From Allacma fusca (Eukaryota; Arthropoda; Collembola; Symphypleona; Sminthuridae), in assembly GCA_947179485.1 (NCBI GenBank), contig OX359246.1, positions 6,014,001 to 6,078,000 on the forward strand: a DNA stretch of 64,000 nt, in the 5' to 3' direction. A program made the position numbers and the translations under genes. This document shows, piece by piece, positions 1 to 64,000 of this stretch. Below the pieces are notes generated by a model, which was not told where the DNA came from, did not search any database, and saw nothing but the letters and a program-made list of their open reading frames with translations. Numbering within the stretch: position 1 is the first letter of the stretch; the number at the start of each line of letters is the position of its first letter.

Positions 1-234
1 TCGTAAGTTTTTATTGATAACCGGGGTTATTATTTCTTGTCCACGGAAGGCAGACGGATTTACCTGCGCTTCACCGACCGATGCCCTGAGGATTTGGGTA
101 TACTCAACGGACAGCCACGGAGCTCAGTACCGTTCCCACCTCATCCAGGAGGAATTTTATATAGTAAATGCACAGTGTTAAGTTTCATATCCATGAACCA
201 CCGTCACGGTACGTACATACATACGTTATAATTT

Positions 235-1848
235 ATGTCCGATAAAAAGAAGCCCTCAGCATCCAAACCTGACCCTAAGCCTTCTACAAGTCGCGTCACT
301 CGGAAAAATTCTGACCCTGATTTAAAAGACGCTTCTGAATTAGCCAAGGTTTTACAACAAGCAAAAGCCAAAGCAAAAGCTACCTCTAGCAGTAGTAAAC
401 AGTCCCCACTATTACCTCCGCCATTACCAATAAACACACCACCCCCACCGCCAGTTCCTCCGGTAGTTCCTCCCGCACAAGCTTCTCCTCCGAGAACTCC
501 CAGTCCACAATATTCAACACCACCAGGCACTCCACCGCCAATCTCTTTACCTCCACCACTCCCTCCACCGCTACCTGCTCTTCCATTAGTTACTCCAGTT
601 ACACGAACCGTTCCCTCTTTTAAGCGACAAATATTAAAAGCACGAAAAATCCAACATTTTTCCCGTCACGGACCCTCTACCAAAACTCGCAAGGTCAAAC
701 CATTCAAAATGGCCGCAGCCGCAGCAGCGCCAACTCCAGTCAATGTCACGGTAACTACCGCTCCCATTCATTCCATTGTTGACTTTCAAAAGATTAAACA
801 ATTCCTTCCAGCAACTCATGATGTTCATGATTTTATTATTGACGTTCAACGTGTCGTGGCCCAATACCAATGGGATTGGCCCACTCTTCAAGGACACACT
901 CCCAATTTATTAGCTCGTGACCCTTTCCAATGGCTACAAACCCAACTCGCAATAGCACCACCCGTTATTGTTAGTATTGATACATTTTTCACGGCCCTCC
1001 GTGAACGCTATGCAAAACCCAGACAGGTTTATCTCAATCAATTAATTTCCCGCAAACAAAAAGATAATGAGACGAGTGCTAAATTTTTGTATGATGTTGA
1101 TAGTATTTGCACTCGCTATGACCCAACCATGAGTCAACCTGACCGTGTTGCTTGGGGAATGGAAGGCCTCCTCCCCAAGTTCAAATCCGCCGCGGCAGGT
1201 TTCCCATTTACGAGCGTAGCTGCTCTCGTTCGTTTTTGCGAACAACGAGAATTTGCAGACACAACTGCTGGACCCTCCGATATGGCTGCAAAAGTTAAGT
1301 CTTTGGAAGAGACCATCCAAAAACTTACCTTGTCTGATGCGCCTAATGCCCAAGCTAATTTCGCTTTTGTCCCTGGCCGCGGACGAGGTCGTGGCAATGG
1401 CCGCGGCAATTTTAATAATAATAATCACCGCGGTAATCAAGGTAACATTCATCAACCGGTTCCCCACCAGCCCCGAGGCAACAACAATAACAACAATAAT
1501 AATAATCACAATAACACCAGAGGACAAAATCAAAATCCCCACAAAGGCATGCAATGTTATAATTGTAATAAGTTCGGTCACATCAGTCGTGACTGCCGTT
1601 CGGGAAACCAACAAAGGGGGCCCAACCAGCGTGGTCAGGGTCCCCGCCCGAACTTTCGGAACAACAATTTCCGCGGAAACAACAATGGCTTCCGCAACAA
1701 CCAACAAAACCACGGCAACAATCGCCGGAACGACCAAAATGCCCACAGATTGGAAATTTCATTCAATCCCAATCCGCCCCAAAACAATCAAGCACCCCAG
1801 AATCACTTTGCGAATCTTCAATATCCCTCCATAACTTACCCACAATAA
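235..1848 (+). CDS. gag: Gag polyprotein of element A
   Basis: This 537-residue protein would form the particle core and bind RNA. The first 150 residues are proline-rich and low complexity. The central part (about residues 170-350) has the retrotransposon Gag look, with conserved tryptophans and a capsid-like helical stretch. The C-terminal third is rich in Arg, Gly and Asn and holds one zinc knuckle, CYNCNKFGHISRDC, near residue 440 (CX2CX4HX4C). The first ATG of the frame is at 235. Pol begins 20 bases after the stop in the -1 frame, and the pol frame is open upstream of its first ATG, which fits a -1 frameshift for Gag-Pol. I identified no slippery heptamer. Confidence 0.85.
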   Translation: MSDKKKPSASKPDPKPSTSRVTRKNSDPDLKDASELAKVLQQAKAKAKATSSSSKQSPLLPPPLPINTPPPPPVPPVVPPAQASPPRTPSPQYSTPPGTPPPISLPPPLPPPLPALPLVTPVTRTVPSFKRQILKARKIQHFSRHGPSTKTRKVKPFKMAAAAAAPTPVNVTVTTAPIHSIVDFQKIKQFLPATHDVHDFIIDVQRVVAQYQWDWPTLQGHTPNLLARDPFQWLQTQLAIAPPVIVSIDTFFTALRERYAKPRQVYLNQLISRKQKDNETSAKFLYDVDSICTRYDPTMSQPDRVAWGMEGLLPKFKSAAAGFPFTSVAALVRFCEQREFADTTAGPSDMAAKVKSLEETIQKLTLSDAPNAQANFAFVPGRGRGRGNGRGNFNNNNHRGNQGNIHQPVPHQPRGNNNNNNNNNHNNTRGQNQNPHKGMQCYNCNKFGHISRDCRSGNQQRGPNQRGQGPRPNFRNNNFRGNNNGFRNNQQNHGNNRRNDQNAHRLEISFNPNPPQNNQAPQNHFANLQYPSITYPQ

Positions 1849-1868
1849 ACCTGTCACCCGCTTCATCA

Positions 1869-4800
1869 ATGTGCCCATATATTATGTGCTATTTTGATGA
1901 TGTCTCCATTGATGCATTAATTGATACGGGAGCTTCTCATAATTTAATCCAAAAGAATCACATCCCCTCCAGTGCAGTCATCACTCCTTGCCCACAAAGA
2001 TTTGTTATCACAGCAGATAAAGCTCGCATTCCTACGTCCCATATAGCCTCTTTAACGTTCCAACTTGATAACTACTTTTACACAACAGAAGCCCATGTCC
2101 TTGAAACGCTCACTCCTCCACTCATTCTTGGCTGTAAGTTTATTACACAATTTGACTTTCATATACATCTGAACTCTAACTCCCTATACAACTCTCACGT
2201 ATGTCATTACTTTCGTAAGCATGCATATTCAGCCACTTGCTCATCTGAGTGCGGCTGTTCCTCTCCCGTCAAAACATTATTTACTATCCAACTTCCCCCT
2301 CGACACCAAATGTATGTACCTACTACACCACTACACACATCTCACACGACATTTTTCAACCCACATCCACTCATAGAAAAACAATACAAAGTAATTTTTC
2401 CTCCAGTAATCAACCCAGCGAAAAATGTTTTGCTCGCCACAAACATTTCTACATCTACACAGATTATTCCCGCTAATACTCTTTTAGGTCATGCTCAACG
2501 CTATGATTTCACACAAAGTTTAAACACAGCTCCGGTAATTCCTCAAAATCCAACCCCTTTTACTCCTGAACAATTACAATCCTTAAATATTAATCCCAAA
2601 TTAAGGCCAGCTGAACGCGCCTCAATAATTAGTCTACTCAATAAATATTCATATTTATTTGCATGGACACTAATGGATCTTCAAGTTTGCACCCTGCCCC
2701 CCATGCGTATTAATTTAAATTCTGCCACTCCAGTTCAAGCTAAACCCTACCGCTTGAGCACCACGGAGCGTGAGATTTTAAAACAAGAATTAGATAAATT
2801 AATTCAAGCAGGTATAATTGTTCCCTGTGAAAACTCCAATTATTCCACCCCTGTATTTCTCGTCCGCCAAAAATTAGGTAAATGGCGACTCGTCTGTGAT
2901 TTTCAAAAACTAAATAAAATCACGGTAGACGAAATATTCCCTCTCCCAAGGATTGATGACTTGCTTTTCCAGTTACGAAGCGCTGCATATTTTTCTCCCT
3001 TAGATTTATTTAGCGGTTATTACCAAGCCCTCATCCACCCGGATGATCAACATTTAACTGCTATTGTCACTGAATTCGGACTATATATGTACCTACGTGT
3101 ATGTTTTGGTCTGAAAAATGCCCCTGCCTACTTTCAAAGGCTAGCTGCTCGTACTCTCGGTACTTTAAGATACACACACGCTGTATCTTATATTGATGAC
3201 ATTATACCCTATAGTAAAGACTTCCCCTCTCACCTGGTCGCAATAGAACTTGTATTTCAGCGCTTAGCTAAAGTTAATTTTCGCATGAATCCCAAAAAGT
3301 GTTTCTTTGGTATGCAAGAACATGTAGTGTTTGGATTCTTTTTGTCCCAAAAAGGTCTATCCACTGAATCCGCAAAAGTAGCTGCAATTATGGAACAGCC
3401 CAAACCTAATAATTTAGAAACTCTCCGAAAATTTTTAGGCACTATAGGTTATTATCGCAGATTTATTTGGAACTTTGCTCAAATAGCTGCCCCTCTCCAA
3501 GGATTATTGAAGAAACACTCTCTCTATCATTGGAGCCCAGACTGTGATAAGGCATTTCTGACTCTCAAAAATGCGCTATGCACAGCTCCGGTCCTTAGAC
3601 ACTATGACCCCACACTCCCATGTATTTTATATACGGACGCAAGTAATTTAGCCATAGCTGGCATTTTACATCAACAATTTGAGGATGGCGAACACCCAAT
3701 TTATTTTATTTCCCGAGCTTTGACTCCAGCTGAGAAAAATTGGGGTGCTACGGAAAAAGAGTGTTTAGCTGTAGTATTTGCCACACGAAAGCTTCGAGAA
3801 TTTTTATATCTCAAACCTTTCATAATTGTTACGGACCATCATGCTTTATGTTATTTAAAATGCCAACGTAATCCCACCGCCCGACTTACTCGTATGGCTG
3901 TAATATTAGAACAATTTCGCTATGTCATTAGGTATAAGAAAGGTACTCTACATAGGAACGTAGATGGTGTCTCTCGTTGCCCCTACGCTCTTTCAACTAC
4001 AAAAGACACGGAAGATGATCTTACAATACCCGGTCTTACAGCCCAATCTCCCACATCCAGCCCCAAGCCACTCCCACCAATACCTCTCATAAATCCTGCT
4101 GATTTAAAGCATGCTCAAGCTATTGATCATACTTTAAATAAATTATTGCAGAAAAAGCGCTCCAAATTAATTCCCAATGATGATGGTATTTATTTTATTC
4201 AATTTAACCCCCGCAATCCTAAACTTTTAGTCATCCCTAAAGCTATGATTCCCATCGTGTTACAAAATGCTCACAATCATCCCCTTGGTGGTCATTTGAA
4301 TTTTCAGAGGACTTTGGCACGTCTCCGTCCATTTTATTGGTGGAGATCAATTACATCAGACACATTTAAGCACTGTACTCATTGCCCAGAGTGCCAAAGT
4401 CGCCAACACCTCACCAAATTACGTATGGACTGTTTGAAAAACATTCCCATAAAAATTCCAGCGAGCACATATGCTATGGATCTATTAGGCCCCTTTCGTG
4501 AAACTCCGAGAGGCAATAAATATGTACTCGTCCTCACCGACTTATTTACCAAATGGGTACATACTTCCCTCCTTCCCAACAGAGAAGCTGCTCATATAGC
4601 CATGCATTTGGAATCTTTTATTTTAACATTTCCAGGCATGTCTATATTAATTTCTGACGGAGCTGCGGAGTTTAAATCTGCAACTCTACAAGAATTATTA
4701 AAACGGTTTAACATTACACATCATGTAAGTATGCCCTTTCACCCCCGTTCCCACGGAATTGTAGAGAGATTAAATCAAACTCTCGCAATTATGCTCAGCA

Positions 4801-5660
4801 AATTTGTTTCGGACAATCAGTTAGATTGGGACATATTTGTTCCTTATGTAATTACTGCATATAATACTTCAGAGCATTCAGTTACAAAAATTTCCCCTTT
4901 TCAAGCATTTTTCGGTAGAGCTCCTCCAGCCCCTCTACTCAACTCCATTCCCAATACACTTTTACAAATGACTCAACTCAGCGCTTCTCAGGTCAAAATT
5001 ATGCATCAAAGAATATCCCAGTTAATTAAAAAGGCTCAATTACAAGCCAAAGAACGATTTGATGCTATGTATCAACCCTTAGAGTTTAAAGTTGGTTCCC
5101 ACGTTCGATTTTATCTCCCTCAGCGAAAAATTGGTTTGTCTGACAAACTTCTTTGTCGTTGGGTTGGACCTTACACCATAACTTATATTGATAAAAACAA
5201 TAATGCTGACTTAGTTTTAACCTTTCCCTCTACTAAGCTTAGACCTAGTATTAAGTGTCACCTCTCCCAACTCAAGCTCATAAAAATTGATTTAGGGGAT
5301 GGCATTATTCATCCCGAGTATGTATATACTACGGAAGACCAGCACGAATTTGACGCTTGGTTGACACAATTTCCCTCCGACACCCCAAACTCCGATTCCT
5401 CTCTCCCTTCTCCCATCCGTAAACATTCCACAAGTCCTTCAAGCAAAATGAAACAACAACCGTCCACATCTTCTGAAGACCGTCCAGTTAAGCGTTTAAC
5501 TTCTCCTCCTCCAAACTTCTCGCCTCAAACTTTTGGTTATCACTCCACAAAGCTAAAATCAATTCTCAAATCTCCCCATCAAGTTGATAGCAATCATACA
5601 GTTCGACGTTCCACACGTTTACGAAATAAATCAAAGAAAGTTACATTTTCCCATGTCTGA
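1869..5660 (+). CDS. pol: Pol polyprotein of element A (protease, RT, RNase H, integrase)
   Basis: The frame encodes 1263 residues from its first ATG; functional Pol is probably a Gag-Pol frameshift product. The aspartic protease motif is LIDTGAS near residue 17. The reverse transcriptase has YIDD at about 441-444, and the RNase H has YTDAS at about 588. The integrase has an HHCC zinc domain near 802-842 and a D,D35E triad (YAMDLLGPF near 868, LISDGAAEF near 927, GIVERLNQ near 963), followed by a GPY-like segment. Length and order match intact Ty3/Gypsy Pol. There is no internal stop. The frame ends eight bases past the first ATG of the next frame, typical of compact LTR elements. Confidence 0.92.
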   Translation: MCPYIMCYFDDVSIDALIDTGASHNLIQKNHIPSSAVITPCPQRFVITADKARIPTSHIASLTFQLDNYFYTTEAHVLETLTPPLILGCKFITQFDFHIHLNSNSLYNSHVCHYFRKHAYSATCSSECGCSSPVKTLFTIQLPPRHQMYVPTTPLHTSHTTFFNPHPLIEKQYKVIFPPVINPAKNVLLATNISTSTQIIPANTLLGHAQRYDFTQSLNTAPVIPQNPTPFTPEQLQSLNINPKLRPAERASIISLLNKYSYLFAWTLMDLQVCTLPPMRINLNSATPVQAKPYRLSTTEREILKQELDKLIQAGIIVPCENSNYSTPVFLVRQKLGKWRLVCDFQKLNKITVDEIFPLPRIDDLLFQLRSAAYFSPLDLFSGYYQALIHPDDQHLTAIVTEFGLYMYLRVCFGLKNAPAYFQRLAARTLGTLRYTHAVSYIDDIIPYSKDFPSHLVAIELVFQRLAKVNFRMNPKKCFFGMQEHVVFGFFLSQKGLSTESAKVAAIMEQPKPNNLETLRKFLGTIGYYRRFIWNFAQIAAPLQGLLKKHSLYHWSPDCDKAFLTLKNALCTAPVLRHYDPTLPCILYTDASNLAIAGILHQQFEDGEHPIYFISRALTPAEKNWGATEKECLAVVFATRKLREFLYLKPFIIVTDHHALCYLKCQRNPTARLTRMAVILEQFRYVIRYKKGTLHRNVDGVSRCPYALSTTKDTEDDLTIPGLTAQSPTSSPKPLPPIPLINPADLKHAQAIDHTLNKLLQKKRSKLIPNDDGIYFIQFNPRNPKLLVIPKAMIPIVLQNAHNHPLGGHLNFQRTLARLRPFYWWRSITSDTFKHCTHCPECQSRQHLTKLRMDCLKNIPIKIPASTYAMDLLGPFRETPRGNKYVLVLTDLFTKWVHTSLLPNREAAHIAMHLESFILTFPGMSILISDGAAEFKSATLQELLKRFNITHHVSMPFHPRSHGIVERLNQTLAIMLSKFVSDNQLDWDIFVPYVITAYNTSEHSVTKISPFQAFFGRAPPAPLLNSIPNTLLQMTQLSASQVKIMHQRISQLIKKAQLQAKERFDAMYQPLEFKVGSHVRFYLPQRKIGLSDKLLCRWVGPYTITYIDKNNNADLVLTFPSTKLRPSIKCHLSQLKLIKIDLGDGIIHPEYVYTTEDQHEFDAWLTQFPSDTPNSDSSLPSPIRKHSTSPSSKMKQQPSTSSEDRPVKRLTSPPPNFSPQTFGYHSTKLKSILKSPHQVDSNHTVRRSTRLRNKSKKVTFSHV

Positions 5661-7578
5661 CCACAATGACCAGCAACAATCCCCAGTCCCCGCCTGTGTA
5701 CCCTTATGTGCCAGGCATTGTCCAATACCCGACAACTCTGGGCATCAATCCTGCCATTCGACTCTCCGACAACCCCTGGACGGAATTAATCAAAGTTTAT
5801 CTCCCCGGAACCCCGGACACGCTAATCTGTTGCCCAGTGTCAATTTGCACAGTTCAAATATTTCCCTATCAATTTGCCGACGCGTCTGGGAACGAACTCA
5901 GTTGTTACGACTCCTCAATTCCTATTCTGAAGAGGACCTTCCGCCATGTTGCTGTGGGAATTGTATTGCCGGACCAAATTCCCTCTCTTCTGGACCAGTT
6001 GAGCGCAACTTACTTCCAAGCAACAGTGAAACAATCCCAAATTTGGAACGAGTTTCTCCTTCAACTACGCGACGCCCCACCGAATTACGTCTCAGCGACG
6101 CCCGTTATTTCAATCGATCCGCAAATTCGGTTCGAACAAATATCTCGGGCATGTTTGGAATCAGCCAACATTTGTGCAATCCAAACCCGTCGATCCAATT
6201 GGATCAAGAAGCACGGGCCACGACAAGGCCCTACTCTGACATTGCCTCAACAACTCCTGTCCACAGCTCCACCGGACCCCATACAAAACCCTCTCGCTCA
6301 ACCGCCTCAACAAGGCCCTGTACATATACCTTCACTTCCGAAAGTGACTTCACCGGAAGTGATGACGACAGTCTGCCAAACTCGCCCTCTACCAACTCTG
6401 ACACCCGGCCCCCCGCCAACGACTCATATGATGACTGGTACGACGCATGTCAAGCCGCCGCAGCAATGGACTCCGACGACTGGGACGGTGATCGACCTCA
6501 GACCCCAACCGATAATGGAAACAATACAACTCACTCCTCTCCATCAACCTCACCGAATCTACCCGGAGCTCGTTCTCAACGAACAAGGGGAATTTGTGGA
6601 AGCCCCGTCAACTTTTCAACCCTAATAATTATGATTTTTCTTTTCATTTTCGCCTGTGAAAGTGCTCCACTAGGTATTTGGGGAAGCCTCCCCAACCTAT
6701 CCAAAATCACTGGTGCCGGAACCAAACTCAACATGGCCCGGACCAATTCAATGCATAAGATGGTACCTCTCCAACGGTCAGTCAGTATCCAATCATTACC
6801 TTCCATGGCTCAAAACGGTAACAAAAATTTTAATCTTCCCATGCAGGCTGCACCTGCCAAGAAAAATAATGCAGTCAAAGTTATGGCTGCTGGAGCTGCT
6901 CTTATGGTAGCCCCACCAATTATAAGTAAAATCTTGGATTTTATTCCCTCTCGCTCCAACACCTTCCCCGAAATTCCAAAACCTAACCTGGAAACTCCTC
7001 CTCCTCCTCCGCTCACTCCTTCACCACTCGAACAACGACTCTTGATAAACTCACCAATTACGATTGACGATTATAAAGACGATACTTTAAAGCCTTTCAA
7101 AGATGTTAATAATTATGATGCCAACATAACTCAAATGTTAGAGGAATGGAAATCTATTCATAATTCTTTTCTCAACTTACAGACTAAGCAGGATGAGCCC
7201 GGCCAGACAGTTACTCTTACTACTACCCTCTCTCCGCCTGTCCATGCCAAGCAAACCGGACCGGAGCCCATTCTCCCCGTTCTTCCGATTCCAAAAATGG
7301 AAATTGGCGTTGGCGAGGGAGATTCCCAAGTTCTTCTCCGTATTTTCACTTTGTCAAGTACTGCCCTTTCAACCATTATTGGGTTTGGTTTAATTGTATA
7401 TGGTTTATATTGCTATTACCGGTATCGTCAGCGAAACCGTCAGAACTCCCGAATCTCCCATGCACTCCCCAGCGCGTACTTCATCAATAATCCCCGCCCA
7501 CACAACCATGACCCGTACCCACCCATCGTGGCCCTCAACAATTTATCCAACCAGCTGTCTGCCCGGACTCCAGCCTAG
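5653..7578 (+). CDS. Envelope-like ORF of element A
   Basis: The frame starts with an ATG that overlaps the pol stop and is open for about 641 residues. Two features suggest a membrane glycoprotein. A hydrophobic run with small residues after it (MIFLFIFACESAPLG, from the internal ATG at 6631) reads as a signal peptide. A second hydrophobic segment near 7340-7410 (STIIGFGLIVYGLYCYYRY) is followed by basic residues and reads as a C-terminal anchor with a short tail. An RSQRTR motif just before the first hydrophobic run resembles a furin site, so that run could instead be a fusion peptide. The product may start at 5653 or at 6631. No homology to known Env families was recognised by eye. Confidence 0.5.
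   Translation: MSDHNDQQQSPVPACVPLCARHCPIPDNSGHQSCHSTLRQPLDGINQSLSPRNPGHANLLPSVNLHSSNISLSICRRVWERTQLLRLLNSYSEEDLPPCCCGNCIAGPNSLSSGPVERNLLPSNSETIPNLERVSPSTTRRPTELRLSDARYFNRSANSVRTNISGMFGISQHLCNPNPSIQLDQEARATTRPYSDIASTTPVHSSTGPHTKPSRSTASTRPCTYTFTSESDFTGSDDDSLPNSPSTNSDTRPPANDSYDDWYDACQAAAAMDSDDWDGDRPQTPTDNGNNTTHSSPSTSPNLPGARSQRTRGICGSPVNFSTLIIMIFLFIFACESAPLGIWGSLPNLSKITGAGTKLNMARTNSMHKMVPLQRSVSIQSLPSMAQNGNKNFNLPMQAAPAKKNNAVKVMAAGAALMVAPPIISKILDFIPSRSNTFPEIPKPNLETPPPPPLTPSPLEQRLLINSPITIDDYKDDTLKPFKDVNNYDANITQMLEEWKSIHNSFLNLQTKQDEPGQTVTLTTTLSPPVHAKQTGPEPILPVLPIPKMEIGVGEGDSQVLLRIFTLSSTALSTIIGFGLIVYGLYCYYRYRQRNRQNSRISHALPSAYFINNPRPHNHDPYPPIVALNNLSNQLSARTPA
5666..6625 (+). CDS. ORF3 of element A, unknown function
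   Basis: A 319-residue frame starts six bases after the pol stop. I do not recognise a family. Residues 1-190 look globular, with scattered cysteines and tryptophans (for example LIKVYLPGTPDTLICCPVSI), and the rest is proline- and threonine-rich. No signal peptide or membrane segment is visible. It lies entirely inside a second open frame (5653-7578), so over about 960 bases two frames are open together. It may be an accessory or structural product, or one of the two overlapping frames may be unused. Its position immediately after pol argues that it is real. Confidence 0.55.
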   Translation: MTSNNPQSPPVYPYVPGIVQYPTTLGINPAIRLSDNPWTELIKVYLPGTPDTLICCPVSICTVQIFPYQFADASGNELSCYDSSIPILKRTFRHVAVGIVLPDQIPSLLDQLSATYFQATVKQSQIWNEFLLQLRDAPPNYVSATPVISIDPQIRFEQISRACLESANICAIQTRRSNWIKKHGPRQGPTLTLPQQLLSTAPPDPIQNPLAQPPQQGPVHIPSLPKVTSPEVMTTVCQTRPLPTLTPGPPPTTHMMTGTTHVKPPQQWTPTTGTVIDLRPQPIMETIQLTPLHQPHRIYPELVLNEQGEFVEAPSTFQP

Positions 7579-7838
7579 ATTTAAGCCAACTTCTTTTGTA
7601 GCGATACGTTGTACTAATACAATATTGATTTTACACCTGTTATCACCTTCGCCTTAAATGATTACAGTATGTGTACTAGCTTGTAAAGAAAAACACAAAA
7701 ATAATTTTTTTTGAACTATCTCTTCTTTATTCTACCTATCTTTTGTTCAAATATACATACCAATTGTACTAACACAACATGAATTTTAGATACAAATTAT
7801 TAAATTTTGGGGACAAAATTTTCCCCGACCGACCGGGA

Positions 7839-8299
7839 TGTTAGGTATGTATATAGAAATTACATAAATTAGTTAAGTCTCACATGAATAATTAATTAAG
7901 TTGTGAAATACACAACCTTAGGTTAAGTCAGTTCAAAGTTACTTAAACACTTATTGTAAAGGTGCAGTGTAAGCACTTCCCATCGGCTAAAGCCGACGAG
8001 TGTCAACGTCCCGTTACATCCGTTATGATGTAACGTCTAGACTTAAGATTGTAAAAATAGGCTCAAGTAGCCACTTGTTAAGTTTAAGATTCTTCCAGAC
8101 TCTTCAGTGAATAACTGAGAGTCATTCCAGTAACACCTATTTTTAGTTGTTAATCTTCATTTCCTTTTCTTTTGATTTCAATTATAAATAAAAGTAATTA
8201 GTCTTCGGATTAATGTAAAATCACACTCAATCATTTATTCATAATCATTCCTTTCATCAGCACGATTTCCCATTATTTACAATTTCTTGACAATTACAT
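7839..8299 (+). repeat. 3' LTR of element A (right end approximate)
   Basis: The LTR starts with TGTTAGGTATG at 7839, directly after a G/C-rich run (GGGGACAAAATTTTCCCC at about 7809-7826, then GACCGACCGGGA) that resembles the region before the 3' LTR of element B. A TATAAATAAAAG motif lies near 8184. The end was placed at an ACA near 8299 because LTRs commonly end in CA. The 5' copy is outside the window, so this cannot be confirmed here. Confidence 0.5.
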
Positions 8300-8421
8300 T
8301 AGTAAATAATCCAAGAGTTAGGATTTCATGGTATGGTCATAACCTACTCTTACACTATATTTTATTTTAAGCTTAAAATTCGACCTGGTTGTAATAACTT
8401 ATTATGCGGGAACTTTTCCAG

Positions 8422-11400
8422 TTTTGAAACTTCATACAGTCAAGGCTATTTGGAATGCTCGGAATACTTTGGAAAGATGTTTTTAAGTAAAATTGAATAT
8501 TTTTTCACAGGACTGGATGATAAAAAATGTATGTGGACGTTTAATAATCATAATTCATTATCGTGGTTAACATTTCACTTACAATTAGTGTTGAGCATTT
8601 GAAAAATCCCTGATCAAAATCAATACACTCTACCATAGAAGCGAAAAATTTATAATAGCAAAATATTATTTTCAAACTTCTAATAATAAGTTTGTAATTA
8701 CTTCTAGTCCGTAAATAACCATGTAATGCACTTGAAACAATTTACCAGTCTTTGTAATTTCAAGAAACCAATTATGAGGAAGATTACATTTAATTCAGAT
8801 CAGCAATAGGGTCATTTAATTATTCCTAACACAAAATCCGTCTCAAAAGTAAATGATTATGCCGAGTGGTATTCACGAACGTCGATTTGTATTTAGATGT
8901 CAATACCCCACTGCTAAAAAATTCATCAACTGATAGAACAACCAGATTCAAAGTTCATATGTAAATGTCATGTATACATGGTTGGCCATTTTGGGAAGGC
9001 ATTTTCAATTCTTGACATTTTAGGCATTTATGACTATTTGGACATTGATAGCGTGAGGTATTTGCAAAATTTTAGACGTTCTGAAAATTAATATTATTAA
9101 AACATTATTACTTGATACACTAGATCGCTATTGCAATAATTATTACTTTGAGACAATTTTGCAAAAAAAGTGGGCTATTATGTGTTATATGTAAATGAAT
9201 ACACATATACATACTTCTGGCCATCGTTCTTTATACGGATAAGGTAATACTCATAACTCATAAGATATTGTCAAGTAGACTGAGAACGACAATTATCAAA
9301 ATGCCAACATTTTAGTTGCCCCAAATTGACATGGAGTTTTCAAGCGACCAACACTAAATTGTACTGCTGACATGATTGATTCTAAATTAATAACAATTGG
9401 ATGTAACTTATTATACAGACCTCGTATCGGAGCCTTTCCCTCCGGAAAGCATTATTAAGATGTCGACAAAACGAGAAGAACCAATTAGGCTTCGTATGAT
9501 GTACCCTTTTGTATGCAAAATCTCCACCTTCGTTCTCTTGCCCAACATCCAGTTTGTGCTTGGTTTTGAAAATGGCGTCGAAAAACTTGGTACTTTCGTT
9601 TGTTTTGGCGATGTGCTAACCCTGTGATATGCTGTGAAAACCTTTTGCTTTCCACTTTTGATGTCAAGATTAAAATCAGAACAACTTCAGGAATATTGGG
9701 ACATTATTCTAAACAAATCTTGCTTATTAAGCTGATAGTACCTTATAGAACAACAATATGAATTGAATTTTGTTTATTTCAAGGGTGTACTTGTTGAAAA
9801 ATCCTGCAGATCGGATCGACTAAACATCTTGTATCCACATTATCAATTATTAAGCTCATGGAGTATTTCATTGTCCCACTTTGTTCTAATGCGTATAATT
9901 TTTATTTCCAAATCTAAAACTGTTTTACTAACCCAGATTAGAAATTTTGGTTACGGTAAAATATATAAGCAATATCTGAATTTAGCCAATTTTTTGATAT
10001 AATTTTCCGGCAAACACATTTAATTTCTAGTGGGGGAGGGGGGGGGGAAATTCCATCCGACCTCCCGTCTGGTCTCGATTATCAAACAGGATAATTTTAC
10101 TGCCCCCATCCCGTTCTTATCCCCCGTTCTTATTACCCACAGGCAGGGGTCGGATTTTTGTAAATCTCCCTGGTAGATCATTTCTGAATTTCCCTGCTGA
10201 ATCTTATGTCCCTGCAGGGAGGTCCTCAATGATTTCAAAAATCACTGGTGAATAAAGGTCACCGATTTTCAAAATCCCTATTGGCAATAAAGATTGCAGT
10301 AGTTCCAATCCCTGCCGAATATGGTTAACCAATTTAAAAAACCCGTTTGCATAACGAATCTTTAAATTTAAACGAAATATTCCTTAATATTTTCCATTCT
10401 TTTGCTTCGAGGGACTAAAAAGCAAGTGAGAGATAGTTTGCACAATGGAGAAAACATATTTTTAAAAACGATTTTTTGAGGAATGAATGTTTTCTTAAAA
10501 TGTATTTATAATTTTTGGAATCTACGGCTTCCATAAAACGTCTAATAAACAATCATCATTGACGTCCATCAGATTCTTGTTGGATTGTTAAATTATTTAA
10601 CCTTCCTTAATTTTCCTCAATAATTGATTTGGTTCTTCTACAACTGACTCAAAACCGGTGGAAATTCCTTATGCAAATTTCCAAGAATATCCGAGGGATG
10701 CCCCCAAGCTAAACAAATTTATTATAATGCTTTTATCAATTATTTAAGTTTTTCTTAATTAATTAAAGTTGACCTTATTCATTATTTTATGCATGTACTA
10801 TTTGATTCGGAATGTTATTGGCAGTCAGTAATCAAGACACTGAAGCTGTTATTGATAATTCTACTCGGATAACAAATACCGCAACCCTCACCTGGCAGTT
10901 GCATTTGAGAATCACAGATGGTTTGAACAAAATTACTTGTTATGCTCCACGAATAAATTCCAGTGACTGGGTCAAATCTGAACTCAATATAAACATTACT
11001 ACTGGTAAGTACATACTTGAATTATTATTAGTTTCGTTAGCGACAGCATGTCATAAAAAATAGGCCCCTTCCTTGTTTTAATAGATCCAATAATAAATTC
11101 TACTGACTGGAACGAATCCGGAGTGAACGTAATTGTTGCAACGAGTAAGTTTACTTTTTGTAAAACAATTTCGATTAAATCATCTCAAAATATATGATGA
11201 TAATAAAATATTTTGCTGGCGATACAATCGTTCAACTTAAAAGTACGAATTCCAGATTCATCTCCTAATCCAATTATAAGTTACTGTACCTCGGAGACTG
11301 ATTCTCTCTCCGTTTTACAAGAGTGCAATTTCACCAGAATCAGCAACTCCACTTTTGATTTTGGGAAAATTGATCAGAACGTAATCCAAATGGAATCAAA

Positions 11401-14400
11401 GTCTGGACCGCAGTTCGTGTTCCTGAAATGTGAAGCTCTGTATCCCATCAGGTGGATGGCACCGAAACCATTGGTAAGAAAGTATTTTTTTTAGCTTGTG
11501 GGTGTATTTCCAAACATCACGTCGGTGCTCAGATTTCCATAAACCGACGATATTTTTTAAATTTTCCTGCTGAATCTGATGTACTTGAAAGTTCAAAAAT
11601 CACTGTTGACAAATGTTTATCCCTACGGGCCCTACCAGACGTCTATATATTTGAAAAAATCTGCTAAAAAGTGACAAAATCAAAAGCAAATACTAAAATC
11701 CCTATTTACAGAACAAGTATCCCCAAAAGACATCAATAGTTTTGAAAGGGAAACCAATTACAAAATCATTGTTCACCAAAACATTTCGCTTCCCTTTCAT
11801 AAATTTATTTTCTGTAGGAAAAATCTTCTGGTCTTCCTATAAAATTGCGACCCTCTGGCACACCAGAATTTGCTTACTCGGGTTCAATTTTCCTGAACCT
11901 ATACCCACATAAAATCGGGGTTACATATATACCAGAATAGTACCGGTACCCAAAGGCGTATGTGCAACCGAATATGTCTTAAAACCATATCCCTGGTATA
12001 TTCAAACGATTTAGCTAAATTAAAAAATTATCCGGTATATGGCACGAAATGAAAAAAAACAGTTGTGACAAGAAGGTAACTTACCTGTCTTACATTTATT
12101 TTGACGTGTTATTCCTTGCAAAGAGAAACGATACTGGAATCCACAATCATCAAAAACAGCCTGACACGATCAAACATTCCCGCCGTAGGCAATCGTATTT
12201 TGATAGTTCTAGTACGCACTTATTAGCCGTACTATGAATACAGTAAAATTTTGGTAGTTTTTTCACATGCCAAGTAGAGGGCGATGGCCCTTTTTCTTGG
12301 AAATCCTTATTAACTTGGAAGTACATACCTGAATGTTTGATGTACTTTCGGTTCACGTGCAAGTATTCAAATTTGTGCATACCGATACGTAATGGGTTAT
12401 TTATACCCGAAAATTGGATTTTATACAAGAACACATACCTAAACCTGGATCTAAATTTACCTGTATCAAGCGATTTAGCCCTAAGTTAGTACTCAAATCG
12501 GATGTGTGCAAAAATATTGTACTTAACACGCACACGTACCTGTAATAATTATTATTCAAATGCCCGCGTAAACCCTGTACCCAGGAAGCGAACTAATTAA
12601 AACCAACTTAACCTTGCAGTTGAACCAACTACTTCAGGTGAATTAAAACTAAAACCTTCTTTGTAATATGTGCATATACAGGGATCAATTCAATACCTAG
12701 CCACAAACGAAACCAAGCGATTTCATCACGATCCTCTGAGCAAACCAATTTTTAATATCTACAGTCAAGTAGTCCTGATAAATTTGGGGGAAGACTTCAG
12801 CAGAAAAATGCGTTGTGAAAGCTACTCAACTTTAATGAATGCTGCCGAAGTCTTCATCAATGTCAATAGTTATGGAGATGCTTATAAAGACGTCTGGGAT
12901 TTTTCTTTAGATACCACCACGTTTTTTGTTGTGGATGAAATGCAAAGAAATTCCAATGTTTTCATTATTCCTGCATTGGCAAAGGAATTTCGAGGGAATT
13001 ACACCATCCCAGTGACCAAAAGTGACCATTCTGGGAAGGTATGATGTAGTATATATGTAGTTTTGAAGAACTGGAATATCTCTAATAGTTCAATTGTTTT
13101 TGAATGCAGCAACTGAAGGAATTGGATGATAAATGTGCAGAGTGCATTTGTAGAGCAAGTTCTCGTTGCAAAATATTTCCCTGCAACTCTGACAAAGTTT
13201 GCGGATACATATCTCCTGCCTACCGCGGTGACACACAAGACCAAGGTAAATATAAATATACACTAAATGTCTATATACTTATAGATATTATTAGGTAAGC
13301 CAGTAGTCTTAATGTTGAGTGATGATTTTCCCTTTTGCATTTAAGAATTTTCAAGCTGTATGAGACAGGAGGTTTGCGCCCGAGGTTTAATTAAAAATTA
13401 CTATTATGAATCGAGACGTGGAGGAGATTTATATGACTGTAACAAAGATGGGATATTGAGCTGTGAAGATTACTTTTGGCTACACTTGAAGTACAATGAC
13501 AAGCAATGCCCTACTTTGAATTTCTCAGGAACAGAAAATAAAATTATTTTAACCGAGTGTTTGGTCAAGGTGTGTCCTTTTATTAAAAGATGAACATGCC
13601 AATTCGACTATTACAGCTTAAACCTCTCAATTCCTCCAGCTTCTTAAAACTTTTCAACGCTTGCTTGTTAGTTGCCTATGTCTTAGTCTTAGGTTTAAGA
13701 ACAGTAGACTTTATAGTAAAACTGTCAATTGCTTTGAATTTTTTGAGACAGAATAAACTAACTTTCACCCGGCTAAGGAATCAACCGGGTGATTATGATC
13801 CGCGAATAGGCCTAAAGGTGGATGAATTGCCGGATCCTAATTTTAAATATGAATTTAATATTCCTTGGGATCTCGAATACACTGGGTCTTTGATACTAAA
13901 ACCACTTAAACAAGGTAAGGTATTCCAGTAAATATGATCCAAGGATTTCACGTTTTCATTAAATGTATTTGGCTGATATGCAAAATGTCAGGAAGTTTTA
14001 CTGCATATTTTGTTTATTTGTAAACAAAATAATTGTTTCACAATTTAGAAAATTCGGCATTGCAAAGAGAAATTATAAGATTATTTAAATGTATTTTTAT
14101 TTGAGAGGAAATATATTCAGCAAAAATGACGACCCTAGGAAGGGCAACAAATCTGAAAAATGTTTATCTCCCATGTATTTTCTTCGACTTTGTCTATGAA
14201 TACAGTACATCAATACAATATTGAGTACATTTATATGGACTTTTAGCAAATTTGAATTGTTACTTAAAAATTCGCGTCAACTTTTGGTAAAGATATTTTT
14301 TTCGGAATTTAATATTTAACATTTTAGATTTTACAGAGGAACCCCTTCAAAAACGGAGCTAAATAATTTCAGGGTCAATTTAGACCAAAAAATGCAATAT

Positions 14401-17400
14401 TCAAAATCGCTACCACCAGGTTCGGTAGAAATTGAACCTTTCACAAGATGGTTCAAATTGATAACCCCTATCTATCTCATTAGTACCCATAGGTCAGTTT
14501 GTATATGACAGAGGGGGCACTATTGCCGTAATTTAAAACACAAATTTATAAAAACAAGTGCATAACCATGATAAACTATTTAAATAATACTATTTTGACA
14601 TACCGATTTCAAAAGTTTTCAGCAGAAAACAAATTTTTTAAACTTCTTAAACTCACATTTTTGGATTATCTTTCACTCAATAGGATCTCCATGAAACATG
14701 CTACATTGCCAGTGTTTTCAATTTTTTTTAGAATGGATAAATTGGATTTTGAAAAATATCATGTCCCAAAATGTTTCAGTCTCTAAATCTCTTGTTTATT
14801 TTTAGACCTGATACTTAACTATTCCATTTCATGCATCAGATGCTCGTGCCTATAAATTTCAACGTAGAGACCTATAAAATAACTTCCAGAAAATTCCGAT
14901 GTCTAGTCTACATGACGCATCTCATAAACTTCAAACAAAATTTTTGCTTTTTGTGTAGCAAATTATACAATCAAAATTAGTAAAATTTTCCGATCTTGCT
15001 GCATGTTTCTAAACGATGCGACTGCAAAATTAGCTTAGGTCAATTAATCAGATTTTTAAAAATGTAGGAAGCTTTTACAACAAGGTGTCATAGGTTATTC
15101 CCTATTATGGACTTAAACATAATTAAGGAAAATGTTTTGAAACACCTTTTGTGTGGGATTTAACTACACGCCCAAATAATTCTTTCCACGTCAAATCAGG
15201 TTAAAATTCCGACAAATATTTGACGGACCGATGTGTGGAGTTGCAGTACGATATCCATTTATTTTGAGAAATATGGAATCCTAGTATCACTGGAAAATAC
15301 AGTTTGGTGGTGTGGAGTAAATAATAATTCGGAATAATTTTAAATTATATTCTACTGCTTTATCCACAGCTAGCAGAATTTCCGCGAATTTATACTTTGA
15401 TAAGATAACGGACCTGATTTACTGTGAGATTACAACTCCGGGGACTTATCCTCAACCAAACCTTTTAGTAGGAAGGTGCGCATCATTTGCTGAATGTCAA
15501 CTGAAATTCGATCATTTATGGCCTGCTGTAAGCTCAAATGATGTTCAAATAGTTCATAATTATAATTATTATTGAATATTATATATAAATATTGTAAATT
15601 TTTAGCAATTTGGAATAGCTTGAAAGTATTTTACAATAGTGAGCTAATAACTAACCAGTCCTGCACGAACACTGCACGTATCGAAGCAGCATGCTACTTA
15701 ACTTGCTAACGTTTACTTTTATTTATTTGGATTGTGTAGATTCCTGGTGTTGGCTTCAATAAATTGCTTCACCAGGTCGAGGAATTCGCACCATCGGATA
15801 AAAAATTTCGTAAATCGTAAGAAATTAGAAATATATTATAATTAAAAAATAGTTACAAACCTGTTGCGATTTTTCCGATAAGACAGAAGACAACACGAAA
15901 CTCGGTCGATTATATATCGAACTATATGTTGCCTATATAGCTACCCAAAAATATTTATAAATATAACAAAGAGAATTAAGTATTATTCAGTAGTACAGCG
16001 CGCTCACCCACGCCAGTAAAGAAAAACCTTTTGTGGACAAATCATCTTTGTACGTAAGAACATACGTAGTCTGTTTAGTTGGTTATATTACAATGTATTT
16101 TAAATGAACGAGTAGATGATGCACAAATTGCACATGCTTAAATTATGAGTGTTAACGTTTTTAAAATTTCAGCAAACACAAGCGTTTTGCTGACTAATAA
16201 TCAATGCTCACTGGTATATTCATAAGTATATTATTGTATTTATATAATAATAATGTCGCGTCGCCCGTTAGAGAATTAGAACGTACTGCTGATCCCAGAT
16301 GTTTGCTCTCCAGAATTGTTGCTGTTATTCAGTACTAGTACGTCATAATTATAATGGAGGTTTTTTGTCAGTTTCGGGTCCACCACGTACAGTCAAGGTT
16401 ATCTACAATGTGATGGTGTTTATAAACCTGGACATCAATTTTTATTGAAAACCGACTATTTTTTCACAGGACTGGACAACACAAGACGTAAGTGTATTGT
16501 GCAAGTTGTAGCGGCAAAGGCCAGGGGTCAGATTTAGAAAATCCCTGCTTATATACGTTCAACAAATTTTAAAAATCATTGTCACAAAAAAAATCGATTC
16601 CCATTGAAATTTTCCCAGGAAGAAATCTTTTTTCCTTAGAAGAATCTAGCCTTCTTCCTACGGAAATTCGACCCCTGACTAATATGCCAAATCGACAAAG
16701 AAATTATCTATGTGCATATCTGTGTCTATTGTGGTAAATGACGAAAACGTATTTTAGTATTTTATAAACTGCACAATGTCTTATTTGTTATTAAAATTTT
16801 CTGAATTGAACTTCTTTTTTAGATCTTCTGTCGAATAATTTCCCTTCGGAAAGTATTATTAAGATGTCGAGTACACACGAGCAGCCATTGAAAGAAGGGA
16901 TGAAGTACTCTTTCGATTGCACAATCTCCACATTCGTTCTCCTTCCCAACATCGAGTTTACGCTTGGTTTTGAAAATGGAAATGTACAACTTGGTAAATT
17001 AATAATGCCTTATGTTCTACACTTTTGTCATATTATTTATTATAAAAACACTTTATTATTTACTTTCCTCACTGGTATGGGATATTGTTCGAACAAAATC
17101 CCTTTAAGAAAACTTATTGCTTGTTTTTATGACAACAGTTAACTATGTATGTATGTATGCACGAATTTTATTCTTCTGGGGCTACGTTTATTGGATATTG
17201 AATTGCGTTTAACAATGCTGGTTTGAGTATTTCTAAAGAGCGCTTGTATGTACAGGGTGACTTAAAAATAATTCTCTTAGCCATTAATGGTTTGACTCAT
17301 TGACGCTTGTTTTAATCCTGCTTTTAGCAAATTTAGTCTTGATTTTTGAAAGCCTGTATTACTCACCTAGCATATCTGTTAGCAAGGGATAAAAGCGGAA

Positions 17401-20400
17401 AGTAAACTTGGAATATCCTTAGAATTTCATAGTTGTCACTTTTTATATCGGGTGAAACATTTCGCGAATATAATTGAAATATGCATGATTTTGTATGAAT
17501 ATAAAAAATCCAAGAAACCCTTTAAACATTCTCACTTTGTTTCACGTATTTCACCTTCGTGATCTCAATGACGTAACGCCGTATACGAATGGAACTCGCC
17601 AAGGGTACTCGGAGAGATGTTTTGCACCACCCTGTACATACACGTTGTCGTAGATTTTCAATTATAATTCCATAAAAAAGTAATTATTGATAAGTATTTT
17701 TATCATTATTACAGTTTTTCATATTATTTTCACACCGAACTTTGTGAAGATCATTTGAACGCAACACTAATAATAGAAATTATATTTATAAGCTCCTTGT
17801 TCCCAGATTATCGTATTGTTTCGAATTTTAGTAACAGTTATCAGCCAAACGTCTGAAGCTTCTGTGAGCAACGCTGCAAAAATAACAAAAACCTCAACCC
17901 TCACCTGGCAGTTAAAATTGACAGCTAGAGTCGGTTTAAACAAAATCACGTGCTTTGCACCGATAATAAATTCCAGCGACTGGGCTCAATCCGAAAGCAA
18001 TATAAAAGTTGCGTCTGGTAAGCTACCAGTAAAACTATTCAAAATGAAACAATTGAACATACACCTAAAATGTTGTATCATGTATGACTAAATAACTGAG
18101 GTAACGATAAAACTCATTTAATTTCGATTTCGATTTATTCATAGACCTGTTGAACTGGTACATCAAAATTGGTGGAGTAATCGCTGGAGTTATTATTGTT
18201 AATATCGCAGTACTCATTGTTTTCGTAGCGAGAAGAAAAGTTGCAGTAAGTTTTCAAAATATTCATACAAAACAATAACATAAAGTTATTTAGACAAACA
18301 TTGCGTGCTGACCGTAGCAATGACGATAATAGAAAAAAACGATCTGTCAATGCGGCTTGTTTGTTTTATTTGTGTTTTCAAATGTTTTTGCCGTAACTAC
18401 GCACGGGTTAATCATTCTTAACGCAAACTGATCGTATAGTATTACTATTAACAATCGTCAAATTGGCAGAAGTTTTACCGCAGGTTTTAAGATTGTGATT
18501 AAAACTTGTGTTCTGGGTAATGTCAAAGGTCTGTATCACGACTCTATGAGAGCATTTTGCAAAAAACGTATTAGTACTTTCCAAAATATGGGGACGTTAA
18601 CTGCCAATTATATAGCACCAAATCTCCAAAATAATTGACACTACAAGCTTATTGATTATTTACAGTGAAATGCACTTACATCTAATTTGGATACTAAACT
18701 GCATATTTTTCATTCATTCATCTAATTATCTGGCTTCCTTTTTCAATACTAGAATTTAAACAGCGTGTGTTCTCTGCATATATTTTGTGTTAATTGACCG
18801 GATATCGCAGGTTGTAGACAAGACAATACCTCCGGAAGAAGTAGACAAATTTATTTTAGGCATTGCCGTTACGAATTCAGATCAAGGTGAACGCATGGCT
18901 GCAGAATATATGGCTTTCAAACCGGAATTGATAGTTTCCAGTCAAGAATTATTCAAAGGTCTATTTAAAATTTAAAAAACAAAGTAAAATGTCCATTAAT
19001 TATGTGAATTATTTTGTTGTGATGCAAAAAACATTGGAAATACTGCACTGTAAAATACATGTGTTTTTTTCTTTGCACGTAGATAACAAGGTCCTTGGCT
19101 CCGGTAATTTTGGAATCGTCTACAAGGGAGAGTACAAAAATCAGACGGTGGCTATAAAATCGTGTAAGCCAAAAGCAGATCGGGAATATTTCAAGGCATT
19201 CCTCAAGGAAATCAAAGTGATGGCATTCCTTGGTGATCACGAAAATATTATCAAGTTCTTCGGAGCCGTTATTGATGAACTACCTAAAGGCAATTCAAAA
19301 TATCAATAGTATATACGGCTTTTAATCAACAATAATAATTGTAACAACTGCAGTGCGATTAGTAGCTATTAATATTAATGTAACCGGCTGATGATCCAAT
19401 AGGTAAGTGCGAGGCGGTGATTGAATTTAGTCCGCTTGGAAACCTTCAAAACTATTTACGAAAGCACTCTAACCAAAACACTGTTGAATCCAGCAAAGTT
19501 AATCGACTTTTAAGGTGAAAAAGTAATTTGTAGAATAACAATTTGAAATATTAGTTTAACGCGCATTAATTCTCAATGTATTGTTTCATTGTAGTGAAGA
19601 AATGGAACTTCAGGACACCCTTCAACTTCCGGTTCTTTTGCATTTTTGCAAGCAAATAGCAAGCGGGATGCGATTTTTGGCAGAGAAGAATGTTTGTTGT
19701 TACTAAATAATATCTGATTATATATTATGTATATATCCGATTTCGAACGCAGTGTTCACTACTGGAAGACTAGTGTTCTTGTCAAGCTAACCGCAATTAC
19801 TGATTGAACTGGCAAGCTCGGTTAAATTGCTGTTATTTTACACCAGGGAAATACAATTGTCAGCGCAAGTGTAATTTCTGTTTACTTAAATTGCAATTAT
19901 AAAAGCATTAATTACTAGAAATTACCTGTTAATCACAACTGAAGTTTCAAGAAATTCAATTGCAATTACAAATGCTTGCACTACAAAAAGTTGCAATTTT
20001 AAAAATACTTATCAAGCTAACTGCAACTTGCAATCGTTTGAAATTTGAGCGCAAAATTCCGCAAAATGCCTCAATTAACACGGTCCGCTCTATTAACTAA
20101 TGCACATAACCATCACGAGTATTGTCTCAACGAGCGTAATTACTGTACTGACTACAATTTCGACTGTGAGGAGACAAATTGATCTAACAATAAGTGAATT
20201 TTCGATTAGCATCAAACTTTTCCAATTTAGATAAATTTATAGAAATACAGGCCAAATATTTGAAGGATTGTAATGAAGCAAGGATGAAATTTCATTTGTG
20301 CTTCTCTGTTTACTTATGCATTGCATCCGGATCGTTTTGTTTAATATACTTTGTTCATTTGAGGGAAACAACATTGCATGTATATAATTTTTCTACCAAA

Positions 20401-21782
20401 TAAAAATTCACTGGTAATTTTTCCTCTTCGCCGACGATTTATAGTGTATATCAGTTAACTTGCAATTACAAATTGCAATTGCACTAGCAATTGTACTTAT
20501 CGGTGCAATTACATCCAAATGTTTTTACAATTGCCTTACCAACTGCACGTAACTTATGAACTAATTGCAAGTTCAACTTCAGTTATTTGCATGATCGAAT
20601 TATTATATTACTGGTACTTGCATTATCAATTATAATTGTAACTGCAAGTTCGGGTATTCTCAATACTTGCAAAGCCAGAAACGCTACGACAGACATATAG
20701 TTTAATAATCTGCACCTGTAAATGGACATTAGGGGCATTTCAGGCCCCAATTTGAAACCTATTATTACTGAGCGTTTATGTTCAATATTTATATTTTGTT
20801 GAATAAATATTTGAATAAGCCATATACGTTGATCTAATGAACTTAACGTATTTACTCAAGCAAGAACTTAAGTGTCTTAGATCATATTCTATAAATAGGC
20901 TAAAATTCGGATCACCTGTGTTAAGCTTACAAGCAAACTTTAAAGAATTATTTGATGGGAGGTTGGGATACACTTCATATTAGTGTGGTATCGTGGTATT
21001 GCATATTCTTGTTACTTTATTTGTTTACAGGTAATACACGGGGATTTAGCCACTAGAAATGTACTTGTCTTTCATAGTCAAGTTGTGAAGATCACAGATT
21101 TTGGACTCTCCAAAAAATTGTATGCAGATCCGAATTTCAAAATGGATAGCAAGGTAAATCAATATTAACTTTTAATCAAAAGGTGTTTTCTAATTCCAAA
21201 TATATACCTCATAAATTTGGCTGTGAGATTCTTTTATTTTAGATGCATTGTTACAATGTGTGATTATTCGAACCTGCAGGTACCCTTACCCTGGGCTTGG
21301 ATGGCATTGGAATCCCTTTGTTTTTTTGAATACTCAACACAATCCGACGTATGGAGCTTTGGGGTCACAATGTGGGAAATATTTTCCATGGGTCGGACTC
21401 CATTTTATGGTATAAGACCAAATGATTATACAAATCAACTGCAAGCTGGATTGCGACTTCCAAAACCTACGTTAGCATCTGAAGACATGTATGAGTAAAT
21501 ACTGCACTATATATACTAGCAAGTATCACATGGATTCCTTTCCAATTTAAATATTCTAGAACCGGTCCACTAACGGGTTTTACTAATAAATGAGCAAAAT
21601 TATGAGGATACATTCCAACGACTGATAATTCTAGCTCTTCTAATTTGTCTTCTTTTTGTATATTGTGTATTTAAAGATACAACTTCATTCTAACGTGCTG
21701 GGAAAATAATCCTCATGATAGACCTGAGTTCTCGAAGTGCGAGGCATTTATTTCGTCGGTAGAACTAGGACCACAAGAATGA
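8422..21782 (+). CDS. Receptor gene A: Ig-like, i-type lysozyme-like and tyrosine kinase domains (5' end outside window)
   Basis: This is a spliced membrane receptor, VEGFR/PDGFR-like in its ectodomain style. Exons: 8422-8528, 9419-9589, 10825-11004, 11085-11144, 11256-11473, 12682-13038, 13110-13245, 13346-13569, 13752-13914, 15370-15527, 15740-15816, 16372-16487, 16823-16993, 17832-18017, 18145-18245, 18811-18958, 19083-19289, 19403-19514, 19595-19691, 21031-21153, 21280-21494, 21677-21782. Joined they give about 1143 residues without a stop, ending in TGA. The first visible exon starts inside a codon in the phase left by exon 15740-15816, so further units probably lie upstream of element A. 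All splice sites are GT..AG except a likely GC donor after 19289. It is probably functional, because 22 exons stay in phase. Confidence 0.8.
8529..9418 (+). other. Gene A intron c-d
   Basis: There is no gene here. The intron resembles the equivalent gene B intron (58809-60033) in several stretches, such as AAGCGAAAAATTTATA and the AATAAGTTTG region. The two receptor copies therefore arose by duplication of genomic DNA, not through mRNA. Confidence 0.6.
9590..10824 (+). other. Gene A intron d-e with a CAGGGGTCGG-type repeat
   Basis: No coding exon is visible. A G-run lies at about 10033-10049. A segment beginning CAGGGGTCGGATTT at 10144 matches the end of the hAT-like element at 24521 and contains pieces such as CCCTGCTGAA and CCCTGCAGGGA. 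Its right end was not found, so I treat it as a decayed copy. Confidence 0.45.
11085..13038 (+). other. Gene A exons f, g, h: linker and receptor-type Ig-like region
   Basis: The short exon 11085-11144 is a linker. Exon 11256-11473 contains FLKCEALYPIRWMAPKP, like the B and C strands of the first Ig domain of VEGFR/PDGFR-type receptors. Exon 12682-13038 contains SRKMRCESYS, like an F strand, and then a beta-rich segment (FIIPALAKEFRGNYTIPVT). The same pair is found in gene B at 38642-39449 and 63101-64000, and as a relic at 38135-38510. The fold assignment is inference from the Cys and Trp pattern. Confidence 0.6.
11474..12681 (+). other. Gene A intron g-h
   Basis: No exon is visible. Segments at 11560-11730 (CTGTTGACAAATGTTT, AAATCCCTATTTACAGAACA) and 12535-12600 match one arm of the palindrome in the homologous gene B intron. 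Scattered ACCTGTACC-like words suggest decayed copies of the short elements described below. Confidence 0.45.
13110..13569 (+). other. Gene A invertebrate-type lysozyme (destabilase-like) domain, two exons
   Basis: Exons 13110-13245 and 13346-13569 encode about 120 residues with the cysteine framework of i-type lysozymes: CAECICRASSRC, then CNSDKVCG, then CMRQEVCA, LIKNYYY, DCNKDGILSCEDY, LH, and a final C and EC. The DCNKDGILSCED stretch (13435-13470) also has EF-hand-loop spacing, as in arthropod i-type lysozymes. At the position of the catalytic Glu of bivalve enzymes (CxCxxES) codon 13158-13160 is Ser. An Asp remains three residues after the next Cys. The usual aromatic stretch after CG is shortened. 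The domain is therefore probably non-catalytic. It lies between Ig-like exons, in frame with the kinase. Confidence 0.85.
13752..15816 (+). other. Gene A exons k, a, b: second receptor-type Ig-like region
   Basis: Exon 13752-13914 carries YDPRIGLKVDELPD, a YDP-G motif reminiscent of the start of the second Ig domain in VEGFR-like receptors. Exon 15370-15527 holds two cysteine pairs (LIYCEITTPGTYPQP and GRCASFAECQLKF). Exon 15740-15816 is basic and hydrophilic at its end. All three recur in gene B (53353-53515, 58015-58172, 58439-58515) with identical lengths of 163, 158 and 77 bases. Confidence 0.6.
13915..15369 (+). other. Gene A intron k-a
   Basis: This 1.45-kb AT-rich intron contains no exon, repeat end or RNA gene that I can support. 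Confidence 0.4.
15817..16371 (+). other. Gene A intron b-c
   Basis: There is no coding signal. It corresponds in position to the intron that holds element A upstream. Confidence 0.4.
16522..16677 (+). repeat. Short CAGGGGTC-ended repeat in gene A intron
   Basis: It starts CAGGGGTCAGATTT and ends AAATTCGACCCCTG, so the ends are inverted repeats related to the element at 24521. It contains AAATCCCTGCTT. No flanking 8-bp duplication is seen, so it is probably an old or truncated copy. Confidence 0.55.
16994..17831 (+). other. Gene A intron d'-e'
   Basis: I see no gene. The intron is AT-rich without a recognisable repeat. Confidence 0.35.
18145..18245 (+). other. Gene A transmembrane exon
   Basis: One exon encodes a hydrophobic helix (VIAGVIIVNIAVLIVFV) followed by the stop-transfer run ARRKVA. 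This places the Ig and lysozyme domains outside the cell and the kinase inside. No equivalent exon of gene B is within the window. Confidence 0.85.
18246..18810 (+). other. Gene A intron between transmembrane and juxtamembrane exons
   Basis: I see no coding or repeat feature. Confidence 0.35.
18811..18958 (+). other. Gene A juxtamembrane exon
   Basis: This exon gives 49 residues, acidic and hydrophilic (TIPPEEVDKFILG near its start), and ends in phase 1 into the kinase exon. One Tyr is visible (AAEYMAF). A decayed equivalent is recognisable in the pseudogene near 34650-34705. Confidence 0.6.
19083..21782 (+). other. Gene A tyrosine kinase domain (six exons)
   Basis: Visible motifs are the glycine loop GSGNFGIVYKG, VAIK with Lys at 19157-19159, a helix-C Glu (FLKEIKVM), catalytic loop HGDLATRN (21037 on), DFG at 21097-21105, DVWSFGVTMWEI, and CWENNPHDRPEF near the end. 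These residues suggest an active kinase. HGD replaces the common HRD, the APE triplet is ALE (WMALESL), and there is no long kinase insert. The protein stops about 15 residues after the RPEF motif, so there is no C-terminal phosphotyrosine tail. The intron after 19289 must use a GC donor to stay in frame. Confidence 0.9.
19692..21030 (+). repeat. Gene A kinase intron with a TTGCAATTAC-rich repeat
   Basis: From about 19790 to 20660 the words TTGCAATTAC, GCAATTGCA and GCAAGTT recur in both orientations, clustered near the two ends with an AT-rich centre. This is the organisation of the short hAT-like elements elsewhere in the window, but I could not find terminal repeats or a target duplication. 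Confidence 0.4.
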
Positions 21783-24520
21783 AGATCTACAATCCAAACA
21801 TCATCTAATAACACTTCTATATTGAAAGCTTACAAAATATAAGAAGTTCCGTTTTAGCGGTAAGGGAAGTAACACAAATGATATCACCAGCCTAGTAGGT
21901 AGGTTAAACCCGGGATATAGTGACAGTAAGTGACATAGTGGGTGGGTAAATTTTTCGTTACATGTTGTCATCGTTGTATTTCAGATACATTACTCACTAC
22001 GATAAATTATTAACTAACATTTTCAGGAAATAAAATAATGCCCTAATGTATTAAATATAATGAAAACAAAAATAATTCCATAAGTTGTTTTCCTCATTCA
22101 TGATGAACTTTCAGCCGATAAATCGTCACTGTAGCCTAATTATGAGATGAAATTCCGAAATCCTAGTCCTTTCTCAAAAGTTTTTTAAAAATAGATGGAC
22201 GCTGAAGTGGTATGCATTGTTTATTTTTACGCTTGCAAATTATCACTCCACGTGGATTCAAAATTACCGCCTACTACAACATTTCAAACATACAATGCGC
22301 ATTCATGATATAACAATCCAAGGAGGGTGGGTGGTTGGACTAAAAAATGATTCCCAATGATTAAGAGGTAGGGGAGTAGCAAAATGCCTTCAACTGTGAT
22401 GATGTCATTTGTATCACTTCCCTAACCGTTATATAAATAGCTTAATTTGTAAATAATAAAGAATATTGAAAAATGTTGGTGAATTATGGATACATTTTTA
22501 AAGCCTTAGTATTCCAGCACACCTCTCTGAATTTTCTCAACCTCTCTCACTGATTCCCGGTCGGACACAGAATTGTCTTCGTAGGGACATATTTGACAGA
22601 TATGTTGAAACCCTAAATCACAATAATCTAACTATGAATAACGGTTAAACTACTGGGATTTGCGCATTTTCAAGAACGTTATTAGCGTTGCGTGGCTTCA
22701 GTGATCCTGTCACAACGGGTTGGAACAAAAGTATGTTTTCCAAACATTTAAGCAAAAAGTAAAAAATAAGTATGTGAGAATTGCGTGCTACTATCACGGC
22801 TAATATGTACAACTTGGAAGCAAATATTGTCAATGAAACCGTCGTAAATCAGGGGTAAATACGTTATTTTATTTAATGGTCATACATACGAAAATGTTTG
22901 CAGAATACAACAGTAATTATTTTTCAGTGTACAAGTTTTAAAAAAGACCCCAAAACAAATGCTGAAAAAAATCATCTAAATCTTTTTTCCACATTTATAT
23001 TGGTTTCAGTGGAATCCATTTTTACAAAGATGCTTTTTTACTGATTCGAAAAAAATCGAATTTTCAACTTTTGAAAAATTTGTTCCAGAAAAAAACTCGA
23101 AGCATGGATATGCACTTATCCCACATGAAAAAAGATTTGAGGATAACTTCTACACCCTTTGACCAAATCCTAATATTAAGGGCTTAAAGTCAATGACAGA
23201 ATTTGTACTACCTAAAATGTTTAACTCAGCTCTTCAGCATGTATACTTTACGAGATCTGAAGCTGTTTATACCCAAGTTTTCCCTTGAGTCTACGGAATT
23301 GCCTATCCTAATACACTGCAGTTTTTTTAAAGGTCTTCCCCAACAACAACTTTGATAAAACGTTTGCACATATGTCTGCGTAATTATTGCAAGCAAGTAT
23401 GCAAAATCTTATGATGTGATCACAAGGGTTTATACCCTTAACAAGTATTTTAAAAAAATGCAAAATATGGTTGCCATAATCAACACCTTCAATATTCGGC
23501 ACATAGCTTCAAGTCTTTCCAATAATAACAACTAATTAAAATATTAAAACTTCATGAAAATTTAAATAATGTATTAATTATTGTTTTTTATTATTGTAAA
23601 TTAAATCAAGAAAGTTTTAAAACAATTAGATTACAAAAGAGGTTCAAAAAAACCAAAACGAAGATGCTTTTAAAAATGCTACCGAATAATATATTATCTA
23701 TAAGTATGTCTTTGCACCCGAGATGCTTTGTTTCATTTATTATCGTGTTATTTCCTTCCATATCAAATGCTGGTTTTTCACTTTTTAGAGCCGTAAAATC
23801 ATCTTCGTTTTGGTTTTTTAACCTCATTTTTTATTATAAATAGCAAGCTTTCGAATAACAACTGTGCTCATCTTCGGGCTATGTACAGTTATATATAGTT
23901 TGTTATATAATTTAAATTTTCCATCTAAATCACCATATCATAAAACACAGTATACATTAATTGGAAAAAAATAAGCCTATGTAGGTTTTCATCGACTGTA
24001 AAAACATTAAACTGTACAAATAACAACTTTGACGTACCACATGATATTGCTTCGGCATAAACCTCTTCTTACAAAGAACCAAAACAGTCCGTCCGACCAG
24101 CATTTCGTCCCTACTGAATAGACATTTTTAGCATCCCAGTAAATTAGTACATGTATCCTGAACTCATTTTATATTTTATTTTGACCACATTTATTACAGT
24201 ATGGATTGACCAAACCACTACAAATCAATAGTTAGCTCATTCGGTTTCTGGAGCAGTGTTAACGGTAGGAAGAGCGGCAATTAATTTTTAATTTACCTTT
24301 GTTTTCACATACACAAACGAAATCCAAATAATTGCATTATTATGCGAGAAAAAATTTGATAGCTAAAGTTAGTACAAAAAACCCTGTAAAATACTAACAT
24401 TAACAGAAGTTATTTGCGATTTGATTTTAAAATCGCTGCATCAAATATTAACTTACTACATTAAAATATCAGGTCAGTCGTCCGTCGTGTAAGTTTGTTC
24501 AAAATACTTCCGGAACAACC
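21783..24520. other. Intergenic region with retroelement-like fragments
   Basis: No gene is visible. A 40-bp segment at 22985-23025 and another at 23829-23890, read on the minus strand, match neighbouring stretches at 61894-61985. The second contains GAAGATGAGCACAGTT and TTCGAAAGCTTGCTATTTAT on the minus strand, a compact hairpin-like motif seen near the ends of some invertebrate retroelements. The rest is unique AT-rich sequence. Confidence 0.35.
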
Positions 24521-24969
24521 CAGGGGTCGGATTTATGTGGGAAGACGGGAAGAATCTTCCCAGGGAAATTTTTTCAGCAGGGAAATTTTCAAACGGGTTT
24601 GCAAACAGGGATTTTCAAATCTGTTGACCTTTTTTTGGCAGGGATTTTCGAAATTGTTGAGGTGTTTTCTGGAAAACAATTTTTGTCAGCAGGGATTTTT
24701 GAAACTGTTGAGGTGTTTTACTGAAAATGATTTTTGTCAACAGGGATTTTCGAAATTGTTGGGGTGATTTACGAAAATGATTCTTTGTCAGCAGGGATTT
24801 TCAAATTTGTTGACCTTTTTTTCAGCAGGAATTTTTGAATTTCTTGGGGTGTATTACGAAAATTATTTTGTCAACAGGGAATTTTAAATTTGCTTCGAAC
24901 AGGGACATCATGACCAGCAGGGAAAATGAAAAAAATCTTCCAGGGAGATTTACAAAAATCCGACCCATG
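24521..24969. mobile_element. hAT-like non-autonomous element with internal tandem repeat
   Basis: It starts CAGGGGTCGGATTT and ends AAATCCGACCCATG, giving 14-bp inverted ends with two mismatches. It is flanked by the direct repeat GAACAACC (24513-24520 and 24970-24977), the 8-bp duplication expected for hAT. Inside, a unit of about 58 bp containing CAGCAGGGATTTT and a GTTGAGGTGTTTT-like run is repeated imperfectly about five times. There is no transposase. Confidence 0.85.
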
Positions 24970-25251
24970 GAACAACCCTTAATGATGCAACCCAAGCAAC
25001 ATCTTACAGTTGGGCCAACGGTGGTACAGTGCCGTTGGCGCAGCGCATACTTTGATCGTTGGCAAGATGCTGGACCAAAGTTGTCTCGGAATAATAATGT
25101 GATACTGGCCCGTACTTGTGCCGTTATGCATCGAAAACATATTTTAATGCCTACTTTAGTATTTTATGAAATTATATGAGCTAGTGGGTTATTAAAATAA
25201 TTATTCTGCTCAGGGTTCAAAGTATCAACACAAATTTAATAATATTTATTA

Positions 25252-27177
25252 TTAGTTATTATCATCATGTAGCAGTGGAATACATAAAAATTGATCATTC
25301 TTACAGGGAAATAGAAATATTTTTCGACAAAGATCCTGTTTTTTGACATTCCGAAGTTCCTGCGTAACTTTGACATATTGAATACCAAGAAGCAAACTAT
25401 CAAATGGGTACTCTACAATAGAGCCTAGCGATAAGATTAATTTACACGTACACGTTTCATTTTTTAAATCAATTTCAACCACTAAAAACACTTTACCATC
25501 AACTGACAGAAAACCATTATTACCATTAGGAGCATCATCTGGAACCAACTTTCTTTTACCCAGATTGCTCATACCTTTCAATAAAATTCCATTCCTATGT
25601 ATTTCGTGTTCATGAATGCGGTTACCTACTTGTTCTAAATTGTTATGCTTACTTCGTACAAGCTTTTTTAAAACTTGCATAAAATTTTCAAATTTAAAAG
25701 CAGAACAATTTTCTAAGCTTCCAAAAGGATACACATCGTTAGTCAAATGACTTAACCCATGCATATTGTAGGTAAGTACGTCATCTAAATAGAGTCCAGA
25801 AACCCCACGAACGAATTTTCGCAAATTTGTATTAGCTACGGATATCCACTCATTTGTGACATTTTTTGTTGACATTATGTACATACTAGAACTAAAAAGG
25901 AGAAACAACTTATACAGGTCTGGATCCACACAGTCCTTTAATGAGAACACTCCTGTATATAGCAAAAACTGTCGCAACTCTGTAGCCTTCCAGTGGTCTA
26001 TTTCTCGAAGGCTTCTATTTTTCCTTACGAAATCTGAAGGGGTTAAGCCGTAAATAGAATGCAAATTCAGAGAAATTTTGTTTATAATGCTACTACTCAT
26101 TTTAAAAGGTATTTTACCTCGTAACCATATGTCTATTAATTTTCTCATAACTCCTAAAGTACATAAATGCATATAATCGAGAACTACCTGGCTTACTAAT
26201 CCAAGTTTTAAATCGTGCAAAGGGCTTTGATAATTGTGGTGATTTTTGTGATGAAGTTGATGAAACTGTTCGTCAGTCCTTAACGGAGAATCAAGGGATT
26301 TAAAAATAACTTTACCTGCCCAGCTACATTTTTGCTGGCACCGCTCACAACCATAATAAGCATTGTATGTGACATTTCCTTTTAAATGGTTGCGAGCAGG
26401 AGCATCTGCGATAATTTTGCTAATTCTAATTGCATAAAAGAACGAATTAATAATAATTCCGTTCGATTCAAGATCACTCATTTCCCCGACAAATTCACGA
26501 AAGTATTCATTAGCTGGTGGATTGCTTTTTCCAAAATATAAAGCAATTATAAATGGAATTGTGTTAGGTGACAGGTCAACATATCCCAGCAATGGATAAA
26601 ATTTTGATTTACTACTTCGACTCAACGGAAGCCCATCAGTTCCCACAGTATTAGTTATCGTATTATTTGTATGTAAATGATTGAAATTAGGATGAGATGG
26701 CAATTTTGTAGGAACAAAGCCACTTTCCATACGTTTTAAAATATATTTCGTCACTCCAAAATAAAAATATTTTCCTGTTCCCATGGATACTATATGTTTC
26801 TTATTTTTTCCAGTGCAGAGTAATGTTCTTGGATCACTAGGCAGATCTACACCAGGGATTCGATTAAGAATTTGCAATAAATCTTTCACTGCAGTATGTG
26901 TTATGTTATTTTTCAAAGCCCATTGCACTAAGTCGCTATTTAACTCAAAATCTTCATCCTCGGTAGAAAGTTCACTGCTTACACAACTTACTTCAGAATG
27001 GCTGTTCTGGTCATGGTCATTCACATCAGCGTCGTTTTCTAATTCCTTAAGATTCCTAACAGTATTAGTAACATTTGCTTGAACTTCTTCAGGTAAACAC
27101 TTGTTTCTAATAGCTTCCAAAGTATTCTTTACATATAATCTGCGTTTTCGTAGAATTGCGCACTGAGAAGTTTCCAT
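25252..27177 (-). CDS. Transposase, CACTA/CMC-like (Transposase_21-like family)
   Basis: A single exon encodes 641 residues from the ATG at 27177; the frame is open another 30 bases upstream with no ATG. The order is an acidic N-terminus, GTDGLPLSRSSKSKFYPLLG (the substrate-independent core typical of this family), DAPARNHLKGNVTYNAYYGC with a zinc-knuckle-like CERCQQKC, DYMHLCTLGVMRKLIDIWLRG, DHWKATELRQFLLYTG, and YNMHGLSHLTNDVYPFGSLE followed by CSAFKFENFMQVLKKLV. These runs are characteristic of a large group of eukaryotic transposase-domain proteins. It would cut and join the element's ends. The intact frame and matching terminal repeats suggest recent activity. Confidence 0.8.
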   Translation of the reverse strand: METSQCAILRKRRLYVKNTLEAIRNKCLPEEVQANVTNTVRNLKELENDADVNDHDQNSHSEVSCVSSELSTEDEDFELNSDLVQWALKNNITHTAVKDLLQILNRIPGVDLPSDPRTLLCTGKNKKHIVSMGTGKYFYFGVTKYILKRMESGFVPTKLPSHPNFNHLHTNNTITNTVGTDGLPLSRSSKSKFYPLLGYVDLSPNTIPFIIALYFGKSNPPANEYFREFVGEMSDLESNGIIINSFFYAIRISKIIADAPARNHLKGNVTYNAYYGCERCQQKCSWAGKVIFKSLDSPLRTDEQFHQLHHKNHHNYQSPLHDLKLGLVSQVVLDYMHLCTLGVMRKLIDIWLRGKIPFKMSSSIINKISLNLHSIYGLTPSDFVRKNRSLREIDHWKATELRQFLLYTGVFSLKDCVDPDLYKLFLLFSSSMYIMSTKNVTNEWISVANTNLRKFVRGVSGLYLDDVLTYNMHGLSHLTNDVYPFGSLENCSAFKFENFMQVLKKLVRSKHNNLEQVGNRIHEHEIHRNGILLKGMSNLGKRKLVPDDAPNGNNGFLSVDGKVFLVVEIDLKNETCTCKLILSLGSIVEYPFDSLLLGIQYVKVTQELRNVKKQDLCRKIFLFPCKNDQFLCIPLLHDDNN

Positions 27178-27234
27178 GGTTGTGATAAATTGAAGATTAA
27201 CACACACTGATTAAAAAAATTATTGTTGTCGTAT

Positions 27235-29047
27235 CTACTGTTGAACACGCTTTGATCTTCCACCCTTGCGATCTCCAGCGCCACGAAACCAAATTCCACA
27301 ATTTATTTCAACCTCCGCTTCCGACACGTTGTGTGTATCTGCAATGGCACCTGTAATTTACCCCAAAAAATAGAACTAGAGTCAAGAATATGAAAACGAA
27401 TAACTAAATAAATAACAAATAAATCTCTGAATAAATGCCGCACCAATCAAAATTTTGGCCAATTCCAAATTCTTGAAAGCAGTCTTATTGGCTCCTTTCT
27501 TGGAAACTCCAGTTAGATTGATTCCGCGAATGGAATACTCGTGCTCAAAAATTCGGGACAGAACGCGGCGACCATGATGATTTGCATTGAGACCCCCAAT
27601 GACAGCGCACCAATTGTACTTCAGTAAAAAACAAATCCATTAATATGTTTTAAATTAGAAATTGGTAAACACTAAATTACCTCAGTAACCAACTATATTA
27701 CCATTTGCGCTCCAGAAGATGAAGTTTTTACAATACTCTCTGCTGCTGTGAGTTCTTCATCAGACTTGATAGGTAGCTCAATTGGACACCGCTGAGTTTG
27801 CGCTCGTGACTGCTTTGTTACATTTAATTTAATAATTTCCACATCAGCTTTTATTTCAGAAAGCTCTTTGACAATTACTTCCTGAAACCCTGAAAGGCAA
27901 TTCATTTTTATGGCCTGAGGTTTAATTTGATGTTTTAATTGAAATCATTACTAATGCGTCAAACGTAATGTACTTACGCTGAAACTCTTCATAAAAATCC
28001 CTCATAGACACATCAGGTTTCAAAGTACGTGCTTGAGGTGCACAGGTGGTCCGCGGAGCTGCGAACGATTGGTACGAGCAATGAGGAACTGAAAAATCCA
28101 TATAACGTGGTTATGATTTTTTGCAAACGTATTTTATTAATTTTTTAATTATGACGTGATTGAAAGAATTATTACCTGCGATCTGCTGACTGAATTCGTT
28201 GATACTGTCATAGGTTTCTTGGGCTAAGGACAAGAAATACGATAAAGTTTTGAAAAACAATAACATAATTATTTTCATTACAAAAACATAAATTGGAATT
28301 TGTTTGACACACAACATTGGACACCTATAGACTCCTCTGTACCAGCACTAGCTTCAGGATTTAATGGACCTACATAAAATGCAATAATAATGGTAAAATT
28401 ATTTACAAAATCGATTCGTTTCGAAATACCAAGTACATACCTAACGTAAACAATGGCCGCAGTGAATTTACAGTTCTTTGTGCATCTTCATTGCTCGGTT
28501 CAGAGAACGTAGTCTGTATTTTCTGAGCAGGTTTCCCTTTTGGGGTTGATGGTGACAAAACAGGGGAATACTTATTTACAGGCCTTCGTTGCCGGGATTT
28601 TCTGACGTGGTCGTCTTCCGATGAGTCACTGGTTTCTACCGTGGAAGTTAATTCGTAAGTAGAAGCTTTTGAACTCGCTCTTGCAAAATCGTCTGGCAAA
28701 AATTTACAAAAATTAAATTCGTTAATTTAATACAACGAACATTGATGTGCACGCTATTTTCTTTTTGAAAGGAGAATAAATTGCTACAATGTACATCACT
28801 ACATAAGTTGTTTAAAAATGAATTTCAGATAAATTTAATTTTAATTCTTACTGGATCGACATACAAGTCGGATGTAATATGATGGCCAATCCTTGCCGGG
28901 TAAAGATTCTGGTTTTTTCCGTAACGAAGTCTTGCCCGGCCCAATGGGGAAATAGCAAAAATCCTTTCGCTTTTTGTCAAACCAAGTTGATGGAACAACG
29001 TCTACGGTACCTTCTGTTAAAAATTCAACAACACAAAATCTTTTCAT
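27235..29047 (-). CDS. DUF4806-type protein encoded by the DNA transposon
   Basis: There are eight exons on the minus strand: 28852-29047, 28441-28692, 28325-28369, 28176-28223, 27978-28088, 27702-27889, 27444-27618 and 27235-27350. They sum to 1131 bases, in frame, giving 376 residues. The N-terminus (FCVVEFLTEGTVDVVPSTWF, then PGKDWPSYYIRLV) matches the usual opening of DUF4806 proteins. The middle is Ser-rich with a short helical segment (EVIVKELSEIKADVEIIKL). The C-terminus, from GLNANHHGRRVLSRIF through KTAFKNLELAKILI, is the DUF4806-like core, followed by a short basic tail. The function is unknown. Placement inside the terminal repeats and upstream of the transposase suggests an accessory role in transposition, which is inference. 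Confidence 0.7.
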
Positions 29048-29576
29048 TTTTTTTCTATCATGGTTATTTTCTATTTTACTTTTAGTTTAAATTAAAGGCC
29101 TGAAAATACTGTTTGTCACTACAGCAACTGTTATAACTATCCAATTCTAACACTCACATCAAACCTATCAAGTTTGTTGCTCAAGCTTTTGAAAATGTTT
29201 TAATTTTGACGAACAAATTGGGCCCATGCCGTTTATTTGTAATTTTGGAGGTTAAAATCCACGAGTTTGTTGCTGAAAGAAAATCAAATGCCTCCAAAAC
29301 ATTTTATGCTACGCATGACCATTAGGTGGGTTATGGATTGATGTGAGAGATATATAACACCGTATTGCGTTTATATGCCAGCACCGGACCAGCAAGCGGT
29401 GTTGGAAACTGGTAATAAATACTTTGGGGTGTGTTGAGAATTTGCGTTCACTATTGGCAAATCTATATTAAAGGCGATTGGCCCAGTGGAGTTAGCAGGC
29501 AATAAATCGACATGGCAGCTTACCAGCAATAGTATATGCTGGGCCGTTACCTGGCCAACTTTCAATGTTGCTTGGG

Positions 29577-31050
29577 AAGCGACTGTGACGTATCAATCGT
29601 ATCGAAAGTTGACGAAAATGTTCTCATTGTTCCTTCCGACAATGAAGAATCAGATTTCTAAAACAGTAACGATAATTTTACTGTAATTATTAACTTAACA
29701 AATGCATTAATGTAAAATATTGCGGTTGTAGCGTATATTATGCCGTATTTAGCCTTCAAAGCTGCATCAGTAATGCACGTTGAACTTGTTTGTAGGATTT
29801 GTTGCAATTCGTTTTATCCGATTTGCTAATAAGAACCAAATATCCCAGAATAGTTGAAACACTTTGTAAGACAAATTCGTACGGGAAAATATTTTACTGT
29901 ACTGATTGCCTACAAAACCAGTACAATTTTGTATGCAGTATGTGCCATAAAATTTACAACGGGGACATCCTGCAAGAATCAGGGCATTACTGACTAGCTT
30001 TTAGTTAAAGAAAGTTAGTTTTCTGAAACACTGAGACCAATAGTTAACTGGGAAAGAACGTTTCTATGGAAAATTGTTATAATTCTTTACTGAACGAAAT
30101 TTAAATCAACGACGCTCTCACAGTACTTTCAATGCTGATGAAGTTCCTGTATTATCATCATCCAAGACATTTTCATAGTAACTATTAATGAGATGCCTTC
30201 TAAATTAAAAAAATTAGTATGGTTTTCTAACCGGATTATGGATATAAAACCAAAGCCACCGCCGAATGTGTATTTTAAACCCATAGCTGCCTAAATGAAC
30301 GAAGTATCCCAAGAGGTATTTGATTGGTCATGTTCAGATCACAATTACAAATAGAATATTTACTTTCTTATTTGCACAGTTGATTCAGTTGCACGGCCAT
30401 GTTTGAATGCCATATTCAATTCAATGGTAAATACGGATGCAACTGGTGTGACGAAAACGCTTTGTCTGTTATACACGGAAATGGCCGCTGTACTACCTAC
30501 TCATTTAAGTATTTTCATTTACGTAACAACACGGCGGAAAAATTCAAGGCGAGTTTTTGAAAGGAATATAAAGACAATCGCCGTTTTAGACCTTCACAAA
30601 TTTGAAATTGTCACAGAATTTGCATTTTATTATATGTAATGTGCTTTATTGGGAGCTGTGCGAACATTTACACGATTTTGACTCTTTTCTAAAAAAGCAG
30701 GAATAATTTATTGGAGACACTTGTATTATAGACGACAATTTACAATATGTCCAAGTTCCTTGTAAGTTTACTAGATCTGTTTGGTCTATAACTATCCAAA
30801 CTCACTGAAAAGCCTCTGAATGGAGAACACAGTTCATAATTCACCAGTAGTTTTGAAGATATTTTAAAATAACGTTTATGGATCCTCTTGCAGTTTTACG
30901 AAATGGTATAGTGACGCTTTTGCAAGAAGATTTATCATCGGAAGATACTTCACGGTACAAAACTCAGTTGTCATCATGGGTTCATTGTGCTTAACATCCC
31001 AATTTCCCTGCAAATCTTTTAACGGCAAATTTTTGATTTATGGTAAAAAT
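29577..31050 (+). pseudogene. Decayed transposase-like fragments
   Basis: At 29799-29993 an open stretch ends in a two-CxxC pattern (YCTDCLQ and FVCSMCHKIYNGD). At about 30400-30565 a frame reads FNGKYGCNWCDENA and then GNGRCTTYSF, like the zinc-knuckle segment of transposase-domain proteins related to the 25252-27177 gene. Stops and frame changes separate the pieces. I infer the remains of a second, older DNA transposon. No ends were recognised. Confidence 0.4.
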
Positions 31051-31989
31051 CAGAGATGCGCATCCACAGTTACGTTACGTTACACTATTACGATATGTTT
31101 TAAAATTATCGTTAATTATCATTACATTACTAAATATCGTATGAAAAATTCAGCGTTACCGTTCCGTTACTACAAGACAACGGTAATACTCCAGCGTTAA
31201 TTTTCGTTACCAATAAAAATTATAAAATAGCCGTTACTTTTCGTTATCGTTACTATTATTATCCGCTGGTTATAAATTAAAATGTCAAACAACTAGTGTT
31301 GCCAGACGTACCTGGTATGCAGAAAATGTAGCGAAAAAGCAATTTACAGTTTCTGTGCAGTTCTTGATTCACCTGCAATGGGATCCGCATCCCGGCTACC
31401 CGGTGTGGTAATCTGAACATTCTTCATCTGTCTGTTTTTCAAATTCGTTTTTCGCCTTTTACTATGTAGCAGCAGTATTCTCCATGGTTGGTTCTTATCT
31501 ACTAACTCTACGCTAGAGCCAAAACTTAATTCGTAAGCCAATCACACATGGTTTTTTTAGTAAAAGCGTGTGGGTTGAGCAAAGTAAAGAATCAAAAACT
31601 TTCTATTGAAATTTAACATGTTTTCAATAACGAACATAATGATTCTCAGAGATCATGGTGTCCACATCCAACTAAAGTTTAAATATGTATATCCCCCGTT
31701 TATATGCATGCACTGTTACTCCAACCTAAGCCAATAATAGATGTAAATGCGTAATGCAAAAATAAATATGCACATGCATAAGTATATTTATTTGATATCG
31801 TTGCATTACGTTACAGTATCGTTTTCTGTTTACACACGCTGGAACGCTATAGTTATTCCGATAAATGTTTAGCACACCCTACTTCCGTTACCGTTACGTT
31901 ATTGCCTGCTCCAAATATAGGCCGTTACGTTAAAAAACGGCGTTATTCCGTTATTGTTGGGTAAAAGTAATGTAACGGGTGCATCTCTG
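31051..31989. mobile_element. hAT-like non-autonomous element, GTTACGTTAC type
   Basis: It starts CAGAGATGCGCATCC and ends GGGTGCATCTCTG, flanked by the perfect 8-bp duplication GTAAAAAT (31043-31050, 31990-31997). Subterminal DNA on both sides carries many GTTACGTTAC-like words. There is no coding frame of note. Confidence 0.85.
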
Positions 31990-33120
31990 GTAAAAATACA
32001 AAGGGTGTTTATTTACAAATAGCCGCAAGGTATTCTAACGATTTTTTTAATTGAAAGCTTCGAAGTATGAATATTTATTCAAATCCGAGGTCTTTCATGA
32101 AAAATCGTAAACTACCATCATCCATACCTCAAGATAAAAGGGAATTATTAAAAAACTTTTGTTCAAAGTGCATTCATTGTTCTAGCTCTGCTGTAATACA
32201 GGGTGCCGTTTTTAAAGTTTGAGAGAGCAAAAACCGTCCCAACAATGCTTTGTGGCTGCAAAACAACTATCTGTAAATGGGAGAAATCCACAGATTTTAT
32301 TTTATAAATTGTGCTTGTGAAGAAATCCAGCCAATTGGCAAACGTTTTGCAATTACTTAAAGTGTGAAGGGGTAATGAAATTAATTAGTTAATTAAATTG
32401 GTTTACTCTCGTCGTGTAGATGCATTTAACGGGATGTAATTATATCCTCTTGATCAGCTTAAGCCAGTAAAATTCTAAAAGCTTGTGTCACTTGGAAAGG
32501 TTTGTTATTTTCAAATCCCGGATTAGTCCGAAAATTATGGAGGAAGATCCCAAATTGGACAGAGACTGTTACCCGAAACCCCAAAAATCGAAAAGCATGC
32601 GCTCCAAGTTTTACAACTTCTTTGATTTTATCCCTAATTCTAAAGATTGAAGAACCAGTAAATGGCTTAAAACGATTTTATTTTCTATTTTCATTTATTC
32701 AATTGGAAATTAGAAATTTCATATGATTTTTACCGGACGCTGGTGAAATTAGTAGATTGAATTAGATTCTAACTGAATTTTAATAAAATAAATATATAAA
32801 ATAATTTAATAGTCTCTTATGACTGTTCAGTTAACGTGGTGATAAAACGGTAAATTAATTATTTCCAAGGTCGTGTACTTAGATTAATTACAACTGCTGA
32901 TCGCAGGTAGCAATTGACGAGTGGAAACTTGAAATGACGAATGCTCTTTTTAAATAATTTAAAAATTAACAAATTTATTTAAATATACCAGCAAAACGGA
33001 AATGGCTTTCGCTTTGATTCAGTCCATGCTAGTGTTTAGTTGCTATGAATTAGATTTTGATTATGTTGTTTCATGCGAATAGTAATAACGGAATTAAATG
33101 TTTTTTACAAACCTTTATTG
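31990..33120. other. Intergenic region, nothing recognised
   Basis: This is AT-rich sequence. I see no gene, RNA or repeat end that I can support. Confidence 0.35.
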
Positions 33121-35350
33121 CAGAAAAAATTAACATTCACCCGTTTGATTTACCAATGAAAAGATTAACCCGTTTGATTTACCAATGAAAAGATTACGAT
33201 TTGAGAATTGGTCTCAAGGTGTATGAATTGCACCATACCAATTTTAAATATGAATTAAACACTCCTTGGGAACTCGGTGAAGTCAAAATTGATATTTGAA
33301 TTGAAAAGGCCTGAAAAGAAGAATTTGATTTGATATTATTGGTACTAGTACCCCGCATGGATACAAAAATGTTGTACCTGGACCTGAACCTGTACCTGAA
33401 TCATGGGTACATGGATTTTTTGAACCTGTACCCGTGCCTGTACCTGAATCCCTGGGTTCAATTTTCCTGAACCTGTGCCTGTACTCAAGCTAAATCAGGA
33501 GTACCCGTACCTGAAAAGTACCTGTACCCAAAAAGTACCCAAAAACGTACCTGTACCCGGGTATATTTTAAAAGTACCTGAACCTGCCCGGGTATTTTCG
33601 ATTGTACTAATTTAAAGGATTTCTAAAGTAACATCACGAATTTTTTCTTTAAAAATTACAATTGTTTTTGGATTCAAACTCTACATTTTAGTTTCTGTCA
33701 GTCTTTGAGTCAAAAACATGTCCTGATCGTATCTACACTCATTGATAAGAGTTTATGCATCCCAAAATTTGGTCCATATGAGAAGACTCGCTTTATCGGT
33801 TCTCCATTCCAGAAACTACTAAAAAATCTCTCGCCATTCAAGTTAATACTGGGTTAATAACCTCGTCATCGTATATGGTGGATTTAATTTTCATGACTGA
33901 GTTCATACATATAAATTTTAATTTAACATGTTTAAAGGTCAAAAATTTTGATTTGTTTTAAACTCGACAACACATTTGCATGTGTTACTTGGTAATAATC
34001 ATTGACTAAAAAGTACCTGAATGCTCGGGTATTTTACATTCAGGTTCAGGTATGTACCCAGTGTGTACCCGTTCCTGATGGGTTTATACCCAAAAGATTG
34101 GTTTTTGTACCTGTACCCCTACCCGAACCTGAATTTTTAGGTATCTAACGACAGAACCTGAACCTGTACCCAAACCGAATGGGAACAAACGGTTTGTACC
34201 TGATACGCACCTGTACCTGTACCCAAATACCCGGATAAAACCTGTACCCATAAGGAGCACTACTTGGTACGGTGCGTTATAAAGTTTCAACGTTTTACAC
34301 CAGTAGAAACTGATTAGTGGTTGGCTGAAAGGACTACCCTCATTGAAGCCGAAAGAAGGGAATTACTGAATCAAGAGTAATCGTCTACAATACACATTAC
34401 AATGAGACACACTGCTATATGTATATATATTAGTAATTTTATAAATACTTATATGAGTGTGAGTATCATACTTATACCTTCTAAAGCATGTTTTCCTCAA
34501 AGGATCTCCTGAAGATATTATTGAGAACACTGATGCGATAACAAATACCTCTACCGTTACTGGCAGTACAGTCACCAGGCAGTAACATTCTGAAATATAC
34601 TGTCCGACACTGCAGTTCTGAATTTTGATGGTCAGCGCGAAATTTTGCAAATAGAAGGATGCCTTTCAACCCTGAAATTAAAATTTTCGACCAGGAATTG
34701 ATAACAGGTAAAAGAAAGTTTCCTCTTATGATTGGAGATCATAAGGTCCCAAGAACAGGGAAGTTCGAGGTAGTCTACAATGGACAATGCAAACATTAGC
34801 ATGCTGCAAATCAAGTCCTGTAAGCCGAAAGCAGACTGAATATTTCAAAGCGTTCCTCGAGGAAACCAAATGATGGATTTCGTAGCTGATTATAAAATTA
34901 TTGTGAAGAACTTGGGAGTCCTCGTTGATGATCTGACAGAAGGAAAATTACAAATACGGAAATGATATTCCTAGAATAGTTGTACTTCGTTAATCAATGT
35001 AATATCGTACATATTTCTAATCTGCACCAACTTGGATATAATTGAATAAAGTCCATTAGGTAACCTCAGCAATTACTTGCGGAAACTTTTCGCTCCACAC
35101 ACTGGAAAATCCAGAAACTTGAATCTGTCAAGGTCGAACAATAATTTATCCCAGGAATAATGGATCATGATTATTCTATGTTCTATCCAAGGCTTGTATA
35201 GTACAAGCCTTGGTTCTACCAATCATTCGTTGTTTATTTTATTTGTAATAAAGCGATGAACTGAAACTTCTAGACAGGTTTTAACTCCCCATTATTTTGT
35301 ATTTCTGCAATCAAATAGCAAAGTAGATGGAATTTATGACTCTAAATGAG
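33121..35350 (+). pseudogene. Decayed receptor kinase 3' end, interrupted by a short transposon
   Basis: Exon k is recognisable at 33121-33280 (RIGLKVYELH and NTPWELGE read-through), with a 29-bp tandem duplication and an in-frame stop. Near 34510-34575 the exon e word AITNTSTVT remains. At 34650-34705, 34725-34975, 35050-35150 and 35250-35345 lie the remains of the juxtamembrane exon and of the first kinase exons, including SCKPKAD followed by a stop. Introns are still present, so this is a duplicated gene copy and not a retrocopy. Several frameshifts and stops make it non-functional. A hAT-like element occupies 33346-34262. Nothing of the catalytic-loop exon was found. Confidence 0.75.
33346..34262. 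mobile_element. hAT-like non-autonomous element, GTACCTGTACCC type
   Basis: The ends are TAGTACCCCGCATGGATAC and, on the other strand, TAGTGCTCCTTATGGGTAC. Flanks are ATTGGTAC and CTTGGTAC (7 of 8 match). Dozens of ACCTGTACCC-like words fill the outer 250 bases on both sides. It is inserted into the receptor pseudogene. Confidence 0.75.
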
Positions 35351-36491
35351 ATTTTTACAGAAAGACGACAATAATCTTTAGCTCGGAATGACTACAGCTA
35401 AAATATTTAAATCCTTCAGTTTGTAGCAAATTTGGTTCCAGATGTTAATAAATGTATTTGATTGACCAGTAACAAGACTGAAAGTCACAAGGTTAAAGAT
35501 CGTGCAAAGTCATGGTAGTTCTAGAATGAAAACTTCTTTGAACTTCTGAGGAATTCTTTTCATTCTCAGAAAACATTATTTCAGAAATTGTTTGACGTTA
35601 ATTTCTAAACTCATGAAATATCCTGGGAGATCTTTAAATTGTCAATGCGTTAGTAATTGTGTACGTGGCCCGATAAGATAAGGAGCAAGGCTTTGCCACA
35701 AAACATATTCTGAAAGAAAATCTTGTGTAAGAACCAGTAAGTATTGGCAGTCATTTTACCGAAATTTCGAATTTCCTTTATGTTTTCGCTGAAAACACGA
35801 AAGAAAAGAATTACGAATATTAAAAAAGTGTATTCGCAAATTAGGTTATATACATATAATTTCTCCTAATGCAATACTTTTGTGAGCAATTAAAGATACG
35901 TAACGTAATTATCGTTCTTGCATTTACCAATACTACTTGGGTCTTTTGTAAGGTATCTTATACAGGGAAAAAGCTATTTACGAATATTTAGTAGTTTGTT
36001 CTGCGGAATTATGTAGATCTGTGCCAAATATACATATTGACATTATTGTTCCAACTTCCAACCATTTTGACGCTGAGGATTTTACCCATGATTGATCCTT
36101 GCTTTAGAGTAAATTTATTGCAGTGGATTTCCTCTACAGTGCTTCCCAAGATATAGCACAAAACATGCCAATGTATAAAGATGCCACTGTATTTTGCTAT
36201 TATAAATAATATAAACGTAATCGTACTGAAAATTCAACTGTGCCAATGTAAAGGGATGCTATCAAAGTGAAAACAACTATATAGGAAACTCACAGTAAAT
36301 AATAAAGCCAGTTTTGAACAATATAAACTAATGCCAGTTAGCATCTGACCTCACTACATATGGTCTGGGGACGTTATGGTGAGGCAACAATTTTATATGT
36401 ACTACCCGCTGTGCATAGAGTTCATACATTAAAGATAGAGTGGTAAATCATGCTAACAATAAGTCATAGCTATGTTATTCAAACTAGCGAC
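35351..36491. other. Intergenic region, nothing recognised
   Basis: I see no open frame or repeat that I can support. The later kinase exons of the pseudogene might be present but too decayed to see. Confidence 0.35.
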
Positions 36492-37737
36492 CAGAGATGG
36501 CCACACTACTCTACTTTTTATTAGTAGTAGTGGAATAGTGGGAAAAAGTAGAGTAGTGGTTGAAAATGAAATATAATATTTTTTGGGAGTGTAGGACAAA
36601 GGAGACATGAAGTAACAGGCAAGTAAATACTAGTAACTACTAGTGTTTGTTCACCATTGTTCCTAAAATGTAGTGTAGAATAGTGGAACCGACTTTAGTT
36701 TGGATGTAGTGTAGAAGCAGTTTACATGCATACTCCAATAAAAAGTATTCAAACATGCAATGTCTGATTATGTCTTTTCATAATTTTCTATATTTAACAC
36801 CGTTACACCGCGTTTCAATACTCGAAATATTATTGTTGCGATTGCTTGGATGGATATACTAACACCTTGTATTTGTATTGGAACATTGCGGATTCTACTC
36901 TGTGATCTTTTTTAGCAGCACTTGAACTTACAATAGCAAAATCTTTTATCTTGTATTGATCTCTATTTATTTAAGTGCTTTAATCCTCCGTTAGTGAACA
37001 GTTCTGAAATAGTTCAAGCCAAATCCAGATTACGGTGGATTTCGTATGTAAAATGGCAACGGTTAGTCCATTGCCAATTGTAATTATTCTTTGTGTCAAC
37101 TTTTTATAAGGTATAGTCAGTGGTTCTCGTATATGTACTTGAGTTATACACGCATGTGAATGTTGTCTAAAACAATAAACTAGCTTTTAAAAATACCGAA
37201 CCTACAATTGGTTCTTGTAAATTGTTTGGTCCTGCACGACTCTAATTTAGCACAAACGTCTAGCTTCATCGAAAGAGGATAAACTTTACTTACATTCATT
37301 TGATTTGATTCATTTAATTTTGTTACCAGGAATCATATTTATAGCATATATTTAGAATTTAGGAACCTTTTTAGGCTTATATTAAAATTATATGATTTTA
37401 ATCTGAGATTAAATTGCACGGCTATTCAGCGAACAGGTTGTATATTGCATAGTGTGGCTTTTTTAACTGCGTAGAGTAGTGTGATAGTTGTAGTGTAGAG
37501 TAACGCTAATTTTTAGCTTCCGGCAAGTAGTGGTACAGTATAGTAAAGGTGCTCTCTGAAAGTGAAACTCTACTGGAAAGTAGTGTATTGGTAGTCTTGA
37601 TTCACAATAACAGAGTATTAGTAGTGTTGTTGTCAAAAACAATTTTTGTTTGTAGTGAAGTGGTAAGTAGTGGCATTTACCCTGACTAAGTATTTAGAGT
37701 AGTGTAGTTATAGTGGAAAATTGAATGGCCACCTATG
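36492..37737. mobile_element. hAT-like non-autonomous element, TAGTGTAGAG type
   Basis: It starts CAGAGATGGCCACACTACT and ends TTGAATGGCCACCTATG. The flanking repeats CTAGCGAC and CCAGCGAC match at 7 of 8 positions. Both outer parts are filled with TAGTGTAGAG, AGTAGTGG and similar words. There is no coding frame. Confidence 0.8.
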
Positions 37738-38134
37738 CCAGCGACATTAAAGGGATTTATGTATTGCAAGTTTGTGCAACTAAGTAACTAGTGAGTGACT
37801 TCGAACAAACCCGGTAACAGTCCATATCTACATTCTTGGATCAATTAAAAACTTCATATCGCAATTTTTATGGAATTTCTAAGTATTTCTATCCACACTG
37901 CATGTAACTACTACAATAAGAAAAACGTTTTGTATTACTTTAGATATACACAACCTTGTTTCATACTTATTTTGTACAATTGTAAAACTGTCGACGGAGA
38001 ACTTCCACAAAGTATTCCTTTCCTTACAACTATACAGGAAAATCATAATAAGGTTCATATCAAGCAGCCACAAACCGACCAGTGGGCTGACTCAGTGAGT
38101 AGTAAGTTGAAAAAATAGGAAATTCAATGGGCAG

Positions 38135-38510
38135 TTTGCTAACTGTCCATCCCTGAAACAAACCGGCTAGATCAGGATCCCCTGAGGAAAGCCAAATCGA
38201 AAGTCCACAAATAAGCCCTATCTACAGATATATGGAAAGCGGTTTAACTGAAAATTATGATGCTAAAGCTATTCATTCCCAACGACTGCTGCAAAGAATT
38301 TATCAACGTCACAGTTCCACGAAGTGATTGCAAAGACGATAGGGACCATATTACGGGGTATACATGTAGTATATACTCAAATAATTTCCTCTTGGATGTA
38401 ATGGACAAAATTACTAGTGGTTTCATTATCCCTGCTTTGGCAAACAAATTTCAAGGAAATGACGTCATGCTAGCCCGCCAAACTCACCGCAAAGACTGGA
38501 TAAAGATTAG
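38135..38510 (+). pseudogene. Decayed copy of receptor exon h
   Basis: The end of exon h is readable (SGFIIPALANKFQGND, compare GVIIPAMAKEFQGNY at 39390-39425). Upstream the similarity continues at DNA level through GAATTTATCAACGTCAC back to about 38140, with frame breaks. It lies just before gene B and shows a further lost receptor unit. Confidence 0.65.
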
Positions 38511-38641
38511 TTATTTCTATCAACTCGATCACTTCCATTTCGCTTATTTCGACATGTTGGTACTGTAAATTACGTACATTGTAGCGCTAGCTCTCGTGGA
38601 AATAGCTTCCATAAGAATTCTCTTTCATAGATCACTTCACA

Positions 38642-38731
38642 ATGAAAAGTTTCCTATGGAATTTTTTGAACATATTTGGACTTCAATTTGGTTTTTATTT
38701 GATTTCGTTGAACTTATTTGTACGAATTCAG
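38642..38731 (+). other. Putative signal peptide of gene B made from former intron sequence
   Basis: The 30 residues from the ATG (MKSFLWNFLNIFGLQFGFYL onward) are hydrophobic and run without a splice into exon g. The aligned positions in gene A and in the second gene B unit are intron ending in AATTCCAG. Here the old acceptor region reads through in frame. This may be a newly gained start, or chance. Confidence 0.45.
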
Positions 38732-41700
38732 GGTTCATCTAGAAATCCCACAATAAGTTACTGTACTTCAGATACGGATTCCCTCTGGATTTTAAGAGAA
38801 TGTCCTTTCACTATAATCAGCAACTCTACATTCGCGTTTGGGAAAATTGATCAAAACGTAGTCCAGCTGATCTCAGAAATTGACCCGGCGTTCGTATTTA
38901 TAAAATGTGAAGCATCCTATCCCATTCGGTGGCTCGCATCGAAACCCTTGGTAAGAAAGTTATTGAACTTCACAATGAGTAATGCATATTCTTAGACATA
39001 CGCATCCAGTTAATTTAGAGAAATGAAAGTGTTCCCCGAGAGGTATGTTTTGAAATCACTGCAATCTCTTTCTTGACTCCATGTTCACACAGGGAACAGT
39101 TTACTACCTCTCCACCCACGATACGAACCGGCATGATCAAAATCCCATCAACAAAACCATTTCGAATATCTACACACAAGTCCTATTTGTAAATACAGAG
39201 AAGAGATTTAGCCCAAAATTACGTTGCGAAAGCTACTCATCCTCAACAATTGCTGCAGAAGTGTTCATTAATGTCATTGATCAAGAGAATAAATTTAAAG
39301 ACGTGTGGAATTATGATCCGAATTACTCAAACTATTTTGTCGTTGATAAATTAGACATAAAATCTGGTGGTGTTATTATTCCTGCTATGGCAAAAGAATT
39401 TCAAGGAAATTACGTCATCCCAGTCACTAAAAGTAACCGCAAAAAACAGGTATGGAGTTGTCATTTGTAAGAACTGAATTAGCTCTAAATCATTTATTTT
39501 AACATGTAGCTACTGAAGACAGTGGATGATGAATGTGCGAATTGTATCTGTAAAGCAACCTCTCCCTGCGAGCATTTTCCCTGTAGCTCTGACAAAGTTT
39601 GTGGAGACATGCCTCAGCAGTATTATGGTGCCGGAGGTTGGGTATATTCTAGTTAGATATTATGATAATTATTATAGAACACGTCAAATCAAACTAGAGT
39701 AAGCCGATTCCGTTTTCTTGCAGGATTTGATAATTGTGATGGGGATGTGATTTGCACCCAAGGAATAATCAAAAAATATTATTCTAAATTACGGTGGGGA
39801 GGAGCGAAGTATGACTGCAACAAAGATGGAATATTGAGCTGCGAAGATTTCTTTTTGTTACACTTTAAGTACAACAACGACCAATGTCCTCCTTTGAATT
39901 TCTCTGGAACAAACAATACCACCACTTTGGCAGAATGTTTGCGTGAGGTATGTATTTTTTTCCAAAAACGTGACTAAATCGCATAATCGTCTTATAAAAA
40001 CTGAAAACAGCTCGAAAATTGCAGCATTTGGCGGAATATAAATTAATATGAAACCAATCAGCTGTAATTTATTTGCATGGTGATTTACGAAATAAATGTA
40101 AATTAAATACACAATTTCCGATTTATGATGTGGTAACATGAATATACTAAAATCCCGCTTAATTATGTTGTAATGCAAGTATATATGTACATTGATATAT
40201 TATTTTGTATATACAAATGAATATCAATTGTAACGCATACAATTTATCACATATTCGGTTTAACATTTAAACTATAAGTATATAGAAATTCCAATATCAA
40301 TTATCTATACCAGTACATTTGTAAGAGCGCCTCCTGGCTGTGACAATCGTCCTTATTACAATGCCGGATATTCGAAAATTATAATAGTTCTCCAGATAGA
40401 CAAACGAGACCCAAATGGAATCGGTGCAGCTTGCCCAAATGCTTATTGCCATGTTAGATCTCTTGAGACGATGTACCAGTTGTTGTATTGTCGACGGGGT
40501 CATTCTGTGTTTACTAGTAAGATTAAACTACAGAGAGATGTATAATAGTGAAATAACCAAACCAAACCCTCAATTTACTAAACTGGATTTGCGTTGGTTT
40601 CGAAACATTTGTCCATCCAACCTGAATATAGGCCGGACATGTAACTCCCATTTTAAAGCCATTTATTTGCTTGTTTATACGAATTTAAGCAATATTATGA
40701 GACAATTGTTTTTTCAAATATGATTTGACTCTAGCTTCCAATCAGGAGCAAGGTCGGTCAAATCGTAATAGAAGCGAAGTGAATAGCTGAAATGGTCTAG
40801 TAAATCATTTTACCAAACATTATATACTGAGGCTATATTATTATGTTTCAAACTTTTATAATTGAACAATCCTTGAGGCTTTTCGTTTGAGAGTAAATCG
40901 AGGAATAGGAGGACAAAAATTTGCAAAAGATATCTAATATGTGAAATAAGGTGAGGAATTTAGAAAGTGTTAATACGTTTAATGGAATTTGTAACGATGG
41001 GAGCAAGTATCCAGCAATCGTTGATTTGGGACACTTATCGTTATTCGGAACATGTGACACTTATGGTCGTTCGGGGATACTCGATTTGAGATACCAAGTA
41101 CAATCCAAAGCACCAGTTGCCATTTCAAATAACATCCGATCAGAATTACGTACCAGCCGAATTATTCGTGAGCTCAAGGGGATTTTAAATCGAATATTGT
41201 TAATAACTTCAGAAGATGTTACATCATTCTATTGTACACGTGCTGTGCTGTAGGTTTCTGAATTAGTTTTTTCAAGAAATGTTTGCATTGTCTTAATTTT
41301 GAATTCGTTCTGCGATTCTGGCAGGTAATACAAGGTAGTGGCATACATGAGCACCCTCACGAGGAAATGAGGGATGCCTCGCCCTCTCCCTCGTCCTCGC
41401 CCTCACAAACTGCGAGAGTGATGGCGAGTACACGTTGATTTGGCGCCCTCATGAACATGAGGGAGAGGACCTATGAAGAGGATGTGAACGAAAGAGGGGG
41501 AGGCAGAGTGCACATGTAACCCCTCATGACCTTCGCTTACCTTAATCGTTATGCGAAAATCATACATATTGTTAACCGATATCTGGTTTCTTAACACTCA
41601 ATAAATGTAACGTTAACATTAATGTACATATATGTACTGTTAAGATGTAAAGTTTTCATGGAAAAAGTGTTAGGTACTTACTTTAACCTAATATTATTGG

Positions 41701-44700
41701 TCAAAATGAAAACCTTTGTGAATACTGGAGGTGGGCTCTTGTGAGCTCACCTCCGTATAAAACTTCGTGCCTCCGTAGGTACAAGAAGAGAGAGGAATTC
41801 CAGATCTCGTGCTGAACACAAGCAAGAGCACACGCAAGAAACGCACACAGTGTATCATATCTACGCACGATAGTAAAATAAAGTATATCCTGTGAGTAAC
41901 TACATATAAGTACATACATGACTTATTTTTCGTATCTTGAGACCATAACCCGAAATCCCTCACTCCAAGGCAAGTGAATCTCTACCGTCTACATTTTCCC
42001 CATCATCTCGGCTCTCACTCTCAATATCATCAAGATTCCCTTTTTATTTCCATAATCGGCTCTTCATTACATTTCCTCATTACGAACCATTAACTAACTA
42101 CAATAATTATAATAACATGGTGGAGTTTGCGGGTTTCGAGGTCTCGCTAAAAAGGTTCGTACGACAATTATAAGCCTATTCTCCTTATTTTATTTTTTCG
42201 GACAAATTCTGTGCAAAAATACTTGTGGCGTCAGCCGCTAACCAGAACTCTGCCCAAATTTTCCATTTTTTCTACCACATTGTCAATTAAAATCTTACGT
42301 GGCGTCAGCCGCCGCCGTAGGCTATGCTCAAATTTTCTATAAATTGTCTCAAGTTTCCCCGTGCCACATGTCACCTCACGACATCAGATTTATTAGAGTA
42401 GTGGAACTCGATCAACACCCTGAATTCATCATTTGTAATAACCAAAAATATATAGCTCTATTACTCAGTGAAGCTGCTCTTGTTGAGCTTACCTCTGAGG
42501 ACCAAATACGTGCACGTGCCAAATATAGTCACCTCTCATCTACAAGAGCACTATACCTTTACAAGTTTTACAAACTGTTCAAACAAAAACTGCCTCGCTA
42601 CGTTAACTCTAACATTGAACCCCAACCAGTTGATAGGAGTGACATAAAAGTTATCCGGAAAAATCCAAGCCGAATTCCGCGATCAATAAACAGTTCGACC
42701 ACGACCCTGCCTGAAACCACCGTGGTGACCGTCCCAGACGACATCCTCACCCACGTACCATCAAGTGAAGGCGAAACTGACACCGAAGGACCAACACCGG
42801 AACCCACAACACCTCTTGGAGGATTCGCGAGTTTCCACCCCAGTAGGACTTCCACTCCCGCTGTCTCTTCTGGTCCCGCAGATAACGATTCGATCTTCGT
42901 CACAACTCAATCAGTAAGTACAAACTTTAATTTGTCTAACAATCATACTCTCATTGGCACACCTGTCGCTCCACACCCACAACCAACATCATCTCGTCTT
43001 TTTGCCTCCCGAGACCTTCTCGAAGACGTCGCCCAGAAACTCGTTGATGACATTAAGACCAAGCAAGAAACAGACTCTTCAGGAACTAGCATCCTTACGT
43101 ACTCCCATTACCAACAATTGCTGTATGATCTCAAGTTAACCACAGAAGTTACATCTGACGGTCATTTCCTCAACACCAGAGAAACATTTACAAAAATTGT
43201 AGCCAGAATTCTCCGCATCTTTACACTTTGGCAGACTAATTCGACTGAATTTGCACCCATCATCGAAGAAATCGAGGACATCCAAACTTCATTACTAGCT
43301 CAAGAATTCTGTCCAACCGTAACTACTACTCCAGTCACAACAACTACTCCTTCCGTGTCCACTACTAAGACCCCTACCTATGTTATCGAAACACACAGCT
43401 ACACGCCTGTAATCCTCGCTTGGACCACCCGACTCCAAGCTGACCACAATTCCACTCAGGACATTGCCCATCTTCTCAGTTACGCATCTTACTTAGGCAT
43501 AGTACAGGAATTTAATCTCGCCTCCAAATATACCCACAACCACTGCCATTTCTCATCACACCAGGCTTATAAGGAAGGACTCTTTCTTTTAGACCAACAG
43601 TTCATTTCAATTGCAACACAAACCTACCCGGACATTTTTTCCGCTCCCGTCACTCATCCAGACAATCACACCGATAATCATTCTCATACAGCTCCTCAGG
43701 ATAATACCGCTGTTCTCATTCCTGACGCTGAAACCACCGCCGCATACGACAGTGACAATCCTATCTATAATATTAACCTAACCCCCCCACCTCTTTCAGA
43801 TTCGACCTCTGATTCAGGGTCACTCCACTCCGAATCTCTCCATTTCACCACTGCCACCAACAGCTCTTCCTCTTCCCGTTCCACTTCTCCTATTCCAACG
43901 CCTCCCCTTATTCCTCCAATCATCCCTACAAAAAATTCCACCATGGACTACACCAGATTTCTTTTCGACAAACCCTCCTACCCGTCTCCCAAAATCTCCT
44001 CGGAGGAATTATCAGAATTCCTACTGCGATGTGACGATTTTTTCAACACATTTGTAACAGACGATAAAATGAAGAAATCGTATGTGTATCGTAAACTATC
44101 GGATGCTACTAAGACCGCCAAAGATTATTTGGCTCATTATTACAACCTCACATCTACGTCCCGTCAAACGTATGCCCAGTTTAGAGACGAACTTTTAAAT
44201 AAAATGCCACGGGATGTGCCCGATAGGAAGAGCAAATTATTAGACGCGTTATCCATGACGCCATTTCCACATGAACCCCCTACCCGGTTTGTATTACGTG
44301 TGAAGTCTGCTGCCGGTACGGACTGGTCAACATTTCCAGAGGCTACTACCGTGAAAACATTGTTGGAAAAACTCGACACCACCTTTAAAATTTTTATAAC
44401 CAGCAAGAATCTAAAAATTAAAAACTTTACTCATCTCTTAGACGCCCTACGCGACTATGAATCATGCACAACTCCCCATACAGACCATAATGCTGTTACT
44501 CTTGCAACCCCAGTCCTTCCTTCATCATTGGAACAAACCCTGGCCACGCTTCTTGAGAAAATAGAAAAATTAGAAGCTAAAGACACTCCAATTATGGCAG
44601 TAACTCAACATGCTCAGCCACAGCGCTCACAGTACAACAACTTTCAACCTGGACTAGGTCCTAACATTCAACGAACCTACACGTGTTACAAGTGCAACCA

Positions 44701-47700
44701 AACCGGCCACACAGCCCGGTATTGCCCAACTCAACCTACTCAACCTCAAATTCCAGCTTCTCAATCCCCAGAAGTCTGCGGTCGTTGCTCTCGTCCAGGC
44801 CATCATGCTAACCGTTGCAGACAACCTGTTGCTATGCATTACCAACAATTTCCACAATATATGCAACGACGACGTGAAGAGAGACAACAGCAACTACAAG
44901 GCCAGCCTTTAAACTCCAACGGGCAGGCTCCACAAGGCCTGCCCCGACGCCAGCTTCTGCCTATACAAGCTGCAGACCACCAAAACTCACAAGACAGCCG
45001 CTAATAATCCCTTCTGTTAACACAGAATGTACTACTCACATCACTGTACACTCACTTTCATGTTCACTCAAAATCATTGTCAGTATAAACGGTGTGAACC
45101 TCCCGTGTCTTATCGACACAGGAGCAGCTGCTTCGCTGATCCATCCATCATATGTACCTCAAGGCACACACATCACCAAGACCAATCTCACCCTCATAGA
45201 TGCCTCAGGAAATAACATGCCCAATACAGGACTCGCCCTTGTAAAAATCAAAATCGGCAACTCTACATTTCTACACCCATTTATCATCGCTCCTTCCACA
45301 GCTATTCGCTGCATCCTGGGAACAGATTTTCTATACTCCAAAGGAGGTTTCGTCATTAATACTCAAGACAATACCATCTTCAACAAGTTTACAGGACACA
45401 TTGCGTTAATCCATACGCACCTACAACACAACAACGCACTTAAGGCACAATGCGAAGTTCCAGTGGACACCATACAACACTTATCAACCAGAACAAACCC
45501 GTCCCATCACTCTACTTATCACAAAGACCAGGATGCTCACTTCCTGCCCAACCCTTGCTTCTCATTCTCTACACCACCTGTGACCTCTTTTCCCGTCTCT
45601 ACGTCTACTCAAACTCTTCCTATTTTTCAAGACACAGCTTCGCAGACCATTTCTACAACAAAAATCCAACCTCAACATGGAGTTAAATATTCCCCACCTC
45701 ACGAAAAATATTCTCCAACTCCAGACATGTCTTCTGATGAGACAGACCAGGAATACTTCCATCGCTCAGCCCATCCACTTCGCCGACGGATTTCTACCTC
45801 CCGCAGAGTTACTCACAAAACTAAACCTACTCCCATATCATCTGTCTCAGCTAAACCTTCTACAACGTCCAAAATTATAAATATTCCTATTCTGTGCATT
45901 TCAAATACCATGGAAGACGATGTTCTCCGCGTCCATGGAACACAGGTCATTTCACCCAGGTCTCATGTAACCATTGCAACCATTCACTCCATTGAACAAA
46001 CTTCGCCTGTATATTTCCAACCTCATGAATCCCTACACAAACAATTCCATATCCTTGCTCCTCATGCAATACTCAGTCCTGACTCTAAATTCTTCCTTCT
46101 CACAAATCCAACTTCTATGACTATTACCTTACCAGACGGTTTGGGTCTCGGAAATTTAACCCCTTTTGACACACAAGATAATTCTATGAACCCAATACAT
46201 ATCAATGCGATCAATACTTCCCAATTGGAAACTGAAATAGCATCTTTTAAAATCAATCCGGATCTCAATCCTGAGGATCAAACTAAACTCCGCTCATTAT
46301 TAAGAGAATACAGGAACTCTTTTGCATTTCACCCACACGAACTCGGTAAATGTTCCACGATTCCCTTCCGAGTTGAACTACAGTCTGGAGGCATAGTAGC
46401 TCACAAACCTTACAAAACCTCCTCATACCAGGACGCCATCATTGACGCCGAAGTTAAGAAATTACTCGATAATAACATTATCGAGCCATCCACGTCACCC
46501 TTCTCAAGCCCTGTCATCATTGTCTTCAAAAAACCCAATGACCAGGGTGTCCGCAAGCCACGAATGGTTATTGATTTCCGATCACTCAACGTCATCACTA
46601 AACCTATGCATTGGCCGCTGCCCAGCATTGACGAGATTCTCCGTCGTCTCCAGAATCAAAAGTATTTTTCAACTCTAGACCTCGCGTCAGGGTTCCATCA
46701 GATAACGGTTGAACCCGCCTCCAGAGAGAAACTCAGCTTCATCACCAGAAATGGACAGTATCAATATAGGGACATGCCATTTGGAACACGCAATTCCCCC
46801 TCTCATTTTTGCCGGGTGATAGATGTTATTCTGGCAGATCTCAAATACCATACCGCTCTAGCATATGTAGACGACATTATTGTTGCCAGTCAAACTATTG
46901 ACGAACATATTTCTAAACTCAGGAAAATCTTCATACGCTTCGCACAACATAATCTCAAATTTGAGCCGACCAAATGTAAATTTGGTTACGAAACAATAAA
47001 CCTCCTTGGTTTTACAATTACGGCCTATGGAATTCAGCCCTACGATGACAATTTAAACGGATTAAGGCAGATGCCCGCCCCAACTAACATCACTACAGTC
47101 CAGTCCTTTCTTGGCATGGCTAACTTCTTCCGAAGATTTGTGCCCAATTTTGCACATATAGCAGCGCCATTACGAGAACTCACAAAAAAGAACACCCCGT
47201 TCCTGTGGACTCACGAATGTGATCAAGCATTTCAAGCTCTCAAAAATCTATTGTTATGCAAACCAGTCTTAGCACACTATGATCCCCAAAAGGAAACATT
47301 TTTATACACAGACGCCTCCTACCAAGGACTTGGTGCCTACATGACACAACTTCACCCCGATGGTTTAGAACATCCAGTTTTCTTCCTCAGCCGACGTCTA
47401 AATAAATATGAAGTTAAGTATCACATTCGCATTTTAGAATTACTGGCCATAACTTGGTCCGTAATGAAATTAAAGGAGTATTTACTTGGCATACCATTCA
47501 CGGTCAAAACAGACCACCACAGTTTATGTTACATCATGAAGAGTAAGGATAGCTTGGACCCCAAGCTACAACGACTACAACTTCTACTGATGCCCTACGA
47601 CATTACCATAAAATATGTCAAGGGTACAACTCATAAGGTCGCCGACTGCCTCAGCCGAAATCCTTTTCAACAACCCACACACTCACAGACGGATGAAGAT

Positions 47701-50700
47701 GCATGTCTCTCTATCCATACCATAGACATTGGTATTCTCCAACAAGAACAAGCAAAAGATCCAGCACTCATGGATATAATTAATAAGCTTCCAACAAATT
47801 GGAGACTACGTTCAACGTACGCATTGTACAACAATATCTTGTATAAACATAACAAAAAACTTGGAGAAAAATCCCTACTCATGATACCACATCACATGGT
47901 CCCAGATATCATTAAACGTCACCATAACCCAGTATCCCACACAGGACATACCAAAGCTCTGAAAGAAATTCAACAAAGTTACTTTTGGAAAACCATGAGT
48001 AAAGACATCAAGGAATTTATACAATCATGTTCATTTTGTCAAGAAAGAAAATCTCCCCGTGGTCAAAAACAGCCCGGAGAGTTCCAATTCATTCCTATTC
48101 CCCTCAGACCCTTCGAAAGAATTCAGATGGACGTACAGGGTCCATTGACGAATAAAGAAGGACGTCCAAGATATATAATCACTGCAATTTGTTATCTCAC
48201 GAAATTTCTCGTAGCTGAGGTTGTACCCACAGCAGACGCTTCCGCTATAGCCAAATTCATCTTCAACAAAATAGCTACTGTCTATTCCCTTCCCGAAATT
48301 ATACAGTCAGATCAAGGGACAGAATTTAACAATGCTGTCATTACAGAACTTTCCAAAATATTTGATTTTAAAATGAACTATAGCACTGCTTTTCACCCCC
48401 AAACGCAGGGTCTTATCGAGAGATCCCATCAAACATTGGGTGACTGTATTGCTATATACAGAGCAGAAAATAAGGCCGACTGGCCCCACGCCATTCCAGC
48501 TATTACATTCCATCTCAACAATACTCTTCACAGCTCCCACGGTTTTACACCATTCTATGTGCTGCATGGTTTTTATGCACGCACCCCGTTGAGAAATGCA
48601 TTTCCTACTTTTACTCCAGAAAACAGAAACGTCCAAGACATGACGACACTCTGGAAAACTACTCATGACATACTAGAGACCCAAAGGAAAAAATACGCCG
48701 CCCGCGTAAATCAGTCTAAACGAACAGTAAACTATAATATTGGTGACAATGTGCTCCTCGAACACACATCCATACAACCTGGTACGAGCACTAAGTTACT
48801 ACCCAGATGGAAAGGACCCTTTTCTGTTATTGACCGACCCTCCGAAGTTAACTACACTATTAGAGGATCTGTTGGTAACACTGTTAAAACCCTCACAGTT
48901 CATGTGTCCAGGTTAAAAATATTTCATGAACGCCCCAATGTGTTCAACACTAAATCTCTGCTCAATAATGACGATGCACCTCCAGTGCAGGAATCTTCTA
49001 CAAATCTACAAGACATTCCTCAGGAACTTACTAAATCTACAGGAGAACTACCTTCTCCAGAACCTGACATTACTCCTGAAATTATTGCTGAACAACCCTC
49101 AAGTCCACCTGACGTTATTCTTGAACCAAATTTACCTACAGCAGACACTCATGCATTTCCACTACGGGATACAGTGCCTCCATTCCCCGTTCAACAACCT
49201 ACTACAATTCCTCCAGAAATTCAAGAGCAGCCTCCTAAACCTACCTATAGAGAAGCACTATTGTCTGCACCTAAAAATTCTACTGTGGAAATTCCTCGTT
49301 CCTCCTCTATAACAATTCCTAATAAACGTGTTAGGAGAACCCAGCAACAATTATTGGAACAAGAGTCTCAACAAATATTACCCACCGATTTTTATTCCCG
49401 AACGGATACAGAATTTAGACGTAGTACACGAACTAATATTAATGCTATGGATAGTTTATATCACTATGCAACAGTTCGCCCTACCAATAATCACAGTTAT
49501 CAGCTATAACAACACGGACATCGGATCCAGCTTCATTTAACAATATATGCTCTATGCTCAGCAAAATTCATGAACGACCCTTCAGTTACAACAGAATTTT
49601 ATTCCATACACAACACATATAACTCCCATTTCGGAGTCATTTACAAATCCAAAATTCAATGCGCTACATAAGGCCACTCTAGGTTCACTGACCTCTCTGA
49701 ACCTCAAAAAAATTTTTATGTTTTTAATTACAAGAAAAAATTGGCGTGACCCGTGTACGCCAGTACCACCCGAGGGTTTCCCCCCCAACCCCCCCCCTAA
49801 GTGGAAGGTCACCCCTCCCTCACGAGGTGACCCTTCCCCCTTGACACTCGGCCCTTCTAAAGGTTTCACATCATGGCGTGTCATCTTTAATTAAACAGTA
49901 ATGCTGTATCAAGATAAATTACAGAAAGTCAATAATAATAATCTGTGCCTTATCAAAGGTCACATCCTCGGTCATCTGTCTCCATTCCATGTACAATGAA
50001 CTTGTCCCACATTATTAAACACTAGCTTGCCATTACCAGGCAAAGGTCCCCGAGTCACTCTGAGCACTTGGACCGCAATTTAATAAATTGAACCCTCAAG
50101 CATCTACTGCTCATAATGTGAACACACAATACATTGTACAATGACCAACTTCATCAACAGATTCCCTGGATCTACGAATTGCAAGGGCAAGACAACCGCA
50201 GACCCGTACTCCTATCAAAAATAATAAAGTCAAGAAAGAATAAAAAAAAAAAAGGAACACTGTACGAAGATCAAAAATCATATTAACTGGAACTTCACAA
50301 ATTCTTCATTGATGATCAGCACCAGCCCACAGTCTTCCGTTGTCACCCTATAACATTATAAACCCTGCATTATAATTTTATTCTGAGAAAAATACTAATG
50401 TGCACATTTCTTTTGAGTTCCAGCAAAATTCCTCACTCACTTTTGCAGACTTCACAACATGACCCACATTCACGGATGTTCACGTCAGCACCCTCTATGA
50501 TGCAACTGCAAGCACACATGGGACGCCATGACATTTGCAAGTCATCTACAATCAAGAAAAATACAAAAAAAAAAAAATTATTATATTTCATTACTAACAA
50601 TTTTTCCTAGCTTCACATCCACTTTAACATAATTCTCACACATCACATTCTTATATTACACACTTAGTAATTTTTGTCCTAATTCTATACCTATGTACTA

Positions 50701-53700
50701 TGAGCTGCAGCTCCAAACATATTTTCCTTGTTTCAAGAAACTGTAGCTGATCACTACATTTCGCCTCTTCCCATTAGACACCCTGTACACACACAAAATT
50801 TCTGTAAAATCTGTTATACACACACTTTAAAGTTCATACTGTAAGCTATTTTTCAATTTCAATCTCACTAACCCAATACAAAATTGTTACTCACCGTATA
50901 TAAGGTCTCCATCTTGCGAATTCCCTCTCCAAAGTTTCCTCAGTTCTATCTTAATAATTCTGAGGACAGAATTTTCTGCCACTCCAGGAAGTATATACTG
51001 ACTGATTGTACTACTAGTGTCTAAAACTAACGATGTTCTAATGATAATACACATTTTAATACGAATATTATATGTTAAAATGATAAAATTTCAAGAAATA
51101 GTATTTACAGAGCTGAAAAAGTTTATTCAACTCCAGTGGAAAGAGTTCAAGCCAAGAAAACCAGAGGAAAAAGAAACTACGTCGTCCCAGTTCAAGATAG
51201 AAGCAGACTAAAAATACCAACGGTACAAAAAATCTGTTACAGTTCCTACCCTTTTAAACAATGGGGACATTGTTTCCCCTTCCCCGTAGAATGTTAACCG
51301 ATATCTGGTTTCTTAACACTCAATAAATGTAACGTTAACATTAATGTACATATATGTACTGTTAAGATGTAAAGTTTTCATGGAAAAAGTGTTAGGTACT
51401 TACTTTAACCTAATATTATTGGTCAAAATGAAAACCTTTGTGAATACTGGAGGTGGGCTCTTGTGAGCTCACCTCCGTATAAAACTTCGTGCCTCCGTAG
51501 GTACAAGAAGAGAGAGGAATTCCAGATCTCGTGCTGAACACAAGCAAGAGCACACGCAAGAAACGCACACAGTGTATCATATCTACGCACGATAGTAAAA
51601 TAAAGTATATCCTGTGAGTAACTACATATAAGTACATACATGACTTATTTTTCGTATCTTGAGACCATAACCCGAAATCCCTCACTCCAAGGCAAGTGAA
51701 TCTCTACCGTCTACATTTTCCCCATCATCTCGGCTCTCACTCTCAATATCATCAAGATTCCCTTTTTATTTCCATAATCGGCTCTTCATTACATTTCCTC
51801 ATTACGAACCATTAACTAACTACAATAATTATAATAACAATATATTGTTCTGTAGCAAGCCCAACTTCATAACGTCTTAGGTACATGGTTTATGGCCGAG
51901 CGAAAAAATCACGGTTTTAATTTTTAAAAGTAAAAGGTCCTCTTGTTTAGGTTAAAATTTCTCATTAAACTCTAGAAATAAATCATTTTAGTATGTCACG
52001 GAGACATGGTCATTTGTAAACAAGGGCCCCCCCTGGGCTTTACATTTGATTGATGCTGTTTTCAGACCCTACTATTGAATATTACTGGTCTGAGGTTATG
52101 GAACCTATTTGTGACTAATCTTTACTAACCGGAGACGTAGAAAACATCTTTGATCAAAAATAGTCATTTTCTGAGCTACTGAATCGATTATAATGAAGAA
52201 TTATTGTCAAGACCAACAAATACAACCTACAAATATTGTAGTTAGTAGTTGTAAAATATAAGGAAGATAAGCGCTTTTTACCGATGAATTAGAACGACGA
52301 GGGAGAGTGCGAGCAGGCTATATTCCATCCCTCGAACAAAGAGGCAGAGTGGGAGAAAAATGCCCACCTGTGGGTAGTGGTCCCAATCTTTCAATTAAAT
52401 TCAAAATATACGTTTGAATTCAATTCAGCTTATGAATTGAATGAAATATGTAAGTGTGATGTTGTAACAATAATTAGTACAGTTATTATACACTATAATA
52501 ATTATTACAAATTATTATTTATTAAATAATTTATAAGCAGGTTTTCCAGCAAAAATGCTTCTCAGAAAATCGTGAGGTTTTCATTATGATGCGTTCTAAT
52601 GCTGCATTTTGCTTTAGCGGGATGCGCAAACGAATTTGCTGCACATGAATCATTTCAAACATGATTCAAGACATTTGGCGTGATTCAAAACGTGAATGGA
52701 ATAAAATGATTCATTTATTGTTTTCTAGTGAATAAAAAATGTTTAATCAGAATTGAATGTAATCGACTCGAGTGTTTTTTGATTCAGAATGGAAACATCG
52801 GGACCACTAATGGAAAGAGCGAATGTAAATTAAATACACTTAACTTGTTATATTAAACCCCCCGTGTTAAAACACTCGACAAACAACGTTCTTTATTAAC
52901 ACATGAGATTTATTGTATAGTCTTGTTCTGAATAGTGAATACGATTATTTATTGCCAACATTTATATTTCGTCACCTGTGAGGCAAATATGTCCATTTAC
53001 GACGTTATATATGCGATTATTTGTTTCGACATACCCTTAACGTAGTACTGGTTTTGATATTGTATAATATTTTAGAGATGATTAGAGCCTTTTTGGGGGA
53101 CAAATTCAGTTCATTCCCGGTTATGTAGCGACAACGGAGTTGCCGGTTTCGTCCATTTTAACTATTTGGACAAATTTGCCAACTTTGTCGCATTCCAATT
53201 ATCAATGTGAAACATGTAATTATCACACGTCCCGATTATCTATGAATAAATTATGTTGTCCAAAGCAGTTTGTCAGGCACAGCCGCTAGTAATTGTTCCA
53301 TCGTTATGAATTGTAATAAATTTAATTAAATGTTTTGCGTGTTTGGATACAGAAAAATTTAACTTTCACCCGAATTATGTATCAACCGAGTGACTATGAC
53401 CCAAGAATTGGCTTAAAGTTAAATGAACTGCCAGATTTTGAAAGCGAGTATGAATTTAACACTCCTTGGACATTAGGATTTCCTGGAACCTTGTTCTTCA
53501 CACCCATGAAATCCGGTAAGCATCTAACTTGCAATTAATAACGTAAATCCAGTCTCCGTAAGAAGGGGAAGATTATATTGTCCTTTCTGTAGCCTTTGCT
53601 TTTTGTACATTTCACTATTAACACTTGGCACATCCAATATTATCACATACAATTAAACCATTAACTATTCCTATTTGCGAATATCCGATCATCCGAAGAA

Positions 53701-56700
53701 ACGTATATTTTTTAACAGGTGTGGTAAGGTAAACGATTGACAGAGTACCACAAATTTTTGAAAACTTGCTGATTGCAAAGCTGGGATTGATGTTATGTAT
53801 AAGTAATATTTACCGTACTACTTCGTTAAAAACTTGTATCGTGAAATCATCATTTACAAACAACAAATCGTTTGTTATTAACTTTAAACAACCTCAAAAG
53901 GTTTCAATAAAAAACGAAACGATTAATCAAGTTACGCTGGATTTTCTTCCTCAAATATTCTTCAAGAGCCATGCTGACTGGATTTGGGGAGAAATCCGTA
54001 GATGTAAATATATTTTATCTCAGATAGCAAATCCTGTTAACCGGCAAATCTGTTAACACGTATGTTCATTTTGAAGATACATTTTCTTTTGCTATTTTTA
54101 ATGCTATGCATATTAATGCTATGCTGCTTATTATAAAATGTTGCCAGTCCCGACACATTCAAAATACAGGATGGATAAAATAGGCTGGCTGATAGATCTG
54201 CAGTTGATCTTTTGCGATGTCTACAGCTGTATGAGTTTTGAAGTTTATTTTGCTGTACAAACCAAAGTATGTCAGTATTTTATGCCGTGTTTCCACGGCA
54301 CGTATACTTCCAACCGGCAGCAATAGATTCTATTTTTACAAGTTCATATTCTCCTGAATTTATATTCCTCTACATGCATATCAATGTGATCATACTTGTT
54401 GTCGTTGTTGTACGTGTTATCACATGTAATAAGTAATACATTCCGAAGCTTCAGTGTATAAGTAAACGGTTCGTCTTAGAAATTATAACGCGTCTCGCTT
54501 TCAACGGCTATTTTTTAGGGTGTGTGACACGGAAAAAATGCGAATCGCAGGAATTTCGTTTCATTTTCAGCACTATACGATCAACCATAAAGTATGTATA
54601 TAGCATTCCGCAATTGACACGATGATGTCATTTTCATGGGTGCGTCAGTGTATTTATAACTTATGACACAAAATGACCGAGGAGTGATAGGGTCCAACAA
54701 ACGCCTTTTTTTAGATGACATAATTTGTACACGCTCCCTTAGTGAGCAATTTGACAGTAGCTCTTTTTGTAGTATACCTCAAAGATGGGCCCCGTGCCTA
54801 TATCTTGGCCCTTTTATAGGCAAAAATTCTATGGAAGAAGCAAAAAAAACAAGAATCTAGGCTAGTATATAGGCAAGGTTCAATGAGATTTATATGCAAA
54901 TAAAATATTTTTTGGAATAAATATAGGCACCTAGGAAATTTAGGCTATGGGCTTTGTAAGTAAATATAATATGAAGGGAGCAGGTATGTTACTGATACCG
55001 ACATGCTGAGTAGGGGTATAGTCATGTGACTAATGCACTGAACAATAAAGCGTATGCATATAATTTTGAAGGGTAATGTATAAATTTGCATTAGGAAATC
55101 CCAACCTTTTATACTACAGTGAATTTCCCATATAGTGGTTTCCTCTTAGATGGCATTCCCTCTTTAGTGGCATCAAAAAACCCACCCTAGAAATTTGCAA
55201 TGTTAAAGGTTTACGGTATAGTGGCACCCCCTATAATGGTATTCCCTTTATAATGTCATAATTATGTTTTACGATGGCAGTGAGAATGCGAAATTATAAT
55301 GGCAGTTGGCATAAAATTAGCTAGATGTGGCTATAGGGAAGCAGTAGTTTTGAACTTCCTAATAGGGTCTAGTTGTAAGATACTCCCAAAAGGATTATTA
55401 TAAGAACATTTATAGGGATATATGTAGGAAGGCATATCCCTGTTACCTATATTATAGGAAGGAACTTCGTCTTGCTTTTGCCTTTATAGGATTTAAGGAA
55501 GGCGTTTGGTTGAACATTTCCTTAAAAGGGGGAGATAACTTGGTGAGGATTATAATTATAGCCAAATAGGGAGGCACATTATGTTAGTTTAATTATAGGA
55601 AGGAAATGGGTGAGGTAAATTAAAAGGCCCATCTTTGGTATCCCTTGATTGGGTTTGGTAATGTTCTACGCCATGTTACTTATGCTGCATTTACATTTGG
55701 GGAAACCATAGGTTCTGAAACAAATTTCAATGACCATTAGCAAAATATATTCATTTGTGTTCATTGTGTGTTTAAACATGCACAATCAGTTTACGTACTA
55801 AGACATTAGCGACATTTCGAATCATCGAATCTATTTAATCTAGATACTAGTTGTCATAAGCTTGCCAGCCAGCTAAGTATATAGGGTATTTGAATGTCAA
55901 ACCGAAGAACGTTCTAAATTATTAATTTTAAATACTTTTAAAAAAATAACTTTTAAATTGTTCCTTTTGACATTACATGTATTTTGTTCTTTGCTGCCAC
56001 TAACATGATGTTAATGCTTCGTACGGTTTGGATTAAGTCGGATTACTGATGCTTGGATTTCCGGATTAGTCGGGTCGGATTTAAAATTGGCCACAGCTGG
56101 TAATTATCTGAACGGAAAAGACTCTAAAATTTAATGCAAATTGCGGTTACGGATTGTATCAGATGCATAGCTTAAGTAAACCGATTTGTTAGGATGTTCA
56201 AAACAGATATTTCGAATTATCCACAGATAAATCAATTTCCTAATATAGCCAATCCGATAAAATCCTGCACAGTGAACATCAAATTTGCATTTTATTGTCC
56301 AAGCTTAAATTTAAACACTAGCCACGAGGCTCTCAATAACAGGGAAATTGAACAGAGTAGATCCAGCAAAAGGCAGCTTTTCACCTCCAATCACTATTGG
56401 CAGAGCTATGCAAAATACTTGGTCTTCGTTGACAAAATACAAAATAAAATACTTGAAATAAAATATGGAAAATACAAAATACAAAGTAAAATACTTCAGG
56501 TTATATTGCTAAAATACAATTGAAAATACAATACATGGTAGGTATTTTAAAATACTCAAATACAAAAAACTGTATTTTAAATACAATACTTTCCTTAAAA
56601 TACCCACATATATAAAGCTCACTCTTTTCGGTTTCTAGAACACAAACCTTTTAAATCAGCCACTTCAAAAACAAGGTATATAAGACATGTGTAGTAACAA

Positions 56701-59700
56701 ATTGTTCAACGGTTGCCAAATAGGTCAGTCCATTAATATTTATTATATTATAAATCGTGTTGAATGTTAATGAAGTAGATTAATATAAAAGTTTCATTTA
56801 CTAGTAATTAAATGCATTTTCGAAATGATTAATATAAAAAATAGTTGCTATCTGACAATTAAATCGAGTCGGTCTTCGGCGTATATTAAATATCGTTGTT
56901 GCAGAGGCAAAATGGTCTATGATGTACAAAAGCATGCGCGCGTAGACCATTTCGCCTCGTCAACGACGTAATGCAGTATCGAGAACCTGAAAATGTTAGA
57001 TGTAGTAAAGGGATTCATTCCAACGTATGTCATTCCAATGCTAAAATGGAATTTACACAGATATTTCACATCATACAAGCTGCATACAATGTCAAAATCA
57101 GAATTAATACTAGTGAAAAGTATTTTGAGCCAAATACTTTATTTGAAATACAATTCACATGTCAATGAGAGTAGGTAAATACCAAATACTTTTGTACTTA
57201 CTGGTCCTCAAAATACTAAGTACAAAATACTTGCTCACTGCTCACCAACATTGAAATACAAAATACTTTGTGGTCTGAAAATACGTATTTTAAAATGGTG
57301 ACTATTGGTGGTGGAGAGCCAAGTCTGTAGAACTGTGGAACTTATGGTTTTAACTTCCATTTGTGTTCACTTTGCGTTTATAAATTATACATTACGTTTT
57401 GGTAATAAATTATAAAATTCCTAATACATCGAATTATATAGCAACGTAGTGATTATGGTCACAGTATATGGAAATTTATTTCGGGTAGCCGTCGGATGGT
57501 GTCGGTTTGGTTCGGAACTGTGTTTATTGAAATCCGATCGGATCTAATTTGCAAACGAGATAATCATTCACCTAATGGCTCGGATTGATTAAGCCGTCGG
57601 AACTTTACGGATCGGTTTGGTCAATTATCTTATCCGTGAGTGGAGCATTAATTATATGGAATTAAAATTTTTTTGAACTGTTTCAAGTCGTACGATTTTT
57701 GTAACTGAAGGCTCGATAAATGGACGGTTATGATTCGGATAGGGTTATGTTTAATCCAATCGAAGCGGATAGGATCGGATACGCTTGAAGTTTACCAGTA
57801 ATTCAGATTATATAGCATAAGGATAGGGTGTATATGTTATCCAACCCCTTGAGAACCTTACATCCAGAGTTCCAGTAGAAATCTTCCAACTGCGTTAATG
57901 ATGTACATATGGCTTTTTGTATTGTCACTCTTATTTTCAATTTAAAATGCATAAGTTTAATGAATGAAGTGTTTTGAAATAACTTAAAAGTTGCACATGC
58001 ATGGTTATTCTTAGGTTACAGAATACGTCCCAAGCTATACTTAACCAAATCGACAGTCAGAATTAGGTGCACATTTACTATTCGGGGTGTACGTATATCA
58101 CCAAATATTTTAGTTGGAAAGTGTGAGTCATTTAATGAGTGTCAACTGAAATTTGAACCCCTCTGGCCAGCTGTAAGTTTTGATTTTACTATAATTATCA
58201 ATTCTAGTGAAAGTACATATGTGTGTACATATGAATCCGTATATAAAGATATATATTTATAATAATTGAATTGTTGGAACGCATTTTTATGATATGTTTG
58301 TAAAATAGCAATCAAGTTTGCGAATTGGGCAACGAGTTGTCTAATTTGCAAACAACGACGTTAGATGTCTATATTATAGGCAAAACATCTGACGCGTGTT
58401 TAATTTAGCTTCCTTTTCAGATTATTTCATAATTTCAGGTTTTTAGTTCTGGTTACAAATCATTGACGGGACAGTTTAGAAAATTCAACCCCATTAAAAG
58501 AGACTCCCGCCGCAGGTAATTTAGACGGAAACGAATATTGCTTATAATTATTAGAGTGTTGTTGATGGTAATTTGTGTACTCATATTACTCTAATTCAAA
58601 TGACATCAACAAGGCTAAATTGAAAGTATTAGTGCTATTAGGTTTTCAAAAATTTCAAATTCGACGTTCTTGCATGACGTTTTTATGCGGTGACTTTTCA
58701 GTTTTGCAACCACATACAGTCAAGGCTACTTGGAATGCTCTGGAACTTTTGGAAAGAGATTTTTAAGCAAAATTGATTATTTTTTCACAGGACTGGATGA
58801 TCTAAAGTGTACGTGGACGTTTAACAATAATATATAGAGCATAAACATGATTAACATTGCACTTACAATTAGTGTTGACCATTTGACAATTCCTTGATCA
58901 ACAACCCTACCAAACCCCATGTTCAATCTTTGTACCTTATACCTGAGGTTTCGTTAAATGTCGTTTTTTCCAGAATTTCGCTCCTACAAGGTAGAAGCGA
59001 AAAATTTATATGTTATGTAATATGTACATATATCCACAAAGCATTATTTTAAACGTCTAGTAATAAGTTTGAAATTAGATTCACACCATATATGCATAAA
59101 GTCTTTGTAACATTAAAAAGCCAACTATAAGGAAAATTGTTTAATTCAGACTGGCAGAAGGGTCATTTATTCTTAACACAAAGTCCGTCTCACGAATGCT
59201 GCCGCCGAGTGGTATTCACGAACTTTGATTTGTTTTGAGATATCAATACCATACCTTTAAAAACTTTAGCAACTTATAGATCATCAAGTTTCAAGGTGCA
59301 TATGTAAATATCATATATGCAGAGTTCAACATTTTGGGAATACATTTAGACCATTTATGGCACTTTGGACATTTACAGTGGAATATTTACGCATGTGTAG
59401 TCGTTTTGAAATGTGAGTATTAAAAGGTTTCTTAATACGTCAGATCACTAATAAAAAAATCATCGCAGTTCACCAATTTTGGAAAATAAGTTGTAGCTGT
59501 TATGAGTTAAAGCTGAGAAAGAAATACACAGAGAGAATACCACAATTGTACGTGCCCTACCACACAGTACATAATGATTTCAAAAATATTTTGTTACAGA
59601 AAAATATTTTTTTCAAACTTGGATATAAATATATTAATTGTACAAGTGATGATATGCTATTATATAAGATCCACGAATTGTGGCAATAACAACATCATTT

Positions 59701-62700
59701 ATAAGCTTCCATTTTTTAACATACTTTTAGCCTTCATTCTTTATACTGATTGTTATCCTAGACCTAGACTATCTAATTATTTCCATAGTGCCGCATGATG
59801 ACAGAGTAAATAGCAAAACTTCGTTGTTTGTTTATCAGTTTTATAATGGACCAATATCAATCAAAATTGAAATCTTTCGAGTTTTCATTAAAAATTGTAA
59901 AAAGACAGTTATAAAAATACCCACATTTTAGTAATCCCAAAATGACATGGCAATTTCAAATGAGCAACACTAATTGTTTTGCTTACATCATTGATTTTGA
60001 ATTATTACTAAATGGATGTAACTCATTACACAGACCTCGTATCGAAGCCATTCCCTCTGGAAAGCATTATTAAGATGTCGACAAAACTAGAAGAACCAAT
60101 TAGGGTTGGTAGCTCGTACTCTTTTGAATGCAAAATCTCCACCTTCGTTCTTTTGCCTAACATCGAGTTTGTGCTTGGTTTTGAAAATGGCGTCGAACAA
60201 CTTGGTAATTAATTTTGTTTTGACAATGTACTAGCTCTGTAATACGCTGTTGACGCTTTTTACTGTCCACTTTCGATGCCGCATTTAAAATCAGGGCAAT
60301 TTTACTTACATACTTTATTGAAAATCAGTTATTTTACAATTTTTTAAAATAATCACTAATTCTTTCTGCTTCAGTATTCGAATTTTCATTTTTGCAAAAA
60401 AATCTTGTAATTAATGAACACTACAGTAACTTTCAGGGCACTCCGTGTCCTGAGACATTATCCATAGGGAAATTTGGTCCAAATATTTTTCGAATACTTT
60501 CAATAATTGTAAGTTTCTTTGAGAGAGCGATGACTTTGCTTAACTTTGGTCGAATCATTACTGAATTATGTGATAATACATTATTTGAGTTTTAAAATAT
60601 TCCAAAGCACCAATAAGAAACTATATTTAAGTACACAGGGCCTAATAAATAGGCATTTGATTTAGTGCACATGCATACAATATAAAGCGGTTGCAAATAA
60701 AAACGTAGTCCAAAATCCAAATGCCTTTAATTGAGCTAACTCAAGTAGCTATGTTATTGGTTCGGGTTCACGCGAGTTGAATCCCTTCGAACTGACTGGC
60801 TGACCACTATATACAGGTACTTCAAGCTGCATTTTTAACTGAAGGGGTGTGATCTTTAGTCCACTATGAGCAGGTTACCACTATATAGAAAACCATTATA
60901 TGGAGGGAATTTCCTATGTTAAAGGATAGGAGCAGTGGTCGTCATGGGTACAAAAAGTTTGTTCCCGTTCACGTTTCTGTTCCAGTTATGTTAGGAACAG
61001 TATTTTAGGTACCCGTTACCATGAACTTAATAAAAATGTGTACCCGGACCCGTTCCTGTTCCCGTACCCAGAAATTAAAAATGCTGTGGACCCGTAGCCA
61101 TTCCCACAGCTGGAGTTCCCGGTCCCGTTCCCGGTTCCAAGTGGTATTGTAATTAAATATGGTAAAAATTATTATCAGGATTTCACTAAATATCAAACAC
61201 TTCGTTTTGCAGATAAAAACAGACAATATTTAGCCGCCCTGCATAATACACGATCTCCTATATCGAAACGTAACAGTATAATTACTGAATGTTGAATTCT
61301 TCAGAGATTATGTACCAAGTAGACCGAATATCTACACTTTAAAATGACAAACTGGGAAAGGATGCAAGAATGAATGGAACATTGATGTTGCTCTTCTAAT
61401 AATAAAATTGAATACTGATAAAGATTTCAAAATGGTACTTAATATTTAAGATCAATTACTGACCCAAATATAATTATTCTGCACATTCAAAATATCTGAA
61501 AAATATATTCCAGCACGGGTTAGTTTCCCTTTGTTAGTTTTATTATTAAAAAATATTAACATGAGCAATCAAATTTTCAAGGGTAAAACGTGGAACAAAA
61601 TTAAAAAATAATAATTATAAGATTATAAGTTTATCCTTAAAGAACTTATGCCATTTTTAAGAGAAGCGAAAGTAGGATTACTAATTCAGCAAAAAACATC
61701 CATTGATGAACGTCAATAAGGTTTACAAACTAAGTGATGCTTGAAAACCAATTATTCCAGAAATAAAAGCAATTCTTTAACAATAAGTTGAAAAGAAATT
61801 ATAAAACATTGAAATAAATTAATGTTTCAGTTTTTTGTAAAAAATATTGCGATGTAAAATATATTTAATTTTCTTAATTTAGCAGTTAGTTGTATATAGC
61901 CCGAAGATGAACACAGTTGTTGTTCGAAAGCTTGCTATTTATCTATAATAAAATGGATTCCACTGAAACCAATTTAAATGTGAAAAATAATAATTATTAT
62001 TTTAATATTTCATATATTAACCTGAAGAACTATTCTAGAAAATACCGCAAATGTATTGAAACAGGAGTTCTAGCATTATTCTCTTTAAGGCAAGGATATG
62101 CGTGTAGAAATTGCTGGAAAAAAACCGGAATTTAATATGCACATTGTATTGTACACATAAATAAAGTACTATCAAGTCTTCCAAGATCAACTTTGAGTGT
62201 TTTTCTAGAAAATGGTAAAAGTACCCACTTGATCCCGGGAACAACGGGTATGGGAACAGGATCATGTGTAGACCGTACCCGTTCCCGATGGTAACGGGAA
62301 CAAAATGAAAATCTCGGTTCCTGTTCCCACTCCTGTTCCTGTTCCCAGCGGTCGGGTCCACCTGAACGTGTTCCTGTTCCTGTACCCAAACTGGTTGGGA
62401 ACAAAATATGTGTTCCCGTACCCGTTCCCATGTTCCCGGGTTTTACCCGTTCCCGTGACGACCACTGGATAGGAGTTGGGACCGGGAATTAAAATGTGTC
62501 CACTATTAACAGGAATCCATTATATGAACGGCCATTATATACAGGTTTTACTGTATAAGGCTTTTATCATTTATAAATTGTTTAAGTTGCCGAATTAAAA
62601 AAAATATTTATAGTTTTTATTATTCTTTTATGAACGTCCTAGTTAATTCGTAATTTTAATTGCAGCCAAGAATCAAAACGCTGAAGTTATTATTGGAAAT

Positions 62701-64000
62701 TCTGCTCGCATAACTAACACCGCAACCCTCACCTGGCATTTACATTTGATTATCAAAAATGGTTTGAATAAAATCACTTGTTATGCTCCACGTATAAATT
62801 CCAGTGACTGGGTCAAATCTGAATTCAGCATAAACGTTACTAGCGGTAAGTACACATCTGATTTATTATACATTTCGGTATCGACAGCATATTATAAAAA
62901 ATAAGTCCCTTCTTTGTTTTAATAGATCCAATAATATTTGCAAATACTTCTGACAGGACCGAATCCGAAGTAAACGTAGTTTTTTTAGCGGGTGAGTTCA
63001 CTTATTGTAAAAAAATTTAGGTTAAATCATCTCAAATGTTGTTGATAATAAAATGTTTCGATGGCGACACAACCGTTCAACTTAAACGCACAAATTCCAG
63101 GTGCATCTCCCAGTCCTATAATACGTTACTGTGCCTCGGAGACTGATTCTCTCTTCGTTTTACAAAAGTGCAATTTCACCAGAATCAGCAACTCCACTTT
63201 TGATTTTGGGAAAATTGATCAGAACGTAATCCGAATGGAATCAAAGTCTGGACCGCAGTTCGTGTTCCTGAAATGTGAAGCTCTGTATCCCATCAGATGG
63301 CTCGCACCAAAACCATTGGTAAGAGAGAATGCTTTTAGCTGGTGGTCTATGTTTATTCGCAACATACGCAGAAACGACACTTCGGTGGTCAGATTTCTAC
63401 ATTTCTATAAATCACCTTGGACGATACTTTTTGATTTTTGGACTTAGTGCCCTTGCTGGCTACAGGGTTAACACATATGTATATGTGAATAATTACAGGT
63501 ATTTGTACGTATAAAATGTACGTACCGTCTTAAAAGGTATATTTGTTCTGTAAATAGGGATTTCGCCATTTGTTTTGGATTTTGTTCTTTTTTACCAGAG
63601 ATTTTCTCTAATGACATCAGATTCAGCAGGGAAGCTCAAAAATCCCTGTTGACAAATGTTTTTCTTTACGAAATATCCGTATATTTGAAAATCTCTGGCA
63701 AAAAAGAACAAAATCCAAAAAAATGGCGAAATCCCTATTTTCAGAACAAATATACCTTTAAGACGGTAAGTACATTTTATTTTACACGCACAAATACCTG
63801 TAATTATTCACATATATGTGTAAACCCTGTAGCCAGCAAGGGCACTAATTAATACTAACATAACCTTGCGGTTCGATCATTAGATTATGAAACCATCTAC
63901 GCAAGGTGAACTAAAACTAAAACCGTAATATTTACATGCAGGGATCAGTTCACTACCTATCCACTAACGAAACCAACCGATTTCATCACGATCCTCTGAG
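38642..64000 (+). CDS. Receptor gene B: repeated Ig-like and lysozyme-like ectodomain (3' end outside window)
   Basis: Exons: 38642-38950, 39093-39449, 39510-39636, 39724-39947, 53353-53515, 58015-58172, 58439-58515, 58702-58808, 60034-60204, 62666-62845, 62926-62991, 63101-63318 and 63942 to beyond 64000. Lengths and phases match gene A exon by exon, and no in-frame stop was seen. The order is g, h, lysozyme (two exons), k, a, b, c, d, e, f, g, h, so a second unit has started by the window edge. No transmembrane or kinase exon is reached. The ATG at 38642 opens a hydrophobic run that could be a signal peptide. A 10.3-kb LTR element splits the intron 39948-53352. It is probably a receptor like gene A; it could also be a secreted or decoy form. 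Confidence 0.65.
39510..39947 (+). other. Gene B i-type lysozyme-like domain
   Basis: Exons 39510-39636 and 39724-39947 repeat the gene A domain: CANCICKATSPC, CSSDKVCG, CDGDVICT, IIKKYY, DCNKDGILSCEDF, LH and ECLRE. The EF-hand-like loop is at 39813-39848. The catalytic Glu position is Thr (codon 39558-39560). All visible cysteines of the gene A copy are kept, which argues for a folded, selected domain. A second donor (after 39642) is possible for the first exon, but the one at 39636 keeps the gene A phase. Confidence 0.85.
39948..41569. other. Gene B intron, left of element B
   Basis: No exon is visible. Open frames at 40415-40723 and 40951-41253 resemble no family I know, and I do not call them genes. 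From about 41337 to 41520 the sequence is rich in CCCTC and GAGGG words and begins TAGTGGCATACATGAG, like one end of a short element. A partner with GAGGGAGAG words lies across the LTR insertion at 52290-52370. Confidence 0.4.
41570..42117 (+). repeat. 5' LTR of element B
   Basis: It starts TGTTAACCG and ends AATAACA. A TATAAAA motif near 41776 and an AATAAAG signal near 41878 could serve as promoter and polyadenylation signals. It has no host coding role. Confidence 0.95.
42118..42367 (+). other. Leader of element B with 74-bp imperfect duplication
   Basis: TGGTGGAGTTTGCGG follows the LTR directly and is the expected site for the primer. GTGGCGTCAGCCGC occurs at 42225-42238 and again at 42299-42312, followed by similar AAATTTTC tracts, so 74 bp seem to be duplicated. 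Confidence 0.6.
42368..45004 (+). CDS. gag: Gag polyprotein of element B
   Basis: This is about 878 residues from the first ATG; the frame is open back to 42299 without an ATG. The N-terminal half is Thr-, Ser- and Pro-rich. The central part (about residues 525-720) has the character of a retrotransposon Gag capsid (FLLRCDDFFNTF, then ALSMTPFPHEPPTRFVLRV). Two zinc knuckles follow, CYKCNQTGHTARYC and CGRCSRPGHHANRC, both CX2CX4HX4C. The tail is Gln-rich. It is unusually long for Gypsy Gag. The pol frame is -1 relative to gag and open from 44878, so the two overlap by about 127 bases. Confidence 0.88.
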   Translation: MSPHDIRFIRVVELDQHPEFIICNNQKYIALLLSEAALVELTSEDQIRARAKYSHLSSTRALYLYKFYKLFKQKLPRYVNSNIEPQPVDRSDIKVIRKNPSRIPRSINSSTTTLPETTVVTVPDDILTHVPSSEGETDTEGPTPEPTTPLGGFASFHPSRTSTPAVSSGPADNDSIFVTTQSVSTNFNLSNNHTLIGTPVAPHPQPTSSRLFASRDLLEDVAQKLVDDIKTKQETDSSGTSILTYSHYQQLLYDLKLTTEVTSDGHFLNTRETFTKIVARILRIFTLWQTNSTEFAPIIEEIEDIQTSLLAQEFCPTVTTTPVTTTTPSVSTTKTPTYVIETHSYTPVILAWTTRLQADHNSTQDIAHLLSYASYLGIVQEFNLASKYTHNHCHFSSHQAYKEGLFLLDQQFISIATQTYPDIFSAPVTHPDNHTDNHSHTAPQDNTAVLIPDAETTAAYDSDNPIYNINLTPPPLSDSTSDSGSLHSESLHFTTATNSSSSSRSTSPIPTPPLIPPIIPTKNSTMDYTRFLFDKPSYPSPKISSEELSEFLLRCDDFFNTFVTDDKMKKSYVYRKLSDATKTAKDYLAHYYNLTSTSRQTYAQFRDELLNKMPRDVPDRKSKLLDALSMTPFPHEPPTRFVLRVKSAAGTDWSTFPEATTVKTLLEKLDTTFKIFITSKNLKIKNFTHLLDALRDYESCTTPHTDHNAVTLATPVLPSSLEQTLATLLEKIEKLEAKDTPIMAVTQHAQPQRSQYNNFQPGLGPNIQRTYTCYKCNQTGHTARYCPTQPTQPQIPASQSPEVCGRCSRPGHHANRCRQPVAMHYQQFPQYMQRRREERQQQLQGQPLNSNGQAPQGLPRRQLLPIQAADHQNSQDSR
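45094..49509 (+). CDS. pol: Pol polyprotein of element B (protease, RT, RNase H, integrase)
   Basis: The frame is open from 44878 to 49509, and translation probably enters by -1 frameshifting from gag. Numbering from 45094, the protease motif is LIDTGAAASLI near residue 6. The reverse transcriptase has YVDD near 591 and the RNase H YTDAS near 738. The integrase zinc domain lies at about 943-990, with its triad at Asp 1013, Asp 1073 and Glu 1109 (D,D35E), then RWKGPF, a GPF-type C-terminal motif. A Pro-rich tail of about 180 residues ends the protein. All motifs are intact. It copies element RNA into DNA and inserts it. Confidence 0.93.
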   Translation: MNLPCLIDTGAAASLIHPSYVPQGTHITKTNLTLIDASGNNMPNTGLALVKIKIGNSTFLHPFIIAPSTAIRCILGTDFLYSKGGFVINTQDNTIFNKFTGHIALIHTHLQHNNALKAQCEVPVDTIQHLSTRTNPSHHSTYHKDQDAHFLPNPCFSFSTPPVTSFPVSTSTQTLPIFQDTASQTISTTKIQPQHGVKYSPPHEKYSPTPDMSSDETDQEYFHRSAHPLRRRISTSRRVTHKTKPTPISSVSAKPSTTSKIINIPILCISNTMEDDVLRVHGTQVISPRSHVTIATIHSIEQTSPVYFQPHESLHKQFHILAPHAILSPDSKFFLLTNPTSMTITLPDGLGLGNLTPFDTQDNSMNPIHINAINTSQLETEIASFKINPDLNPEDQTKLRSLLREYRNSFAFHPHELGKCSTIPFRVELQSGGIVAHKPYKTSSYQDAIIDAEVKKLLDNNIIEPSTSPFSSPVIIVFKKPNDQGVRKPRMVIDFRSLNVITKPMHWPLPSIDEILRRLQNQKYFSTLDLASGFHQITVEPASREKLSFITRNGQYQYRDMPFGTRNSPSHFCRVIDVILADLKYHTALAYVDDIIVASQTIDEHISKLRKIFIRFAQHNLKFEPTKCKFGYETINLLGFTITAYGIQPYDDNLNGLRQMPAPTNITTVQSFLGMANFFRRFVPNFAHIAAPLRELTKKNTPFLWTHECDQAFQALKNLLLCKPVLAHYDPQKETFLYTDASYQGLGAYMTQLHPDGLEHPVFFLSRRLNKYEVKYHIRILELLAITWSVMKLKEYLLGIPFTVKTDHHSLCYIMKSKDSLDPKLQRLQLLLMPYDITIKYVKGTTHKVADCLSRNPFQQPTHSQTDEDACLSIHTIDIGILQQEQAKDPALMDIINKLPTNWRLRSTYALYNNILYKHNKKLGEKSLLMIPHHMVPDIIKRHHNPVSHTGHTKALKEIQQSYFWKTMSKDIKEFIQSCSFCQERKSPRGQKQPGEFQFIPIPLRPFERIQMDVQGPLTNKEGRPRYIITAICYLTKFLVAEVVPTADASAIAKFIFNKIATVYSLPEIIQSDQGTEFNNAVITELSKIFDFKMNYSTAFHPQTQGLIERSHQTLGDCIAIYRAENKADWPHAIPAITFHLNNTLHSSHGFTPFYVLHGFYARTPLRNAFPTFTPENRNVQDMTTLWKTTHDILETQRKKYAARVNQSKRTVNYNIGDNVLLEHTSIQPGTSTKLLPRWKGPFSVIDRPSEVNYTIRGSVGNTVKTLTVHVSRLKIFHERPNVFNTKSLLNNDDAPPVQESSTNLQDIPQELTKSTGELPSPEPDITPEIIAEQPSSPPDVILEPNLPTADTHAFPLRDTVPPFPVQQPTTIPPEIQEQPPKPTYREALLSAPKNSTVEIPRSSSITIPNKRVRRTQQQLLEQESQQILPTDFYSRTDTEFRRSTRTNINAMDSLYHYATVRPTNNHSYQL
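49510..51291 (+). other. Non-coding 3' region of element B
   Basis: I see no convincing frame. Low-complexity C-runs lie near 49780-49797 and short A-runs near 50245 and 50570. Just before the 3' LTR is GGGGACATTGTTTCCCC (about 51262-51278), then CTTCCCCGTAGAA. This corresponds to a similar motif before the 3' LTR of element A and probably belongs to the plus-strand primer region. The large size suggests a lost envelope gene or regulatory sequence, which is inference. Confidence 0.5.
51292..51839 (+). repeat. 3' LTR of element B
   Basis: It is the same length as the 5' LTR and shows no difference in a by-eye comparison. It is followed by the ATAT target duplication. Confidence 0.95.
51840..53352. 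other. Gene B intron, right of element B
   Basis: No exon lies before 53353. A GAGGGAGAGTGCGAG segment at 52290-52370 may be the far side of the repeat begun at 41337. The rest is unique AT-rich DNA. Confidence 0.4.
53516..54779. other. Gene B intron k-a, left part
   Basis: No exon, RNA gene or repeat end was recognised. Confidence 0.35.
54780..55637. mobile_element. hAT-like non-autonomous element, TATAGGAAGG type
   Basis: It starts CAAAGATGGGCC and ends GGCCCATCTTTG, perfect 12-bp inverted ends. Flanks GTATACCT and GTATCCCT match at 7 of 8. The left part has CCTATAT and TATAGGCA words and the right part TATAGGAAGG words. A segment beginning CAGTGAATTTCCCATATAG at about 55122, with TAGTGGCAT and TATAATGGT words, looks like a nested fragment of another DNA element. 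Confidence 0.8.
55638..56400. other. Gene B intron with a CGGATT-type repeat fragment
   Basis: At about 56028-56098 words such as GGATTAGTCGGGTCGGATT occur. Similar words at 57480-57790 lie beyond the next element. They could be two sides of one older insertion split by the element at 56401, but the ends were not found. Confidence 0.35.
56401..57300. mobile_element. hAT-like non-autonomous element, AAATACAAAATAC type
   Basis: It starts CAGAGCTATGCAAAATAC and ends GTATTTTAAAATGGTG. It is flanked by the perfect duplication ACTATTGG (56393-56400, 57301-57308). AAATACAAAATACTT words crowd both sides. The terminal repeats are only partly similar, but the duplication supports the borders. Confidence 0.75.
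57301..58014. other. Gene B intron k-a, right part
   Basis: It contains TCGGAT-rich words at 57480-57790 (see the note on 55638-56400). No exon is visible. Confidence 0.35.
58809..60033 (+). other. Gene B intron c-d
   Basis: It is homologous to gene A intron 8529-9418 in several stretches. No other feature was recognised. Confidence 0.45.
60205..60932. other. Gene B intron d-e, left part
   Basis: No exon. Words such as CACTATATAC and CATTATATGG at 60800-60905, with similar ones at 62500-62555, suggest an older DNA element with TATAATGG-type ends into which the hAT-like element at 60933 inserted. A likely right end is CAGGTTTTACTG followed by TA at 62548-62561. Confidence 0.35.
60933..62467. 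mobile_element. hAT-like non-autonomous element, CCCGTTCCTGTTCC type
   Basis: It starts CAGTGGTCGTCATGGG and ends CCCGTGACGACCACTG, 16-bp inverted ends with one mismatch. The perfect 8-bp duplication GATAGGAG lies at 60925-60932 and 62468-62475. CCCGTTCCTGTTCCC-like words fill 61010-61140 and 62225-62465. The centre is AT-rich and contains, at 61894-61985, the GAAGATGA/TTCGAAAG motif also found at 23829-23890. Confidence 0.9.
63444..63848. repeat. Long inverted repeat (palindrome) in gene B intron
   Basis: Arms 63444-63606 and 63687-63848 are reverse complements with few mismatches; the loop is about 80 bases. The outer ends read TTAGTGCCCTTGCTGGC and GCCAGCAAGGGCACTAA. The right arm and loop resemble gene A intron g-h, but the left arm has no counterpart there, so the palindrome seems to be an inverted duplication of the right arm. 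Transcribed RNA would fold into a strong hairpin. Confidence 0.8.

Follow-up and report, generated by a model that had tools for sequence, protein, structure and literature searches.

A lysozyme-type domain in the ectodomain of predicted receptor tyrosine kinases of the springtail Allacma fusca

Receptor tyrosine kinases (RTKs) of the PDGFR/VEGFR type are the closest kinase relatives of the receptors described in this work and share with them a single transmembrane segment, while the receptors described here differ in having no recognised Ig domain, a lysozyme or DM9 module, and HGD in place of the HRD motif. Plant lectin and LysM receptor kinases likewise combine a kinase with a sugar-binding ectodomain, a likeness which implies no common descent; they are Ser/Thr kinases and carry other domains. 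The earlier note on this DNA had stated that its author knew of no described kinase receptor with a lysozyme-like domain, and in the open-access literature we too found no RTK with a destabilase or DM9 domain; to our knowledge, no animal RTK with either domain is known. Insect PGRP-LC has a fold unrelated to the lysozyme domain and no kinase domain, and acts in the Imd pathway.

The closest working analogy for the possible mode of action of the receptors is still PGRP-LC, described as a wall-degrading fold without active-site residues which has turned peptidoglycan receptor (PMC3616906). The same source reports twelve conserved cysteines and non-conserved catalytic residues for planthopper i-type lysozymes (PMC3616906), and the catalytic pair of leech destabilase is given as Glu34/Asp46 (PMC10126035). 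Ligands of DM9 proteins are known in molluscs: for oyster CgDM9CP-1 they are LPS, peptidoglycan, mannan and beta-glucan (PMC5712788), this protein consisting of two DM9 domains only and having no kinase, and CGL1 is a mannose lectin (PMC4932603). In the passages searched, the Folsomia genome paper (PMC5490193) and a natterin paper (PMC8402412) contain nothing bearing on such receptors.

Gene A and its lysozyme exons

Allacma fusca is a globular springtail (class Collembola) with a published assembly of 392.8 Mb (PMC10427803); the genome searched measures 392.74 Mb. The window, i.e. the whole stretch of DNA analysed here, has a length of 64,000 nucleotides (C8:6014001-6078000). Gene A is composed of 29 exons, seven upstream of the window and 22 inside it. 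Its start Met, followed by a hydrophobic leader, is at L015:1260 (C8:6005260) and its stop codon at window positions 21780-21782, and the 1615 codons of the frame are uninterrupted by a stop (1615 amino acids). The 22-exon model of the earlier note agrees with this count inside the window, but not with the gene as a whole, which starts about 8.7 kb to the left. All introns are GT-AG except for one GC donor after 19289. The protein is made of a leader, two ectodomain units, one transmembrane segment and a PDGFR/VEGFR-like kinase, the leader and the transmembrane segment (both judged by eye) being in frame with the kinase as in a receptor. The ectodomain is a tandem duplication in which each unit has the order N1, N2, lysozyme, e5, e6, e7, e8, e9, e10; gene A consequently carries two lysozyme domains, one per unit, the first of them left of the window. 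Unit 1 lies mostly outside the window and ends at 11004, a linker mini-exon follows, and unit 2 occupies 11256-18017. An interpretation of the two units as independent adjacent genes was rejected because of the shared exon order and the single open frame.

Exons of gene A in the window, from the splice model unless another basis is given:
8422..8528, + strand, unit 1 e8, ectodomain exon of an unnamed module (tandem counterpart at 16372-16487)
9419..9589, + strand, unit 1 e9
10825..11004, + strand, unit 1 e10
11085..11144, + strand, inter-unit linker mini-exon, its reading resembling the end of e10
11256..11473, + strand, unit 2 N1 (an exon which in other genes carries the start Met and leader as well)
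12682..13038, + strand, unit 2 N2, called Ig-like in the earlier note, Ig not confirmed
13110..13245, + strand, LYZ1, lysozyme-domain exon, phase 0 in and phase 1 out
13346..13569, + strand, LYZ2, lysozyme-domain exon holding DCNKDGILSCEDY, phase 1 in and phase 0 out
13752..13914, + strand, unit 2 e5, start placed as in the copy at 53353 and in database proteins P0001 and P0002
15370..15527, + strand, unit 2 e6
15740..15816, + strand, unit 2 e7
16372..16487, + strand, unit 2 e8
16823..16993, + strand, unit 2 e9
17832..18017, + strand, unit 2 e10
18145..18245, + strand, transmembrane exon (hydrophobic stretch, by eye)
18811..18958, + strand, juxtamembrane exon
19083..19289, + strand, kinase K1 with glycine loop, VAIK lysine and the GC donor (motif reading)
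19403..19514, + strand, kinase K2 (splice model, kinase profile)
19595..19691, + strand, kinase K3 (splice model, kinase profile)
21031..21153, + strand, kinase K4 with IHGDLATRN and DFG (motif reading)
21280..21494, + strand, kinase K5 (splice model, kinase profile)
21677..21782, + strand, kinase K6, to the stop codon

An LTR retroelement, by eye of the Gypsy type, is inserted in unit 1 in the intron separating e7 from e8 and has a gag-like, a pol-like and a third frame, the last ending near a hydrophobic stretch (232-1848, 1593-5660 and 5557-7578; whole element 232-7578). Downstream of the gene, a 652 amino acid open frame on the minus strand (25252-27210) appears transposon-like by eye.

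The two lysozyme exons are found at the place where the earlier note had put them, have GT-AG ends, and sit between N2 and e5 as a module which is of phase 0 at both ends and has an internal phase-1 intron. Spliced together they encode 121 amino acids matching the Pfam Destabilase family of i-type lysozymes (PF05497) with 44.2 bits (E 2.7e-11), the curated cut-off being 26.2 bits. In a 971 amino acid model of unit 2 plus kinase, Destabilase scores 40.5 bits and PK_Tyr_Ser-Thr 262.2 bits, and two distant copies of the receptor, G and H, also exceed the Destabilase cut-off (42.8 and 48.9 bits). When a profile of nine lysozyme rows was compared with the PDB, the best four matches were the lysozymes 3ab6, 4pj2, 2dqa and 8bbu (E 1.5e-4 to 1.5e-3). 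The i-type cysteine framework recognised in the earlier note is borne out by twelve cysteines invariant in nine of nine aligned copies. Recurrence of the two-exon module with the same neighbouring exons across the gene family argues against a chance arrangement. Predicted from sequence, the insertion of a lysozyme-type domain into the ectodomain of an RTK, as first proposed in that note, is strongly supported by the single frame over 29 exons, by copies with matching exon ends and by purifying selection, both described below.

A candidate exon at 13617-13751 with a hydrophobic reading was rejected, since the copy at 53353, the other copies and the database proteins all begin at the equivalent of NKLTF. 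The DCNKDGILSCED segment resembles an EF-hand loop by eye, and weak EF-hand chains appear in the PDB profile search.

The kinase of gene A has the features of an RTK: beside the profile match, a glycine loop, VAIK, HGD with the catalytic Asp, and DFG are present. Among solved chains, those closest to it are PDGFR-alpha, FLT3, VEGFR2 and KIT; that an EGFR chain ranks first is due to the summing of two kinase copies. The HRD arginine is replaced by Gly in all eight kinases read; HGD might be likened to the "non-RD" sign of immune kinases, which is only an analogy drawn from plants. The exons called Ig-like in the earlier note did not hold up as such by sequence, since none of nine N1+N2 rows has a Pfam Ig match and none appears in the PDB profile searches; the several ectodomain Ig domains typical of the PDGFR/VEGFR class are, by the same comparison, not recognised.

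Gene B and the receptor family in the genome

A second receptor gene, gene B, starts downstream of gene A in the window, its frame being open across 13 exons from 38732. To the right of the window gene B continues with a second lysozyme domain and then the kinase, the two units B1 and B2 being inferred to form one gene.

Exons of gene B in the window, from the splice model:
38642..38950, + strand, first exon with start Met, leader and N1
39093..39449, + strand, unit 1 N2
39510..39636, + strand, unit 1 LYZ1 (also codon analysis)
39724..39947, + strand, unit 1 LYZ2 (also codon analysis)
53353-53515, 58015-58172, 58439-58515, 58702-58808, 60034-60204, 62666-62845, 62926-62991, 63101-63318 and from 63942 onwards, + strand, nine ectodomain exons

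The gene B kinase (L016) reads KITGFG where KITDFG is expected and may be a pseudokinase. A second element, Gypsy-like by eye with two long overlapping frames, is found at 42242-49509 in the intron between LYZ2 and e5 of gene B. Between the two genes lies a decayed receptor copy (33085-35338) with e5 and kinase exons interrupted by stops. Upstream of the first exon of both gene A (L015:849-1233) and gene B (window 38143-38460) a decayed N2-like exon is present, which was probably copied along with the genes.

A search of the whole genome with the Destabilase profile gave 13 rows, nine at receptor places and four in two loci near C8:37.59 Mb; these two loci have no receptor exons in the 6-7 kb around them and are hence called stand-alone lysozymes. 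With the lysozyme domain of locus F as query, 33 rows were obtained at E up to 10, of which 28 were taken, representing 15 places, and five were left out (C5, C9, C1, C8:46.9 Mb and C8:30.3 Mb; E 0.19 to 1.55). Loci G and H are weak with this query (E 0.004 to 0.70) and were kept because they are above the cut-off in the Pfam search. Fourteen places are on C8 and one is on C10. All 15 start 58-217 bases past a match to N2, that of a fragment at C8:6112904 having only E 1.67. In 12 of them K1 follows 2.8-8.2 kb downstream on the same strand; the other three are A1 and B1, the first units of the two-unit genes (25 and 31 kb to K1), and the fragment, whose nearest K1 is 84 kb off. Four loci (C, D, E, F) are genes of one unit whose N1 exon contains the start Met and hydrophobic leader; the N1 exons of A1 and B1 contain these too. 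Searched exon by exon for the kinase, the genome gave at least 141 matches, with 120 of 565 candidates scored, and is therefore rich in related kinase exons.

Exon ends were compared between loci A1, B2, C, D, E, F, G and H with same-phase sites only, phase being no independent evidence there (in genes A and B it was read directly). Acceptor and donor of LYZ2 are at the exact corresponding base in all eight. The LYZ1 acceptor is exact in six of eight and 9 bases off in G and H, and its donor is exact in B2, E and F but shifted by 6 bases in C, D, G and H and by 9 in A1 (site 3411). In the 16-row tree of N1+N2, B2 is the partner of A and B1 that of A1, which indicates that the units were duplicated before genes A and B separated.

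Selection was estimated with an MG+F3X4 codon model with one omega and no transition bias. Omega is 0.48 for the lysozyme domain (8 sequences; lnL -2041.0 free versus -2057.6 at omega 1), 0.46 for N2 (8 sequences; -2240.5 versus -2263.6) and 0.15 for K1 (6 copies; -811.9 versus -861.1). The lysozyme domain is under purifying selection and kept as protein, with an omega roughly threefold the value of the kinase exon.

The homologue searches depend on shared exact words of five residues. Under this limit, the full-receptor alignment found 15 proteins, seven belonging to Allacma and the other eight being unrelated kinases, the gene A region two proteins, both of Allacma, and the lysozyme-domain alignment none.

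Catalytic residues, DM9 repeats and the slot after N2

Catalytic positions were read by alignment to 3ab6 and by motif in ten units, which are all of the 15 places except the fragment and I, J, K and L. The catalytic Glu is absent in all ten, being replaced by Ser, Thr or Lys, and the Asp position is D in five units, E in two, K in two and S in one. The loss of the Glu makes enzyme action unlikely, and does not thereby make binding unlikely. Both stand-alone lysozyme loci have a Ser at the Glu position.

The receptor domain shares with i-type lysozymes and destabilase the profile, the twelve cysteines and the place of a phase-1 intron; in distinction to them it sits inside a receptor and the catalytic Glu is absent. 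In the stand-alone lysozyme L021 this intron is located just before FEDC, which by eye is the place of the LYZ1/LYZ2 intron before FSSC, and a further intron precedes DCNGDG, which the receptor module does not have. The common position speaks for an origin of the module by exon shuffling from a lysozyme gene of the same animal, and for the same reason horizontal transfer of the domain was judged unlikely. In the stand-alone i-type lysozyme locus (L021:3520-3790) the lysozyme domain is preceded in frame by a long glutamine-rich stretch.

About 19 further places in the genome match N1 or N2 (E below 0.06) and have no lysozyme match. Four of these paralogues were examined, and three (M, N and Q) have DM9 repeats between N2 and the match to e5/e6, so that the slot is occupied there by repeats of the kind present in the oyster proteins CgDM9CP-1 and CGL1.

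DM9-slot loci (Pfam; L032, L033 and L035 are the DM9-slot paralogues):
M, C8:62.01 Mb
N, C8:63.06 Mb
Q, on C66

All five DM9 pieces are above the cut-off (32.8 to 80.0 bits versus 26.2). In these putative DM9 receptors kinase matches are present downstream on the same strand, at about 7 kb in M and N and about 17 kb in Q. Complete phase-0 candidate splice sites surround both DM9 exons in M only; N has a phase-0 donor and no acceptor within the stretch listed, and in Q one DM9 exon is interrupted by an in-frame stop while the other changes frame. In the fourth paralogue, O, and in the proteins P0005 and P0007 the slot is a degenerate cysteine-bearing stretch with no Pfam match, which points to decay of the domain in some lineages. 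In the 16-row N1+N2 tree the DM9 rows cluster together, with support 98/94, amid the lysozyme-bearing lineages; rooted at the midpoint only, the tree suggests that the lysozyme domain came first in the slot.

Possible function of the receptors

Sequence comparison leads us to a reading held with about even confidence: the lysozyme fold may serve as a non-enzymatic binding domain of an RTK, with microbial glycans as the most likely ligands and signalling resembling that of a pattern-recognition receptor. The slot after N2 would be the ligand-binding part, its ligands would be peptidoglycan, chitin-type or other microbial sugars, and a multivalent microbial surface would activate the kinase by bringing receptors together. 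The DM9 repeats of three paralogous loci lend indirect support to glycan binding, and tandem copies, a slot of variable content and an ectodomain changing faster than the constrained kinase exon would fit a set of sensors with one signalling output.

The main rival to microbial glycans is a host protein as ligand. It is quite possible, if less probable, that the genes encode ordinary, lineage-expanded receptors of the growth-factor type (PDGFR/VEGFR group), in which the lysozyme domain is a disulfide-rich structural or host-protein-binding module and has no microbial role. The kinase relationships given above agree with this, and so do the loss of the catalytic Glu in the ten units read and the slot that has degenerated in O, P0005 and P0007. 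Against it speak the occupation of the slot by DM9 repeats at three paralogous loci, the many copies and the faster change of the ectodomain.

It is improbable that the architecture is wrong or decayed, either because the RNA skips the lysozyme exons or because the locus is a pseudogene. The idea draws on the decayed copy between the genes, on the altered DFG of gene B, and on the public gene models. P0001, a database protein of Allacma fusca which is 100% identical to gene A over the stretch compared, and P0002 both skip about 48-50 residues of LYZ2 and most of K1, including the ATP-binding loop and the VAIK lysine; the cut P0001 scores 18.1 bits for Destabilase, which is under the cut-off, and P0002 to P0007 have no Destabilase match at E up to 0.01. 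Some of the cuts in P0001 and P0002 may be real splice forms. Both models, however, retain LYZ1 and the two ends of LYZ2 in frame with the kinase, and over the omitted piece of LYZ2 the proteins of A and B1 share 71% identity, with a pairwise dN/dS of 0.17 over 48 codons (0.34 for the whole lysozyme domain). Together with the low omega of K1, these values argue for the full LYZ2 and K1 exons as the main form; the 1615 open codons of gene A also speak against a wrong or decayed architecture. Since automatic models can bring the domain under the limit of detection, genomes of other species may conceal receptors of a similar build. The database protein P0007 (635 amino acids) has the same ectodomain and no kinase match, and could be a secreted form or an annotation fragment.

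A membrane-tethered active lysozyme cutting bacterial walls, with the kinase reporting the cutting, would agree with the kept cysteine frame and the Asp of five units, but as a muramidase it was rejected and is hardly credible, with no unit of the ten retaining the Glu of the leech pair Glu34/Asp46 (PMC10126035).

Extending the reading of the lysozyme fold as a binding domain for microbial glycans to the whole family, we propose tentatively, and with somewhat less than even confidence, that these receptors could be a lineage-specific RTK repertoire of pattern-recognition receptors, in which a phase-0 slot swaps sugar-binding modules (dead lysozyme, DM9) ahead of a constrained kinase without the HRD arginine, as an animal counterpart of the plant lectin receptor kinases. 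The family also illustrates how modules are exchanged at a single slot defined by introns, the lysozyme module sharing its intron position with the animal's own lysozyme gene. If microbes are indeed what the receptors sense, a hexapod lineage other than the insects would have coupled the direct sensing of microbes to a kinase of the growth-factor type.
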